Below are positions 1 to 50,021 of a stretch of DNA of 50,021 nucleotides, piece by piece. Location: contig JANYDH010000018.1 of the NCBI GenBank assembly GCA_025359865.1, positions 1 to 50,021 on the forward strand, given 5' to 3'. The DNA is from Actinomycetes bacterium (GTDB taxonomy: Bacteria; Actinomycetota; Acidimicrobiia; Acidimicrobiales; Ilumatobacteraceae). Each line of letters starts with the position of its first letter. Positions within the stretch are counted from its first letter, which is position 1. The translations under genes and the position numbers were made by a program. Under the pieces are notes generated by a model. The model did not search any database, was not told where the DNA came from, and saw nothing but the letters and a program-made list of their open reading frames with translations.

Positions 1-591
1 CCTCGAGGAGCTGCTCGCGAAGCGCGGTGTCAAGGTCGACCATGTCACGCTGCACCGCTGGGTCCAACGGTTCACACCGGTACTGATCGACGCGGCGCGA
101 CCTGTCGCCGTGCTGTCGGGCGACGCTGGTTCGTCGATGAGACCTCCGTCAAGGTTGCCGGCGTGTGGCGGTACGTGTATCGCGCTGTCGACGGATACGG
201 CCAGGTCATCGACGTGTACGTCTCGCCCCGTCGTGACATTGCTGCGGCGCGACGGTTTTTCACCACCGCAATCGCCGGTCATGGCCAACCGGAAGAGGTC
301 ATCACCGACCGGGCCGCGGCGTTGGCGAACGTGATCGAGGAGTTGTTGCCGCAGGCGTTGCACAACACGGTCAAGTATGCGAACAACCGCGTCGAGTGCG
401 ACCACGGGCGGTTGAAAGCACGGTTGCGGCCGATGCGCGGGTTGAAGACCGATCGTACCGCGACGGTGATCATCCAAGGTCACGCGTTCATTCAGAACCT
501 TCGCCGCGGACACTACGAACTCGGCGTCGACGCCCGAGCAAGTCGTCTTCGCTGTGCTGCCGCGTTCGACGAACTCGCGTCGATGATCTGA
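1..591 (+). pseudogene. IS6-family DDE transposase, 5' partial, one frameshift
   Basis: This is the transposase that would cut and join the IS ends by replicative transposition. The helix-turn-helix tail is read in frame 2 (HVTLHRWVQRF, up to about base 102). The catalytic core is read in frame 1 from about 103. A single missing base near 102-104 would reconcile the two halves (…ARP / CRRAVGRRWFVDET). Catalytic residues are visible: first Asp in WFVDET (codon at 136), second Asp in ITDR (307) and Glu in NNRVECDH (394), followed by the family-typical RPMRGLKT stretch. The C-terminus is complete. As read, no single frame encodes the whole enzyme. It is either a dead copy or a sequencing error. 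A programmed frameshift is possible but I see no slippery heptamer. Confidence 0.85.
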
Positions 592-640
592 ACGAATCGG
601 CATCGGATCTAGTCACCAACGCGACCAGAGATCGAACAAC

Positions 641-652
641 GCAACAGAGTCC
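641..652 (+). repeat. Putative right terminal inverted repeat of the IS6 element
   Basis: The sequence GCAACAGAGTCC closely matches the reverse complement of the usual IS6-family end (GGCTCTGTTGC) with one extra base. It sits 50 bp after the transposase stop. The left partner is outside the window. Confidence 0.6.
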
Positions 653-653
653 A

Positions 654-1349
654 TTGACCGCCGACCAGTGGAACGACTCGACGCTCTGCGAGGGTTGGCG
701 GGTCCGCGATGTGGTCGCGCATCTGACCTACAGCTGGTCCAACACATTGCTCGGCCTCCCAACTTGGCTGCGTCACCGCAAGGACATCGATCGCGCTTTC
801 ACCCTCTTCGCGCAGCAACGCGCGCAAACCGACGATCGCGTGCTGCTGCAGCGCGACCGCAAGGCGGTCGAGTCTGGCTACAAGCCACCCAAGGTGACGC
901 CCGAGATTCTCTGGTGCGACAACGTCATCCACGGTCTCGACATTCGTCGCCCGATGGGGCTTCACTACCCAGGAGACAAGCAGAATCTCACGCGAGTGGC
1001 CGAGTGCCTCACGATGATGACGTGGCCGTCGAGGACCGCATGCCGATCGGAGGGACTCTGATTCGTCGCCACCGATATCGAGTGGTCGGTCGGCGCTGGC
1101 CCACACGTGACCGGACCGATCGAAGACATTCTCGTCGCAATCGCCGGCCGCCACCTCATTGACTCCGAGCTCACAGGCGGCGGAGTCGACGTTCTCACCC
1201 AACGTCCATCACTGATCAGGTTTGCGCGCGAACGCGCAGGCAGTGCTGACGGGCGACGGCGACGTAGCACCCAGCCTGCATCCAACCTCACAACGGCCGC
1301 GGAGAGCGCACCGGCGGTGCCGGTGAGATCTCGATCGACCACGCCGTAG
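654..1349 (+). pseudogene. Maleylpyruvate isomerase-like (MDMPI/DinB) protein, truncated by IS6 and interrupted by TGA
   Basis: The frame from 654 reads LTADQWNDSTLCEGW, then VRDVVAHL, and later DNVIHGLDIRRPMG, which are hallmarks of the mycothiol-dependent maleylpyruvate isomerase N-terminal (DinB-like, metal-binding four-helix) family. The first residues of the domain are missing because the IS6 end directly abuts codon 654. In the same frame a TGA at about 1059-1061 stands where homologues usually have Arg in a GLRFVATD-type motif. After it the frame continues with FVATDIEWSVG and GPIEDILVAIAGRHLID, the usual C-terminal part. So the gene has lost its start and carries one nonsense codon. 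The tail after about 1205 looks non-homologous. The family places it in mycothiol-using actinobacteria. Confidence 0.75.
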
Positions 1350-1377
1350 GCCTCGGCACGACCAGCACACCCTGACG

Positions 1378-1383
1378 TAGAGT
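1378..1383 (+). promoter_or_regulatory. -10 box for a leaderless LLM gene
   Basis: TAGAGT lies exactly 6 nt before the ATG at 1390, and no ribosome binding site is present. This is the spacing expected if transcription starts on the A of the start codon. The -35 is not clear. Confidence 0.5.
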
Positions 1384-1389
1384 CTGGCC

Positions 1390-2379
1390 ATGACGTCAAC
1401 ACTGATTCGACAAGGTCTGCAGATCCCCAACTTCACCTATCCCGGGGTGAGCGCTGGGGACTTGTTCGAACGAATCGCCGCTATCGCAACCACGGCCGAA
1501 GCGAGCGGGTTCGACAGCGTCTGGGTGATGGACCACTTCTACCAGTTGCCCATGCTCGGCGAGCCGAACCAGGAGATGTTCGAGGCCTACTCGCTGCTCA
1601 CCGCAATCGCAGCACGCACCTCCACCGTTCGGCTCGGCGCCATGGTCGGCGGTATGACCTACCGTAATCCGGCCTTCCTTGCAAAGACCGTCACCGGCCT
1701 CGATGTGATCTCTGGTGGCCGAGCGATTTGGGGCATCGGCGCCGGCTGGTTCGAGATGGAGCACGACGCATACGGATACGAGTTCGGTACGTTCACCGAC
1801 CGATTCGAAAAGCTCGAAGAGGGCTTACAGATCGTGAAGAGCATGTTCGTCAACGACACCACTACGTTCGACGGCAAGTGGTTCCATGTGACCGATGCGA
1901 TGAACGTGCCCAAGCCGGTACAAGCAGGCGGCCCCCCGGTGCTCATCGGCGGCAGCGGCGAGAAGAAGACGCTGCGGATGGTGGCTCAGTACGCCGACGC
2001 ATGCAACGTGTTCGGTGAGCCCAGCGCTGTCCGCCATCTGATGGAAGTGCTCGACGGCCATTGTGACCGCTTGGGCCGTGATCCGAAGACGATCTGTCGC
2101 ACCCGACTCGCCTCGCTCGTCGTCGGTCGCACCATGGAAGAGGCGCACGCAAAGATCGCAGGGCGCTTCGGTGGAATGAGCATCGACGACCTTCCCGCCG
2201 ACATGCGCGCACGCGTACAGGCGATGTTCATCATGGGCGATGCGCCCGCGGTACAACAGCAGGTGCAGGAGTTGCTCGACACCGGTCTCGACGGCCTGGT
2301 GTTCAACATGCCCGATGCTCACGACCTCGAAGCTGTCGCGCTCGCCGGCGAGGTGCTGCGCCCGGTGCTTGGAACGTAG
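1390..2379 (+). CDS. F420-dependent LLM-class oxidoreductase
   Basis: A 329-residue TIM-barrel flavin/F420 oxidoreductase of the bacterial luciferase superfamily. It probably transfers hydride between coenzyme F420 and an unknown substrate in the cytoplasm. Family signs are GFDSVWVMDHF in the N-terminal third, then TSTVRLGAMVGGMTYRNPAFLAK, SGGRAIWGIGAGW and, near the middle, PVLIGGSGEKKTLR, which lines the cofactor site in relatives. Length is typical of the TIGR03560-like branch. The ATG is supported by a -10 box 6 nt upstream. The next gene, a molybdopterin oxidoreductase, begins 27 nt downstream but has its own leaderless promoter signature. Substrate is unknown; choice of F420 over FMN is inferred from the subfamily. 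Confidence 0.88.
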   Translation: MTSTLIRQGLQIPNFTYPGVSAGDLFERIAAIATTAEASGFDSVWVMDHFYQLPMLGEPNQEMFEAYSLLTAIAARTSTVRLGAMVGGMTYRNPAFLAKTVTGLDVISGGRAIWGIGAGWFEMEHDAYGYEFGTFTDRFEKLEEGLQIVKSMFVNDTTTFDGKWFHVTDAMNVPKPVQAGGPPVLIGGSGEKKTLRMVAQYADACNVFGEPSAVRHLMEVLDGHCDRLGRDPKTICRTRLASLVVGRTMEEAHAKIAGRFGGMSIDDLPADMRARVQAMFIMGDAPAVQQQVQELLDTGLDGLVFNMPDAHDLEAVALAGEVLRPVLGT

Positions 2380-2402
2380 CGGTCGTAGCGGTCGTAGCAT
2401 TG
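2376..2402 (+). promoter_or_regulatory. 9-bp triplet repeat carrying a leaderless -10 box
   Basis: Three head-to-tail 9-mers (GTAGCGGTC, GTAGCGGTC, GTAGCATTG) span the LLM stop codon and the intergenic gap. The last holds TAGCAT at 2395-2400, exactly 6 nt before the ATG at 2407, the leaderless spacing seen elsewhere in the window. Confidence 0.45.
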
Positions 2403-2406
2403 CGAG

Positions 2407-4527
2407 ATGACCGCCCTCGACGACCTACCGACCACGCGGATCGTGCACGGGAGCTGTCACCACGATTGCCCAGACAGTTGTGGCTGGCTCGTCACCGTCG
2501 AAGAACGCGACGACAGCGACCAAGACGACAGCGAACGCGACGACACTGCGAGCGGCAGTGTTGCTGTGCAGCTGCGGGGCAACCCAGCTCATCCGTACAG
2601 CGCTGGCGAGTTGTGCCCCAAGGTGAACAGGTTCCTCGACCGTGTGTACAGCCCTGAGCGGGTCACCACACCGATGCGCCGAGTCGGGGCCAAAGGCGAG
2701 GGGCAGTTCGAGCCGATTACGTGGGACGAAGCACTCGCCACCATCGCGAGCCGGCTGCAGACGGTGATCGACACCAGCGGGCCCGAGGCGATCATGCCAT
2801 ACAGCAATGCCGGTAATCAGAGTGTGCTCGCGCTGATGTACTCGGAGCGATTCTGGAACCGGTTGGGGGGCACGCGGTTGGTACGCGCGTTGTGCGGCAC
2901 GACGGTCGGTGCTGGGGTGCAGATGACCAACGGCACCACCCGTGGCCTCGATCCACAGGAGTTGCGGCACTCCAAGCTGATCATTCTGTGGGCCACCAAC
3001 ACTCGGCTGACCAACCGTCATCTCTGGCCGACCATCGAAGCCGCCATGGCCGATGGAGCACGCCTGATCGTCATCGACCCGATCCGCACCATCACGGCCG
3101 ACTATGCCGACGAGTTCATCCAGCCTCTTCCGGGCACCGACATCGCGCTGATGTTGGCGATGATGAACGTGTTGATCGCTGAAGACCTGATCGATCACGC
3201 ATGGGTCGCCGCACACACGCTCGGCTTCGAAGAACTCGCCGCTCACGTCGCCGAGTGGACTCCAGAACGTGCCTCCCAGATCACCGGTGTCGACGCCTCG
3301 GTCATCACCCAACTTGCTCGCGCTTACGGCACCACCCGCCCAGTCGCGATCCGAACGCTCATCGGTGCCGAGCATCACGAAAACGGCGCGATGTTCTTCC
3401 GCACCATGGCATGCCTGCCGGCACTGGTCGGCGCGTGGCAAGACCGCGGTGGCGGCCTGGCCCGCAGCATCGGGGTGTGGTCGGAGGAACTCATCGACTA
3501 TGGCGCCCTCACCCAACCACAGCTGCTGGGCGACCGGTCACCACGGTGGCTCAACATGAGCCGGCTCGGCGAGGCGCTCACCGACCCCACACTTGATCCG
3601 CCTGTACAGGCCCTGATCGTGTGGGGTGCCAACCCGATGGTCGTCACGCCCAATGCCGAACTGATCCGCCGTGGACTCGAACGAGACGATCTGTTCACCG
3701 TCGTCCATGAGCAGTTCATCACCGACACGGCCCGCTACGCCGACATCGTGCTGCCAGCAACCACTCAGATCGAAGCCACCGACGTGGTCACCTCGTGGGG
3801 CCACCTCTACCTCGGATGGAACGAGGCGGCGATCGCGCCCGTTGGCCAGTGCGTCAGTAACAGCGAACTCCATCGTCGGCTTGCGTCGGCGATGGGCTTT
3901 ACCGAACCGGAACTCTTCGAGGACGATCTCGCCGTGCTCAAAGCTGCGCTGCCCACAGTAGATCTCGATGCGCTCCGACGCGACGGGTTCATGCGCGTGC
4001 CCTACCCGCACGACGGTCGCCCATTCGGTGACGGCGTGTTTCCCACACGGTCGGGCAGGGTCGAGTTCATCAGCGAGACGTTGGTTTCGCTCGGCCAACC
4101 GGCGCTACCGACCTTCGTACCTCCGCACGAGTCGTTGGGTGGCGATCACGAACTGGCTCATCGGTTCCCGTTCCAACTCCTGACCCCGAAGCGCCACACG
4201 AGGTTCCTCAATTCCAGCTATTCACATCTCCCAAAGCACGGACCGTTGGAGGATGGGCCGTTCGTCGAGATCTGCCCATCCGACGCGGTCATCCTCGGCG
4301 TCACCGATGGCGACTGCGTGCAAGTGCGCAACGACCGCGCATTGCTGCGGCTGCCGGTACGAATCAGCACGCGACTCCGGCCTGGGGTCGTCGCGATTCC
4401 GTGGGGATGGTGGCAGCACCAACACATCGATGGTCGCGCCGCAAACTCGCTGACGAACGACACACTGACCGACTGGGGCGGAGGCGTTGCCTTCAGCGAT
4501 ACCCTCGTCGCCATTGAAACGACCTGA
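2407..4527 (+). CDS. Molybdopterin (bis-MGD) oxidoreductase, DMSO reductase family
   Basis: A 706-residue catalytic subunit that carries a molybdenum-bis-MGD cofactor and one [4Fe-4S] cluster. The cluster ligands are C17, C21, C25 and C70 (CX3CX3C then C). The insert between C25 and C70 is unusually acidic (many DDS/DD pairs, residues 35-46). The central part contains the family's ITWDEAL motif, the LIVIDPIRT Rossmann strand and VWGANPMV. The C-terminal cofactor-capping barrel begins near LLTPKRHTRFLNSSYSH. No Tat signal is seen, so it is likely cytoplasmic and may pass electrons to a soluble partner. It follows the LLM oxidoreductase by 27 nt. No dedicated Fe-S or membrane subunit is adjacent. 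The substrate cannot be told from sequence. Confidence 0.9.
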   Translation: MTALDDLPTTRIVHGSCHHDCPDSCGWLVTVEERDDSDQDDSERDDTASGSVAVQLRGNPAHPYSAGELCPKVNRFLDRVYSPERVTTPMRRVGAKGEGQFEPITWDEALATIASRLQTVIDTSGPEAIMPYSNAGNQSVLALMYSERFWNRLGGTRLVRALCGTTVGAGVQMTNGTTRGLDPQELRHSKLIILWATNTRLTNRHLWPTIEAAMADGARLIVIDPIRTITADYADEFIQPLPGTDIALMLAMMNVLIAEDLIDHAWVAAHTLGFEELAAHVAEWTPERASQITGVDASVITQLARAYGTTRPVAIRTLIGAEHHENGAMFFRTMACLPALVGAWQDRGGGLARSIGVWSEELIDYGALTQPQLLGDRSPRWLNMSRLGEALTDPTLDPPVQALIVWGANPMVVTPNAELIRRGLERDDLFTVVHEQFITDTARYADIVLPATTQIEATDVVTSWGHLYLGWNEAAIAPVGQCVSNSELHRRLASAMGFTEPELFEDDLAVLKAALPTVDLDALRRDGFMRVPYPHDGRPFGDGVFPTRSGRVEFISETLVSLGQPALPTFVPPHESLGGDHELAHRFPFQLLTPKRHTRFLNSSYSHLPKHGPLEDGPFVEICPSDAVILGVTDGDCVQVRNDRALLRLPVRISTRLRPGVVAIPWGWWQHQHIDGRAANSLTNDTLTDWGGGVAFSDTLVAIETT

Positions 4528-4568
4528 TCACAGGACGATTTGACAGCCTGCGAGGAGTCGCAGCCGAC

Positions 4569-4574
4569 TAGCCT
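4569..4574 (+). promoter_or_regulatory. -10 box for the MgtE-N/CBS gene
   Basis: TAGCCT lies 6 nt before the ATG at 4581 with no ribosome binding site between. A TTGACA further upstream is about 23 bp away, too far for a normal -35. Confidence 0.4.
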
Positions 4575-4580
4575 TGCCAC

Positions 4581-5882
4581 ATGGCCGGCGACGTGATCTA
4601 TGCATTTCGGGTGATGCGCCTGCCGCTCCTCGATGCGGGCGGCGCCGCCATCGGACGTCTGGAAGACATCGTCGTCATTCCTGGCCGTGTCGGTGAGGCC
4701 CCACGCGTGCTGGGTTTCGTCGCCATGAGCCAGCGCCGCCGGATCTTCGTCAATGCTGCCCGAATTGGGTCGCTCGACAACGAAGGTGCCCGACTACGTA
4801 GCTGGGATGTGGATCTCAACCCGTTCAAGCCACGCCGCGGCGAGGTGCTCATCGGGCGCGACCTCATCGATCGTAAGGTCGACGACGAAACCGTCAGCGA
4901 CGTGGCGCTACGCGCTGCCGGCGACGGCCGCCAGACGTGGTGGGAAGTGTCGAAGGTCAGGTTGGCCCAGCGTTCCGCGCTTCGGCGTCGGCCGAGCTAC
5001 CGCCTGCTCGATTACGACGAGGTTCCGAGCCTGTTCAGCATGCACGCCGGCGGCGAGATGGCGGTCGAGGCAGCTCGTCTACGCGATATGCACCCGAGCG
5101 ATGTTGCCGGCGTGGTGCGATCGCTGCCGCTCGCGCATCGCAAGCAGCTTGCCGAAGCAATGGATGACGAGCGGCTCGCCGACCTGCTCGAGGAACTGCC
5201 CGAGGCCGAACAGTTGCGGATCATCGAAGGTCTCGACACAGAGCGCCTCATCAGCGTGCTCGAGGAAATGGAGTACGACGACCTGGCTGACCTTTTGGCC
5301 GAGATGCCGGGCGAGCAACGGACGCGAATTCTCGACGCGATGGACGACGAAGACGCCGATGTGATGCGACGGTTGTTGGCCTACCCCGACGGCACTGCTG
5401 GGGCGTTGATGACCCCCGACATCATCATTCTGGGGCCGACGGCCACCGTGGCCGAGGCGTTGGCCGAGATCCGCGACCCGGACTGGCTGGTGTCGATCGC
5501 CGCACAGGTATTCGTGGTGCAGCCCCCGTTCAAACCGCCGACCGGTACGTACCTTGGGGTCGTGCACTTTCAGCGATTGCTGCGTGAGATGCCCAGTACC
5601 GAACTCGGGCGGTGTACCGAACAGGAACCGACCATCACGCCGGACATTGCCGAGCGCGAGGTGGCCGAACGGCTGGCGAGTTACAACATGTTGTCGGTCG
5701 GCGTCTGCGACGAGGTAGGCCATCTGCTCGGGGCCATCACCGTCGACGATGTGCTCGACCGCGCGCTGCCTGCCGGGTGGCGCCAACGGCGTCGTTCCGG
5801 TGCGCCCGCCGCGGCAACAGCCAGGGTTCGGGGCCAAGCAACACGGCCGTCTACTGCGGAGTCGGGAGGTCAATCCCGATGA
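4581..5882 (+). CDS. PRC-barrel / MgtE-N / CBS-domain protein without a membrane channel
   Basis: A 433-residue soluble protein. The N-terminus (FRVMRLPLLDAGGAAIGRLEDIVV) looks like a PRC-barrel. The middle, from about residue 160, has the repeated helical MgtE N-domain pattern (HPSDVAGVVRSLPLAHRKQLAEAM, LADLLEELPEAEQ, DLADLLAEMPGE). The CBS pair begins near YPDGTAGALMTPDIIIL. The MgtE transmembrane domain is absent, so it is not a Mg2+ channel by itself. It is probably a Mg2+ or nucleotide-sensing partner. It overlaps the DUF1003 gene by ATGA (5879-5882), so the two are translationally coupled, which is a recurrent actinobacterial arrangement. The C-terminal 40 residues are basic and low in complexity. 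Confidence 0.85.
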   Translation: MAGDVIYAFRVMRLPLLDAGGAAIGRLEDIVVIPGRVGEAPRVLGFVAMSQRRRIFVNAARIGSLDNEGARLRSWDVDLNPFKPRRGEVLIGRDLIDRKVDDETVSDVALRAAGDGRQTWWEVSKVRLAQRSALRRRPSYRLLDYDEVPSLFSMHAGGEMAVEAARLRDMHPSDVAGVVRSLPLAHRKQLAEAMDDERLADLLEELPEAEQLRIIEGLDTERLISVLEEMEYDDLADLLAEMPGEQRTRILDAMDDEDADVMRRLLAYPDGTAGALMTPDIIILGPTATVAEALAEIRDPDWLVSIAAQVFVVQPPFKPPTGTYLGVVHFQRLLREMPSTELGRCTEQEPTITPDIAEREVAERLASYNMLSVGVCDEVGHLLGAITVDDVLDRALPAGWRQRRRSGAPAAATARVRGQATRPSTAESGGQSR

Positions 5883-6412
5883 CGCGGCACAACGACCTCA
5901 CCACTCCTCGCCAGGCGCGACGCATCGGCGTTCACTACGACCCTGAAGCGTTCGGCCAGTTCAGCGAAACCATCGCCCGCACCCTTGGCACCGCGCGGTT
6001 CCTCGTGTGGCAGACCGCCTTTGTCGTGGTTTGGATCATTCTCAACGTGGCGTCGGCCGTGCTGCGGTGGGACAAGTATCCGTTCATTTTGTTGAACCTG
6101 TTCTTCTCGACGCAGGCCGCCTACGCAGCGCCGCTGATCCTGCTTGCCCAAAATCGACAGGAGCAACGCGACCGGGTTCAAACCGACAACGATCGGCACG
6201 TCGCTGAACGCACGCAGGCCGATACCGAGTTCCTTGCACGCGAGATCGCGAGCATCCGCCTGTCACTCGGCGATGTCGCCACTGGCACCGACGTTGCCGA
6301 TCACATCGACCGGTTGGTCGACGCGATCGAGCGGATCAGTGTCCGTTTGGGCGAACTCGAGGTGCATGGCGCTCCGCACGACCCACTCGATCAGCCCCGC
6401 TACGACGCTTGA
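5879..6412 (+). CDS. DUF1003 membrane protein
   Basis: A 177-residue protein with two hydrophobic helices in the centre (FLVWQTAFVVVWIILNVASAV and the YPFILLNLFFSTQAAYAAPLILL segment), which is the DUF1003 signature. After them comes NRQEQRDRVQTDNDRH and a long charged helix, probably a coiled coil. The start at 5879 is chosen because a good ribosome site (GGGAGGT) precedes it and it overlaps the upstream stop as ATGA. Function is unknown. Coupling to an MgtE-N/CBS protein suggests a shared role in divalent-cation handling or signalling at the membrane. Its 3' end overlaps the convergent hydrolase gene by 13 bp. Confidence 0.9.
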   Translation: MTRHNDLTTPRQARRIGVHYDPEAFGQFSETIARTLGTARFLVWQTAFVVVWIILNVASAVLRWDKYPFILLNLFFSTQAAYAAPLILLAQNRQEQRDRVQTDNDRHVAERTQADTEFLAREIASIRLSLGDVATGTDVADHIDRLVDAIERISVRLGELEVHGAPHDPLDQPRYDA

Positions 6413-7281
6413 TCACCCGATCGGGCACCTGGCTGCGCGCCGGTTCGGCCGGTGACATGGTCGACCAAGGCAAGTGTTGCATCGCTGAACTGCTCGGGAT
6501 GCTGCCACATCGACACATGGTCGCCGTGCAATTCGATGACGTACGCGCTCAATGCGGTGGCCAGCGCGCGTTGCTTGCCTGGCAGTACCAACCGGTCGGC
6601 GGTCGTGATGAGCGATGCCGCCGGCACGCCGAGTCGTGTCGCCCACGGCCGAGCATCGTGGCGGCTGAGCGCATGACCAGCCTGAACGATGGAGCGGGCG
6701 TCACCGCGGCAGACCTCGGCCTCGATCCACGCCACGTAGGGCAGCAACGAGTGATCCGCCTCGAGGACGCGCGCCATGCCGAAATGCAGCCATCGTGGAT
6801 ACACCCACGAGCGGATGATCGGACCGAGCAGCCGTACTGCCCTCCACCGAAGGCGCTCGGTCCACGTCGACTTCCATTCGAGTGCTGTGGCCTGAACCAC
6901 CAACCCCGATACGAGGCCCGGGTGGCGATGGGCAAGATGCATACTGATCGGGCCACCCATCGAGTAGCCGACGGTGACTACGCGATCGATGCCTAACGCT
7001 CGCACGGTTGCTGCCGCATCGTCGGCCACCTCTTCGAGCGAGAACGGTTGGGCCGAGCGAAGGCCTCGTCCATGCCCACGGTGATCGATAGCGACAAACG
7101 AGTAGTGCGCAGCAAGCGCCTGATATGCAGTGAAGAACTGCAAATCGGCGCTTGCTGTCCAACCGTGCAGCAGCAACAGCGTCGGCGCTGCGGGGTCGGG
7201 GTGCTGGTGCCGGCGGACGAACATCTCGCCGCGCCCGGGCAGCACCACGGTCTGGCCGGGCGGTACCCAAGGCATCGTCAT
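6400..7281 (-). CDS. Alpha/beta-hydrolase
   Basis: A 293-residue single-domain hydrolase, probably an esterase or lipase-like enzyme of the cytoplasm. The oxyanion strand reads LLLLHGWTAS. The DHRGHGRG turn follows. The nucleophile elbow is GYSMGG, with Ser at about residue 107. The acid is likely in TTADRLVLP and the catalytic His in LHGDHVSMW near the end. The open frame extends upstream, but that extension is rich in Arg/Pro and lacks family similarity, so I start at 7281 (MTMPWVPPGQ); 7275 is equally possible. It runs convergent to DUF1003 and shares the minus strand with the next gene 34 bp upstream. Substrate unknown. Confidence 0.85.
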   Translation of the reverse strand: MTMPWVPPGQTVVLPGRGEMFVRRHQHPDPAAPTLLLLHGWTASADLQFFTAYQALAAHYSFVAIDHRGHGRGLRSAQPFSLEEVADDAAATVRALGIDRVVTVGYSMGGPISMHLAHRHPGLVSGLVVQATALEWKSTWTERLRWRAVRLLGPIIRSWVYPRWLHFGMARVLEADHSLLPYVAWIEAEVCRGDARSIVQAGHALSRHDARPWATRLGVPAASLITTADRLVLPGKQRALATALSAYVIELHGDHVSMWQHPEQFSDATLALVDHVTGRTGAQPGARSGDQAS

Positions 7282-7315
7282 CTCGGTCAACTTGTGCGGC
7301 GCCTGTTGTCTGTGT

Positions 7316-8347
7316 TCACCACGTGCCCGCCCGGGCAACGCCGGTGAACTCATGCAGCGCCAGGCCGAGACCGACCGCCCGGGAAAGCACCCAGTCGGTG
7401 ATCGCCGAGTCGGTATCGGCCCCGGCAACTTGTAGCCCCGGGGCGATCCGTCCGGTAGCGCATGCTTCGGCAAACAGCCCGGCAACTGTGCCAGCAAGGC
7501 TGCCAGCCCTGCCGGCCGCACCGGCAATGTGTGTCATCCTCTCACCGCCAGCAAGGGCACCGCGCACCTCCACTCGGATCGCTCCAATGTCGCCATCTCG
7601 TCGCGGCGGCGTCAACATCGGCAGTCGGGCGGTAAGGCGATCACGGCGCGTCGCGGATACTCGCGCCGAGATACGTACCGCCTCGGGGAACGCAAGGTGT
7701 AATAACACCGGCTCGGCCAGTGATGCTCGGTAGCAGTCGACTGCACCGACCGGCTCGGGGAACCAGCACAACTCGCGACCGCTGCCCCCGGGACGCTCGA
7801 CCCACTCACCGTCGTGCCAGGCCACCGACCGAGCGCCCAGCACGTCGTGATGTTGGCGCGCGCACTGCGGCCCACCCGTGCCATGCATCGCCACATGGAT
7901 CTCGTCGGCTACGACCAGCTGCCCTGTCAGCCTCCTCGCCAGCAGCCCCGTGAGTCCGGGACTGAGTGCCGCTCCCACCACCAGGACGATCCCGGCGGTC
8001 TGGGCAGCAGGACCGAGCGAAATCAACTCGTCGACATCCTGACGATCATCACTAATACAAATGACGTGAACTCCGGCCGAGACGAGCTCGCCGGCGACAA
8101 CCGCGTGCGGTGCAGGTCCGGCGAGCACGACCGCATCGCACACCTTGAGATCGTCGAGGTCGTCGACGGCGACCCCGCCGATGCGGCGGGCAGCACGGAC
8201 CGCAACTCCGAGCTGGCTGTCGAACCATGCAACCCGCAGGCCCCGCCTCGTCAAGGCGCGTCCAACTGCCGCGCCGGTTACACCAGCCCCGACAACGCCG
8301 ACGATGAGATCCGATTCGGCACCGCGTTGAGCGGCGTTCTCGCTCAT
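7316..8347 (-). CDS. Saccharopine dehydrogenase-like NAD(P)-binding protein
   Basis: About 343 residues starting at MSENAAQRG. The Rossmann glycine motif VGVVGAGVTGAAVGRAL near the N-terminus and the strand pattern CDAVVLAGPAPHAVVAGELVSAGVHVICIS match saccharopine dehydrogenase/homospermidine synthase-like reductases. The remainder is the substrate domain. True lysine-pathway function is doubtful; the relatives include many uncharacterised reductases. Start 8347 is preferred over 8377 because it forms an ATGA overlap with the stop of a 45-residue ORF just upstream, implying translational coupling. Confidence 0.72.
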   Translation of the reverse strand: MSENAAQRGAESDLIVGVVGAGVTGAAVGRALTRRGLRVAWFDSQLGVAVRAARRIGGVAVDDLDDLKVCDAVVLAGPAPHAVVAGELVSAGVHVICISDDRQDVDELISLGPAAQTAGIVLVVGAALSPGLTGLLARRLTGQLVVADEIHVAMHGTGGPQCARQHHDVLGARSVAWHDGEWVERPGGSGRELCWFPEPVGAVDCYRASLAEPVLLHLAFPEAVRISARVSATRRDRLTARLPMLTPPRRDGDIGAIRVEVRGALAGGERMTHIAGAAGRAGSLAGTVAGLFAEACATGRIAPGLQVAGADTDSAITDWVLSRAVGLGLALHEFTGVARAGTW

Positions 8348-8481
8348 GACGGGGGTGGAACCCGCATCTCTTGCCACCCACCCTCTTGCGGAGGGACACC
8401 GCCGCGGCCGCGCAACCGCAGCACGCCGGTGACCACACTGGCCAGCGAGATGGCAAACATGGCTCGCCGCAACAGCTTCAC
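8344..8481 (-). CDS. Small hydrophobic/basic protein coupled to the saccharopine dehydrogenase-like gene
   Basis: A 45-residue ORF beginning GTG (VKLLRRAMFAISLASVV) and ending in MRVPPPS. It has a basic N-terminus, a short hydrophobic stretch (MFAISLASVVTGVL) that could be a marginal membrane helix, then RGRGG and a PPQEGGW motif. The stop overlaps the next ATG as ATGA. TACGAT lies 7 nt before the GTG (8489-8494), consistent with leaderless transcription. I do not recognise the family. Coding potential rests on the tight coupling, the promoter position and sensible composition. Confidence 0.5.
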   Translation of the reverse strand: MKLLRRAMFAISLASVVTGVLRLRGRGGVPPQEGGWQEMRVPPPS

Positions 8482-8488
8482 AAGCCCG

Positions 8489-8494
8489 ATCGTA
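8489..8494 (-). promoter_or_regulatory. -10 box (TACGAT) for the small-ORF operon
   Basis: TACGAT on the minus strand, 7 nt before the GTG at 8481. No ribosome site is evident. It lies between this operon and the large palindrome that ends the upstream transporter transcript. Confidence 0.4.
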
Positions 8495-8530
8495 CCAACC
8501 AACCGTCGCGAGGGGTGGCCGGGCCCGCCA

Positions 8531-8575
8531 GCTTTGGTCGTGAGATGTTGCTCAGCAACATCTCACGAACAAAGC
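8531..8575 (-). terminator. 45-bp near-perfect palindrome, probable terminator of the ABC transporter operon
   Basis: Two 22-bp arms flank a 1-nt centre with a single mismatch. The inner 14-bp arms (CGTGAGATGTTGCT) are perfect. It lies 25 bp after the stop of the permease fusion gene on the minus strand. There is no run of T after it, so it may be a factor-independent hairpin of the actinobacterial type, a mobile palindromic element, or a binding site. Confidence 0.55.
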
Positions 8576-8599
8576 ATGGTTTGGATCTGGGAGCAGCGT

Positions 8600-10621
8600 T
8601 TAGCGGTCGCCTGCAACGACAAGTGCCGGCCGGGCCGCAGAGGACCCCGCCGCCTCGGCAGCTTTGCGTGCCTTTTTGAGTTTTGCCTCTGCGGCCTGTG
8701 TGCGAAATGCACCAGCGATTCCCTCGGGGTTCTTGATCGCCGTGAAGATCAGCAACACGCCTCCGATGAGGGCTTCCCAAGCACCAAGGGAGTGGATCAG
8801 CCTGCTGGTGGCGAAGAAGGCCACGCCCGACGCACCCGTGATCCCAGCGGTGACGGCCCCGCTGACGCTCGTGATGCCACCGAGGTACGCCACCGCGAGC
8901 GCGGTCAACGACGCGAACGTTCCATACGAAACGTCGGAAACAGTGCCGAATCGGTAGGCGATGAGGCAGCCGCCGACGCCGGCGATGAACGACGACAGTG
9001 TGAACACCAGCATCTTGCCGGACGCAACGTTGATACCGATCGCGCTGGCTGCACGTTCGTTGGAGCGGATCGCCAGCATCCGCCTGCCCGTAGCACTGCG
9101 CCTGATATTGACGACGAGTAGCCCAAGCAAGAAGGCTACGGCAACGAGAAAGATACCGAAGATCGGCCTCGAGGACTTCGAGCCGAGCACGAGTCCCATG
9201 TCCCAGGGTCCGAGCTTCGGATTCGGGACCTTTGCACCCGCTGTTGATGCGTCGCCGACGAATATCGGATTCTTGAAGAGGAATTCGGAGATGGCGACGC
9301 TTCCGGCGAGTGTGACGATGGCGAGGTTGGTACCTCGCACACGCAGCGCGGGGAGACCGAGGAGTAACCCGAACAGCGTTGCCAAGCACACGGCAAGAAT
9401 CGGCGCGAACGGAAACGGCACGTGCCACTGCGTCGCCAATTTCGAGAGCGCAAATCCGGCAATACCCGCAAAGGCCATTTGCGCCAGCGATGTCTGCCCT
9501 CCGAAGCCGGTGAGTACGACCAGCGACAGCGCCAGCACTGACGAGATGACCGTGGTCATGATCGCCCCCCGCCACAGTGGCCCGAGGAACAACAGACCGG
9601 CGACGGCGAGGAGAACGGGCAACAGCACCGTGAGCGGCGTGACCTTGGCTTGGGGTACGGCTGGCAATTTCCAGTTGTCGACAGCGCCTCGATCGGGCAG
9701 TCGTTCGCCGAGCACGACCATCGCGATGATGATCACCAGGAACGGCAAGCCTTCGCGGGCACCGTACTTCGGAAACCAACTGACGTCGCCTTGCACCTTG
9801 GTGAAGGTGGACTGGACCATGCCGATTGCCAGTCCGGTGAAGACAGTTGGCCACACGTAGCGGAACTTGCCGATCAAGGCTGCTCCGAGGGCAGGGATCA
9901 GGAATCCGAACGTGAACACTCCGGAACTCAACTGGATCATCGGCGTCGCGAGAATTGCGATCAGCCCGGTAACCAGGGAAGCAATGACGAAACTGAGCCC
10001 TGCAAGAAAGTCGGGGGAGAACCCCAATAACACTGCCCCTTTTTCATTTTCCGCAGCAGCGCGGGTGACGAGGCCCACCCGGGTGTAACGCGATAATGCC
10101 CAGAGCACCGCACCGATGACGATGACGATCAACGCAAGCCACAGCCCATCACGCGGGACCGTGAGGTCCCGCGTGATGGTGACCGAGTTGCGGGGCAGGA
10201 TCGGGCCGACCCGAATTGATGTCTTGTCTTCGAACCGGCGGTCGACGAGCGACAAGAACACGATCACCAACCCGATGCTTGCCACCACCTTGGCGAGCGC
10301 CGGAGCCTTTCGAAGCGGCCGGAACACCAAGAGATAGACGGTGAGCCCAACGAGCGCCGTGGTGAGCAATGCCAACAGCATTGCCCACCGGAAACCGACA
10401 TCGTGGCCGAAGTGATACCTACCTGGCAGGCCAGGAATCGGGAATGGATATGCCCCGTTACGTAGATCGGCGTAGACGAACGCCGACCACATCGCCATCG
10501 CGCCGCAAGCGAAGTTCACGACGCCCGAGCCCTGGTAGGCAACAACCAACCCGAGCCCGAGCGCCGCAATGATCGCTCCAGCCCCGCTGCCAAGCAGCAG
10601 GTAGAAGAGGTAATCAATCAT
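8600..10621 (-). CDS. Branched-chain amino-acid type ABC permease, LivH-LivM fusion
   Basis: A 673-residue polytopic membrane protein. The first half (MIDYLFYLLLGSGAGAIIA to about 300) matches LivH, including YQGSGVVNFACGAMAMWSAF. The second half matches LivM, with GFGGQTSLAQMAFAGIAGFA and LPALRVRGTNLAIVTLAGSVA. Normally these are two genes; here they are one chain, joined by a charged segment around LGERLPDRGAVDNWK. The C-terminus is a cytoplasmic Lys/Ala-rich tail. I begin at 10621, since the 51 codons upstream lack membrane character and overlap the preceding gene. It lies 28 bp downstream of its binding protein. LivG/LivF ATPases are not in the window. Confidence 0.9.
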   Translation of the reverse strand: MIDYLFYLLLGSGAGAIIAALGLGLVVAYQGSGVVNFACGAMAMWSAFVYADLRNGAYPFPIPGLPGRYHFGHDVGFRWAMLLALLTTALVGLTVYLLVFRPLRKAPALAKVVASIGLVIVFLSLVDRRFEDKTSIRVGPILPRNSVTITRDLTVPRDGLWLALIVIVIGAVLWALSRYTRVGLVTRAAAENEKGAVLLGFSPDFLAGLSFVIASLVTGLIAILATPMIQLSSGVFTFGFLIPALGAALIGKFRYVWPTVFTGLAIGMVQSTFTKVQGDVSWFPKYGAREGLPFLVIIIAMVVLGERLPDRGAVDNWKLPAVPQAKVTPLTVLLPVLLAVAGLLFLGPLWRGAIMTTVISSVLALSLVVLTGFGGQTSLAQMAFAGIAGFALSKLATQWHVPFPFAPILAVCLATLFGLLLGLPALRVRGTNLAIVTLAGSVAISEFLFKNPIFVGDASTAGAKVPNPKLGPWDMGLVLGSKSSRPIFGIFLVAVAFLLGLLVVNIRRSATGRRMLAIRSNERAASAIGINVASGKMLVFTLSSFIAGVGGCLIAYRFGTVSDVSYGTFASLTALAVAYLGGITSVSGAVTAGITGASGVAFFATSRLIHSLGAWEALIGGVLLIFTAIKNPEGIAGAFRTQAAEAKLKKARKAAEAAGSSAARPALVVAGDR

Positions 10622-10638
10622 CCGAACAGGTATCCAAC

Positions 10639-10651
10639 GACCACTGTGGTC
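10639..10651 (-). promoter_or_regulatory. Short palindrome between binding protein and permease genes
   Basis: GACCAC and GTGGTC arms around one base, at the stop codon of the binding protein. It may form a small intercistronic hairpin that sets different levels of the two products. The stem is only 6 bp. Confidence 0.3.
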
Positions 10652-12119
10652 ACGGTAGGTACGGCAAGGCTGAGACGGCTTCTTGACCCTCGACGGTCTG
10701 CACGCTTCCGCCGGCCACATATTCAGCGACGGGGAAGGTGAACGAGCAGATGGTCGGGTACTTCGCAGAGTCACCGCAGTTGATCGCTGCCTGGCCTGGC
10801 CACAGTGTGAGACCCTTCGCGCTACCGAGGAAGTCGTACAGCGATTGCCCGGTCACCTCGGTGCCGTCAGCCGCCATGATGTCCGCATACAGCGCGAGCG
10901 ACATCGTCTCGATGAGACCGAGACCGCCAAGACCCAACGCCGTGGAATCCACTTCTTCCGGTGCAACACCAAGGGTTGGCGCCAGGATCGTCTGCAGAAT
11001 GTGCAGTTCTGGCGTGTCCTTCTGGGTCTGGATACCGACGAAGTTCCAGCCGAGTGCGTCGTCGCCGACCTGAGCGATCACGTCCTTGTCGGCGCAAATG
11101 CTCGTGGTGATGACCGGGATGGTGATTCCCAATGCTGCCCGCCCGCGGATGGTGCCGATGCAGCCAGCGTCGGAGTACAACGACACCAAGATGTCCGGGT
11201 TGTCCTTGGCGGCCTCACGCATGAGGCCCTGGTACCCGGCGTCGGTCTCGTTGTCGCCGCCCTTGACGGTGACGTGAGCGATACCGGCCACGTCCAACGC
11301 AGCAGTAAGCGCTGCTTCGGTGCCGTTGGCACCCGGGTTGTCGCTACTGACAATGCCAACGGTCTTGGCTTTGAAGTGGTCCTTGATGACCGCTGTCATG
11401 GCCGCCGTGGTGGTGGCGTTACCACCGGTGAGGAACAACGCCTTTGCGGTGTAGTCACCGGGCAGGATCGGGAGCACGCCGATGACCGGGATGTTCGCAG
11501 CTTCATAGGTGGCGTAATCGGGGAACAGATCGAGGCCGAGCATGACCAACTCGACACCCTTACCGGCCAGTTCCTGGGCGCACGCCTGCGATGTCTCGGG
11601 CGAGCCCTTCACCGTGCAGTTCTCGAACTTGACGACCCGCCCACCGTAACCGCCGTGCTCATTGAGGTAGTCGGCCGAAGCCTGGGCGTAGATGCGGATG
11701 TCGGGGAAGTCCAAGCCCGGCGTACCCTCGGAGTTGACGAGACCGATCACGATCGGATCGCCAGTGGCGGGGCCGAGATCAGGGAACGCTTGTCCTAAGT
11801 TAGCCGGCGTGGTATCGGCGGGTGTGGTGTCGGCTGCGGCCGTGTCGGCTGGCGTTGTGTCGACCGCTGCCGTGTCGGCGGTTGCCGTGTCGGCGGTTGC
11901 CGTGTCGGCCGGGGCGGAGGCGGGCGGCTCAGTGGCAGCGGGCTCGGTGGAGGGCGCTTCAGTGCCGGCCGGCGCAGCCGTAGTGGCGGCGGTGGTTGCG
12001 GGTGCTGCGGCCTTGTCGCTGCTGCACGAGGCGGCAATGAGCCCCGCAGCAGCAAGGCCTGCGAACCACGATGCGCGGCGTCGTGTACGACGTGATGAAC
12101 TACTGACGGAATGGTGCAT
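10650..12119 (-). CDS. ABC transporter substrate-binding lipoprotein (LivJ/LivK-like)
   Basis: A 489-residue periplasmic-type binding protein anchored as a lipoprotein. The signal peptide is strongly basic (SRRTRRRASW), then hydrophobic, with lipobox LIAASC. Residues about 35-108 form an Ala/Thr/Pro/Asp linker built from ADTAT- and ADTTP-like repeats. The fold-type I domain begins at DPIVIGLVNSEGTPGL. A cysteine pair in ENCTVKG…QACAQEL may form a disulphide. Family members bind amino acids, amides or other small carboxylates; the ligand is not evident. A ribosome site (AGGGGG) precedes the ATG. It is the first gene of a transcript with the fused permease. Confidence 0.9.
   Translation of the reverse strand: MHHSVSSSSRRTRRRASWFAGLAAAGLIAASCSSDKAAAPATTAATTAAPAGTEAPSTEPAATEPPASAPADTATADTATADTAAVDTTPADTAAADTTPADTTPANLGQAFPDLGPATGDPIVIGLVNSEGTPGLDFPDIRIYAQASADYLNEHGGYGGRVVKFENCTVKGSPETSQACAQELAGKGVELVMLGLDLFPDYATYEAANIPVIGVLPILPGDYTAKALFLTGGNATTTAAMTAVIKDHFKAKTVGIVSSDNPGANGTEAALTAALDVAGIAHVTVKGGDNETDAGYQGLMREAAKDNPDILVSLYSDAGCIGTIRGRAALGITIPVITTSICADKDVIAQVGDDALGWNFVGIQTQKDTPELHILQTILAPTLGVAPEEVDSTALGLGGLGLIETMSLALYADIMAADGTEVTGQSLYDFLGSAKGLTLWPGQAAINCGDSAKYPTICSFTFPVAEYVAGGSVQTVEGQEAVSALPYLP
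11806..11916 (-). repeat. 15-bp imperfect tandem repeats in the lipoprotein linker
   Basis: About seven repeats of a GTGTCGGCGGTTGCC-like unit (plus-strand reading) encode the ADTAT/ADTTP linker. Such arrays can expand or contract in frame and change the tether length of the binding protein. Confidence 0.6.
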
Positions 12120-12202
12120 GGTTTCCCCCTTGTCGTGACGTCGGCGGTGCCGAAGTCATTCCCCTATGGATCATTTTCTCACACTTGCGTGACTGTGACC
12201 TA

Positions 12203-12238
12203 CTACCTACCTGTACCCCACTACCTACCTGTACCCCA
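12203..12238 (+). repeat. Two perfect 18-bp tandem repeats upstream of the transporter operon
   Basis: CTACCTACCTGTACCCCA occurs twice head to tail, roughly 85-120 bp upstream of the binding-protein start, between it and the PPOX gene. The position fits an operator or upstream activator site. No known regulator motif is recognised. Confidence 0.6.
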
Positions 12239-12343
12239 GACACTGTCTATCGCTGACCGGCTGCCCCAAAAGAACTGGACCGACCGTATTCGTTCGGCGA
12301 GCCCCAACTCACCGCTTGCACTTGCTGAGGATGGCGTGCTGGC

Positions 12344-12835
12344 CTACGACACGGCACCCGGTGACCGGGCCCACATCAACCCGGCGTCGAAGCTGAGCGT
12401 GTAGTCGGGAACGAACTCGATGACCACCCGGTGGGGCGAATCGAGAAAGGACTGAAACGTGGCTGCGGCCTTGGCATCGTCTGGTCGCAGCGCATGCGAG
12501 AACTCCGGGTAGAACCAGTCTTTGGTGGCACGGTCGTCGTGAACTATGCACGAACCTTTGTAGGTGACGGTCTTGCCGCCGCCCATCCGTGAGCCGGTGC
12601 TGTTGATACACAGCGAGGCTCTCGGGAAGCGGCGGATGGCCGAAATCCGGGCCCGACGCTCGGCCGCAGTCAGCCAGAACTTTCCGTTCTTTGGCAGGTA
12701 CGACATGACCACACCGAATGCTTCCCCGGCAACGTTGGTCCACATGAACACGCACTCGCGTTGGGTGTCGACCAGTTGTTGCTCGAGTTCGGCAGTGAGC
12801 GCGCACTCGGTGAGATCCTCGTAGTCATCGGCCAT
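12344..12835 (-). CDS. Pyridoxamine 5'-phosphate oxidase-like (FMN split-barrel) protein
   Basis: A 163-residue protein with the split-barrel fold of the PPOX/F420-dependent reductase superfamily. CVFMWTNVAGEAFGVVMSYL forms the first strands. FWLTAAERRARISAIRRFPRASLCIN is the usual strand-helix-strand, in which Arg residues bind the flavin or F420 phosphate, and VTYKGSCIVHDD follows. Actinobacterial relatives of this length commonly use FMN or F420 to reduce or oxidise unknown small molecules. A TACCTT box 6 nt upstream of the ATG supports the start and a leaderless transcript. It is a single gene, divergent in position from the lipoprotein promoter region but on the same strand. Confidence 0.75.
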   Translation of the reverse strand: MADDYEDLTECALTAELEQQLVDTQRECVFMWTNVAGEAFGVVMSYLPKNGKFWLTAAERRARISAIRRFPRASLCINSTGSRMGGGKTVTYKGSCIVHDDRATKDWFYPEFSHALRPDDAKAAATFQSFLDSPHRVVIEFVPDYTLSFDAGLMWARSPGAVS

Positions 12836-12841
12836 GAACGG

Positions 12842-12847
12842 AAGGTA
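12842..12847 (-). promoter_or_regulatory. -10 box (TACCTT) for the PPOX-like gene
   Basis: Minus-strand TACCTT lies 6 nt before the ATG at 12835, with no ribosome site. Same leaderless spacing as at 1378, 2395 and 34450. Confidence 0.45.
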
Positions 12848-12888
12848 GCACGTCGCCCCTACAAAATCTACTACCGGTAAATTTCTGC

Positions 12889-13953
12889 TCAGGTGACGGG
12901 GTCGAGACCCATTGCGCTGCCGGCGTTGAGGTCGTCGACCGCAGTGAACGTGCGACGCACCAGTGCGTCGAACAACGCCGCGCCGCGCTCGTTTGCCGGG
13001 TTGATCGTGAGCAGACTTGCCCCGAACGACACGGCGTAGAACATTAGACCCTCCACATAGCCGCGCCGAACGGTGTCGAGCGTGACAGCGTCGGCGGGGA
13101 CTCCGGCGGCGTGCAACCCGGTGACGTATCGCTCGATCAATGCATCCTCATGCTCGCGCCGCATCTCGGTGGTGAGGTTGTTGGCGCAGAAGTAGACGAG
13201 GTCGGCCTGACCAGGAGCACGCATCGACATCTGCCAATCGATCACCGCCACGCTGCCATCATCGAGGAAGAACAAGTTGTCGAGCCGGAAGTCGCCGTGG
13301 GTGATCGTGACAGGCTCGTCGAAGTGCCCTGCGATCCACTCGGGGATGCCTTCGACGAACTGCTCGCACCACCGCAGGCAACGCTCGGGGAGTTCGTTGC
13401 CGTACCGCTCGAGGAACAGCGGCCAACCAATCGCAAAGGTGTCACCGAGCGACAGGAGCGACGGATCGTCGAGACCCGGCAGCCAGTCCCATTCACGCAG
13501 GTTCGGGTGCTCGAACCACGCGGCATGATGACGTGCGATCACGTCGATCGATCGCTCGGCTTGGTCGAGCGTAGCGCCGGCAACGTGGTCGCCCGGCTTT
13601 GCCGGCGCCAGGTCTTCCAGCACCAGACACGGGGGCTCAGCGATGTTGACGAACGCCCGAGGCACCCGAATGTTGAGTAGCGGCGCCACATCTCGGTAGA
13701 AGCAATGCTCACGTTCCCAGACCCGCATCGTCTGGCCGATGAACTGCCCGCCGGGATCAGCGGTCGGCAGTTTGACGATGACCGAAGCGGGCGCGGATGG
13801 GTCAGGAGACGTCAACGTCACCCGTGCCAACAACCCCATGAACCCCTCGCCGGCGGCAATCGGGTTGACCTCGATGGCGTCGATCGGAACGCCCAACACC
13901 TCGGCCAACCAGTCGACAGTGACTTCATCCAACATTCGCGGAGTCTCGCTCAT
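12889..13953 (-). CDS. Aminoglycoside phosphotransferase (APH)/ecdysteroid kinase-like protein
   Basis: A 354-residue kinase-fold protein starting MSETPRML. VIVKLPT holds the nucleotide-site Lys, LEDLAP is the hinge, HGDFRLDNLFF the catalytic loop (Asp of HGD, Asn five residues later), and VIDWQMSMRAPGQADLVYF the DFG-like Mg site. Such actinobacterial proteins phosphorylate small molecules, often next to lipid or xenobiotic catabolism genes; antibiotic resistance is not implied. I prefer the ATG at 13953 over 13965 because TATGGT lies 7 nt upstream and overlaps the earlier ATG. A TetR gene ends 37 bp or so upstream on the same strand. Confidence 0.82.
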   Translation of the reverse strand: MSETPRMLDEVTVDWLAEVLGVPIDAIEVNPIAAGEGFMGLLARVTLTSPDPSAPASVIVKLPTADPGGQFIGQTMRVWEREHCFYRDVAPLLNIRVPRAFVNIAEPPCLVLEDLAPAKPGDHVAGATLDQAERSIDVIARHHAAWFEHPNLREWDWLPGLDDPSLLSLGDTFAIGWPLFLERYGNELPERCLRWCEQFVEGIPEWIAGHFDEPVTITHGDFRLDNLFFLDDGSVAVIDWQMSMRAPGQADLVYFCANNLTTEMRREHEDALIERYVTGLHAAGVPADAVTLDTVRRGYVEGLMFYAVSFGASLLTINPANERGAALFDALVRRTFTAVDDLNAGSAMGLDPVT

Positions 13954-13960
13954 CGGCGCG

Positions 13961-13966
13961 ACCATA
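13961..13966 (-). promoter_or_regulatory. -10 box (TATGGT) for the APH-like gene
   Basis: Minus-strand TATGGT lies 7 nt before the ATG at 13953. It overlaps the alternative upstream ATG, which argues for the shorter start. Confidence 0.4.
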
Positions 13967-14002
13967 CTTGCGACGCAAAGCCGGATCGACGGTCGGACGC
14001 AA

Positions 14003-14608
14003 TTAGGGCCCGGCGAGGCCCGACCACAACAACTCGGCGACCTGTTCGGCGAGTAGCTCTGCCGGCCGATCCATCTCGGTGATCCACCACAGCGAGACGA
14101 GGTGCAACATCCCGATCACCGCGTACGCCCATGGTACCGCGACCGCTGGATCAAGGCCTTGGTTGGTTCGCCACGCCGCTAGCTGCTGGGCCATCGGCGT
14201 GGTGGAACGCTCTGCAAGGTACAGCGTGCGCCTTGGAGTGTCGGCGGCGGTGCCACCGGTGACATAGAGGAACAGGTCGCGATGCTCGGCCAACGTGGAC
14301 AGGTTCGCTTCCACGAACGCGGTCAACATCGCCCGCCCGTAGGCAAGGTCTCCTATTGCGGCACCCGCTGCTATGACCAACCGGGCGGCAAGCCGACGCG
14401 AGAGCGCGTCGGCGAGATCGGTCCGCCCGCCGACGCGGGCATAGACGATCGGTTTCGTCACCCCGGCTTCGAGTGCAATTGCATCGAGTGAGACCCCTGC
14501 GCCGTCGCGGCGGATGACCCGTTCGGCCGCGTCGAGCACCAGTCCGCGGTCGACCACGCGCCGTCCCCCCGACGGACGACCGGGACGACGACCAACGACA
14601 ACAGTCAC
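14003..14608 (-). CDS. TetR-family transcriptional regulator
   Basis: A 201-residue repressor, probably starting at GTG 14608 (VTVVVGRRPGRPSG). The N-terminal helix-turn-helix reads VLDAAERVIRRDGAGVSLDAIALEAGVTKPIVYARVGGRTDLADALSRRLAARL, a clear TetR DNA-binding domain. The C-terminal half is the ligand and dimer domain. The open frame extends far upstream, but that part has no TetR character. It is divergent from the LLM operon at 14844; the shared region holds five tandem 12-bp repeats. It may control that operon, itself or the APH-like gene just downstream. Confidence 0.85.
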   Translation of the reverse strand: MTVVVGRRPGRPSGGRRVVDRGLVLDAAERVIRRDGAGVSLDAIALEAGVTKPIVYARVGGRTDLADALSRRLAARLVIAAGAAIGDLAYGRAMLTAFVEANLSTLAEHRDLFLYVTGGTAADTPRRTLYLAERSTTPMAQQLAAWRTNQGLDPAVAVPWAYAVIGMLHLVSLWWITEMDRPAELLAEQVAELLWSGLAGP

Positions 14609-14767
14609 CCGATGAGTGTGCCTGCCGTCAGGAGTGATGCAACCATTGACAGTCAGGTCCCGTCCGGTCGCCGGTGGATCCGGTCGGCCAACTCTCACCC
14701 AAGCCCGACGGTGAGCAATACTTACCCACCGTAACTTTGGTATCGATCGATAGACGATCCACCTGGC

Positions 14768-14827
14768 ATGCACCCACGAATGCACCCACGCATGCACCCA
14801 CGAATGAACCCACGAATGAACCCACGA
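14768..14827 (+). repeat. Five 12-bp tandem repeats in the TetR/LLM divergent region
   Basis: Five head-to-tail units of ATGCACCCACGA (the last two have ATGAACCCACGA, the second ends in C). The array ends 16 bp before the LLM start and lies 160 bp from the TetR start. The period is close to one helical turn, so bound proteins would line up on one face of the DNA. Confidence 0.75.
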
Positions 14828-14843
14828 TGGAGGAAGACCCGGC

Positions 14844-15716
14844 ATGAAATTCGGTTTGGCATTTGCGAGCAGCATCGGTATCGAAGGCGACGAAGCACTC
14901 GACATCTGTCGCCGCGCCGAGGCCGTTGGTTTCGAGTCGGTATGGGGTGGTGAGCACGTTGTACTGCCAACGACGATCGAGTCCCCGTACCCGTACACCG
15001 CCGATGGCAAGATTCCGGCCGCACCCGACACGCCGATCCCCGACCCGTTGATCTGGTTGGCGTTCGTCGCCGCTGCAGCGCCGACACTGCGACTCGGCAC
15101 GTGCATCCTCATCGTGCCCCAGCGCAATCCGTTGGTGTTGGCCAAGGAGCTCGCGACGCTCGACCGCCTGTCGGGCGGACGCGTCGAACTCGGCCTCGGT
15201 GTCGGCTGGATGCGCGAAGAGTTCGATGCGCTCGGCGTTCCGTGGGAACACCGTGGCGCGCGCAACGACGAATACGTCGCCGCGATGCGCGCACTGTGGG
15301 CCGGACCCCACGCAGAGTTTCACGGCGACTACGTCGACTTCGCGCCCGTTACCTGCAGCCCTCGCCCGGTGCAGGCAAGCATCCCGATCCTCGTCGGCGG
15401 CGATACCCCGGCAGCGCTACGCAGAGCCGTGCGAATTGCCGACGGCTACTTCCCCGGCGAGGGTGACGCCACTCGCCTCGGGAGCCTCATCTCCGAGCTG
15501 CGCATCGCATCGGAACAGTTCGGACGCAATCCCGATGAGATCGAGATCAACGCGATGTTCGGGGCACAGATGGCCGATCCCATCGCCGGAGCGGAGCAAC
15601 TGCGCGAGCTCGGTGTCGGGCGGGCGATGATCCCAGCGTTCTTCTTTGCCGGACCGGGCGGACTCGACCGCCTCAGCGAATTCGGGGAGCGGGTCATCCC
15701 GGCAGGCGGCCGCTGA
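14844..15716 (+). CDS. F420-dependent LLM-class oxidoreductase, first gene of a redox operon
   Basis: A 290-residue TIM-barrel protein of the TIGR03619-like F420 branch. Signatures are MKFGLAFASS, GFESVWGGEHVVLP, TLRLGTCILIVPQRNPLVLAKELATLDRLSGGRVELGLGVGW and IPILVGGDTPAALRRAVRIADGYFP. A good ribosome site (GGAGG) sits 8-12 nt before the ATG. The stop overlaps the next start (TGATG at 15713-15717), so the following swivel protein is translationally coupled. It presumably reduces or oxidises an intermediate of the pathway encoded by the four genes after it. Substrate unknown. Confidence 0.9.
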   Translation: MKFGLAFASSIGIEGDEALDICRRAEAVGFESVWGGEHVVLPTTIESPYPYTADGKIPAAPDTPIPDPLIWLAFVAAAAPTLRLGTCILIVPQRNPLVLAKELATLDRLSGGRVELGLGVGWMREEFDALGVPWEHRGARNDEYVAAMRALWAGPHAEFHGDYVDFAPVTCSPRPVQASIPILVGGDTPAALRRAVRIADGYFPGEGDATRLGSLISELRIASEQFGRNPDEIEINAMFGAQMADPIAGAEQLRELGVGRAMIPAFFFAGPGGLDRLSEFGERVIPAGGR

Positions 15717-17437
15717 TGAAGGACCGCTGGATCACGGACTGGCCGACCAGCCAACGGTTTCCGCACTACACGCGGGCCAACGCCGGCGAGGTGTTGGCCG
15801 ACCCAGTCAGCCCACTCGGCTGGTCGTTCGGCTGGGACGGCGGCATCATCGCGGGATACAAAGCCGGACTGATTCGCTGTGGCGCGTACGAAGACAGCGA
15901 CTTCGACGCTGACCACCCCGAATCGGTGGCGTGCTTCGGTGGCTACCTGTACATCAACCTGTCGGCAATCCGGATGCAGGGTGCGCGTAACCCTGCTGCC
16001 ACGGTCGAGATCCTCGACACAGCATTCTTCGGCGACCACCCTGATGTCCCGCCATACGTGGCCCACCCGAACGACGACAAGCCGCACCTGCTTCCAGCGA
16101 TCGCGGCTCATACCGCATGGGTGCTCGGCGGCACCGGCTGGCCCGAACTCGCCGACGACAAGGCTGCGGCCGAGGCCTTGCGACAGAGCCGTGGAGATCT
16201 CGGCCGACTCACCGATGTCGAACTTGTTGCACGGGCGCGCACCGTGCAAGCGCAGTTGCCCCACCTGTTCTCACAACACGTGGTTTCGGGTACCAGCGCC
16301 GCCGTGGCGCCAGGCCTGTTGGGCGTAGTCGCAGTCGCGCTCGACGAACCGGGCTTGCCGATGACCTTGCTGTCAAGCATCGGCGCTGTCGACTCTGCCG
16401 ACGCGAACTACGCGCTGTGGGATGTCTCGCGCATCGTTCGCGACGATCGGGCTCTCACCGCCGCATTCGACGCGGGGCTCGACGACGTGCTCGCTCGCTG
16501 CACATCACCACAGTTCCTTGCGGCGTGGGACGGGTTCATCTACGAGTTCGGCTCACGCGGCAGAGATGAATGGGACCTTGGCTCACCGACCTGGGAGACG
16601 CACCCTCGGCTCGCGCTTGGCGCGCTCGACCGAGTGCGATTGCAGGCCGACTCCGAATCCCCCCGGCTGCGCAACGCCGCTCGGGCCGATGCACGAGACG
16701 CGTTGATCACGAGCGCTCGGCTACGTCTTGCGGGCAACCCCGAGGTGCTGGGCCTCCTCGAAGCCGGCCTCACTGCGAGCGCGATGATGGCTCACCGTGA
16801 ACGCACGAAGACCACGATCGTGCGAGTGCTGCACGAGGCGCGGATGGCATTTCGCGAAGTGAGCAGGCGACACGGGGATGTGCAGTTGGTTTTCCAGTTG
16901 CTCGACAGCGAGCTCGATGCGTACGTGGCCGACCCTGGTTCGTTCACACAGCCCCTCACTGCCCGACGTGGCGAATGGCTCGAACTGTTCGATCTGCAAC
17001 CACCGTTCATCATCGCCAACGCCAGCGTGCCGCCGCTCGGGCAATGGCTTCGCCGAGATGCTGCTGCCGCCGATCATGTCGTCGTCGCGGCCATCGTGGG
17101 TGACGTACTGTCGGGTGTGTCGGGTTCACCGGGCAGCGCCCGCGGTATCGCCCGTGTCGTGCTCGATCCGGGCGACCCACGCGATCTGCAGCCTGGCGAC
17201 GTTCTCGTCGCTCCGTGTACCGACCCGAGTTGGACGCCGCTGTTCATGTCGGCCAGCGCAGTCGTGGTCGATGTCGGCGGACAGATCAGCCATGCGGTGA
17301 TCGTCAGCCGCGAACTGGGTCTGCCCTGCGTGGTGTCGGTCACCGACGGCACCCGGCGGATTCCCGATGGTGCGCTCATCCACGTCGATGGCACCGCCGG
17401 CACCATCACCATCATCCAGACAGGAAACCCGACATGA
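15716..17437 (+). CDS. PEP-utilising-enzyme mobile (phosphohistidine swivel) domain protein
   Basis: A 573-residue protein. The last 110 residues form the swivelling phosphohistidine domain: GSARGIARVVLDPGDPRDLQPGDVLVAPCTDPSW, then GGQISHAVIVSRELGLPCVV, where His is the phosphorylated residue in PPDK, PEP synthase and rifampin phosphotransferase. The rest (PHYTRANAGEVLADPVSPLGWS, FGGYLYINLSAIRMQGAR) resembles the substrate-side part of rifampin-phosphotransferase-like proteins. I see no ATP-grasp domain, so a phosphoryl donor or partner must come from elsewhere, or the protein has another job. It overlaps the LLM stop by one base and the SDR start by ATGA. It sits in the middle of a redox operon, which is an odd place for a phosphotransfer protein. 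Confidence 0.8.
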   Translation: MKDRWITDWPTSQRFPHYTRANAGEVLADPVSPLGWSFGWDGGIIAGYKAGLIRCGAYEDSDFDADHPESVACFGGYLYINLSAIRMQGARNPAATVEILDTAFFGDHPDVPPYVAHPNDDKPHLLPAIAAHTAWVLGGTGWPELADDKAAAEALRQSRGDLGRLTDVELVARARTVQAQLPHLFSQHVVSGTSAAVAPGLLGVVAVALDEPGLPMTLLSSIGAVDSADANYALWDVSRIVRDDRALTAAFDAGLDDVLARCTSPQFLAAWDGFIYEFGSRGRDEWDLGSPTWETHPRLALGALDRVRLQADSESPRLRNAARADARDALITSARLRLAGNPEVLGLLEAGLTASAMMAHRERTKTTIVRVLHEARMAFREVSRRHGDVQLVFQLLDSELDAYVADPGSFTQPLTARRGEWLELFDLQPPFIIANASVPPLGQWLRRDAAAADHVVVAAIVGDVLSGVSGSPGSARGIARVVLDPGDPRDLQPGDVLVAPCTDPSWTPLFMSASAVVVDVGGQISHAVIVSRELGLPCVVSVTDGTRRIPDGALIHVDGTAGTITIIQTGNPT

Positions 17438-18237
17438 ATCTCGCGACCAGCCCTGAAATACAAGCCGACTATCCCGCGCCGAGCGAGTTGTTCAGCCTGC
17501 GCGGCGACGTCGCTGTGGTCACCGGAGGCGGGCGCGGCATCGGCGAAGGCATTGCCCGCACCCTTGCCAGTGCCGGCGCACAGGTAGTTGTGGCCGCACG
17601 TCGCGTCGATGAAGTCGAGGCGGTTGCAGCCAGGATCCGCGAGGACGGCGGCGAGGCCATCGCCGTTGCCACCGATGTCACCGACGACGACGCGGTTGAC
17701 CAACTCGCGCAAGCTGCGATCGCAGCGTTCGGCAAGGTGTCGATCTGGGTGAATAACGCTGGCGGTTCCGCAGCGCGGATGCCGATGACCCAACTCAGCC
17801 GCCAACAGTGGGACGACTGCATCGCGCTCAACCAGACCGCTGTATGGGTCGGCATCACTACTGCGGCGAAGTACATGGAGACCGGATCGATCATCAACGT
17901 GTCGTCCGGTGCGGGCTTCGGTCCGGTGCCAGGCAGCGGCCATTACGCAGCAGCAAAGGCCGCAGTCAATTCGCTCACCCAGACCGCGTCGGCCGAACTC
18001 GCGCCGCGGATCCGCGTCAACGGCATCGCGCCCGGCGCCGTACCAACCGAGATCTTCATGAAGGCACTCGGGCTCGAAGACGACGACGATCTTGCCGCAG
18101 CGGAGACTGCCTGGAACATTCCGATGGGGCGCTTCGGTACACCGCTCGACATGGGCGCCGCCGTACTGTTCTTGTGCTCGCCGGCAGCGAAGTGGATCAC
18201 CGGTGAGATGATTCGGGTCCGAGGGGGCGTCAAGTAA
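17434..18237 (+). CDS. Short-chain dehydrogenase/reductase (SDR)
   Basis: A 267-residue classical SDR. The cofactor motif is T30-GGGRGIG, NNAG follows, and the active site has S158 (NVSSG), Y171 and K175 (HYAAAK). R in AARRVDE after strand 2 suggests NADP preference. The C-terminus ends with the usual GEMIRVRGG. The start at 17434 gives an ATGA overlap with the upstream stop and drops a long upstream extension in the same frame that belongs to another reading frame's gene. Probably oxidises an alcohol or reduces a ketone in the pathway. The molybdopterin enzyme follows after 2 nt. Confidence 0.9.
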   Translation: MNLATSPEIQADYPAPSELFSLRGDVAVVTGGGRGIGEGIARTLASAGAQVVVAARRVDEVEAVAARIREDGGEAIAVATDVTDDDAVDQLAQAAIAAFGKVSIWVNNAGGSAARMPMTQLSRQQWDDCIALNQTAVWVGITTAAKYMETGSIINVSSGAGFGPVPGSGHYAAAKAAVNSLTQTASAELAPRIRVNGIAPGAVPTEIFMKALGLEDDDDLAAAETAWNIPMGRFGTPLDMGAAVLFLCSPAAKWITGEMIRVRGGVK

Positions 18238-18239
18238 CC

Positions 18240-20462
18240 ATGATCGAAACACGTGAGACGTTCTGCCGATTCTGCCACGCAGCCTGTCCGATCGAGGTCG
18301 ACGTCGAGTTCAACGCTGGTGCGGTCACAGGCGCTGGCGCAGGCGCAGGCGCTCGCGTTGAAACAGCGGTCGCCGTGCGCGGCATCCCCGACGACCCGCT
18401 GTTCGAGGGGTACACGTGCATCAAGGGGCGCCAACTCGCGGATCAACATCACGCACCGGATCGACTGCGCGCGCCACTGCGCCGGGACAGCCATGGCACG
18501 TTCCAACCGACTACGTCAGGCGACGCCCTCGATGACATCGCCACGCGCATCGGCGAAATCATCGCCCGCTACGGGCCGCGCGCCGTGGCGAGCTATACCG
18601 GTACGGGAGCGTTTCAGAACTCGATCTCCATGCCGGCCACCGTTGCATTCCACGCCGGCATCGACTCACCGTCGTTCTACACGTCGATCACGATCGACCA
18701 ACCCGCACACCTCACCGCCCGCCTGCGAATGGGGGCATGGGAAGCAGGGTGGCAGAACTTCCGTGACGCCGACGTACTGATGGCGATCGGGTACAACCCG
18801 CTCGTGTCGTCGTATGCGCCGTCCGGCGGGCTGCAGGGCACGAACCCGTTCGTCACCCTCCGACGCGCCAAGGCTCGCGGAATGAAGCTGATCGTGATCG
18901 ATCCACGGCGCAGCGAACTGGCCACATCGGCCGATGTCTGGCTGCAAGTGAAACCTGGTGAAGACCCGACGCTGTTGGCCGGTCTCATCAACGTGATCCT
19001 CTCCGAGCGTCTCCACGACATCGACTTCTGCAACGAATGGGTCGCTCAACTGGGTGAGCTCACCGCTGCGGTCGCGTCGTTCACACCCGAGGTCGTGTCG
19101 GCGCGCTGCGAGGTCGATGCCGACCTGGTTGTCGAAGCGGCGCGTCTGTTTGCGGCCGGCCCTCGCGGTACAGCCGGGACGGGCACCGGGCCCAACATGG
19201 CTCCACACAGCACCTTGATGGAACACCTCGCGCTCACGCTCAACGCAATCTGCGGACGCGTCAACCGTGAGGGTGACCGTCTGGAGAGCGGCAGCTTCCT
19301 CAACCCTGGCGATACCCGCCGTGCCCAGGTGAGTGCACCCAGCGATCCGGCACCGGGAACCCCGCACCGGGTGAAGGGCCTCAAGGGAATGCCCGGCGAG
19401 ATGCTCACCAACGTGCTGGCCGAAGAGATCATGGAGCCCGGCGAGGGCAGGGTCCGGTGTCTCATCGTGTGCGGCGGTAACCCCGTGGTCGCCTTTCCGG
19501 ATCAGCACAAGACCATCGCCGCGATGCGCGATCTCGAGCTGCTGGTGGTGATCGACCACCGGATGACCGCCACGGCCGAACTGGCCCAGTATGTGCTGCC
19601 ACCGCGCCTCGAACTCGAGCGCGCCGATGTGCCAACGGTGATGGACCGTCGATTCGCTGCGCCCTATGTGAGCTACACGCCGGCGGTGCTGGTGCCCGAG
19701 GGCGACCTACTGTCGGAGTGGGAAGTCTTCGCCGGGATCGCGGCCCGACTCGGCACAAAAATGCCGCTGGCGGGCGGAGATCTTCCACTCGACGGCACTG
19801 CCAACGATGAGATGATGCTCGATCTCGCTTACGGAAATTCCCGAATGCCGATGGCTGAGATCCGGTCCAAGCGCAGCACCATCCAAGAACACCTGGCAAT
19901 CACGGTGATGGCCGCCACCCCCGGTCCACACGCCAGATTCGCCGTCGCACCACCCGATGTGATCGCTGAGCTCTCGGTTGTCTCCACCGAACAAACCGGT
20001 GCCGAGGTGATCGACGGGTTCGATCCCGATTCGTTCCCATTCCGGCTCATCAGCCGCCGGTTGAAGCACGTGCTCAACTCACTCGGTCGTGAACTTCCGG
20101 GCCTCGCCCGCGTGGGCACCACCAACGCCGCCTACATGCACCCCCATGACATGGCTGTGATTGGCGTGGAGACCGGTGACCTGATCGAGATCTCCTCACC
20201 ATCCGGGTCAATCATCGGGGTCGCAGAGTCGAGCGACACGATCAAACGCAACGTCGTGTCGATGGCCCACTCGTGGGGCGGCTCGGTCACCGACGAGCAC
20301 GTTCGCGAACATGGCAGCCCGACCAATCGGCTGTGTACCGTCGACAGCGGCTACGACCCGCTCAATGGGATGGCTGTCCAGAGCGCGATACCGGTCAGCA
20401 TCCGCCGTCACGAACCCGTCCAGCCGCAGCCGCAACCGGGCCGCCGGGTAGCTTCCCCCTAA
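18240..20462 (+). CDS. Molybdopterin oxidoreductase (DMSO reductase family), operon member
   Basis: A 740-residue bis-MGD enzyme. Cluster ligands are C9, C12, C16 and C60 (CX2CX3C then C). Between them is an Ala-Gly run (GAGAGAGAR, residues 31-39) from a 6-bp DNA repeat, probably a surface loop. The cofactor-binding stretches are LMAIGYNPLVSSYAPSGG, MKLIVIDPRRSELA, PNMAPHSTLMEHLALTLN, LIVCGGNPVVAFPD and the C-terminal barrel from FPFRLISRRLKHVLNS. No Tat signal is seen. It starts 2 nt after the SDR stop. Together with the gene at 2407 it is the second such enzyme in 20 kb, but from a different branch (CX2C versus CX3C spacing). Substrate unknown. Confidence 0.9.
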   Translation: MIETRETFCRFCHAACPIEVDVEFNAGAVTGAGAGAGARVETAVAVRGIPDDPLFEGYTCIKGRQLADQHHAPDRLRAPLRRDSHGTFQPTTSGDALDDIATRIGEIIARYGPRAVASYTGTGAFQNSISMPATVAFHAGIDSPSFYTSITIDQPAHLTARLRMGAWEAGWQNFRDADVLMAIGYNPLVSSYAPSGGLQGTNPFVTLRRAKARGMKLIVIDPRRSELATSADVWLQVKPGEDPTLLAGLINVILSERLHDIDFCNEWVAQLGELTAAVASFTPEVVSARCEVDADLVVEAARLFAAGPRGTAGTGTGPNMAPHSTLMEHLALTLNAICGRVNREGDRLESGSFLNPGDTRRAQVSAPSDPAPGTPHRVKGLKGMPGEMLTNVLAEEIMEPGEGRVRCLIVCGGNPVVAFPDQHKTIAAMRDLELLVVIDHRMTATAELAQYVLPPRLELERADVPTVMDRRFAAPYVSYTPAVLVPEGDLLSEWEVFAGIAARLGTKMPLAGGDLPLDGTANDEMMLDLAYGNSRMPMAEIRSKRSTIQEHLAITVMAATPGPHARFAVAPPDVIAELSVVSTEQTGAEVIDGFDPDSFPFRLISRRLKHVLNSLGRELPGLARVGTTNAAYMHPHDMAVIGVETGDLIEISSPSGSIIGVAESSDTIKRNVVSMAHSWGGSVTDEHVREHGSPTNRLCTVDSGYDPLNGMAVQSAIPVSIRRHEPVQPQPQPGRRVASP

Positions 20463-20481
20463 ACCGTCCAAGGAGACAGAC

Positions 20482-20829
20482 ATGATCATCATCGCCGGCA
20501 CCATCGATCTGGCCGACCCGTCCATGCGCGACGAGGTGCTGGCCGCCTCGATGCCCTTGCAAGCGGCCCCGCGCAACGAAGAGCCAGGCTGTGAGGCGTA
20601 CTGCTTCGCAGCCGACCCCGTGGTCGAAGGCCGGATCCAGGTGTACGAACTGTGGACCGACGAGCAGTCGCTCGCCGCCCACTTCAAGCATCCGAACTAC
20701 ATCAACATGGGTGCCTTGTTACGCGGTTCGGGCCTGAAGGGCGCCGACACGAGGAAGTTCCGCTGCGACCACGCGGAGCCCGTATACGACAACACGATGA
20801 CGCCACGCGCCGACTTCTTCAACGTCTGA
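20482..20829 (+). CDS. Antibiotic biosynthesis monooxygenase (ABM)-domain protein
   Basis: A 115-residue ferredoxin-like protein of the YgiN/ABM family, which oxidises quinols or aromatic intermediates without a cofactor, or acts as a small accessory enzyme. MIIIAGTIDLADPS, then EEPGCEAYCFAADPVVEGRIQVYELWTDEQSLAAHFKHPN is the family core. A strong ribosome site (AAGGAG) stands 7 nt before the ATG. It is the last gene of the 14.8-20.8 kb operon, 19 nt after the molybdopterin enzyme. The convergent PhyH gene ends 38 bp further on. Confidence 0.85.
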   Translation: MIIIAGTIDLADPSMRDEVLAASMPLQAAPRNEEPGCEAYCFAADPVVEGRIQVYELWTDEQSLAAHFKHPNYINMGALLRGSGLKGADTRKFRCDHAEPVYDNTMTPRADFFNV

Positions 20830-20866
20830 GCCGAAGCACTGCCGACAGTCGGCCGTCGTTGCCGAA

Positions 20867-21637
20867 TCAGACGGCTTCGTGGTTGGCGACCGAAGGTTTC
20901 TGACAGAGCCGACGCTGCTGGTCGGTCATCTCAGCGATCGTCTCAGGACGGCATGGCGGCTCACGGCCCCACGACACCGGACCGGGTGCGTATTTGTAGA
21001 GCAACGATCGACGCTCGTGTGCTCCAGCCCACGGCAGGGTGCCGTGCGTCAGTGCCTCGCAGAACACCACGAGATCACCGGCCATCATCGGTACCTCGGT
21101 GACCAGTTCATGGTCGAGACCGATGCCGGCGGGGAGTGGAAAGTTCCCTGTATGCGATCCGGGGACGCAACAGAACCCGCCACCACCTACTGGGTGGTCG
21201 ACGAGCGCCCACTGCACCACCATCAGGCCCGTACGAATGTGGCCCTGCTTGACGAGGTAGTACTGCGACGGGTCGAACGGGGTGCCACCGCCGTGGAGTG
21301 TCAGCCCACTCGTACCGGGTGCCATCACGATCCCGTAGGCATGGTCGAGTCGAACCTGCGCACCACACAATTCGCGGATCACATCAAGGATCGCAGGATC
21401 ATCGATGAGGTCGCGCATCAGACCCCCAGCATCGACGATGCGATCGAACCGCTGGGACTGGATCGATGTACCCGCCGGCGGCAACCGCAAGGCATCAACC
21501 TCAATCTGTAGACGTCGCAACTCGCCCTCGCTCAGCACGTTTCGCCGCACCACGTAGCCACGCACGTCAAACGTGTAACGCTCTTCGTCCGTCAACGGGC
21601 CGTGCACCACTGCCCCAGTCTGACCGAGATGGAACAC
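20867..21637 (-). CDS. Phytanoyl-CoA dioxygenase (PhyH)-family protein
   Basis: A 256-residue Fe(II)/2-oxoglutarate-type oxygenase. The family core is LTLHGGGTPFDPSQYY, WALVDHPVGGGGFCCVPGSHTGNFPLP, and FCEALTHGTLPW, which supplies the distal His. The HXD iron motif is read HGG here, so the carboxylate ligand is not in its standard place; I recall the same HGGGTPFD-like form in other bacterial members, so it may be family-typical. GTG 21637 is the only early start in frame. It begins 13 bp after the LysM lipoprotein gene and is probably cotranscribed. Substrate unknown. Confidence 0.8.
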   Translation of the reverse strand: MFHLGQTGAVVHGPLTDEERYTFDVRGYVVRRNVLSEGELRRLQIEVDALRLPPAGTSIQSQRFDRIVDAGGLMRDLIDDPAILDVIRELCGAQVRLDHAYGIVMAPGTSGLTLHGGGTPFDPSQYYLVKQGHIRTGLMVVQWALVDHPVGGGGFCCVPGSHTGNFPLPAGIGLDHELVTEVPMMAGDLVVFCEALTHGTLPWAGAHERRSLLYKYAPGPVSWGREPPCRPETIAEMTDQQRRLCQKPSVANHEAV

Positions 21638-21650
21638 GGTATCGATGCCA

Positions 21651-22328
21651 TCAGCATGGAACGTTGATCTTGAGCCCGACGTAGAACGCGTCGTAGCCGG
21701 CGGTCTTGCGGTTGGCGGAAGCCAACGCCTCGACAGTGGTGTTCAACTTGGTGGCGACGCGGGTGGGAAAATCCCCCGCCGCAACGGTGTACGTGCCGCA
21801 CCCGGCACCGTTGCCGGCAGCGGCCGAAGTGGCGATCGAAGTGCCCGTGGCCGGGTCGCCACTGGCCGGGTCGCCGGCACCAACAGCGACGGAGATGGCA
21901 GGATCCGGCGCCGTGGTCGGCACGGGCACGAGTACCGATGGTCCTTCAGGCACCCTCGCACCAGCAGGGATACGGATCGTCGTGCCGGGCACCGGCCACT
22001 CGGGCACGACACCCTTGTCCGTCGTCCAACCGTTCAACGCAACGAACTCATCGAAGTTCACGCCGAACCGGTCGGCCACGACAAACGGGTAATCGCCCTC
22101 CACGACGACATAGGTTGCCTCGCCGAGAAGTATCGATCCCGGTTCGGGCGGCAGCGTAGTGGTCGGCGGAATCGTGGTGGTCGGTGGCGGAAGCGTCCGG
22201 TACTCAGTGGCGACCACCTCGCCGTCGGTCACCGTGGCGGTCGACGATCCGCATCCGGCGAGCCCGAATGATGCGGCGGCGGCGCCAATCACCACCGCTG
22301 CCCACGTCACCAACTTCACCACCGCCAC
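21651..22328 (-). CDS. LysM-domain lipoprotein
   Basis: About 225 residues. It begins with a GTG start (22328, 22322 or 22319 are all possible), a hydrophobic signal and the lipobox FGLAGC. A Thr/Pro linker (PPPTTTIPPTTTLPP) leads to a first LysM-like repeat (TYVVVEGDYPFVVADRFGVN, then ALNGW) and, after a second linker, a second (TYTVAAGDFPTRVATKLNTT…GLKINVPC). LysM domains bind peptidoglycan glycan strands, so this is probably a cell-wall-linked lipoprotein. The two C-terminal cysteines (GCGTY and the final C) could pair. The upstream open frame to 22568 is not counted because it precedes the signal peptide. Confidence 0.8.
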   Translation of the reverse strand: MAVVKLVTWAAVVIGAAAASFGLAGCGSSTATVTDGEVVATEYRTLPPPTTTIPPTTTLPPEPGSILLGEATYVVVEGDYPFVVADRFGVNFDEFVALNGWTTDKGVVPEWPVPGTTIRIPAGARVPEGPSVLVPVPTTAPDPAISVAVGAGDPASGDPATGTSIATSAAAGNGAGCGTYTVAAGDFPTRVATKLNTTVEALASANRKTAGYDAFYVGLKINVPC

Positions 22329-22439
22329 CCGGTCGAACCACCACGATCTCACGGCAAACAACGTAGTTCCCAGGGAGATCCCGGCATCGTCAAGGGCGGC
22401 CGGAACCTGTCCGCCACGGTTGGTGGTGTGTTCGGCACG

Positions 22440-22700
22440 ATGGGTCACGCTCAGGGGGTTGGCCTTCTTGCGATTCTCTGCGTAGTCACGCTGGCTGCGA
22501 CAGCGGACGCAAGCTCCATCACATCGATTGAGCGCGACGCGCCCGCACGTGCCGACGCCGACGCGCACAGGCTCGATGATGCCCTGACCCCGCCGACCGC
22601 ACCATCACCCACGACCGCACCATTGCCCCCAACCGCGCCTGTACCCGCCAACGCGCCTGTACCCGCCAACGTCCCCGTCGGCCAGGACTGCACCATCGGC
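22440..22700 (+). other. Signal peptide and Pro/Ala linker in a different frame from the GH5-like domain
   Basis: Frame 3 encodes MGHAQGVGLLAILCVV followed by TLAATADASS, a convincing export signal, then a linker rich in Pro, Thr and Ala (PTAPSPTTAPLPPTAP and repeats). The glycosidase domain downstream is in frame 1. A one-base insertion, or loss of two, in the linker repeats near 22660-22700 would join them. The 18-bp repeats there (from 22635 and 22685) are slippage-prone. Confidence 0.5.
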
Positions 22701-22701
22701 C

Positions 22702-23724
22702 ATGACTGCACCATCGGCTGCGCCGGCGCCGTCGGCTCCCGCTGCGACGCGCTCGGATCGACTGCGCTGGCTCGGTGGTGACTGGTTCGTGTCGGGCGTC
22801 AACATCGCGTGGTTGACGTGGCCGTGGGAGGCTGGTCATGGCGACTTCGGGGGTGGCGCTGTCGACGGTGTCGTCTCCCGCCATGATGAGCTTGCTGCAG
22901 CGTTCGCTCAGGTGCAGGCCGCGGGTGTTCATCTCATCCGCTGGTGGACGTTCGAGCAGAACGCCTGGCCGGTGACTCGCGATTCCAACGGCCGGCCGAC
23001 GTCGCTGAACCCGGTTGTCTATGCCGACTTCGATGCTGCCGTGGCATTGGCCGATCAGTACGACCTGTACATCGATTTCGTGCTGTTCGGCAGCGGCGAC
23101 GACTACCCCGCCTCGTGGCGCACCGATCCGGCGCAACGAACGCAAATCGGTGTCGTGCTCGGCCCACTGTTCGCTCGCTACAAGGACAACCCGCAGGTTC
23201 TGGCGTGGGAGATCTTCAATGAGCCCGAATGGAAGATCTGGAACGCCCCGGTCGTGCGCGCAGATGATGTGAAGGCGATGGCATCGGCCGTGATTGCCTC
23301 GATTAGAGCGAACGCTCCGAACACGTTGGTCACGGTCGGTTCGGCCTTGGTCGATGGCTACAACTCGTCACAACCGGGCATGTCGATGTGGGCCGATGTG
23401 GATCTCGACTTCGATTCGCCGCACTGGTACGACCAGCACACTTCGCCGACGAGCATCTGCGCGCTGTGCACCACCGCCGGTGAACTGCGGACAAGGCATT
23501 CCATGTCGAGACCGATCATCATCGGTGAGTTCGAAGAAAACCATGGCACCACCGATTTCAACGTCGCCCACCTGGAGCAGTGGTACGCGAAGGGTTACGC
23601 GGGTGCTTGGGGATGGTCGCTGTTCCCGCAGTACACAGGCGACGGCTTCACCACTGATCTGGCCGCCTGGGCCACCTTCACCGCCCGCCACCCCGACATC
23701 GGACCGCGCGCCCTCGCCCCTTGA
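22702..23724 (+). CDS. Glycoside hydrolase family 5-like (cellulase/mannanase-type) protein
   Basis: The catalytic part is about 325 residues of TIM-barrel. GVNIAWLTWPWE opens the barrel. EIFNEPEWKIW carries the acid/base Glu in the NEP motif of clan GH-A. IIIGEFEEN near the end carries the nucleophile Glu. DSPHWYDQHTSP is a typical active-site strand. Listed from the in-frame ATG at 22702, the product would lack a signal peptide. A secreted form is likely encoded from 22440 with a frameshift. Substrate (beta-mannan, beta-glucan or another) is not assigned. The gene is divergent from the LysM lipoprotein, so both may act at or outside the cell wall. Confidence 0.75.
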   Translation: MTAPSAAPAPSAPAATRSDRLRWLGGDWFVSGVNIAWLTWPWEAGHGDFGGGAVDGVVSRHDELAAAFAQVQAAGVHLIRWWTFEQNAWPVTRDSNGRPTSLNPVVYADFDAAVALADQYDLYIDFVLFGSGDDYPASWRTDPAQRTQIGVVLGPLFARYKDNPQVLAWEIFNEPEWKIWNAPVVRADDVKAMASAVIASIRANAPNTLVTVGSALVDGYNSSQPGMSMWADVDLDFDSPHWYDQHTSPTSICALCTTAGELRTRHSMSRPIIIGEFEENHGTTDFNVAHLEQWYAKGYAGAWGWSLFPQYTGDGFTTDLAAWATFTARHPDIGPRALAP

Positions 23725-23813
23725 CCTTGTGCTTGAAGCGTCGGGACCGCTGAGCTTCAGTAGCTCCAGTGTCCGATAGCACCGGTCATCGGATGTTCTG
23801 CAACCATCAGTCG

Positions 23814-24818
23814 ATGGTCGCTATCAACCGCCGTGTCGTGCTCGTCCGTCGTCCGCAAGGTCAGGCGACACCTGACTGCTTCTCGGTCGAAGAGACTCCC
23901 CTACGGGAGCTCGAACCTGGTCAGGTGCGAGTCGCGGTCGAGTATGTCTCCGTCGATGCCGGGACCCGCACGATGCTGCGCGGCGAGGGTTTTCATCAGC
24001 AGGTTGGCCTTGGCGAGACCATCCTGGCGAGCGGCGTCGGACGCATCATCGAGACCGCAGCCGACGGGTGGGAGATCGGCCAGGCGGTCAAGGGCGGGCT
24101 AGGAGTTCAGACCATTGCCACGGTCATGTCGTCGGCAGTTCGCCCGATCGACAGTGCAACTGGGCCACTCAGCCTGCATCTCGGAGCGCTGTCGGCCTCG
24201 ACAGGGGCAACGGCCTGGATCGGTGTCCGCAACATCGGCAAACCTCAACCTGGAGAGACGTTCGTGGTCTCCGCAGCTGCCGGCGCAGTTGGTTCGATCG
24301 CCGGTCAGATCGCCAAGTTCGACGGTGCCCGGGTGATCGGCATCGCCGGCGGACCGGACAAAAAGGCGTACGTCGTCGACACTCTGGGCTTCGATGCCGC
24401 CATCGATTACAAGAACGAAGATGTGCACGCGCGCTTGCGCGAGTTGTGCCCCGACGGCGTCAACGTGTTCTTCGACAACGTCGGTGGGCCGATCCTCGAT
24501 GCCGTTCTCGACAACCTTGCGATGCACGCAAGGGTGGTGATCTGCGGGGCCATTTCCCACTACGACGACATGGACAACATCACCGGTCCGTCGCTGTACT
24601 TGCGACTGGCCGAACGCCAGTCACGAATGGAAGGCTTCGCGTACTTCCACTTCCCCGACAGCATCGGTCCCGCGACCATCGAGTTGGCAGAAGGGGTCCG
24701 CGACGGATCACTCACGTCAACCGAACATGTCCTCGACGGGATCGAGCGTTACCCGGAAGCACTCCAGTTCATGTTCAACGGCGGCAACACCGGCAAATTA
24801 CTCGTCAAGGTCAGCTGA
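23814..24818 (+). CDS. MDR-type NADP-dependent oxidoreductase (CurA/prostaglandin reductase-like)
   Basis: A 334-residue enzyme starting MVAINRRVVLVRRPQG. It lacks zinc ligands and follows the leukotriene B4 dehydrogenase/curcumin reductase pattern: VRVAVEYVSVDAGTR, GGLGVQTIATV, then the cofactor motif SAAAGAVGSIAGQIAK and FDNVGGPILDAVL, where Asn-Val-Gly-Gly is diagnostic. GKLLVKV closes it. These enzymes reduce alpha,beta-unsaturated ketones or aldehydes with NADPH. An in-frame GTG at 23769 is possible but that extension has no family similarity. It lies alone between the glycosidase and the convergent citrate synthase. Confidence 0.88.
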   Translation: MVAINRRVVLVRRPQGQATPDCFSVEETPLRELEPGQVRVAVEYVSVDAGTRTMLRGEGFHQQVGLGETILASGVGRIIETAADGWEIGQAVKGGLGVQTIATVMSSAVRPIDSATGPLSLHLGALSASTGATAWIGVRNIGKPQPGETFVVSAAAGAVGSIAGQIAKFDGARVIGIAGGPDKKAYVVDTLGFDAAIDYKNEDVHARLRELCPDGVNVFFDNVGGPILDAVLDNLAMHARVVICGAISHYDDMDNITGPSLYLRLAERQSRMEGFAYFHFPDSIGPATIELAEGVRDGSLTSTEHVLDGIERYPEALQFMFNGGNTGKLLVKVS

Positions 24819-24983
24819 GGAGGCGACCTCGACGGTGCACCGAATGCCCGGGGCCGCGGCATCAGAGGGCTGGTCGGAACTAGCACCAGCGGGAGTGCCA
24901 GCAGATCATCGATTGCCGAGTGGAAGCGGCGAGCTGTCAGGTCACCGACCGAGTTCGGTCCGCCTCGAGACAGGTCATCTGCG

Positions 24984-26498
24984 TTATGCCACGTGGGGGA
25001 TTGGTTGGGGTGGCGGCGGGCCGATGTATCGCGCGCTCGGTCGGATGATCTTGTTGTCCGCCGCTTGCTCGAGCATGTTCGCGCACCAGCCGATGACCCG
25101 GCTTGAGGCGAAGGTGGGCGTGAACATCTCAGGCGGGATTCCGCACAGTTGCATCACGACACCGGCATAGAACTCGACATTGGTGCGAAGCTGACGTCCG
25201 GGCTTCATACGCAGGAGCAGGTTGATCACACCTGCTTCGGTTGCTTCGGCGAAGGCGACGAACCGACGGGAATCTTCATCGTCGGCGAGTCGTCTGGCGA
25301 TGCCGCGCAGCATCACCGACCGAGGATCATCGGTCTTGTACACGGGGTGGCCGAATCCCATGATCTTGTCGCCGCGTTCGATCATCGGGGCCACCACCTC
25401 GTCGATGTGCTCAGTGGAACCAATCTCGTCCAACAGTGCAAGGGCCCGGCTGGGTGCGCCGCCGTGTAGAGGTCCACTGAGCGCCCCGATGGCGGCCACG
25501 ACACATGCACCCATGTCGGCACCGGTTGAGGCCACCACCCGCGCCGTGAACGTGGACGCGTTGAACCCGTGATCGGCTGTGGAGATGAGGTAGCTCTCCA
25601 ACGCACGGGCATTCGCCGCAGACGGGTCCGTACCGTGCAGCATCCACAGATAGTTGGCCGCATATCCGAGGTCAGCGCGCGGCGGCACCACCGGGAGTCG
25701 GCGGCGCAGACGGTGCAGCGCGCACAGGATGGTCGGCGTGACGGCACACAAGAACAGCGCGTCGGCGCGACGCTGAGACGTGTGGATGTCGATCACGGGG
25801 CGGAGTTTGCGTTCGGCCGCAGCGAGTGAAAGCGCTGTGCGGAGACCCTCGAGCGGTTCGCTCACCGATGCAATCGCTGGGAGGAGTTCGTGGATCGCCA
25901 GCGTGATCGTCCGCAGTGGGATCGTCTCGGTGAGGAACCGTTGCCGTTCGATTTCTGTCGCAGCCAGCGATCCGTCGATCATGAGCTGCCAGACGTCTTC
26001 GAGTGTGCGCCGTTCGGCCAGTTCAACGGCGGAATACTGGCGGTAGTGGTAGAAGCCCTCATTGCCGCGTACGTCGCCTACCTCGGTGTCGGCAACGACG
26101 ACCCCCTTCAATCCGCGGGGCACCTCCGCTGGCCCGATGGACGCGACGCGCATCAGATCGCGCAGTGACACAACGCCAACTGGGTGTCCATGATCGGTGA
26201 CCGGCATGTGGCGATAGCCCCGCTCGCGCATCGTCGCCAAGGCACTGGGGAGTGTGGTGGTGACATCGATCGAGTCCACCGGGGCCGTCATCACCTCGGA
26301 GACAAGAGACGTAGCCGCCCCAGAAGCTGCCGCTCGTAGCACGTCGCGCTCGGTCACGATGCCGATGGCGCGGCTGCCCTCCATGACGACCACGGACCCA
26401 ACGCGATGGTCGTGCATGCGCTTTGCAGCAACGCGCAGCAGTTCACCGGCAGTCGCAGTGACAGGGGGACTGGTCATCAGGGAATCGATCGTGGACAT
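24984..26498 (-). CDS. CBS-domain / citrate synthase fusion
   Basis: A 504-residue two-part protein. Residues 1-125 are a CBS pair (MSTIDSLMTSPPVTATAGE, then IGIVTERDVLRAA and VGVVSLRDLMRVA). From about 140 the citrate synthase fold follows (GFYHYRQYSAVELAERRTLEDVW). Catalytic sites: His in SGPLHGG and His in GFGHPVY. The usual active-site Asp in NVDF is Glu here (NVEFYAGVV), as I recall for some actinobacterial type-2 synthases. It condenses acetyl-CoA or propionyl-CoA with oxaloacetate. The CBS pair suggests adenylate control. A TTGACC-17-CAGACT promoter sits 6 nt before the ATG. It is divergent from a broken HTH-citrate synthase. Confidence 0.85.
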   Translation of the reverse strand: MSTIDSLMTSPPVTATAGELLRVAAKRMHDHRVGSVVVMEGSRAIGIVTERDVLRAAASGAATSLVSEVMTAPVDSIDVTTTLPSALATMRERGYRHMPVTDHGHPVGVVSLRDLMRVASIGPAEVPRGLKGVVVADTEVGDVRGNEGFYHYRQYSAVELAERRTLEDVWQLMIDGSLAATEIERQRFLTETIPLRTITLAIHELLPAIASVSEPLEGLRTALSLAAAERKLRPVIDIHTSQRRADALFLCAVTPTILCALHRLRRRLPVVPPRADLGYAANYLWMLHGTDPSAANARALESYLISTADHGFNASTFTARVVASTGADMGACVVAAIGALSGPLHGGAPSRALALLDEIGSTEHIDEVVAPMIERGDKIMGFGHPVYKTDDPRSVMLRGIARRLADDEDSRRFVAFAEATEAGVINLLLRMKPGRQLRTNVEFYAGVVMQLCGIPPEMFTPTFASSRVIGWCANMLEQAADNKIIRPSARYIGPPPPQPIPHVA

Positions 26499-26504
26499 AC
26501 CTCA

Positions 26505-26533
26505 AGTCTGAGCTGGCCTCACCACTTGGTCAA
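26505..26533 (-). promoter_or_regulatory. Leaderless promoter of the CBS-citrate synthase gene
   Basis: On the minus strand, -35 TTGACC (26528-26533), a 17-bp spacer, -10 CAGACT (26505-26510) and 6 nt to the ATG at 26498. No ribosome site. Confidence 0.55.
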
Positions 26534-26534
26534 T

Positions 26535-26550
26535 GTTGATTATGATCAAC
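26535..26550. promoter_or_regulatory. Inverted repeat between the divergent citrate synthase genes
   Basis: GTTGAT, 4 nt, ATCAAC: perfect 6-bp arms at the start of the HTH gene and 2 bp beyond the -35 of the divergent CBS-citrate synthase. A MerR-type HTH encoded next door would be the natural ligand. Confidence 0.45.
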
Positions 26551-27620
26551 GCTGTGCAGTGGCTGACCACCCCTCAGGCCGCGCATCGCTTGGGTGTGAA
26601 GCCCGCCACCCTCTACGCCTACGTGAGCCGAGGGCTACTGCACAGCCACCGTGATGCGGACAGTCGCGGAAGCAACTTCGACTCACGCGAGGTAGAAGCG
26701 CTGGCCGTACGCGGCCGCCCACGGGTGTCGAGCAGGCTGCCGAACTGATCTGGAGCGGCGAACTGCCGACCGGTCATGCCCCGTGGGCTGGCGACCGGAT
26801 CGACGTTACTGCAGAGCGGATCAGTGACCGGATCCACCTCGTCGCCGCGCACACCGCAGTCGGAGCGAGCCATACGCTCGATCAGGTAACGGTAACGGGC
26901 CAGGGCCGGCACCTGGTTGCGACACTGATTGAATCGCTACCGATCGCCGGAGACGGCCGTTGCCCACGATTGGTGCTGCCCGATGGTCGTGAACTCCGCG
27001 CCAGCATCGCTGGTCGCCTGTGGGCGCGCCTGACGCCTCGTCGCGCCACGCCTGCGCTGATCGCCACCCTGAACGCTGCGCTTGTGTTGCTGGCCGATCA
27101 CGAGATGGCTGCGTCGACGCTCGCCGCTCGCGTTGCGGCGAGCACCCGGGCCAACGCACATGGCGTGGTGGCTGCAGGCATGGGAGCACTGAGCGGGCCG
27201 CTTCACGGTGGCGACAGTGTTCGCTGCCGACTCGTGCTCGCCCGCCTCGCACACGCACCCGTTGCGGATGTGATCGCTGAAGCGCTGGACCGTTACGGCC
27301 ATCTGCCAGGTTTCGGACAGGTCATCTATCCACAGGGCGATCCGCGAGCCGTGGTGGTGTTGGACATGCTGCGTGCTACAGGCCAACACCCAGGGTTGGA
27401 TCTCGTCGAGCAGTTCATCGCGTCTGCTCGTCGGCGGTCACTGCCGGCACCCAACGTGGATCTCGCTCTTGCGGCGCTTGGCTTGGTGAGCGGGATGCCA
27501 CCGGATGCAGGCGAGGCGATCTTCACCATCGCGCGTATCGTCGGATGGTTGGCACATGCGCTCGAGGAGTACGGCGAACGCCCACTGCGCTTTCGTCTGC
27601 GCGCCGATTACATCGGCTGA
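26542..27620 (+). pseudogene. HTH-citrate synthase family protein, disrupted by internal deletion
   Basis: The first ORF (to 26748) encodes a MerR/excisionase-like HTH: WLTTPQAAHRLGVKPATLYAYVSRGLL, then RGSNFDSREVEALAVRGRPR. From about 26730, in another frame, the citrate synthase domain resumes mid-sequence at EQAAELIWSGELPTGHAP and runs to DYIG at 27620. In intact relatives roughly 45-50 residues lie between these parts. So a deletion of about 140-150 bp with frame change has joined them near 26728. The C-terminal half keeps His in SGPLHGG and Asp in PNVDLAL. The second catalytic His is Gln (GFGQVIYPQGDPR), itself unusual. As read the gene cannot give a full enzyme, though the HTH part alone might still bind DNA. 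Confidence 0.75.
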
Positions 27621-27669
27621 TCGCTAGCCCTGCTCACCGGCCTGGGTCACTGCTCACGGTCTGGTCACC

Positions 27670-28881
27670 TCACGCCGTGAGGGTTCGAGGTGACGGCCGA
27701 CCGACGACGGCGGCCGCGCAGATCAGGGCAGAGACGCCTCCAAGCACGAACGGAACGCGTGGTGAGGAGATCTGGATGATCCAACCCATGAGCACAGCAC
27801 CGATCGGTGTTGTGCCGAACCAGGCCATCTGATGCAGGGCCATGACCCGGCCCTGCATCGATGGCTCGGTGGCTTGTTGGAGCACGACGGTGTTGACCGA
27901 TTGGAACGACGCGGACGCGAATCCCAGGACGATGCTGATCACGACGAATGGCCAGAACCCCGGAGTGATCGACAGGGCCAGGAGCGCTGCCGAAAATCCT
28001 GCGAGCACGATCGCGAGTGTTCGGCGTGGGTGCGGTTTGATGCCGGCGATGTAGATGCCGCCAATGATCGAGCCGATGGCGCTAACGCTCATCGCGGTGC
28101 CGACTGCACCTGCGCCACGATGGAACCCGAAGTGGACCATCGAGGGAAATGTGGTCTGGAAGTTGTAGGCAATGGTGCCGACAACGGTCATGACCAAGAG
28201 TGGTCGGGCCACGTCTGGGTGGGTACGCACATAGGCGAAGCCTTCGCGTAGTTTTCCTTTAGCGCGTCCGATGAGTGGCCGGTTCACAAGTTCACGCGAC
28301 CGGAGGGCGGCCAGGGCGCCGATGACGAAGAGGTACGACCCGGCGTTGATGTAGAAGCAGGCCTCCACGCCGACGGTGGCGATGAGTGCGCCGGCCATTG
28401 CGGGGCCGATGAGGCGTGAGACCGAGTTGATGGTGCTGTTTGCTGCCACCGCACCGGGTAGCAGTCCGGGCCCGACGAGTTGGTAAACGATGGCCTGCAT
28501 GGCCGGGCGTTCAACAGCCAGCACGAGGCCGAGCATCAACGTGAGCGCGTAGATCCACCAGATGCCGGCGTGGCCTGTGGCGACCACGATGCCGAAGGCC
28601 AATGCGATCAGCCCGGACAGGGTCGACGTGATCAGGAGCAGACGTCGGTTGTCGATCTTGTCGGCGAGCACGCCGGCGGGCGCGCCGAGCAGCAGCATCG
28701 GTAGGAACTGCAGTGCGGTGGCCATGCCGAGACTGTCGCTGCGGTTGGTGATCTCGAGGACGAGCCAGATGACAGCGAGCGATTGCGTCCACGACCCGAT
28801 GCTCGAGATGGTCTGACCGATGAAGTACAGCCGGAAGTTCCGGTTGTTGAAAGCCGCGAATCGGCTTGTGTGATTGTCCAT
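27670..28881 (-). CDS. MFS transporter (EntS-like exporter)
   Basis: A 403-residue membrane protein of the MFS_3 (enterobactin-exporter-like) branch. It begins MDNHTSRFAAFNNRNFRLYF and has twelve predicted hydrophobic segments. Family signs are FIGQTISSIGSWTQSLAVIW, the loop motif PAGVLADKIDNRRLLL between helices 2 and 3, and VNTVVLQQATEPSMQGRVMAL in the C-half. These exporters expel siderophores, drugs or other amphipaths by proton antiport. The open frame upstream to 29286 is antisense to the regulator and is excluded. A TTGACA-17-CAAACT promoter 6 nt before the ATG confirms the start. It is divergent from an XRE-cupin regulator that probably controls it. Confidence 0.88.
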   Translation of the reverse strand: MDNHTSRFAAFNNRNFRLYFIGQTISSIGSWTQSLAVIWLVLEITNRSDSLGMATALQFLPMLLLGAPAGVLADKIDNRRLLLITSTLSGLIALAFGIVVATGHAGIWWIYALTLMLGLVLAVERPAMQAIVYQLVGPGLLPGAVAANSTINSVSRLIGPAMAGALIATVGVEACFYINAGSYLFVIGALAALRSRELVNRPLIGRAKGKLREGFAYVRTHPDVARPLLVMTVVGTIAYNFQTTFPSMVHFGFHRGAGAVGTAMSVSAIGSIIGGIYIAGIKPHPRRTLAIVLAGFSAALLALSITPGFWPFVVISIVLGFASASFQSVNTVVLQQATEPSMQGRVMALHQMAWFGTTPIGAVLMGWIIQISSPRVPFVLGGVSALICAAAVVGRPSPRTLTA

Positions 28882-28887
28882 ACAGCG

Positions 28888-28916
28888 AGTTTGGCGATGC
28901 CCTTCGAGTATGTCAA
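28888..28916 (-). promoter_or_regulatory. Leaderless promoter of the MFS gene
   Basis: Minus strand: consensus -35 TTGACA (28911-28916), 17-bp spacer, weak -10 CAAACT (28888-28893), then 6 nt to the ATG at 28881. The -35 lies 7 bp from the regulator's operator-like palindrome. Confidence 0.6.
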
Positions 28917-28922
28917 CATCAC

Positions 28923-28937
28923 TTGCCATGCAGGCAA
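28923..28937. promoter_or_regulatory. Palindrome over the XRE-cupin start codon
   Basis: TTGCC, 5 nt, GGCAA, centred on the ATG at 28928. Likely an operator for autorepression and for control of the divergent MFS gene; also compatible with start at 28910 instead. Confidence 0.35.
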
Positions 28938-29506
28938 ACCTAACCGAGGAATCGATCGACGGACGAGTTCGTCGCCGGCTGCGCGAACTCCGCGCCGAGC
29001 AGGGACTCACCCTGCAACAAGTCAGCGATCGGGCGCACATCGACATCTCGATGCTCAGCAGACTCGAATCGGGCAAACGCCGACTAGCTCTGGACCACAT
29101 CCCCCGCCTCGCATCAGCGTTGGGGGTCAGTGCCGACGACCTGCTTGGTGGCGCGCCGGCACCTGATCCACGGGTCCGTAGCGAGCCCGTGAAGCGCGAT
29201 GGTCTCACAATGTGGCCGCTCACGAATCGCGGTCCGGCGGGCGGGCTCCACGCATTCAAGATCCGGATCAGTGCGCGGCGCCGCAAGCCCCCCGAAAAGC
29301 TGCATGTTCACGACGGCCACGACTGGATGTACGTCATCGACGGACGCATGCGCCTTCTACTCGGCGACCAGGATCTCGTGATCGAGTCGGGGGAAGCGGT
29401 GGAGTTCAGCACCTTGACCCCCCACTGGTTCGGCGCAGTCGACGCTGCGGTGGAGTTGATCGCAGTCTTCGGTCCGCAGGGCGAACGATCACACCTCCAC
29501 CACTGA
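28928..29506 (+). CDS. XRE-family regulator with cupin sensor domain
   Basis: About 192 residues. The N-terminal HTH reads VRRRLRELRAEQGLTLQQVSDRAHIDISMLSRLESGKRRLALDHIPRLASALGV, a typical lambda-Cro fold. The C-terminal cupin starts at KLHVHDGHDWMYVIDGRMRLLLGDQD and ends LTPHWFGAV; His residues in HVHDGHDW could bind metal. Such regulators sense small metabolites or metals and often govern a neighbouring exporter. It is divergent from an MFS gene with 46 bp between starts. Starts at 28910 and 28928 are both possible; 28928 is closest to a weak CAACAT -10. Confidence 0.85.
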   Translation: MQANLTEESIDGRVRRRLRELRAEQGLTLQQVSDRAHIDISMLSRLESGKRRLALDHIPRLASALGVSADDLLGGAPAPDPRVRSEPVKRDGLTMWPLTNRGPAGGLHAFKIRISARRRKPPEKLHVHDGHDWMYVIDGRMRLLLGDQDLVIESGEAVEFSTLTPHWFGAVDAAVELIAVFGPQGERSHLHH

Positions 29507-29705
29507 GCGCCGACAAGGCCGGGGGGCGGGTGGACAAACTCCTGTCGGCAGATTCGTGACGCGTGGAGTGATGTGGCCGGGGATACCCACACGGCCTCGT
29601 TGCCAGCGTGCCGCATGACCGGGCACGTGGGTGCGAACAGAGCGTGATGAACTCCGTGACTCCCAAGTGGTTCGCGCCGTCCTCACTGTGGTGGACTTCG
29701 AAGCA

Positions 29706-30164
29706 ATGGCTGAGAAGCTCGAAATCGCACGCGACATTGCCGCCCATCCCCACGTTGTCTACGCTGCCATCTCCGATGTCACCCGAATGGGCGAATGGTC
29801 CGAGGAGTGCTACGCGTGCGACTGGCACGCTGGCTTCGATCACGCCGCTATCGGTGCGACGTTCGATGGTCACAACCGCAACGGTGCAAACGAGTGGACC
29901 AGTCAGGGAAAGATCATCGAGGCAGACCCCGGTCGCTCGTTCGCGTTCGAGTGCTCGATGTTCGACTTCCACTTTTCGACCTGGGGATACCGCATCGAGC
30001 CCACCGAAACCGGGTGTCGGGTGACCGAGTGGAGCCAAGACCTGCGACCCGAGTCGGCCATGGAGTTCAGCAGGAAGACATCGGGCGTGGACGACCGGGC
30101 CGAGCGCAACCGTCAGACGATCACCGCCACACTCGACCGACTGGCTGTCGCCGTCGAGGGCTGA
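29706..30164 (+). CDS. SRPBCC (START-like) domain protein
   Basis: A 152-residue lipid/polyketide-binding fold protein beginning MAEKLEIARDIAAHPHVVYAAISDVTRMGEWSEECYACDWH, the usual first strand, helix and omega-loop. The middle (GRSFAFECSMFDFHFSTWGYRIEPTETGCRVTEWSQD) completes the sheet and the C-terminal helix ends AERNRQTITATLDRL. Actinobacterial members of this group are annotated as polyketide cyclase/dehydrase-like, and bind hydrophobic ligands. The 25 codons upstream in the same frame are probably not translated. Stands alone just before the decayed island. Confidence 0.8.
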   Translation: MAEKLEIARDIAAHPHVVYAAISDVTRMGEWSEECYACDWHAGFDHAAIGATFDGHNRNGANEWTSQGKIIEADPGRSFAFECSMFDFHFSTWGYRIEPTETGCRVTEWSQDLRPESAMEFSRKTSGVDDRAERNRQTITATLDRLAVAVEG

Positions 30165-30343
30165 TCCGGTTGTCGCGGGCAAAGCGTCCAACAATCACGT
30201 TCGTCGGGATCTTCGCCGTTTGCCCGGCTGTTTCGGCTTCGAGAGCGCAATCGAGAATGCGGCCAACGACGTTGACGTCGATTCAACGCCTGAGCGACCA
30301 CACGAGAATGAGATTTCACCAAGATCGTATGGGCGAGTACGTC

Positions 30344-30673
30344 ATGAGTACCGCAAAGACCAAACGTAAGACGACGAACCATCCGGCACCCACCGGGCGC
30401 ATGGCGGTCATCGACTTCATCACGGGCGCGCTGATCGAGAACCCACGCAGGGTCGGCCGAGCACTCCGCAACGAACTCGCCAGCATCCACAGTGCTCGTC
30501 GCGGAACGTACCGCATCATGTACCGGATCGACGACGACAAACGGGTCGTCACCATGCTCCGTATCAACCACCGCGGCCAAATCTACCGAACCCGATCGCG
30601 CTGGTGCGCACCACGCCGAAGAGCCCGGTCCGACCCGACACGGGTAGCGCGTGGGAACGGGATGCCTCGTTGA
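30344..30673 (+). pseudogene. RelE-type toxin remnant, copy 1
   Basis: The stretch AVIDFITGALIENPRRVGRALRNELASIHSARRGTYRIMYRIDDD, then RVVTMLRINHRGQIY, is a RelE/ParE-like ribosome-dependent nuclease toxin. It is about 93 percent identical at DNA level (by eye, 30408-30593) to the toxin at 31304. The first 28 or so residues of the toxin are replaced by an unrelated Lys/Thr-rich start and no antitoxin gene precedes it. The C-terminus runs on into a basic tail. Probably a non-functional duplicate. Confidence 0.7.
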
Positions 30674-30732
30674 TGCGATGGTGATCTAGCCCACAAACGG
30701 CAGGTGAGCGGCCATCTTGGCCGCCCACCATG

Positions 30733-30779
30733 TGGCGCACTGGCAGGGACTCGAACCCCGGACCTTCTGATCCGTAGTC
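30733..30779 (-). tRNA. 3' fragment of a tRNA-Arg(ACG) gene
   Basis: The minus strand reads from the anticodon loop (CTACGGA), through the 3' side of the anticodon stem, variable loop, T arm (CGGGG-TTCGAGT-CCCTG) to the acceptor strand CCAGTGC, G and CCA. The 5' half is absent: upstream bases do not pair with the anticodon stem. A half tRNA that begins at the anticodon loop is the usual footprint left when an element integrates into a tRNA gene. The complete gene is not in the window. Confidence 0.7.
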
Positions 30780-30788
30780 CCGAACTTC

Positions 30789-30904
30789 GGTGATCTGAGC
30801 TTCTCAACAGTCGCCTCAGGTTCTCATCACCTGCACGTTCGTGATCTGAGCGTGTCACGGGCCACCCCAGGTTTTCACAAAAAGTAGTCCGACAAGTAGT
30901 CCGA
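30789..30904. repeat. Direct repeats beside the tRNA fragment, candidate integrase arm sites
   Basis: GTGATCTGAGC occurs at about 30790 and 30841, each followed by a CAGGTT(C/T)TCA-like stretch, with 51-bp spacing. AAGTAGTCCGA occurs twice with 12-bp period (30882-30892, 30894-30904). Such paired direct repeats next to a tRNA fragment resemble arm-type sites bound by tyrosine integrases. Confidence 0.45.
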
Positions 30905-31004
30905 AACCGGCTCTGCCAACAGTCTTGCGGCCACTGCATCATGCCGGTTCCCGAGTGGGATCTCGTCTGTCTCACTGCGCGCTTCCGGGCGGGTTACTGC
31001 CAGC

Positions 31005-31303
31005 TTGTCTGTATGGCAGATTGTAGCCATAGCGACTGACTCGTTGCGGAACGTGAAGGACCGATTCTCTGAGTTCGTCGACAGCGTGGATCGCGAGCAT
31101 GAACGGATTGTCGTCACCCGCAACGGGCGACCGGCCGCAGTGCTGATCAGCCCCGACGACCTCGACAGCCTCGAAGAGACCCTCGAGTTGCTCGGCGACC
31201 ACGACGCGATCAGAGAACTCGTGGAGGCCGAGGCAGCGGTCGTAGCTGGTGACGTGGTGCGGGGCGTGGACGCCGTCCGAGCGCTCCGGCCGATTCGCAC
31301 CGA

Positions 31304-31307
<4 letters not shown>
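31005..31307 (+). CDS. Phd/YefM-type antitoxin
   Basis: A 100-residue antitoxin with TTG start. The Phd core is NVKDRFSEFVDSVDREHERIVVTRNGRPAAVLISPDDLDSLEETLELL, in which the RNGRPAAVLIS strand is diagnostic. The C-terminal acidic/Ala-rich tail is the part that usually covers the toxin. It overlaps the toxin start by ATGA (31304-31307), the normal antitoxin-first order. The pair most likely autoregulates. The island context and the extra toxin copies indicate recent shuffling. Confidence 0.88.
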
Positions 31308-31603
<296 letters not shown>

Positions 31604-31736
31604 GTCTTCGAGTCATAGCTCCCAGTCGTAGTTGCCGGGTCGCGTGCGCAGCCCGAACCGCAGTCAAGGTGACGGGGCTCATCGGGTCGAAGCCTTGCAG
31701 ACCCGGCCAGGCCGTCGAGCGACACGTCGCTGAGTC

Positions 31737-31864
31737 CGGATCGGCGACGGCTGGGCGTGCTGCAAGGTGCGCTCGGGGGGGCCGCTCGTGCGGGTTTCGG
31801 CGCCCCTGTGCCGGGGTCAGGGGATGAGAGTGTAGGCGTCGCAGTGGGCGGGGCGCACGACGCG
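31737..31864 (+). repeat. Repeat segment A (shared with 36271-36400 and partly 34612-34690)
   Basis: About 128 bp that is close to identical with the segment next to the PIN toxin at 36271-36400. It contains the antisense of the last codons of a PIN gene (PAHCDAYTLIP-like). It marks a recombination junction between the RelE pair and the IS21 remnant. The rest of 31604-31908 shows nothing recognisable. Confidence 0.7.
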
Positions 31865-31908
31865 ACGCGTTCTTCGAGCGTTGCGACACCGCCGATCTGC
31901 AGCGTTGG

Positions 31909-32585
31909 GTGACCGGACGCGGTCCCGGCGCCGGCGACCGCATCCATGCCCTGGCCGCGTTAGAACGCCCAGCGATGTGGGTGCTGCCGGTCGAACGGCT
32001 CGCTGCGGTGACCCGCCTCACAGTCCATGTCGACACCAAGGCGCGTGTGTGCGTACGCCAGTGCTTCTGCTCAGTGCCGACCCGGTTCAGCGGCCAACGC
32101 GTGACTGTCGAACTGGGCGCTGAGACCGTTACCGTCCACGCCGACGCCAGCATCGTCGCGGTCGACGTTCGCGGGGTGCATCGGCGCAGCGAGATGCTCG
32201 ACTTGGATCACTACCTCGAGGGGCTCGAGCGTCGCCCCGGCGCACTGCCCGGTGCGACCGCACTTGCTCAGGCCCGCGCCACGGGCGGGTTCCGACCAGA
32301 GCACCGACAGTTCTGGGATCTCGCCCGCCGCCGCAACGGCGACACCGCCGGCACCCGCGCCCTGTGCGACGTGTTGTTGCTGCACCGCCACCACCACACC
32401 GATCACGTCATCACCGGGATCCGCGCCGCACTCTCGATCGACAACATCGACCCAGCCGTGGTCGCAGTCGAAACACGCCGCCTACCGCCAACTCGCGCTT
32501 ACCGGTCTCGTACCCGCGCTCGATGGACTCTGCGACAACGCCACCCGCGAGCGGATCTCACACCCGAAGTTCCTCGCTGAGGCAC
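31909..32585 (+). pseudogene. IS21-family IstA C-terminal remnant (plus IstB scrap)
   Basis: The frame from 31909 reads VDTKARVCVRQCFCSVPTRFSGQRV, then HRRSEMLDLDHYLEGLERRPGALPGATALAQARATGGF and ALCDVLLLHRHH, the C-terminal part of actinobacterial IS21 transposases. The catalytic core is missing. After about 32470 the homology continues in another frame (HAAYRQLALTGLVPALDGLCDNATRERISHPKFLAEA), perhaps the start of IstB. The two parts are not in one frame. It is a different IS21 lineage from the intact element at 46158. Confidence 0.65.
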
Positions 32586-32624
32586 CCAGATCGAGCAGCA
32601 CGACGCGCCGCACAACTCCAACTC

Positions 32625-32750
32625 GCCGCCGGAGGCGACTGGGCCAACTACGCCGCCCTCACCACCACCAATGCCAACCCGCCCTGAACGCTGACCAGGT
32701 GCAACCCACCGAGACAGAACCGAAGGCATCCGACAGGGTTAGAACATCGG
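32625..32750 (+). repeat. 126-bp terminal segment of a Tn554-like element
   Basis: The same 126 bp, diverged but gapless in length, occurs inverted at 43841-43966. It includes the end of an ORF reading AGGDWANYAAL and a stop, then non-coding DNA ending AGAACATCGG. At 32751 the sequence changes abruptly to an integrase gene, so 32750 is likely the exact transposon end. Confidence 0.7.
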
Positions 32751-32903
32751 GTTCATCCGAAGGTCGTGTCCGAGCGGCTCGGCCACCCCACCGTCGGCAT
32801 CACACTCGACCTGTACTCGCGCGTTGTCCCGTCCCTTGCCTGCGACGCAGCCGTGCAGATCATGAACACGACCTACGGTGAGGACATCTCAGGGTCGCGG
32901 TGA
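32751..32903 (+). pseudogene. Tyrosine integrase C-terminal remnant
   Basis: Fifty codons reading VHPKVVSERLGHPTVGITLDLYSRVVPS and ending in GEDISGSR. GHPTVGITLDLYSRV holds the conserved His/Gly and the nucleophile Tyr of phage-type integrases. The rest of the gene is replaced at 32751 by the transposon end. It could be the last trace of the integrase that used the tRNA-Arg attachment site 2 kb to the left. Confidence 0.7.
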
Positions 32904-32923
32904 CAAGTTCCGGACGGGTTGCT

Positions 32924-34186
32924 CTACCCGAGTTCGTCGACACGCGCCGCTGCCCAACTGGAGATCTGGTCACGGATGGCGTCGGCGATGCGCTGTTCGT
33001 CGAAGGTGAGGTGAGACGCGCCCGCGGCATCCGCAAGCGCGTCGGGTAGGCGCTCGGCTAGCGCCGTGATGCGTGCGTGTGCCTCGTCGGATCCCAGGCC
33101 GAGCGAGCGGGCCATTCGTTCCCAGTGACGGCGTTGGATGAAAGAAGGGCGGTACTCGCCGCCGATCTTGTGCGCCATCCGGGCGTTGCGGGGGTGGTCG
33201 AGATGCGGAAGCGCGGACGCGATGTCGTAGAGCGGAGCCAGGCGCACCTGATGGCCACTCAGCAACAGCGAATAGTTCTTCGCGTGACCGTCTGTGGCCA
33301 GCACAAGCCAGTTGTAGACGAGGGCGTCGAAGAACCGGGCCACATCGCGGTCTCCGGCGACCTCGCGTATGAGTCGGCCGAGCTGTTCGGCGCGCGGACC
33401 CCCGTCGACTTCGTACTTTCGGTCGGGGTGGACGCTGAGCGCCTGGCACAGGTCTTCCTGATGGACCCGAACGACGGCACCGGAGTCGTCGACGATCCGG
33501 TCATAGCGTTCGACCACCAGCGCCCGCTCTGTTCCGAAGGTACGGATCGACGTCGTCGCAGCGATCAAGCCCGCGCGCCGAGCGGCAGTGAGGCAGAGAT
33601 GTTCGTTGACGTCGAAGTCATCGAGCCCGCCGATCGCAGGCTTCACGATGTGAGTGGTCGGCGTTGCACCGCAGGGAATTCCCCATCTGTCAGCTGACTG
33701 GTCGTAGAGGAGAGCGATCTTCGCTTGGGCACCCGCGAGGCTCCATCGGCCCTCTGGGTGCGGGCGCCACGTCGTTGTGTCGCGTCGCAGGTCACGCAGG
33801 AACTGAGCTACGTCATCGTCGATCAGCCACTCGACGTCGCCCGGCATTGACTCCTCGGGCGTTGCGTCCGGTGCGACATACTGAGCTGCTCCGGCGACAT
33901 CGCCGCCGACACCCCGCAGGAGTCCGGCGACATCGGTCGGCGAGCAACCGAACTCACGCGCCCAACGTTCGAGTACCCGGTCGTTGTCGGGCAACAGACC
34001 CCAAAGGTACGGGTGGACGGTTGCGTGCAGGTAGGGCGAGACTCGCAACGGCATCGACACCGACAGTGGCGTCGACGCCGGTCTGGCGGCGTAGTCGGGG
34101 TCGTAGGTCAACCGGAGGCTGCGCCTGTCTGCGGCGTCAAGCGTGCCGACGAGTTGTCCACCCATGTATACGGCCAGGTTGGTCAC
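32924..34186 (-). CDS. hipA: HipA-type serine/threonine kinase toxin
   Basis: A 420-residue HipA. The N-terminal subdomain (LAVYMGGQLVGTLDAADR, LSVSMPLR, LWGLLPDN) and C-terminal kinase (SLAGAQAKIALLY, THIVKPA, VERYDR) are complete. The catalytic loop is TDGHAKNYSLLL with Asp as base, and LAPLYDIASA supplies the Mg Asp. HipA phosphorylates a tRNA synthetase and halts growth. GTG 34186 is chosen because it overlaps the HipB stop as GTGA; the longer frame lies in HipB's territory. Ends about 20 bp from the integrase remnant, convergent to it. Confidence 0.92.
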   Translation of the reverse strand: MTNLAVYMGGQLVGTLDAADRRSLRLTYDPDYAARPASTPLSVSMPLRVSPYLHATVHPYLWGLLPDNDRVLERWAREFGCSPTDVAGLLRGVGGDVAGAAQYVAPDATPEESMPGDVEWLIDDDVAQFLRDLRRDTTTWRPHPEGRWSLAGAQAKIALLYDQSADRWGIPCGATPTTHIVKPAIGGLDDFDVNEHLCLTAARRAGLIAATTSIRTFGTERALVVERYDRIVDDSGAVVRVHQEDLCQALSVHPDRKYEVDGGPRAEQLGRLIREVAGDRDVARFFDALVYNWLVLATDGHAKNYSLLLSGHQVRLAPLYDIASALPHLDHPRNARMAHKIGGEYRPSFIQRRHWERMARSLGLGSDEAHARITALAERLPDALADAAGASHLTFDEQRIADAIRDQISSWAAARVDELG

Positions 34187-34443
34187 GACTCGCCACCAAG
34201 CAGTCGATCGAGATCGATCCCAGTGTCCCGGGTCGGTGCCTCGACGAGGTTGGCGACCATTCCGAGTGCAGCGACGGCCCGAAGCGCTGTCCCGAGTTCT
34301 GCGGACGCCTTGCCCCGCTCCAACGAGATGACCCATTGCCGGCTGACACTGATCCGGTTGGCAAGCTCGGCCTGTGTCCAGCCCTGCCTGAGTCGCGCAT
34401 CGCGGACTGCGGCACCGAGGTCACGTGCGGTACGAACAATCAT
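34183..34443 (-). CDS. hipB: HipB-type antitoxin (XRE HTH)
   Basis: An 86-residue protein starting MIVRTARDLGAAVRDARLRQGWTQAELANRISVSRQWVISLERGKASAE, a textbook XRE HTH. The short C-terminal tail ends LDRLLGGES. It neutralises HipA and represses the operon. The ATG at 34443 is fixed by a promoter (TTGACA-17-TACGCT) that places the first transcribed base on the A. The stop overlaps the HipA GTG. Confidence 0.92.
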   Translation of the reverse strand: MIVRTARDLGAAVRDARLRQGWTQAELANRISVSRQWVISLERGKASAELGTALRAVAALGMVANLVEAPTRDTGIDLDRLLGGES

Positions 34444-34449
34444 AATGTC

Positions 34450-34478
34450 AGCGTACGCATACATCAGGTCAATGTCAA
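34450..34478 (-). promoter_or_regulatory. Leaderless hipBA promoter
   Basis: Minus strand: -35 TTGACA (34473-34478), 17-bp spacer, -10 TACGCT (34450-34455), 6 nt, ATG at 34443. The spacer carries a GCGTACGC palindrome (34451-34458), a plausible HipB site. Confidence 0.7.
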
Positions 34479-34542
34479 CGATCGACGACATTTCGCACAG
34501 GTCCGCGAACGCTGACCTCATGAAGGTACATCGACCGTTACG

Positions 34543-34650
34543 ATGGAGCCCAGCATTCGTTTCCAGTTCATGGCGGAGTACGACGATGCGGCGGCCGAAG
34601 CAGCGTGGGATTCGGCGCCCCTCGACCGGGGTCAAGGGATGAGGGTGTAG
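34543..34650 (+). pseudogene. N-terminal gene fragment cut by the duplicated segment
   Basis: A 35-residue ORF, MEPSIRFQFMAEYDDAAAEAAWD, then DSAPLDRG from the repeat segment. The first 23 residues look like the start of a longer protein whose remainder was replaced at about 34612. Family not recognised. Confidence 0.35.
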
Positions 34651-34941
34651 GCGTCGCAGCGGGCGGGGCGCACAACGCGGAAGTCGCGCGGGTTGACCGT
34701 GGCGATCGTGGTGGCGTGGTGGCGTGGTGACGTGGTGACGCTCGCGTCCGGCAGCGGCAACGAAGCCGGCTTCGGCGGTGTTTCCAAGCTCACGAGCGAT
34801 CAACCACGCGGTCTCGATCACGACCGGGGCCGGCACGAGCATCTCATGGCGGTGGGTGACGAGCACTTCGACCGCGGCGTGATGCCAGCGATCGTTGCGG
34901 TTCGCGACCGCGAGCAGGATTCCGGTGTCGACAACAATCAC
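34632..34941 (-). pseudogene. PIN-domain toxin, copy B, internal deletion
   Basis: Starts MIVVDTGILLAVANRNDRWHHAAVEVLV, with the first PIN Asp, and runs in step with copy C to FVAAAGR. It then jumps to the last 20 codons in another frame. The deletion removes the segment with the central acidic residues (NNFGLVDACVMAIAE in copy C), so the nuclease site is gone. The GTG start overlaps the upstream antitoxin stop as in copy C. Confidence 0.75.
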
Positions 34942-35126
34942 GAGGCGTCGCGGAGATGCTCGACGAGGATCTCGTCGTGATGCTCAGCCAGATCCGCCCG
35001 ACCCTCGCCGATCCCGACGAAGGTCAGCGCCGGGAACTCGCCAGTGTGTTGATCGGTCCACTCGGTAAGCGCCTCCACGACAGCATCTTCAACGGCAAAC
35101 CCACGCGCAACCGCCGCCGCTCGCGC
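34938..35126 (-). pseudogene. Antitoxin, copy B, N-terminus deleted
   Basis: Keeps RAAAVARGFAVEDAVVEALTEWTDQHTGEFPALTFVGIG to HLRDAS, nearly identical with copy C. The first 15 codons and the promoter side are missing through an 81-bp deletion; the open frame runs instead into unrelated upstream sequence. Confidence 0.65.
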
Positions 35127-35659
35127 CCGAGGCGCTGGTTGTTCACGCGACAACGCCGGCAGCCCGGCGGCACCGACACAGACCGGGTGCACCGTCGGTG
35201 GCGCACCCGACGATGCCGTCGCGGGTGACCGTGTCGCTGTTTCGAGGTCGCGGACGCGGCATCGCAGTTCGTTCATTTCGGCCTACAGCCGATTACAGGA
35301 AGCGGTCGATCCTGCTACTGAGCTGGACTCGCCAGCGGCCATCCCGATCGGTCGATGATGACTGACCGGAGACGAGCGCTGTGAACCCATTGAGATCGAT
35401 CGGCGTACTGGTCTCATGCGATCCCCGGGAACCTGAAGCAAGCCTCGGCGCATCGTTGCCGCGTGCCCGTGTCTGCGGCCGCGGCCCGCGGCCCGCGGCT
35501 GGATGTCGCGAACGCGACGCTACAACCGGGAGTTGCGACGACCGGCAGAAGTGGCAAAACCAGACTGCAGCGGGTCACGAGATCAATTCGCTCGGCACCG
35601 CCATGGCGGACACGAGAATCCGATGTTCGGGAGTGCTTGACCTGCCTCGGTGTCGTGGC

Positions 35660-36211
35660 TTACGAAGCGACGTCGTCGAGCGCGCCGAGTGCTGCGATCA
35701 CGGCTCGGGCGGCTGCCGCGCCACTGTCGATCTGGTAGCCCGCAGGCCAGTTTGCGACAAGCAGTTCGAGATCTGTGGTGAACGTCGCGTCCTGCTGTTT
35801 CGCGGTGAGGTTGTCGTAGGCGCGGGTGATGGTCCATCCGTCTGGTCGGTAGGGGCCGAAGCACTCGGCGATCGCGGCCGGAGTCACACCGGCGTGTTCG
35901 ACGGCAAACGGGCGGGTGACGGTTGGCTGGGCGGGCGAACGCTCGAAGGCGTTCATCTCCACTTTGATCTGAAGCCGCTGGCCGCTCAGGAACGTGGAGC
36001 GCAGCCGGGCTTTGGGGTGCCTGCCGATCTCGGTACGGACATCATCGAACCCACCGATGCGCGCGACGTCGCGGATGGCGTCGAGCACCTCGCCGACACC
36101 ACCTTGGTTTCGTCGGACGTAGTCGAGGTCTTCGCTGTACCGCCATGGCCGATCGAGCCACAGTTTGTGCAAGCAGGTGCCTCCCCGAAAGACGAGGTCA
36201 TGGCCGAGCAC
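35660..36211 (-). pseudogene. AbiEii/AbiGii-type nucleotidyltransferase toxin, N-truncated
   Basis: About 183 residues. FRGGTCLHKLWL and, 9 residues later, RYSEDLDYVRR form the GG...(S/T)xDLD core of the DUF1814 nucleotidyltransferase fold of AbiEii toxins, which modify tRNA or other targets. The following region (LQIKVEMNAFE, ECFGPYRPDGWTITRAYDNLTAKQQ) is also typical. Sixty or so N-terminal residues are missing: at 36203 the sequence switches to a RelE fragment. The partner AbiEi antitoxin is not seen. Probably inactive, though the catalytic core is intact. Confidence 0.7.
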
Positions 36212-36282
36212 TCCGCAACGAAGTCGCTGGAATCCACAGCGCTCGTCGCGGAACGAACCGCATCATGTATCGGATCGGCGAC
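36203..36282 (+). pseudogene. RelE-type toxin fragment, copy 3
   Basis: About 80 bp encoding GRALRNEVAGIHSARRGTNRIMYRIGD on the plus strand, closely similar to the toxin at 31304. Fused on the left to the truncated AbiEii gene and on the right to the repeat segment at 36271. Confidence 0.7.
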
Positions 36283-36349
36283 GGCTGGGCGTGCTACGGG
36301 GTGCGCTCGGGGGGCCGCTCGTGTAGGACCCGGCGCCCCTCGACCGGTG

Positions 36350-36760
36350 TCAGGGGATGAGGGTGTACGCGTCGCAGTGGGCGGGGCGCACGACGCGGAA
36401 GTCGCGCGGGTTGACCGTGGCGATCGTGGTTGCATGGTGACGCTCGGCGATCGCCATGACGCACGCGTCGACGAGCCCGAAGTTGTTGTCGGCGTGCGTG
36501 GTGAGGATCTCGCTGGCGCGCTGGTAGTCGACCTGCGTGAGGTCGACGATGCTGAACTCACCACGTCCGGCAGCGGCAACGAAGCCGGCTTCGGCGGTGT
36601 TGCCAAGCTCACGAGCGATCAACCACGCGGTCTCGATCACAACCGGGGCCGGCACGAGCATCTCATGGCGGTGGGTGACGAGCACTCCGACCGCGGCGTG
36701 ATGCCAGCGATCGTTGCGGTTCGCTACCGCGAGCAGGATTCCGGTGTCGACAACAATCAC
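36350..36760 (-). CDS. PIN-domain ribonuclease toxin (VapC-like)
   Basis: A 136-residue PIN nuclease. The first Asp is in MIVVDTGILLAVANRND. The second acidic residue is Glu in PAPVVIETAWLIAREL, and the later Asp residues are in NNFGLVDACVMAIAERH and TVNPRDF. This matches VapC-type toxins that cut tRNA or rRNA. It starts with GTG, overlapping the antitoxin stop as GTGA. A broken duplicate lies 1.8 kb to the left. Confidence 0.88.
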   Translation of the reverse strand: MIVVDTGILLAVANRNDRWHHAAVGVLVTHRHEMLVPAPVVIETAWLIARELGNTAEAGFVAAAGRGEFSIVDLTQVDYQRASEILTTHADNNFGLVDACVMAIAERHHATTIATVNPRDFRVVRPAHCDAYTLIP

Positions 36761-36984
36761 GAGGCGTCGCGGAGATGCCCGACGAGGATCTCGTCGTGAT
36801 GCTCAGCCAGATCAGCCCGACCCTCGCCGATCCCGACGAAGGTCAGCGCCGGCAACTCGGCACTATGGTGATCGGTCCACTCGGTAAGCGCCTCGACGAC
36901 AGCATCTTCAACGGCAAACCCGCGCGCAACCGCCGCCGCTTGGAGCCGTCGGGCAACCTCGTCGGGAACCGTGAACGTCATCAC
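36757..36984 (-). CDS. Small antitoxin partner of the PIN toxin
   Basis: A 75-residue protein: MMTFTVPDEVARRLQAAAVARGFAVEDAVVEALTEWTD looks like a ribbon-helix-helix or similar DNA-binding start of a VapB-like antitoxin, and the acidic C-terminus (GRADLAEHHDEILVGHL) would contact the toxin. It lies directly before the PIN gene with a GTGA overlap. No strong promoter is seen. The rest of the upstream block (36985-37321) has no gene. Confidence 0.82.
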   Translation of the reverse strand: MMTFTVPDEVARRLQAAAVARGFAVEDAVVEALTEWTDHHSAELPALTFVGIGEGRADLAEHHDEILVGHLRDAS

Positions 36985-37321
36985 CCAACCAGACTATCGA
37001 CCCGCGTGCCGGCGGCGCTGCTCGCGCTCGAGGCGTCGGTTGTTCACGCGACAACGCCGGCAGCCCGCCCGCATCGACACAGATCGGGTGCACCATCGGC
37101 GGCGCACCCGACTATGCCGTCGCGGGCGACCCTGTCGCTGTTTCGAGGTCGCGGACGCGGCATCTCAGCTCGTTCATTTCGGCCTACAGCCGATTACAGG
37201 TCGTGGTCGATCCGGTTATTGAGCTGGACTTACCAGCGGTCATCCCGATCTGTCGATGATGACTGACCGGAGACGAGCGCTGCGAACCCATTCAGATCGA
37301 TCGGCGTACTGGTCTTATGCG

Positions 37322-37654
37322 CCATCAACTTGATCAGGTGACCGGAGCATTGCACAACGGCAACCGGATGCCACTTGGCAGCGGCGGCCGACTGACATTC
37401 AATCCAACGACGGTTGCGAGCCCGATGAGCAGCCACAGCTGCGTGTCGCTCGCCAGCTGTAATGGACCGGGGTTCCGCCAGTCAGATGGGACCGCGGAGC
37501 GTGGTTGCTGCCGAACGGAACAGCGAGCTCGCGAGTGTCTTCAAGCCGGCGATAGAGGGCACCCGATACGGGCCAGAGTCGAGTGGCGTGATCGGTATCG
37601 TCGTGCGGTTTATTGAGCGGTGACATTGGGCGTTGGATGAGCGTCGAAGAACGG
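37322..37654. other. Gap without a supported gene
   Basis: A minus-strand ORF at 37399-37626 (75 residues) shows no family similarity and its codon use is not convincing. Nothing else is seen. Confidence 0.5.
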
Positions 37655-38164
37655 TCAGTGGCCGGTGCCGAAACGATGGTCGAATGCTTCGACGGACTCG
37701 ATCGCGAACCGCCCGGGACCGAAGGTGACGGTGAAGTTCTCGAGGAAACCGATTTGTCCGAGAATCACCGACGTTGCCTGATGCGGGAACGGAGAAAGAA
37801 CACCCACGATGCCGCGCCAGGCGATCGGAGAGGCGTCGATGTCGTCGGGTGGTCGCGCTTCGAGTGTGAGCTCGAAGAGCGGCGCCTCGAATGATCGTCC
37901 ACCGAGCCGAATAGGAAGGCGTTCACCGGTATCGATCGGGTCTCCACCCCCGGCGGCGATCACCTCATGCGCGATGACCGTTACCGGCCCGCCCGGGTCG
38001 ATCAAGGCGGAGAAGCTTCGCCGACGACCGGGCACTCCAACCCTGAACGAAGCCCGCAGCACCGGCCGCCCGAGCGCGTCATGCGACTCGCCGAAATCGG
38101 TGTACGGAAACAGCCAGGCGTCAGCCAAGACCGAACACGAGCGGTTCGCCCGGAACCGGAGCAC
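37655..38164 (-). CDS. Retropepsin-like (aspartic protease fold) protein
   Basis: About 169 residues starting GTG (VLRFRANRSCSVLADAW). FSALIDPGGPVTVIAHEV matches the DTG catalytic loop of retropepsin-like folds, with DPG in place of DTG or DSG. VILGQIGFLENFTVTFGPGRFAIE is the second half's flap-like strand pattern. Bacterial proteins of this sort usually have no known substrate. The Thr/Ser to Pro change next to Asp makes protease activity uncertain. It overlaps the end of a small upstream ORF by 44 bp, suggesting an operon. Confidence 0.55.
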   Translation of the reverse strand: MLRFRANRSCSVLADAWLFPYTDFGESHDALGRPVLRASFRVGVPGRRRSFSALIDPGGPVTVIAHEVIAAGGGDPIDTGERLPIRLGGRSFEAPLFELTLEARPPDDIDASPIAWRGIVGVLSPFPHQATSVILGQIGFLENFTVTFGPGRFAIESVEAFDHRFGTGH

Positions 38165-38305
38165 GCATGATCTCTACCTCCAGATCGAGTCGGTCGACCT
38201 CTGCGATCAGTGCATCCAGCTCCGACGCAGAAGCTTGCACGACGCCGCCGTTGCCAACGGCAACCCACTTCCGGCCCACGCATCAAGGTTCAGAGTGCGA
38301 GTCAT
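38121..38305 (-). pseudogene. Small protein upstream of the retropepsin-like gene, apparent frameshift
   Basis: An ATG at 38305 starts MTRTLNLDAWAG. In the next frame KWVAVGNGGVVQASASELDALIAEVDRLDLEVEIMRAPVPGEPLVFGLG follows to the stop at 38121. One lost base in the Gly codon would join them into a 61-residue protein. Alternatively a GTG at 38279 gives a 52-residue product. KWVAVxxGxVxA resembles the short DUF5678-type beta proteins; the assignment is weak. Such a small partner next to a retropepsin-like gene may be a conserved pair. Confidence 0.5.
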
Positions 38306-38359
38306 GCTCGTCAATGTACCGACATCCGTACTCCGAAGGGCACCCGCAAAATCGAGAGA

Positions 38360-38714
38360 ACTGCGTGATGGACAAGGTGTTTCCATCAAGGTCCGCGAAC
38401 CATCCGACCCGAGCCGATGAGGGCGACTGCCAAACCCCGCGCTCGTCCTGGTCAAGACCTGGGAAACACCAAACGGAAACACCTCCCTCCCTCGCGCAAC
38501 GCGCCCATCGCAGCGTCTATGCCTTCTACCAGCCACCCGAACACCGTTACGTCGACCAAAGCGAACCACTCAAGGGCGTGAGCCGAAGCCGAATCGGGCC
38601 GGTCTGCACAACCAAGGCGAACGGCTACTCGTCGATGAGAATCAGCCCGAGATGCTCAACGTAGAACCGTCGGGCACGCTCGATGCTCGTCACATGCACG
38701 AACCCAACCGGCAT
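38360..38714 (-). pseudogene. VOC/glyoxalase-family protein, decayed
   Basis: From ATG 38714 the frame reads MPVGFVHVTSIERARRFYVEHLGLILIDE, then a TAG (38625-38627), then PFALVVQTGPIRLRLTPL, and a TAA at 38547. Near 38372-38410, in-frame WFADLDGNTLSITQF is the typical C-terminal strand. These are the parts of one vicinal-oxygen-chelate domain broken by stops and shifts. Confidence 0.65.
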
Positions 38715-38939
38715 CGCATCAGAGATGTCCACGAGGAGTCTCTACAAGCGTGGCCTTCCCACGGCCGGCGATGCCAACCTGCGCCTGATATCACTCACAC
38801 TGCGCCGCCGCGCCCTACTCCCGCTGTTATGCGGGTGATCCACGGATCCTGGGGTGGTGTCATCAAAGCAGGTTCAGACGGTGTTGTCGAGGTTGTTGAT
38901 GATGTTGGTGAAGAGTTCGGCCCGGACGGACGGAAGGGT

Positions 38940-41900
38940 TCATGCCCTGATTAGGTGATCAATGATCCTCAGGTACGGGGAGCTCTGGACGTCGGCGAGG
39001 AACGCTCGAGCGTCGGCCAGTTCGTCGGTCACGCCGGGTTCCTCGATCCCGAACACGATCGCAGCATCGATGGCGACCAGCGCCGCCGGCCATCGCAGAC
39101 CGAGATGGAGGAGTGAACGGCGCGCTTCGCACACTGCGTCGAAGTCGCAGCCCTTCTGACCGAGCGCGAACCCGACTGCGGCGGTGAGCGCGTCGCGTAC
39201 GGGCGACAGCGTCAGCGCGTGCTGCATCGGGCCGTCGAAGCGGTGCAGTGCATCTGCTGCCCGCCGTGGGTCTCCGGCCCAAAGGGAGCAGCGTGCAGCG
39301 CCCAGCCAGAGCTGTGGGGAGAGCTCACCGCCACCGTCGGCGGCGGACCAGGCGATGGCCTCTGCGTCGACCAGACGGCCATCGGCCGTAGCGGTCGCGA
39401 CGGCGGCATCTCCGAGCCAGCTTTCAAGAAATGCATGTTCAACGCCCCCCTCGAGAGCCATCAGTTGTGCGTGCAGCGCGGACACGTCCCGTCCTCGTGC
39501 AGCCGAGATGACGATCGCTGAAGAGAGGACCTGTCCAACATCGGCGCCTTGCCATCGGTCGAGGTCGACCATCTCGAGCACGATGTCGGCATCGTCCCAG
39601 TCGCCGAGGTTGTGGGCGAGCGCGATCCGGAAACGACAGCATGAACCGCTCCATGCTCGTCGCGCCCAGGCGACGCGCGAACGAACAACCGTCGACAGCA
39701 AACGCCTTGGCGCGTCGAGGGTCGTGTTCCATCAGGAGCCAAACCAAGTTGGTCATACCTCGGAGGCGGCCCCCGATCCGTCCCGATTCCTCCGCGAGTC
39801 GGATCCCCTCGGTCAAGGCATCGACACCTTGGTCGACCCGTTCGAGGCGCCCGCAACACGTGCCTTTGGTGACGAGCGCATCGGCGCGCAGGCCGGTCGC
39901 GCCGATGTCGGCGGCGACGGCGGCAACGTGTTCGGCAAGCCGGAACCCCTGTTCGCTCTCGCCCTCGAAGTCGCGCGCTCGAGCCACTTGCACCTGGAGG
40001 CTGCCGAGTCGGACCTGGTCCACCGAGCCGGAGTGCTCCCCGATCGCTCGCTCCAGGAGCGCACGCGCCGCACCTGGACGAGCGAGGCGGAGCATGGTCT
40101 CGCCGACTGCGCATGCCACACGTGCTGCGGCGTCGCCGTCACGGGACCGTTCGTGGAACGCCAACGCTTCCTCGAGTCCGATGAGGGCATCGGCGTAGTC
40201 TCCGACCTCGATCAGGGCCGTCGCCCGTCGTTCTTCGAGCAGGGCGTGTTCAGCCTCGGAGGTGCTCAGCCGGAGCGCATCGGAAGCGAGCGCAACGACC
40301 TGGGCGAAGCCGTTCAGGAGCCAGGCTTGGTCGATGGCAGCGCGAAGCGATGACACGGCCCGGACCGCAAGGACATCCGCATCCGGCGCATTCGGTGCGC
40401 ACCGGTAGGCCGCCAAGTCATGGGACGCGATCACGCCCGCATCGACGAGTGTCGCGAGAGCGGCTGGCAGTTCCGCCGGCGCGACTGGGCACATCGCCGC
40501 CAGGGTTTTCGTCGTGAACCGGTCGCCGAGCACGGATGCGTCCAACGCGAGCGCCCTTGCCATGGGCTGGAGCGCGTCGAGGCGGGCGGCCACCAGTGCC
40601 TGCATGCTCTCCGGCACCCGGAGGGTCCCGATATCGCCCGCGATCCGATAACCGGTGTCCGAGCTGACGATGCGTTGTTCGGCAGCGAGCATGCGTACGA
40701 TCTCCACCACGTACAGAGGTATCCCTTCGCACCTGCCGACAACGGCCGCAGCGACGTCACGGGGTAGATCCGGGACCAGGGCATCCAAGATGTCGACGAT
40801 CACCGTCGATGGCAGCGGCGTCAACACCAACTGGGTCGCACGAGAATGTTCGGCGCCCCAAGTAGGGCGACGAGCCAGCAGTTCCGGTCGAGCGATCGCA
40901 ACGATGAGAATCGATTCGTCGCGAACCCATTCGAGGAGATGGTCGATGAAACCCAGAGTCGTCTCGTCGGCCCACTGGGCATCGTCGAACACCAGTACCA
41001 GCGGGCGACGTTCGGCCAGCCGCTCGAATAGCAACCGCCACCGCGAGAACAACTCGGTGGGAGCCAACCCCTCGGCGTCCACTCCCAACAGCCTTAACAG
41101 CGCTGGCTCGACCCACCCGCGCTCGTCCGGATCGTTCATCGACTCTGCCAGCATCCGGTGGACCTGACGACGGATGCTCCCTTCGTCGGCGGACTCGTCG
41201 ACGGCTGCCAGCGTCCGCACCATCTCGCTGAACGCAACCAGCGTCGCGCCGGGCGCGGAGCCCGGTGAACGTCCGCGGACGACCAGCGCATTCGGGCTCA
41301 CCGTGCGCTCGAACTCATCAGTCAACCGGGTCTTGCCCACCCCGGCCGTCCCAACCAGACACACCAGCCGCGCCCGCCGCTCGGCGGGCGTCACCGCCTG
41401 GACGAGTTGACGCAACGGCTGGTCGCGGCCGAGGAACGGCGCCTGCACACCGGCGGCTTCGCCGCGCCGCGCACCCCGTGCGATCCAGGTCGCAACCGGA
41501 GCGCCCTTGCCCTTCAGCACCTTCGCGCCCGCATCGACGAACTCGATCCGAGAGCCGGCCGCGCGGAATGTTCCGGCACCGACCAACACCGTTCCGGGCG
41601 CCGCAGCGCCCTGAAAACGGGCAGCCGTGTTGACGAGATCGCCGATCACCATCCCAGCGTCCTGGCCGCTCATGTCGACCGTCGCCTCACCGGTGTTCAC
41701 TCCGGCCCGGGCGGCCACCTCACCGCCCATTGTCGCCACACCCTCCAGCAACTCGAGTGCCGCCAGAACGGCCTGTTCGGTGTCGTCCTCTCGCACCGTA
41801 CGAGCGCCCCACACCGCCATGACCCCGTCACCCATCAACTTGTCGACCACGCCACCGCGCCGCGCGATCGCTGCCCGTGCAAGTTCGAACTAGCGGGCCA

Positions 41901-42120
41901 GCATCGCCCGAACGTCCTCCGCGTCATGGGTCTCGCTGAACGGCGTGAACCCCACCAGATCCACGAACAGCACCGACACCAAACGGCGCTCCGCGACGGT
42001 TGCCGGGGTCGTCGCCGCAGCAGTCGCCGAGACGACCGCGTCGAGCATCGATCCGCAGCCGCCACAGAACCGGTGACCTACAGGATTCGCAAACCCGTAC
42101 GAAGCGCATGTGATGTCCAA
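38940..42120 (-). pseudogene. Adenylate cyclase / AAA ATPase / TPR regulator, one amber and one frameshift
   Basis: Probable start TTG 42120: LDITCASYGFANPVGHRFCGGCG, a zinc-ribbon with one Cys changed to Tyr. The class III cyclase follows: LVSVLFVDLVGFTPF, then MLAR, a TAG at 41892-41894 where relatives have Tyr, then FELARAAIARRGGVVDKLMGDGVMAVWGA. The NACHT/AAA part has Walker A LVGTAGVGKTRLTDEF and Walker B LVLVFDDAQWAD. The long TPR-rich C-terminus switches frame near 39640 (MERFMLSF to RIALAHNLGDWDDAD) and ends LRIIDHLIRA at 38940. An intact protein would be about 1,060 residues, a cytoplasmic signal-sensing ATPase with cyclase. A partial product from GTG 41850 would keep ATPase but lose half the cyclase. 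Confidence 0.75.
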
Positions 42121-42375
42121 CGAGTCCCCCCGCCTCGGCGCCAAGCCCGACAGTACACCGCAGCGGACGTTCAGATCATCCTGTCTGGATCGCCCGCCTG
42201 AGGCCAATGCAGACAAGGCGGAGTTCGTCAACGCTGATGAACTCTCGACCGCCGTCGGCTGCAACGACCCGCTCGGACGCGCCGTTCTGTGCGCCAGTGG
42301 GTTGGGGCGCTGTTCTCGTACTTCGGCGCTGCCGACGGAGGTTGCGTTGTCAGGAAATCTTCCACGTCGGTGAGG

Positions 42376-42753
42376 TCAGCTCTCGTCCCAAGCTTCGATG
42401 AGGAGCCATTCAGCGGGTCGGCAGGCATCGATCGTTGCCTGTTCGATAACAGTCTTGCCCGCCCAGGCCGGGGTGACAATGTCTTCGGCTTCCCTCTGCC
42501 AGAGCGCTCGAGCGAGCGGTGGGCCGCCGAGGATCACGGGGATCACGCCGTTCGCTCTGGCCGCGTAGCGCATCGGGTAGCCGTTGCCGCCGAAGCTGAC
42601 AGCGTTGCCTTCATGCACGAGGTGGTCGATCCAGTCCAGCCCTGCTACGTCGGCCTGCCAGACAGCGAGCCTCGCCCCGTCCTTCGCGTGTTTGCCAGGC
42701 CGACGGCTGCTGGGGCGGGCCTGGCGGGACACGGTGATGTGCCATCCCAGCAT
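42376..42753 (-). CDS. Unrecognised protein, second gene of a two-gene operon
   Basis: A 125-residue protein. The C-terminal 80 residues are well structured: WQADVAGLDWIDHLVHEGNAVSFGGNGYPMRYAARA, ILGGPPLARALWQREAEDIV, and AEWLLIEAWDES at the end, rich in Trp and acidic residues. I do not recognise the family. The upstream gene's stop overlaps its ATG as TGATG (42751-42755), so the pair is translationally coupled. Cytoplasmic; no signal peptide or membrane segment. It could be an immunity or antitoxin-like protein, but there is no motif to say so. Confidence 0.6.
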   Translation of the reverse strand: MLGWHITVSRQARPSSRRPGKHAKDGARLAVWQADVAGLDWIDHLVHEGNAVSFGGNGYPMRYAARANGVIPVILGGPPLARALWQREAEDIVTPAWAGKTVIEQATIDACRPAEWLLIEAWDES

Positions 42754-43115
42754 CAGTGCTCGGCATCCGTCGGCTCACACCAGGCGATACTCCTGGCGTG
42801 CATTGCAACGATCGTGCCGTCGACCCCGTTGGCGGGCCGACTGGGGCGGGAGGACGTGGCGATGATCACGTCTGCGAGCCAACTGGCGTCGACTCGGAGC
42901 GCGCCGATTCGTTCGAGTCGCGCCGGTGTCACCGGCGAGCCGGCCCCGAGGCTGGCGTCATCGTCGTCAACGAACGTGACGCCGGGCAGTTCGGCTGCGA
43001 CGTCGGTCTCGGCAAACACGCCACATTGGGAGTTCGAGAGCGCCCGCAGTCGCCGCAGGGTTTGGTCGACGAACCGCCGATTGACCTCGAGCACCCCCGA
43101 GGTCAATCGATCCAC
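42753..43115 (-). CDS. Unrecognised protein, first gene of a two-gene operon
   Basis: A 120-residue protein with GTG start (MDRLTSGVLEVNRRFVDQTLRRLRAL). It has an amphipathic N-terminal helix, a central acidic stretch (TFVDDDDASLG), then ARLERIGALRVDASWLADVIIATSSRPSRPANG and a Trp-Cys near the end. I know no family. Other starts (GTG at 43094) are possible and no ribosome site is present. Its stop is shared with the start of the next gene. Confidence 0.55.
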   Translation of the reverse strand: MDRLTSGVLEVNRRFVDQTLRRLRALSNSQCGVFAETDVAAELPGVTFVDDDDASLGAGSPVTPARLERIGALRVDASWLADVIIATSSRPSRPANGVDGTIVAMHARSIAWCEPTDAEH

Positions 43116-43573
43116 CGGACGTTGTCGTCGCTCGTCGTCATTGCGCTGATGCTCCCCGTTTCACGGTTCAGCGACAGCGTAGGTGAGGATCTCACCCATT
43201 CGCGCACGCGCCTCACTGGCATGCGTGGCGTCAGGCGCTGCCATTGCCAATCAGGCACATCACCTCCTGGACCGCTCCCACACGCCGACGAGATCGGGTC
43301 GTCATACCGCTTGGATGGCGCACATCACTCGGCGACGTGCCGGACCGACTGCGAGCGCTGGAGCCGGAACCCGCGATCTGTGCGGTTGCCCCTGTCCCCG
43401 AAGTGCCGAAGCGCCACGTTCCGACGGTGCGGGATTCGGTTACGGAGCGCGGTCACCGGCGGGTGGCCCGGCCGGTTCACCTGTGTCATCATGCCGGCGT
43501 TCTGGGGCACCCCAACGGCTTGGACGGGGTGGGGGTGGCAGACTGGGATGATGTGGTTGTCGGGGGGTGTGGG
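43116..43573. other. Gap between the unknown operon and the truncated cyclase
   Basis: About 460 bp of divergent promoter region. ORFs here are short and antisense to each other, and I see no homology. GGAGGTGAT at 43260-43270 (minus) is a strong ribosome-site look-alike, but only a nine-codon frame follows it. Confidence 0.4.
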
Positions 43574-43852
43574 GTGACGGTTCGTCCGTCGGGCACGGTG
43601 ACGTTTTTGTTCACTGATATTGAAGGGAGCACCCGCCGGTGGGAGGCTGATGCTGACGGGATGTGTGCCGCGTTGGCCGCGCATGATGAGGTGTTGCGGG
43701 TTGCGGTCGACGGGAACGGCGGGTGGTTGTTCAAGCACACCGGTGATGGTGTGTGCGCGGCGTTTCAGTCGGCGCGGGCTGCGGTGGATGCGGCGGTGGA
43801 TGCGGCGGTGGATGCGCAGCAGTTGTTGAACTGGTGGAGACCGATGTTCTGA
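43574..43852 (+). pseudogene. Class III adenylate/guanylate cyclase, truncated by a transposon
   Basis: GTG start, VTVRPSGTVTFLFTDIEGSTRRWEADADGM, then GGWLFKHTGDGVCAAFQSARAAVDAA. This is the first half of a class III cyclase domain; the FTDIEGST metal Asp and the second metal Asp in TGDG are present. At 43840/43841 the sequence switches to the end of the Tn554-like element and the frame stops 4 codons later. Relatives usually continue with the rest of the domain and often an ATPase module. Confidence 0.75.
43781..43816 (+). repeat. Three perfect 12-bp tandem repeats in the truncated cyclase
   Basis: GCGGTGGATGCG three times, encoding AVDA repeats, 24 bp before the transposon junction. Relatives have one such unit, so the array is a local expansion. 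Confidence 0.7.
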
Positions 43853-43903
43853 CCGTGTCGAATGCTGTGGGTTTTGTTCGGTTGGGTTGCGTCTGGTGAG
43901 CTT

Positions 43904-44889
43904 TCAGGTGGGTGCAGTATTGGTGGCGGTGAGGGCGGCGTAGTTCGCCCAGTCGCCTCCGGCGGCGTGGACCCAGTCGACGGCGGTGTTGATGGCTTTC
44001 TGCCAGTCACCGAGTTGTTGGGAGAGGCTGCCGTGCGCGTAGGGCTTGGTCCCGTCGGGGTTTTCTATCAGTCCAGGGAACAACCACGGGGATCCGTGCG
44101 GCCACATCGACAGGACATGGGCTTGTTGATCGCGGATCGCTGCGGTCGCTTTGGCGTTGATCGGGATCAGCTGCTCGATGCGGACTTTGGCGTTGTGGAA
44201 GCGCAGGCATACTTCGCCGACGCTGTCGGTGACGATCGGGTTGAAAGCCAACACCGACGCGTCGCCGCCTTTGATCCCGGTCTCCATCAACACGATCACG
44301 AGATGCCGGACGGTCGGGTTGCGCAGCCGGGCGAGGCTGGTGTCGGACTCGAGTTGGGCCATCACGAACTCGGGGATGAACTGCGGCAGGGTGTCCGGCG
44401 GGCGGCTGACCTCTTCTTCGTAGATGACTGCGTTGGCGGGCAGGCCGGGCAACGTGTGGTGACGGTGGCCCCACTCGAGGAACACCTTGGTGAACGTGAG
44501 GGTGTGCGATCTGGTGTTGACCGCCCAGGCAATGGACGCCATCCACGACAGGAACGACTCGAGCAACTGGCGGGTGATCCCGCCAGGGTCACGGACCTCG
44601 GGTCGTTCATCAAGGAACAGCGACCAACGGGCCAGCGCTTGGGCGCCGGCGTCGATCGTCGTGAACGAGTAACCGGCAGCAAGCCGGAACCGCGACCAGT
44701 CCTTGATCGCCTCACGCAACCAGCCTGATGGATCACACCGAAGTGGGCGAAGTTACGACACCGACGCGCCGCGATCCCCAGCACCACTGCGTCCCAGGTG
44801 TCCTTCGCATATTCGGCCTCGACCGCACCTCCGCCGATGAGCAGCTCCGGGCGAGCCTGAAGATGGCGGGCTGCGCCTGACGAGGTCAT
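43904..44889 (-). pseudogene. TnpB-like tyrosine recombinase, frameshifted and truncated
   Basis: ATG 44889 overlaps the TnpA-like stop (ATGA). The first 56 codons (MTSSGAARHLQARPELLI to FGVIHQ) are in one frame. From about 44725 (WLREAIKDWSRFRLAAGYSFTTID) the frame differs. The core-binding and early catalytic regions are present (METGIKGGDASVLAF; note Lys-Gly-Gly where ARG-type Arg is expected). After QLGDWQKAI the protein ends within 30 residues, so the HxxR and Tyr boxes are lost. Confidence 0.65.
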
Positions 44890-45995
44890 GACCCGACCTC
44901 AGGTTGATCCCATCCGCAGCGACGCAGCGCGGCGCGGACGTCGGCGACGTCGAGGTGCACGTAGGTCTGGCTGGTCGTTGTCGATGACCGATGGGTCAAC
45001 AGGCGGGCGACGACTTCGATCGCGACGCCGGAGCGGACCAGGTCGTGCACCGCTGCGTAGGTCATCGGCGACCCGCGCTGGCCGCACCACAAGTTGACGA
45101 ACACGTAGTCCGAATCGAGCTCCCCGTATTCGGCGTGCATGTAGTCCGAGTAGCAGCGCACCAGACCAGCCGTCACCGGCAGCCGCGCCGATGACCGCAG
45201 CTTCGCTCGAGCGCCGTTGGCGTTGTCCGCGCGAGGAACGATCGTCACTTCCTTGGCGCGGCTGACGAAATCGGCGTGGCGCAATCCGAGCGCTTGACCG
45301 ATACGCATCCGTCTCGGCCAGCAACGCCAACAAGAACCGGTCGCGAGCACGCTCGGGTGCGGCCAACACCGCGACGACCTGCTCGGCGGACAACGTTCGT
45401 GGCACCCGCACCGGGACCCGCAACTTGATCGGGCGTGTCGGCACAGGGCGACCCTTCGTGACGTGATGTAGGAACGGCTTGTAGGAACCACGACCGATCC
45501 GCCGCCACGCCACCAACCCGGCAGCGACCTCGACACCCAACCGGGCGTGATGCTCATAGAACCCGAACACGCCGCCAGATGACGGTTCACCGTCGCCGGT
45601 GCCCGTGCCGGCGTACCCGAGTCCAACACGACCACGTTCGCCGCAGGCGCCCGAAGCCAGCCGACGAACCTGGCGACATCATCAACACCGACCTCGGACC
45701 ACCCCACACCGCCACCGGCGAGGAACTCGAACCACAACTTCAAGCTCGTCGCGTACGCCCGCTGCGTGTTCGGCGATCGCTCCAACGCCGACTTGTACGC
45801 CAGATACGACTCGACCGGATCAACGACCGCACCATCACCACCGAGCAGTGTCCACGACACCCTCCCGATGCCCGGAAGCAACACCCGCTGCACGATCACC
45901 ACGAACCGATAGGGAACAGACGTTCGACAATACGCCAACCGCCCTGCTACATCGCGGACATCGGAGACGCGCTCCAGATAACGCGTCCACGACAC
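44886..45995 (-). pseudogene. TnpA-like tyrosine recombinase, two frameshifts and HxxR box deleted
   Basis: The N-terminal SAM-like domain is readable (VESYLAYKSALERSPNTQRAYATSLKLWFEFLAGGGVGW). Near 45570 the frame shifts to FGFYEHHARLGVEVAAGLVAWRRIGRGSYKPFLHHVTKG and TLSAEQVVAVLAAPERARDRFLLALLAE, then back near 45300 to MRIGQALGLRHADFV, which has the first catalytic Arg. After TYAAVHDLV the sequence jumps to RSGVAIEVVARLLTHRSSTTTSQTYVHLD, skipping about 25 residues that carry HMFRH in relatives. The nucleophile Tyr (TYVHLD) is present. The missing box sits between two LVR-like codons, as from a short-repeat deletion. Confidence 0.7.
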
Positions 45996-46157
45996 AGCCC
46001 AAAGCTCTGTCGACTACATCAATGACACCCCAAACCCAGCTCAAGATATGTGCCGTTCCGGGGCACCCCCTCAACCCAGGCAGGCGACCGCACTCAGCGT
46101 TCAAGTGGCCATCAGCGGGCAGGTCCAGATGCCCGCCAGTGGGCAGATTCACCTATC

Positions 46158-46189
46158 TGGCGCGTAGCGCTTCTTGGTAGCGGGAGTCC
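46158..46189. repeat. IS21 right terminal inverted repeat
   Basis: 32 bp; its reverse complement matches 48726-48757 except at 2 positions (GTAGCGC versus ACAGCGC on the outer side). Inner TGGTAGC copies follow at about 46198 and 46216. Confidence 0.85.
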
Positions 46190-46258
46190 AGGGACCTGGT
46201 AGCAACGTTCCGGGGAAGTGGTAGCGGCCCGGCCGTTGGTGGCCGGGCCGCCGTGGGG

Positions 46259-47029
46259 TTATTCCCAGTAGTCCTTGGCTGCTTGGGTGTGTTCGTGGCG
46301 GAGTCTGCGCATGTCGAGTTGGCCGAGGTTGATGGTTCTGGCGTTGTTGGCGAGCCGGTTGACGATGGAGTCGGCAGCGACACGGTCGGGGAGCTCAGCG
46401 ACCCAGTGCGCGGGTCCGGTCTGTGAGCCAATGACGGTCGGTAGCCGGTGTTCTCGATTGGCGAGGATCGCGAACAGATCGCTGGCCGCGTCGCTGTCGA
46501 TGCCGACGGTGAGGAAGTCATCGATGATCAACAGGTCTGTTTGGGAGAGTTCGTTCAACAGTGTCCGGTGGGCGATGCCGTCGTTGCGGGCGATGACGAG
46601 CCGGCGGGCGAGGTCGTCCATCCGGGCGTAAGTGACGGCGTGTCCGTTGTGGCAGGCGCTGATCCCGAGCGCGCACGCGAGATAGGTTTTGCCGCCTCCG
46701 GTCGGCGAGATGATCAGCAGGTTCATCGGGTCTGCGCGCCAGTCATGCGCGGCGTAACGGCGCATCCGGACAGCGGTGACCCCGCGTCCGTCGCGGTAGT
46801 CGATCTCCGCGACCGACGCGTCAGGGATCGCGAACCCGGCTTGGCGGATGAGTCTGTCGACCTTGTGGGCCCGGCGCAGCTCGAGCGCGTCGTCGACCGC
46901 GGTCAAGAACAACTGCTCGGGGGTGAGGGTGTCGTTGGCCTCATCGGCGATGAGTTCTTCGAACCGGGTCGCGACGTGGGTGACCCGCAGGGCCCGGAAC
47001 TTGTCGTAGTCGATGCTGGTGAACGTCAC
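46259..47029 (-). CDS. istB: IS21 helper ATPase IstB
   Basis: A 256-residue AAA+ ATPase related to DnaC that helps IstA choose and join the target. Walker A is SPTGGGKTYLACAL, Walker B LLIIDDF, and the tail RLANNARTINLGQLDMRRLRHEH is typical of IstB. GTG 47029 overlaps the istA stop as GTGA. The longer frame upstream is antisense to istA's end and not used. No disruption is seen, so it should be functional. Confidence 0.93.
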   Translation of the reverse strand: MTFTSIDYDKFRALRVTHVATRFEELIADEANDTLTPEQLFLTAVDDALELRRAHKVDRLIRQAGFAIPDASVAEIDYRDGRGVTAVRMRRYAAHDWRADPMNLLIISPTGGGKTYLACALGISACHNGHAVTYARMDDLARRLVIARNDGIAHRTLLNELSQTDLLIIDDFLTVGIDSDAASDLFAILANREHRLPTVIGSQTGPAHWVAELPDRVAADSIVNRLANNARTINLGQLDMRRLRHEHTQAAKDYWE

Positions 47030-48612
47030 TGGCCTGCCTCCTTGGCGCCGGTGGCGTAGTGGGAGATGTCGCGCACGAACACGTCCGGCCCGGCCGTGAC
47101 GTCGCCTCGACGTTTGCGGGTTGACGCGGCCGGGGTCACCGCTGCGGGTTTGTCGGCGTCGCTGCCGATGGCGGCCATGATCCGCTTGAGCGTCGTGTAG
47201 GACGCGTGCCCGCGACGGTTGATCAGTTCCTGGCAGGCCGCTTCCAGACACTCACGGTTGCGTTTGCCGAGCCCGTTCAAGATGTTCTGGCAGTCCAGGT
47301 AGCCCTGGGCTTCGATCTTGTGCCGGTCCAGGATCTCCTCGATGACCTCCACGGTCGCTGGGCCGAAGCTGCGCGCCCGGTCGGTGAACCAGCGCCTGGA
47401 CCACAGCCCGTCGACGTTGCGGTGCTGCGCCGGGACATGCTCGGCCAGAGTCGAGTATTGACCCTTGCGGCCCCGCAACCGCGGGTGCTCACAGACGATG
47501 TCGTGCCCGTCGAACACCGTCACCTTCGATGAGGTGAACCGCACCCGAAGTAGCCGCCCGGCCAGCTTGAAGGGGACCGAGTAACGCTGGTAGTCGGCCG
47601 TGACGTGATAGTTCCGGCCGGCCTTCAACTCTTTCCACGTCACTTCCTCAAACACGGTGTCGGGCAGCGGGGCGAGCAGGCAGGCTTCTTCGGCTTCGAA
47701 CCGTTCCCACCGGGTCGTGCCGTCAGCACGGCGAATGTCGCAGTTGATCTCGGTCACCCGCTCGGCGATCGCGTCGTTCAGCTCCGCCAAAGTCGTGAAC
47801 ACGTCGTCTTCGAGGTAGCCAATGACCCGCTTGTTCACCACGTTCACCGCGTTCTCGACCGCCGCCTTGTCGCGCGGCTTTCGCGATCTGGCCGGCACGA
47901 TCGCGGTGCCGTAATGATCAGCGAGCTGCTGATACCTGGCGTTCACGACACGCTCGACGTCGCCCTTGCGCGCCAGATGCGTCGACGTCGTTGGGTTGTC
48001 CGGAACAACAATCTGGCTCACCCCGCCATAGAACGCGAACGCGCGGACGTGCGCGTCCAGCCACGCCTCGCTGCGCATGTTCTCGAAAGCGCGGCAGAAC
48101 AACACCCCCGAGAACGGCAACACCGCGACGAACAACACCGCCCGACCAATCTCCCCAGTCACCGCGTCGACCAGATCGATCGTGTCGCCGGCCCAATCCA
48201 CCAACATCGCCCGGCCCGGCTCGTGATGAAGCGTCGCGACCAGATCATGCGTCCTCACATAGTCAGCGAACAACGCGCAGAACTGCGAGTACCCGTACTT
48301 CTTCCCCGGGTCCTTCGCGTCCGCGTAACGGCGCCACGCCAGCAGCAACGTGAAGTGCCGGTTCCGTTTCATCGACACCAGCACCCGCTTCAAGTCGGGC
48401 TGGTCGTACTCGTCCGACACCCGCCGCCGTCCGTCCGGGAACCACCCCGTCAACTCGGCATCGCTCACCGCCTCAGCCGAGGTGACATCGTGCTCGGTGA
48501 TCGCCTGCTTCACCCGCACCACCTCGCGATGCGAGCAACCCACCATCTCCACAACATCGCGGTAACTGTTCCCCTCGAGCAACAGCACCAAGATCCTTCG
48601 GTAGTCCACCAT
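47026..48612 (-). CDS. istA: IS21 transposase IstA
   Basis: A 528-residue DDE transposase starting MVDYRRILVLLLEGNSYRDVVEMVGCSHREVVRVK, which holds the N-terminal HTH. DDE residues are Asp in MLVDWAGDTIDLV, Asp in IVVPDNPT and Glu in DKAAVENAVNVV. The C-terminal beta-barrel and tail (YHVTADYQRYSVPFKLAGRLLRVRF, FDGHDIVCEHPRL) are full length. An ATG 11 codons upstream (48645) is also possible. Starts about 110 bp inside the left end. Confidence 0.93.
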   Translation of the reverse strand: MVDYRRILVLLLEGNSYRDVVEMVGCSHREVVRVKQAITEHDVTSAEAVSDAELTGWFPDGRRRVSDEYDQPDLKRVLVSMKRNRHFTLLLAWRRYADAKDPGKKYGYSQFCALFADYVRTHDLVATLHHEPGRAMLVDWAGDTIDLVDAVTGEIGRAVLFVAVLPFSGVLFCRAFENMRSEAWLDAHVRAFAFYGGVSQIVVPDNPTTSTHLARKGDVERVVNARYQQLADHYGTAIVPARSRKPRDKAAVENAVNVVNKRVIGYLEDDVFTTLAELNDAIAERVTEINCDIRRADGTTRWERFEAEEACLLAPLPDTVFEEVTWKELKAGRNYHVTADYQRYSVPFKLAGRLLRVRFTSSKVTVFDGHDIVCEHPRLRGRKGQYSTLAEHVPAQHRNVDGLWSRRWFTDRARSFGPATVEVIEEILDRHKIEAQGYLDCQNILNGLGKRNRECLEAACQELINRRGHASYTTLKRIMAAIGSDADKPAAVTPAASTRKRRGDVTAGPDVFVRDISHYATGAKEAGQ

Positions 48613-48725
48613 GAACTTCGCCTTCCAAACGAGAAATGGCGACACCCATGTGTCGCCACCCCTCAGCGAAGCATCACCCCACCCAGGCCGCTACCAACTC
48701 CTCAGAACTGCGCTACCACATTCCT

Positions 48726-48757
48726 GGACTCCCGCTACCAAGAAGCGCTGTGCGCCA
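48726..48757. repeat. IS21 left terminal inverted repeat
   Basis: 32 bp outer end; partner of 46158-46189. Inner copies of the CTACCA motif lie at about 48713 and 48690 going into the element. Confidence 0.85.
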
Positions 48758-49033
48758 CGATGTCTGATCCGGCGTATGCCGCCGGCGCTTCTTAGCTGTC
48801 ACGGTCCCGTGATTCTTCCTGCTCTCACGGGCACCACACTCGCACAACGCATGGACCACTACGAGGGTCTCAGCTCACCACCAGCGCTACCATGCCCTCG
48901 CGCGGTGACCATTAGAACTCGCCGGCGCCTCAATGCAAACTCTTCGATCCAAATTGTGAGGCCGCCCGAAATTGTGGCCTTCGCGTTGATTTGCACCTGC
49001 GAATTAGTTGCAATGGGAATTGGTAGACGACAG
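48758..49033. other. Junction between IS21 and the acyl-carrier-protein gene
   Basis: 276 bp without a supported gene. Base composition becomes less GC-rich from about 48930, continuing into the ACP gene, suggesting a different origin from the IS. Confidence 0.4.
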
Positions 49034-49270
49034 CTACTGAAGTTCTCGAATCCTCTGGCAAAGGTCGCCGACTGTTCGCATGTCTGCGAGCCGAAGGCCG
49101 GCGGACTCTGACAGGCTGAAATCATTCTCGATCATGATGCCCAGCTCGATTGCCGACACCGAATCGAGCAACCCGCTCTCCATTAGCCGTTCATTGCAGT
49201 CGCCGAGGAACCCGGTGACGAGCGCGACAACCCTCTCGCGAATCTCTGCGAGAGTCGCGTCTATGGACAT
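49034..49270 (-). CDS. Acyl carrier protein
   Basis: A 78-residue ACP: MSIDATLAEIRERVVALVTGFLGD, then LMESGLLDSVSAIELGIMIENDF. DSV holds the Ser that receives the 4'-phosphopantetheine arm. The sequence around it (GLLDSVSAIEL) is nearer to dedicated secondary-metabolism or specialised ACPs than to the housekeeping FabC type (DSLDxVEL). Its start overlaps the end of the KAS III-like gene by 10 bp, so it is translationally coupled and likely the direct partner of that enzyme. The gene is last in its operon on this side. Confidence 0.9.
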   Translation of the reverse strand: MSIDATLAEIRERVVALVTGFLGDCNERLMESGLLDSVSAIELGIMIENDFSLSESAGLRLADMRTVGDLCQRIRELQ

Positions 49271-50021
49271 TGCTCGCCCTCGGATCCGGACCAGATGGTT
49301 GGATCGAGGCCTTCACCCGCGACGGCAATGCCGAGTCCAGACCCCTTGCCCCTAAGCGCTATTGCCTTCGCAGCCGTGATGGATCGTGACGTTAGAATCG
49401 CTCGAGGGCCGACGGGACGCTTCACGACCTGGGCAATTCCGAGGCTGAGCAGGTAGTCCGCCGGACCAAGGTGTCCGAGATGTGGAATCGGAAACAAGGT
49501 CTTGTCGAGGTCGATGCCGAGGGCGGCAAGCGTCTCTAACTGCGGTGCCTGCTCCAGAGGTGAACATACGACGAAGTCAACGTCCTCGAAGTCGGCAGCT
49601 TCGTACAGCGCAGCAAAGTTGCGATGATCGGCCTCGTATCCGAACCTTTTCTCGTCAATGAGGTTGCGCATCGTTCGTTGATCGCTCCAGAGATGGAGAC
49701 CCTTGTCAAGCGCGGATTCGTCGAAGGGCACTGATGTACCACCAGCGACTGGTCCCATGACTCGATGTCGGGACAGATCGGGGAACGTTGACTCGGCGAA
49801 CGCGACGATCTCATTGGCTGCTTGCTCCGCAATGATTGCCGTGCAGGCGCCTGCCGCGTATACGACCTGTGCGGCGAATTCGGGTACCTGATCACTTTTG
49901 AGTACGTGATCAAAACGATCTGCGCAGCAAACTGCGACGGTGTGATGAGTGCCCGACTCCACCATGAGTTTCGCGATCCAGAGGGCGTCCACAACCCCTG
50001 CGCACCGGCTCGCGACGTCGA
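49261..50021 (-). CDS. KAS III-like (FabH-type) ketoacyl synthase, 5' partial at the window edge
   Basis: At least 252 residues are visible. RCAGVVDALWIAK just inside the edge holds the active Cys (RCAGV, like CSG in FabH). The second half has FPIPHLGHLGPADYLLSLG, with the catalytic His in IPH. The Asn of FabH (GNTS) is replaced by the GHLG that follows, a change seen in acyltransferase-like KAS III relatives, so the enzyme may transfer acyl groups rather than condense with malonyl-ACP. Ends by overlapping the ACP gene. The N-terminus lies outside the window, as presumably do further pathway genes. Confidence 0.8.
   Translation of the reverse strand, partial: DVASRCAGVVDALWIAKLMVESGTHHTVAVCCADRFDHVLKSDQVPEFAAQVVYAAGACTAIIAEQAANEIVAFAESTFPDLSRHRVMGPVAGGTSVPFDESALDKGLHLWSDQRTMRNLIDEKRFGYEADHRNFAALYEAADFEDVDFVVCSPLEQAPQLETLAALGIDLDKTLFPIPHLGHLGPADYLLSLGIAQVVKRPVGPRAILTSRSITAAKAIALRGKGSGLGIAVAGEGLDPTIWSGSEGEQCP

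What the first reader, a model, noticed from the sequence alone, without database searches (positions are those of the whole stretch)
14844..20829. Coupled redox operon with a stand-alone phosphohistidine swivel protein
LLM F420 enzyme, swivel protein, SDR, molybdopterin enzyme and ABM monooxygenase are joined by TGATG, ATGA and 2-19 nt gaps. A phosphotransfer domain lacking ATP-grasp inside a redox pathway is unexpected: it may activate a substrate by phosphorylation through an unknown donor, or be a non-catalytic scaffold. This is the best candidate here for an undescribed pathway.
Basis: partly seen in the sequence, partly recalled or inferred. Interest (0 to 1): 0.65.

Follow-up and report, generated by a model that had tools for sequence, protein, structure and literature searches.

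The report
Substrate-phosphorylating swivel kinase missing its ATP domain
A catabolic operon carries the substrate-binding and phosphate-carrying half of a kinase whose ATP-binding half is missing; gene neighbourhoods in other bacteria suggest that the missing phosphate source is a borrowed piece of the central-metabolism enzyme pyruvate phosphate dikinase.

Summary
The five genes and their tight spacing are real. The "swivel" protein is larger than stated: 573 aa, matching the rifampin-binding and phosphohistidine domains of rifampin phosphotransferase, with no hidden ATP-grasp. Its histidine is invariant in 90 of 90 relatives, so a scaffold role is unlikely. Similar ATP-grasp-less subunits are known (HpeH, CreH, PpsA), with an ATP-grasp gene next door (5 of 5 loci read). 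Here there is none; the genome has only an unlinked pyruvate phosphate dikinase (PPDK). In relatives the swivel gene travels with PPDK derivatives: half-PPDKs (ATP-grasp plus His, like VadK), or PPDKs with a decayed ATP-grasp and an intact PEP domain. The decayed form is in 13 of 16 swivel-bearing and 0 of 135 swivel-free genomes of one family; the other three have a half-PPDK-sized ATP-grasp frame 7 kb from the swivel. I propose that PPDK-type proteins, charged by ATP or PEP, phosphorylate these kinases in trans; for the window's organism that is inference. The five-gene order is not conserved: swivel-SDR-MopB recurs in another genus, but two congeners lack the swivel at the syntenic locus. 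Verdict: new variant of a known kind.

The parts
14844..15716 (+). F420-dependent LLM-class oxidoreductase (TIGR03619, Rv2161c subfamily)
   Evidence: TIGR03619 260.6 bits vs cut-off 166.9
15716..17437 (+). ATP-grasp-less substrate kinase: RPH-like substrate-binding domain (about 1-445) + phosphohistidine swivel (about 462-568); reactive His526, R361/E362/K365 aligned with the R-E-x-x-K of RPH-like proteins
17189..17401 (+). PF00391 phosphohistidine (PEP-utilizers) domain inside the swivel gene
17434..18237 (+). SDR-family dehydrogenase (PF13561), 4-nt overlap with the swivel gene
18240..20462 (+). molybdopterin oxidoreductase (MopB), one [4Fe-4S] motif, by alignment no Cys/Sec at the usual Mo-ligand place but a conserved IDQP
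20482..20829 (+). ABM-fold small protein (PF03992); not conserved with the swivel
14003..14557 (-). TetR regulator, divergent; conserved in congener L149
12889..13965 (-). EcKL/APH-type kinase; conserved in congeners, not enriched near swivels in general
12344..12835 (-). PPOX-class, putative F420-dependent protein (TIGR03618 below cut-off)
20867..21637 (-). PhyH-type dioxygenase, convergent

Best explanation
The 573-aa protein is the substrate subunit of a small-molecule dikinase: its RPH-like domain binds a hydroxylated catabolic substrate and His526 on the swivel domain passes a phosphoryl group to it. It has no ATP-grasp domain and no dedicated ATP-grasp gene because its histidine is charged in trans by a PPDK-type protein: a half-PPDK (ATP-grasp+His), a PPDK with a decayed ATP-grasp that can use only PEP, or, in the window's organism, the ordinary full-length PPDK. 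The phosphorylated intermediate is then processed by the co-encoded F420/SDR/molybdopterin enzymes. Shown here: domain make-up, residue conservation, no ATP-grasp gene of this class found beside it or elsewhere in the draft genome except PPDK, genomic linkage to PPDK derivatives in other taxa. Inferred: phosphoryl flow and its direction, that full-length PPDK serves in this genome, the order of steps and the substrate class.
For: Fold: whole protein = RPH 314-867. Catalysis: His526 90/90, E362 90/90, R361 88/90, K365 87/90; these align with R-E-x-x-K in the RPH-like L210; RPH-Lm Arg666 and Glu667 Ala mutants lose RIF inactivation (PMC4844700, passages). Donor: PF01326 absent from the window genome except in PPDK. 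Half-PPDK beside swivels in Dehalococcoidia L106, L108, L132, a bin L123 and on an R. pyridinivorans plasmid L146. All 5 plasmids of 72,556 with a full-length swivel of this family also carry a PPDK-type ATP-grasp match at E 1e-30 (84 plasmids have one; p about 2e-15). Decayed-grasp PPDK (38.6% identical to the window genome's PPDK, PEP domain PF02896 7e-67, no PF01326): in 13 of 151 genomes, all 13 among the 16 with swivels, 7.0-14.8 kb from the nearest swivel. Prediction met: the 3 swivel genomes without it (G156, G213, G232) each have a PF01326 frame of 513-611 aa 7.1-7.2 kb from the swivel. On plasmids, 8 of 13 PPDK-type proteins without a recognised PEP domain have a separate swivel ORF within 8-10 kb; 0 of 4 with one. 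Literature: VadK, a PPDK-half, autophosphorylates on His422 (PMC13400623, section read); rv1127c and rv2047c (epimerase + PEP-utilizing domain) are both required under high mycobactin (PMC7058343, passages).
Against: In the window's own family no half- or decayed PPDK was seen beside swivels; PPDK is near-universal there (PF01326 in 89 of 101 genomes), so its co-occurrence proves nothing. The 13 linked genomes are related and share one conserved cluster, so they are not 13 events; 10 of the 13 also have some PF01326 protein elsewhere. On four of the five swivel plasmids the PPDK-type gene is 24 to about 745 kb from the swivel. In complete Tepidiforma flava the half-PPDK-sized PF01326 frame (755 aa, 1.20 Mb) lies far from the swivel (2.53 Mb). 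His-to-His transfer between two swivels, or docking of a foreign swivel on PPDK, is not shown for these proteins. The swivel is dispensable at the syntenic locus of two congeners. The half-versus-full contrast on plasmids is weak (p = 0.053), some of the eight swivel ORFs are short or weak matches (L249, L251, L256, L257), and L253, L257 and L261 have frames of 685-873 aa, so they may be divergent full-length enzymes. The VadK authors propose a regulatory role on the methylcitrate cycle, not this one.
Confidence: 0.5

Rival explanations
1. Transphosphorylase: the swivel protein takes phosphate from an already phosphorylated metabolite and moves it to another substrate, needing no ATP-grasp or PPDK.
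For: HpeH alone moves phosphate from 4-phosphoacetophenone to acetovanillone at 2.7 nmol/min/mg, and the Thauera homologue does likewise (PMC12167813, passages). No ATP-grasp partner found beside the window gene. An EcKL/APH kinase lies nearby in the window.
Against: Linkage to PPDK derivatives in other taxa would be unexplained. EcKL-type kinases are not enriched near swivels (7 of 90 vs 3 of 40). The HpeH rate alone is far below the ATP-driven rate (0.69 U/mg for 4-hydroxyacetophenone, same paper).
Confidence: 0.2
2. A conventional two-component dikinase whose ATP-grasp subunit is encoded elsewhere and was missed because it is divergent or lies in an assembly gap.
For: Assembly is 96.6% complete in 219 contigs. 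A canonical-looking pair exists in the same family: L212 has a 355-aa ATP-grasp protein followed by a PpsA-type gene that runs off the contig.
Against: PF01326 over 101 family genomes shows, in the rows listed, almost only PPDK and fused RPH-like proteins (list truncated). Four swivel-bearing genomes have no PF01326 match at all (G102, G104, G108, G212). An ATP-grasp profile finds only PPDK-type proteins in 79 swivel loci (flanks up to about 8-12 kb, shorter at contig ends).
Confidence: 0.12
3. Reverse flow: the swivel collects phosphate from a phosphorylated catabolic intermediate and PPDK-type proteins bank it as PEP or ATP.
For: PPDK-type reactions are reversible (established knowledge); decayed-grasp PPDK keeps only the PEP/pyruvate side.
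Against: Nothing in the sequence sets direction; characterised relatives (RPH, HpeHI, CreHI, PpsAB) phosphorylate the substrate.
Confidence: 0.1
4. Non-catalytic scaffold.
For: Dispensable at the syntenic locus in two congeners; the T/S-x-x-G-G loop before the histidine is changed (V518 in 86/90, Ala for the second Gly in 68/90).
Against: Invariant His, Glu and Arg residues across 90 proteins. Fused relatives L209 and L214 that keep an ATP-grasp also have Val at this place, so the change is not a mark of loss.
Confidence: 0.05

Closest known systems
Two-component phenolic dikinases HpeHI, CreHI, PpsAB (HpeH/CreH/PpsA subunit)
   Same: Substrate-binding + phosphohistidine swivel on one polypeptide, ATP-grasp not on it; catabolic setting with SDR/P450 in the Cre-type loci; His before a conserved I/V-x-x-RE motif.
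   Different: ATP-grasp gene adjacent in the 5 loci read (of 10 hits), not here. Profile alignment covers only 169-568, at 26% identity. R361 and K365 are Val and Asn in the CreH-type protein; the T/S-x-x-GG loop is altered here.
Rifampin phosphotransferase (RPH)
   Same: Fold over the full length, R-E-x-x-K motif.
   Different: RPH carries its own ATP-grasp; identity about 21%; no sign that the substrate is an antibiotic.
VadK (Rv1127c) and half-PPDKs
   Same: Proposed donor partner, not homologue of the whole protein; both have a phosphohistidine domain.
   Different: VadK has the ATP-grasp and no small-molecule-binding domain is described for it; PF01326 found no half-PPDK in the window genome.
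Rv2047c / PRK05865-type proteins (SDR-epimerase fused to the same C-terminal part)
   Same: ATP-grasp-less swivel next to, there fused with, an SDR (PRK05865 match 8.8e-31 over 354-568).
   Different: Fused epimerase; different pathway (pks12 operon, PMC7058343, passages). That PRK05865 is Rv2047c-type is recalled.
NCBIfam PRK08296 family (568-633 aa, 'hypothetical protein')
   Same: Similar size; its name in NCBIfam gives no function.
   Different: Matches only over about 461-571 and far below the curated cut-offs.

Membership tests
Two-component small-molecule dikinase (HpeHI/CreHI/PpsAB) | Substrate-binding + His swivel subunit without ATP-grasp | tested here: met
Two-component small-molecule dikinase (HpeHI/CreHI/PpsAB) | Separate stand-alone ATP-grasp subunit, encoded alongside | tested here: not met
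   only PPDK in the draft genome; 79 swivel loci: only PPDK-type matches
Two-component small-molecule dikinase (HpeHI/CreHI/PpsAB) | Conserved catalytic histidine | tested here: met
   90 of 90
Two-component small-molecule dikinase (HpeHI/CreHI/PpsAB) | T/S-x-x-G-G-x-x-x-H loop (as given in PMC12167813) | tested here: not met
   V518 in 86/90, G522 is Ala in 68/90 (window protein itself has V and GG)
Two-component small-molecule dikinase (HpeHI/CreHI/PpsAB) | ATP-dependent phosphorylation of a phenol | not testable with these tools
   needs an assay
Rifampin phosphotransferase | RIF-binding-domain fold + swivel | tested here: met
   Z 29.1 over 495 residues
Rifampin phosphotransferase | N-terminal ATP-grasp in the same chain | tested here: not met
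Rifampin phosphotransferase | Match above the curated RPH model cut-off | tested here: not met
   NF041857 111.4 bits vs 999
PPDK-charged swivel kinase (proposed here) | PPDK-type donor genetically linked to the swivel | tested here: inconclusive
   met in Mycobacteriales, Dehalococcoidia and some plasmid relatives; in the window genome PPDK is unlinked
PPDK-charged swivel kinase (proposed here) | Phosphoryl transfer from PPDK-type His/ATP/PEP to the swivel His | not testable with these tools
   needs an assay

The most novel reading that the evidence does not exclude
A phosphorelay for small-molecule catabolism, built like the sugar PTS: PPDK-derived proteins charged by ATP (half-PPDK, VadK-type) or by PEP alone (decayed-grasp PPDK, an Enzyme I analogue) feed phosphate to a set of substrate-specific RPH-like swivel kinases that have no nucleotide site. 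The window's operon is one such kinase tied to an F420/SDR/molybdopterin pathway. The same logic would give VadK a small-molecule or lipid kinase partner such as Rv2047c.
Probability: 0.4. Interest if true: 0.85.

Novelty: new variant of a known kind. Interest (0 to 1): 0.62.

Why it matters
If the donor assignment is right, it explains two sets of orphan proteins at once: ATP-grasp-less swivel kinases, and PPDK fragments such as VadK whose phospho-acceptor is open. It would add a PEP- or ATP-charged histidine relay to catabolism of lipids/aromatics in Actinobacteria and beyond, and it is directly testable with two purified proteins.

Tried and rejected
Hidden ATP-grasp in the protein: rejected. 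Five-gene operon as a conserved unit: rejected. EcKL/APH kinase as partner: 7 of 90 swivel loci vs 3 of 40 controls, not enriched; likewise histidine phosphatases 4 vs 3, ACAD 8 vs 3, Rieske 10 vs 4, ABM 1 vs 2, AMP-binding 16 vs 4, CaiB 12 vs 2, PPOX 8 vs 1, PhyH 2 vs 0 and the extra C-terminal domain 9 vs 2. Uncorrected p under 0.05 in the same test (19 families tried, relatedness ignored): SDR 53 vs 10, LLM 33 vs 6, P450 22 vs 2, ECH 23 vs 2, MopB 15 vs 1, ABC1 kinase 11 vs 0, inositol-phosphatase type 9 vs 0, W21-type oxidoreductase 8 vs 0. The MopB figure is inflated: 4 of the 90 swivels (L155, L156, L160 twice) come from loci fetched for their MopB; without them 12 of 86 (p not recomputed). 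The 'PPDKh' row of that test (9 vs 2) mixes in proteins with only the extra C-terminal domain and was dropped; one search replaces it. Genes in fetched loci were called by my own simple script; it missed at least one real swivel, C190:15071-16795, so the neighbour counts are approximate.

V518 as a mark of lost ATP use: rejected, because fused ATP-grasp proteins L209 and L214 have Val there too. G065 and G097 as 'swivel genomes without PF01326': rejected, because their PPDK match stops at a contig end (L243, L244). (PpsB against three isolates) was empty, but the tool says an empty answer shows nothing; not used. G108 was not in the 151-genome set. Promoter/terminator scan of 14500-21000: 0 promoter-like sites, 2 terminator-like sites against 2.8 in shuffles. 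A paper search for such a cluster in Acidimicrobiia found none. VIA-align rows after RPH concern mostly the swivel domain. Not tested: whether M. smegmatis, which lacks VadK according to PMC13400623, has an Rv2047c relative.


Full report
WHAT IS THERE. Pfam supports each family, NCBIfam all but ABM. The window is contig C198 of a 4.99-Mb draft genome in 219 contigs, 96.6% complete. Its family is probably Ilumatobacteraceae: family member G051 has a contig of the same length (31,010) and swivel position as a record titled Ilumatobacteraceae.

THE SWIVEL PROTEIN. It is 573 aa. PF00391 covers 492-562; NCBIfam RPH, PRK06241 and PigC models match within about 216-569, all far below their cut-offs. 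An AlphaFold2 model from 50 sequences has mean pLDDT 92.2 and pTM 0.91. VIA-align puts residues 1-568 on RPH 314-867 (5fbt, Z 29.1, 495 residues, rmsd 3.6, 21% identity); after the six RPH entries the next rows cover the swivel domain. So the protein is RPH without its ATP-grasp. In 90 distinct full-length relatives, His526 and E362 are invariant, R361 is kept in 88 and K365 in 87. In an alignment with an RPH-like protein (L210) these fall on R-E-x-x-K; in RPH-Lm, Arg666 and Glu667 are essential for RIF inactivation (PMC4844700, passages read). The residue correspondence was matched by alignment, not by inspecting the structure.

KNOWN RELATIVES. ATP-grasp-less substrate subunits are known: HpeH, CreH and PpsA, each with an ATP-grasp partner (PMC12167813: abstract, passages and discussion read). 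Five loci of that type were read, of 10 hits, and all five have an adjacent 'PEP/pyruvate-binding' gene. The window family differs: profile alignment to that type covers 169-568 at 26% identity, and the loop before the histidine is changed (V518 86/90; second Gly is Ala in 68/90; Cys538 in 89/90 where CreH, PpsA and L210 have Ala). Fused proteins L209 and L214, which keep an ATP-grasp, share Val and Cys at those places, so these are clade marks rather than damage.

WHERE IS THE ATP-GRASP? In the window genome PF01326 rings only in PPDK on contig C31; that PPDK keeps its PEP domain. Across 101 genomes of the family, 51 have a match to the protein at E 1e-20 (some only to the swivel domain), and 89 have PF01326, in the rows shown nearly always in PPDK or in fused proteins of about 750-960 aa (the list was truncated). 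One stand-alone ATP-grasp gene was identified, in G014, followed by a PpsA-type gene. In 79 loci holding the swivels, an ATP-grasp profile found five genes, all PPDK-type, and none in 40 control loci; a sixth, in L108, a locus left out of the 79 as a near-duplicate, came up by similarity.

PPDK DERIVATIVES AS PARTNERS. In L106, L108, L123, L132 and L146 the partner is a half-PPDK: ATP-grasp plus its own His domain, no PEP domain; in L121 the locus ends inside a PPDK-type gene whose open frame is 782 aa. Three Rhodococcoides/Rhodococcus isolates (G102, G104, G108) have no PF01326 match anywhere, yet their swivel cluster holds an 847-aa PPDK homologue in which PF01326 is not recognised while PF02896 (PEP-binding) scores 7e-67. 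In the alignment the GGK and QTRVGKR stretches are lost and the PEP-side motifs are kept (their roles are recalled from PPDK work). In 151 genomes of G104's family, this protein (over 1500 bits) is in 13 and a swivel in 16; all 13 are among the 16, none among 135 others (Fisher p = 3e-16, not corrected for relatedness). Nearest distances are 7.0-14.8 kb in 13 of 13. Ten of the 13 also have some PF01326 protein; G102, G104 and G212 have none. I then predicted that the other three swivel genomes would have a half-PPDK; each has a PF01326 frame of 513-611 aa 7.1-7.2 kb from its swivel, and the third swivel of G238 has one of 503 aa at 7.2 kb. I did not read those four frames, so 'half' rests on frame length.

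PLASMIDS. Five of 72,556 plasmids carry a full-length swivel of this family; all five also carry a PPDK-type ATP-grasp match, which 84 plasmids have. On one it is 7 kb from the swivel; on the other four 24 to about 745 kb. Of 17 PPDK-type plasmid loci read, chosen by me from the 30 listed, 13 have no recognised PEP domain, and 8 of these have a separate ATP-grasp-less swivel ORF within 8-10 kb (L146, L247-L251, L256, L257; in L249, L251, L256 and L257 the ORF is short or the match weak). The five without are L246, L258 and L259, whose plasmids carry swivels elsewhere, and L253 and L261. All four with a PEP domain have none (p = 0.053). In Diaphorobacter the order is PEP-utilizing enzyme, about 200-aa protein, half-PPDK.

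LITERATURE LINK. The half-PPDK of M. tuberculosis, VadK (Rv1127c), autophosphorylates on His422 with ATP and Mg (PMC13400623, passages and sections 8, 17 and 18 read); the authors also note full-length PPDKs that lack critical kinase motifs in other mycobacteria, and that M. smegmatis lacks VadK. Rv2047c, an epimerase with a PEP-utilizing domain in an operon with pks12, and rv1127c are both required under high mycobactin (PMC7058343, passages). One paper in the library holds both locus names, and the VadK main text does not name Rv2047c. In the listings of searches I saw no paper joining PPDK derivatives to ATP-grasp-less swivel kinases; the library is open-access only.

THE OPERON. Swivel-SDR-MopB recurs at 73-81% identity in L048/L067, L049 and L068, and swivel-SDR in L069 and L122. 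In P450-LLM-SDR clusters (for example L051, L054-L059) a MopB 58-61% identical lies divergent from the swivel; the window's own genome has a second such pair on C190 (swivel 15071-16795, 56%; MopB 12812-14959, 61%). But congeners G018 and G053 have the syntenic locus without swivel or LLM (L148, L149). The swivel is therefore an exchangeable step in a family of redox clusters. The closest solved relatives of MopB are formate dehydrogenases, with acetylene hydratase also listed, but 13 of the 14 relatives printed beside it share the IDQP stretch where those enzymes have the Cys/Sec ligand (read by alignment), so a plain formate dehydrogenase is unlikely. Neighbours more frequent around swivels (SDR, LLM, P450, enoyl-CoA hydratase, uncorrected) point to catabolism of hydroxylated lipid-like or aromatic compounds; the substrate is unknown.

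MECHANISM AND CONFIDENCE. Most likely: a PPDK-type protein charges His526, the swivel phosphorylates a hydroxyl of the substrate, and the phosphate serves as handle or leaving group for the following redox steps, as in the p-cresol (Cre) pathway (recalled). I put 0.5 on PPDK-type charging as a whole; the role of full-length PPDK in the window's organism is the weakest link.

Noticed in passing
window 14768-14827: Five-copy 12-bp tandem repeat (ATGCACCCACGA) directly upstream of the LLM start, between the divergent TetR and the operon.
   Followed up: no
window 1390-4527: A second LLM + molybdopterin-enzyme pair (329 and 706 aa, 27 nt apart) in the same window.
   Followed up: no
L060:2623-7627, L062:6818-11908, L064:5902-10941: Three tandem swivel paralogues with an MFS transporter, CoA-transferase III and a divergent ABC1-type atypical kinase in three congeners; ABC1 kinases are near 11 of 90 swivels and 0 of 40 controls.
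   Followed up: partly
L229:3246-5789: PPDK homologue with decayed ATP-grasp and intact PEP-binding domain in Rhodococcoides fascians; 82-97% identical copies in 12 other genomes of 151.
   Followed up: partly
L247:6676-11476: Diaphorobacter plasmid operon: ATP-grasp-less PEP-utilizing enzyme, about 200-aa protein, half-PPDK. A similar-sized gene lies beside several half-PPDKs elsewhere; in L121 and L146 it resembles the C-terminal part of the 730-aa half-PPDKs.
   Followed up: partly
window 34183-34941 and 36350-36760: Two neighbouring ORFs with near-identical starts, looking like duplicated toxin-antitoxin PIN-type genes (the type is a guess from the letters).
   Followed up: no
L041:8098-11799: A 1233-aa eCIS-core-domain protein between two swivel genes on contig C190 of the same genome.
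   Followed up: no
L088, L097: Two records titled Bifidobacterium breve carry Acidimicrobiia-like swivel genes; probably misnamed bins.
   Followed up: no
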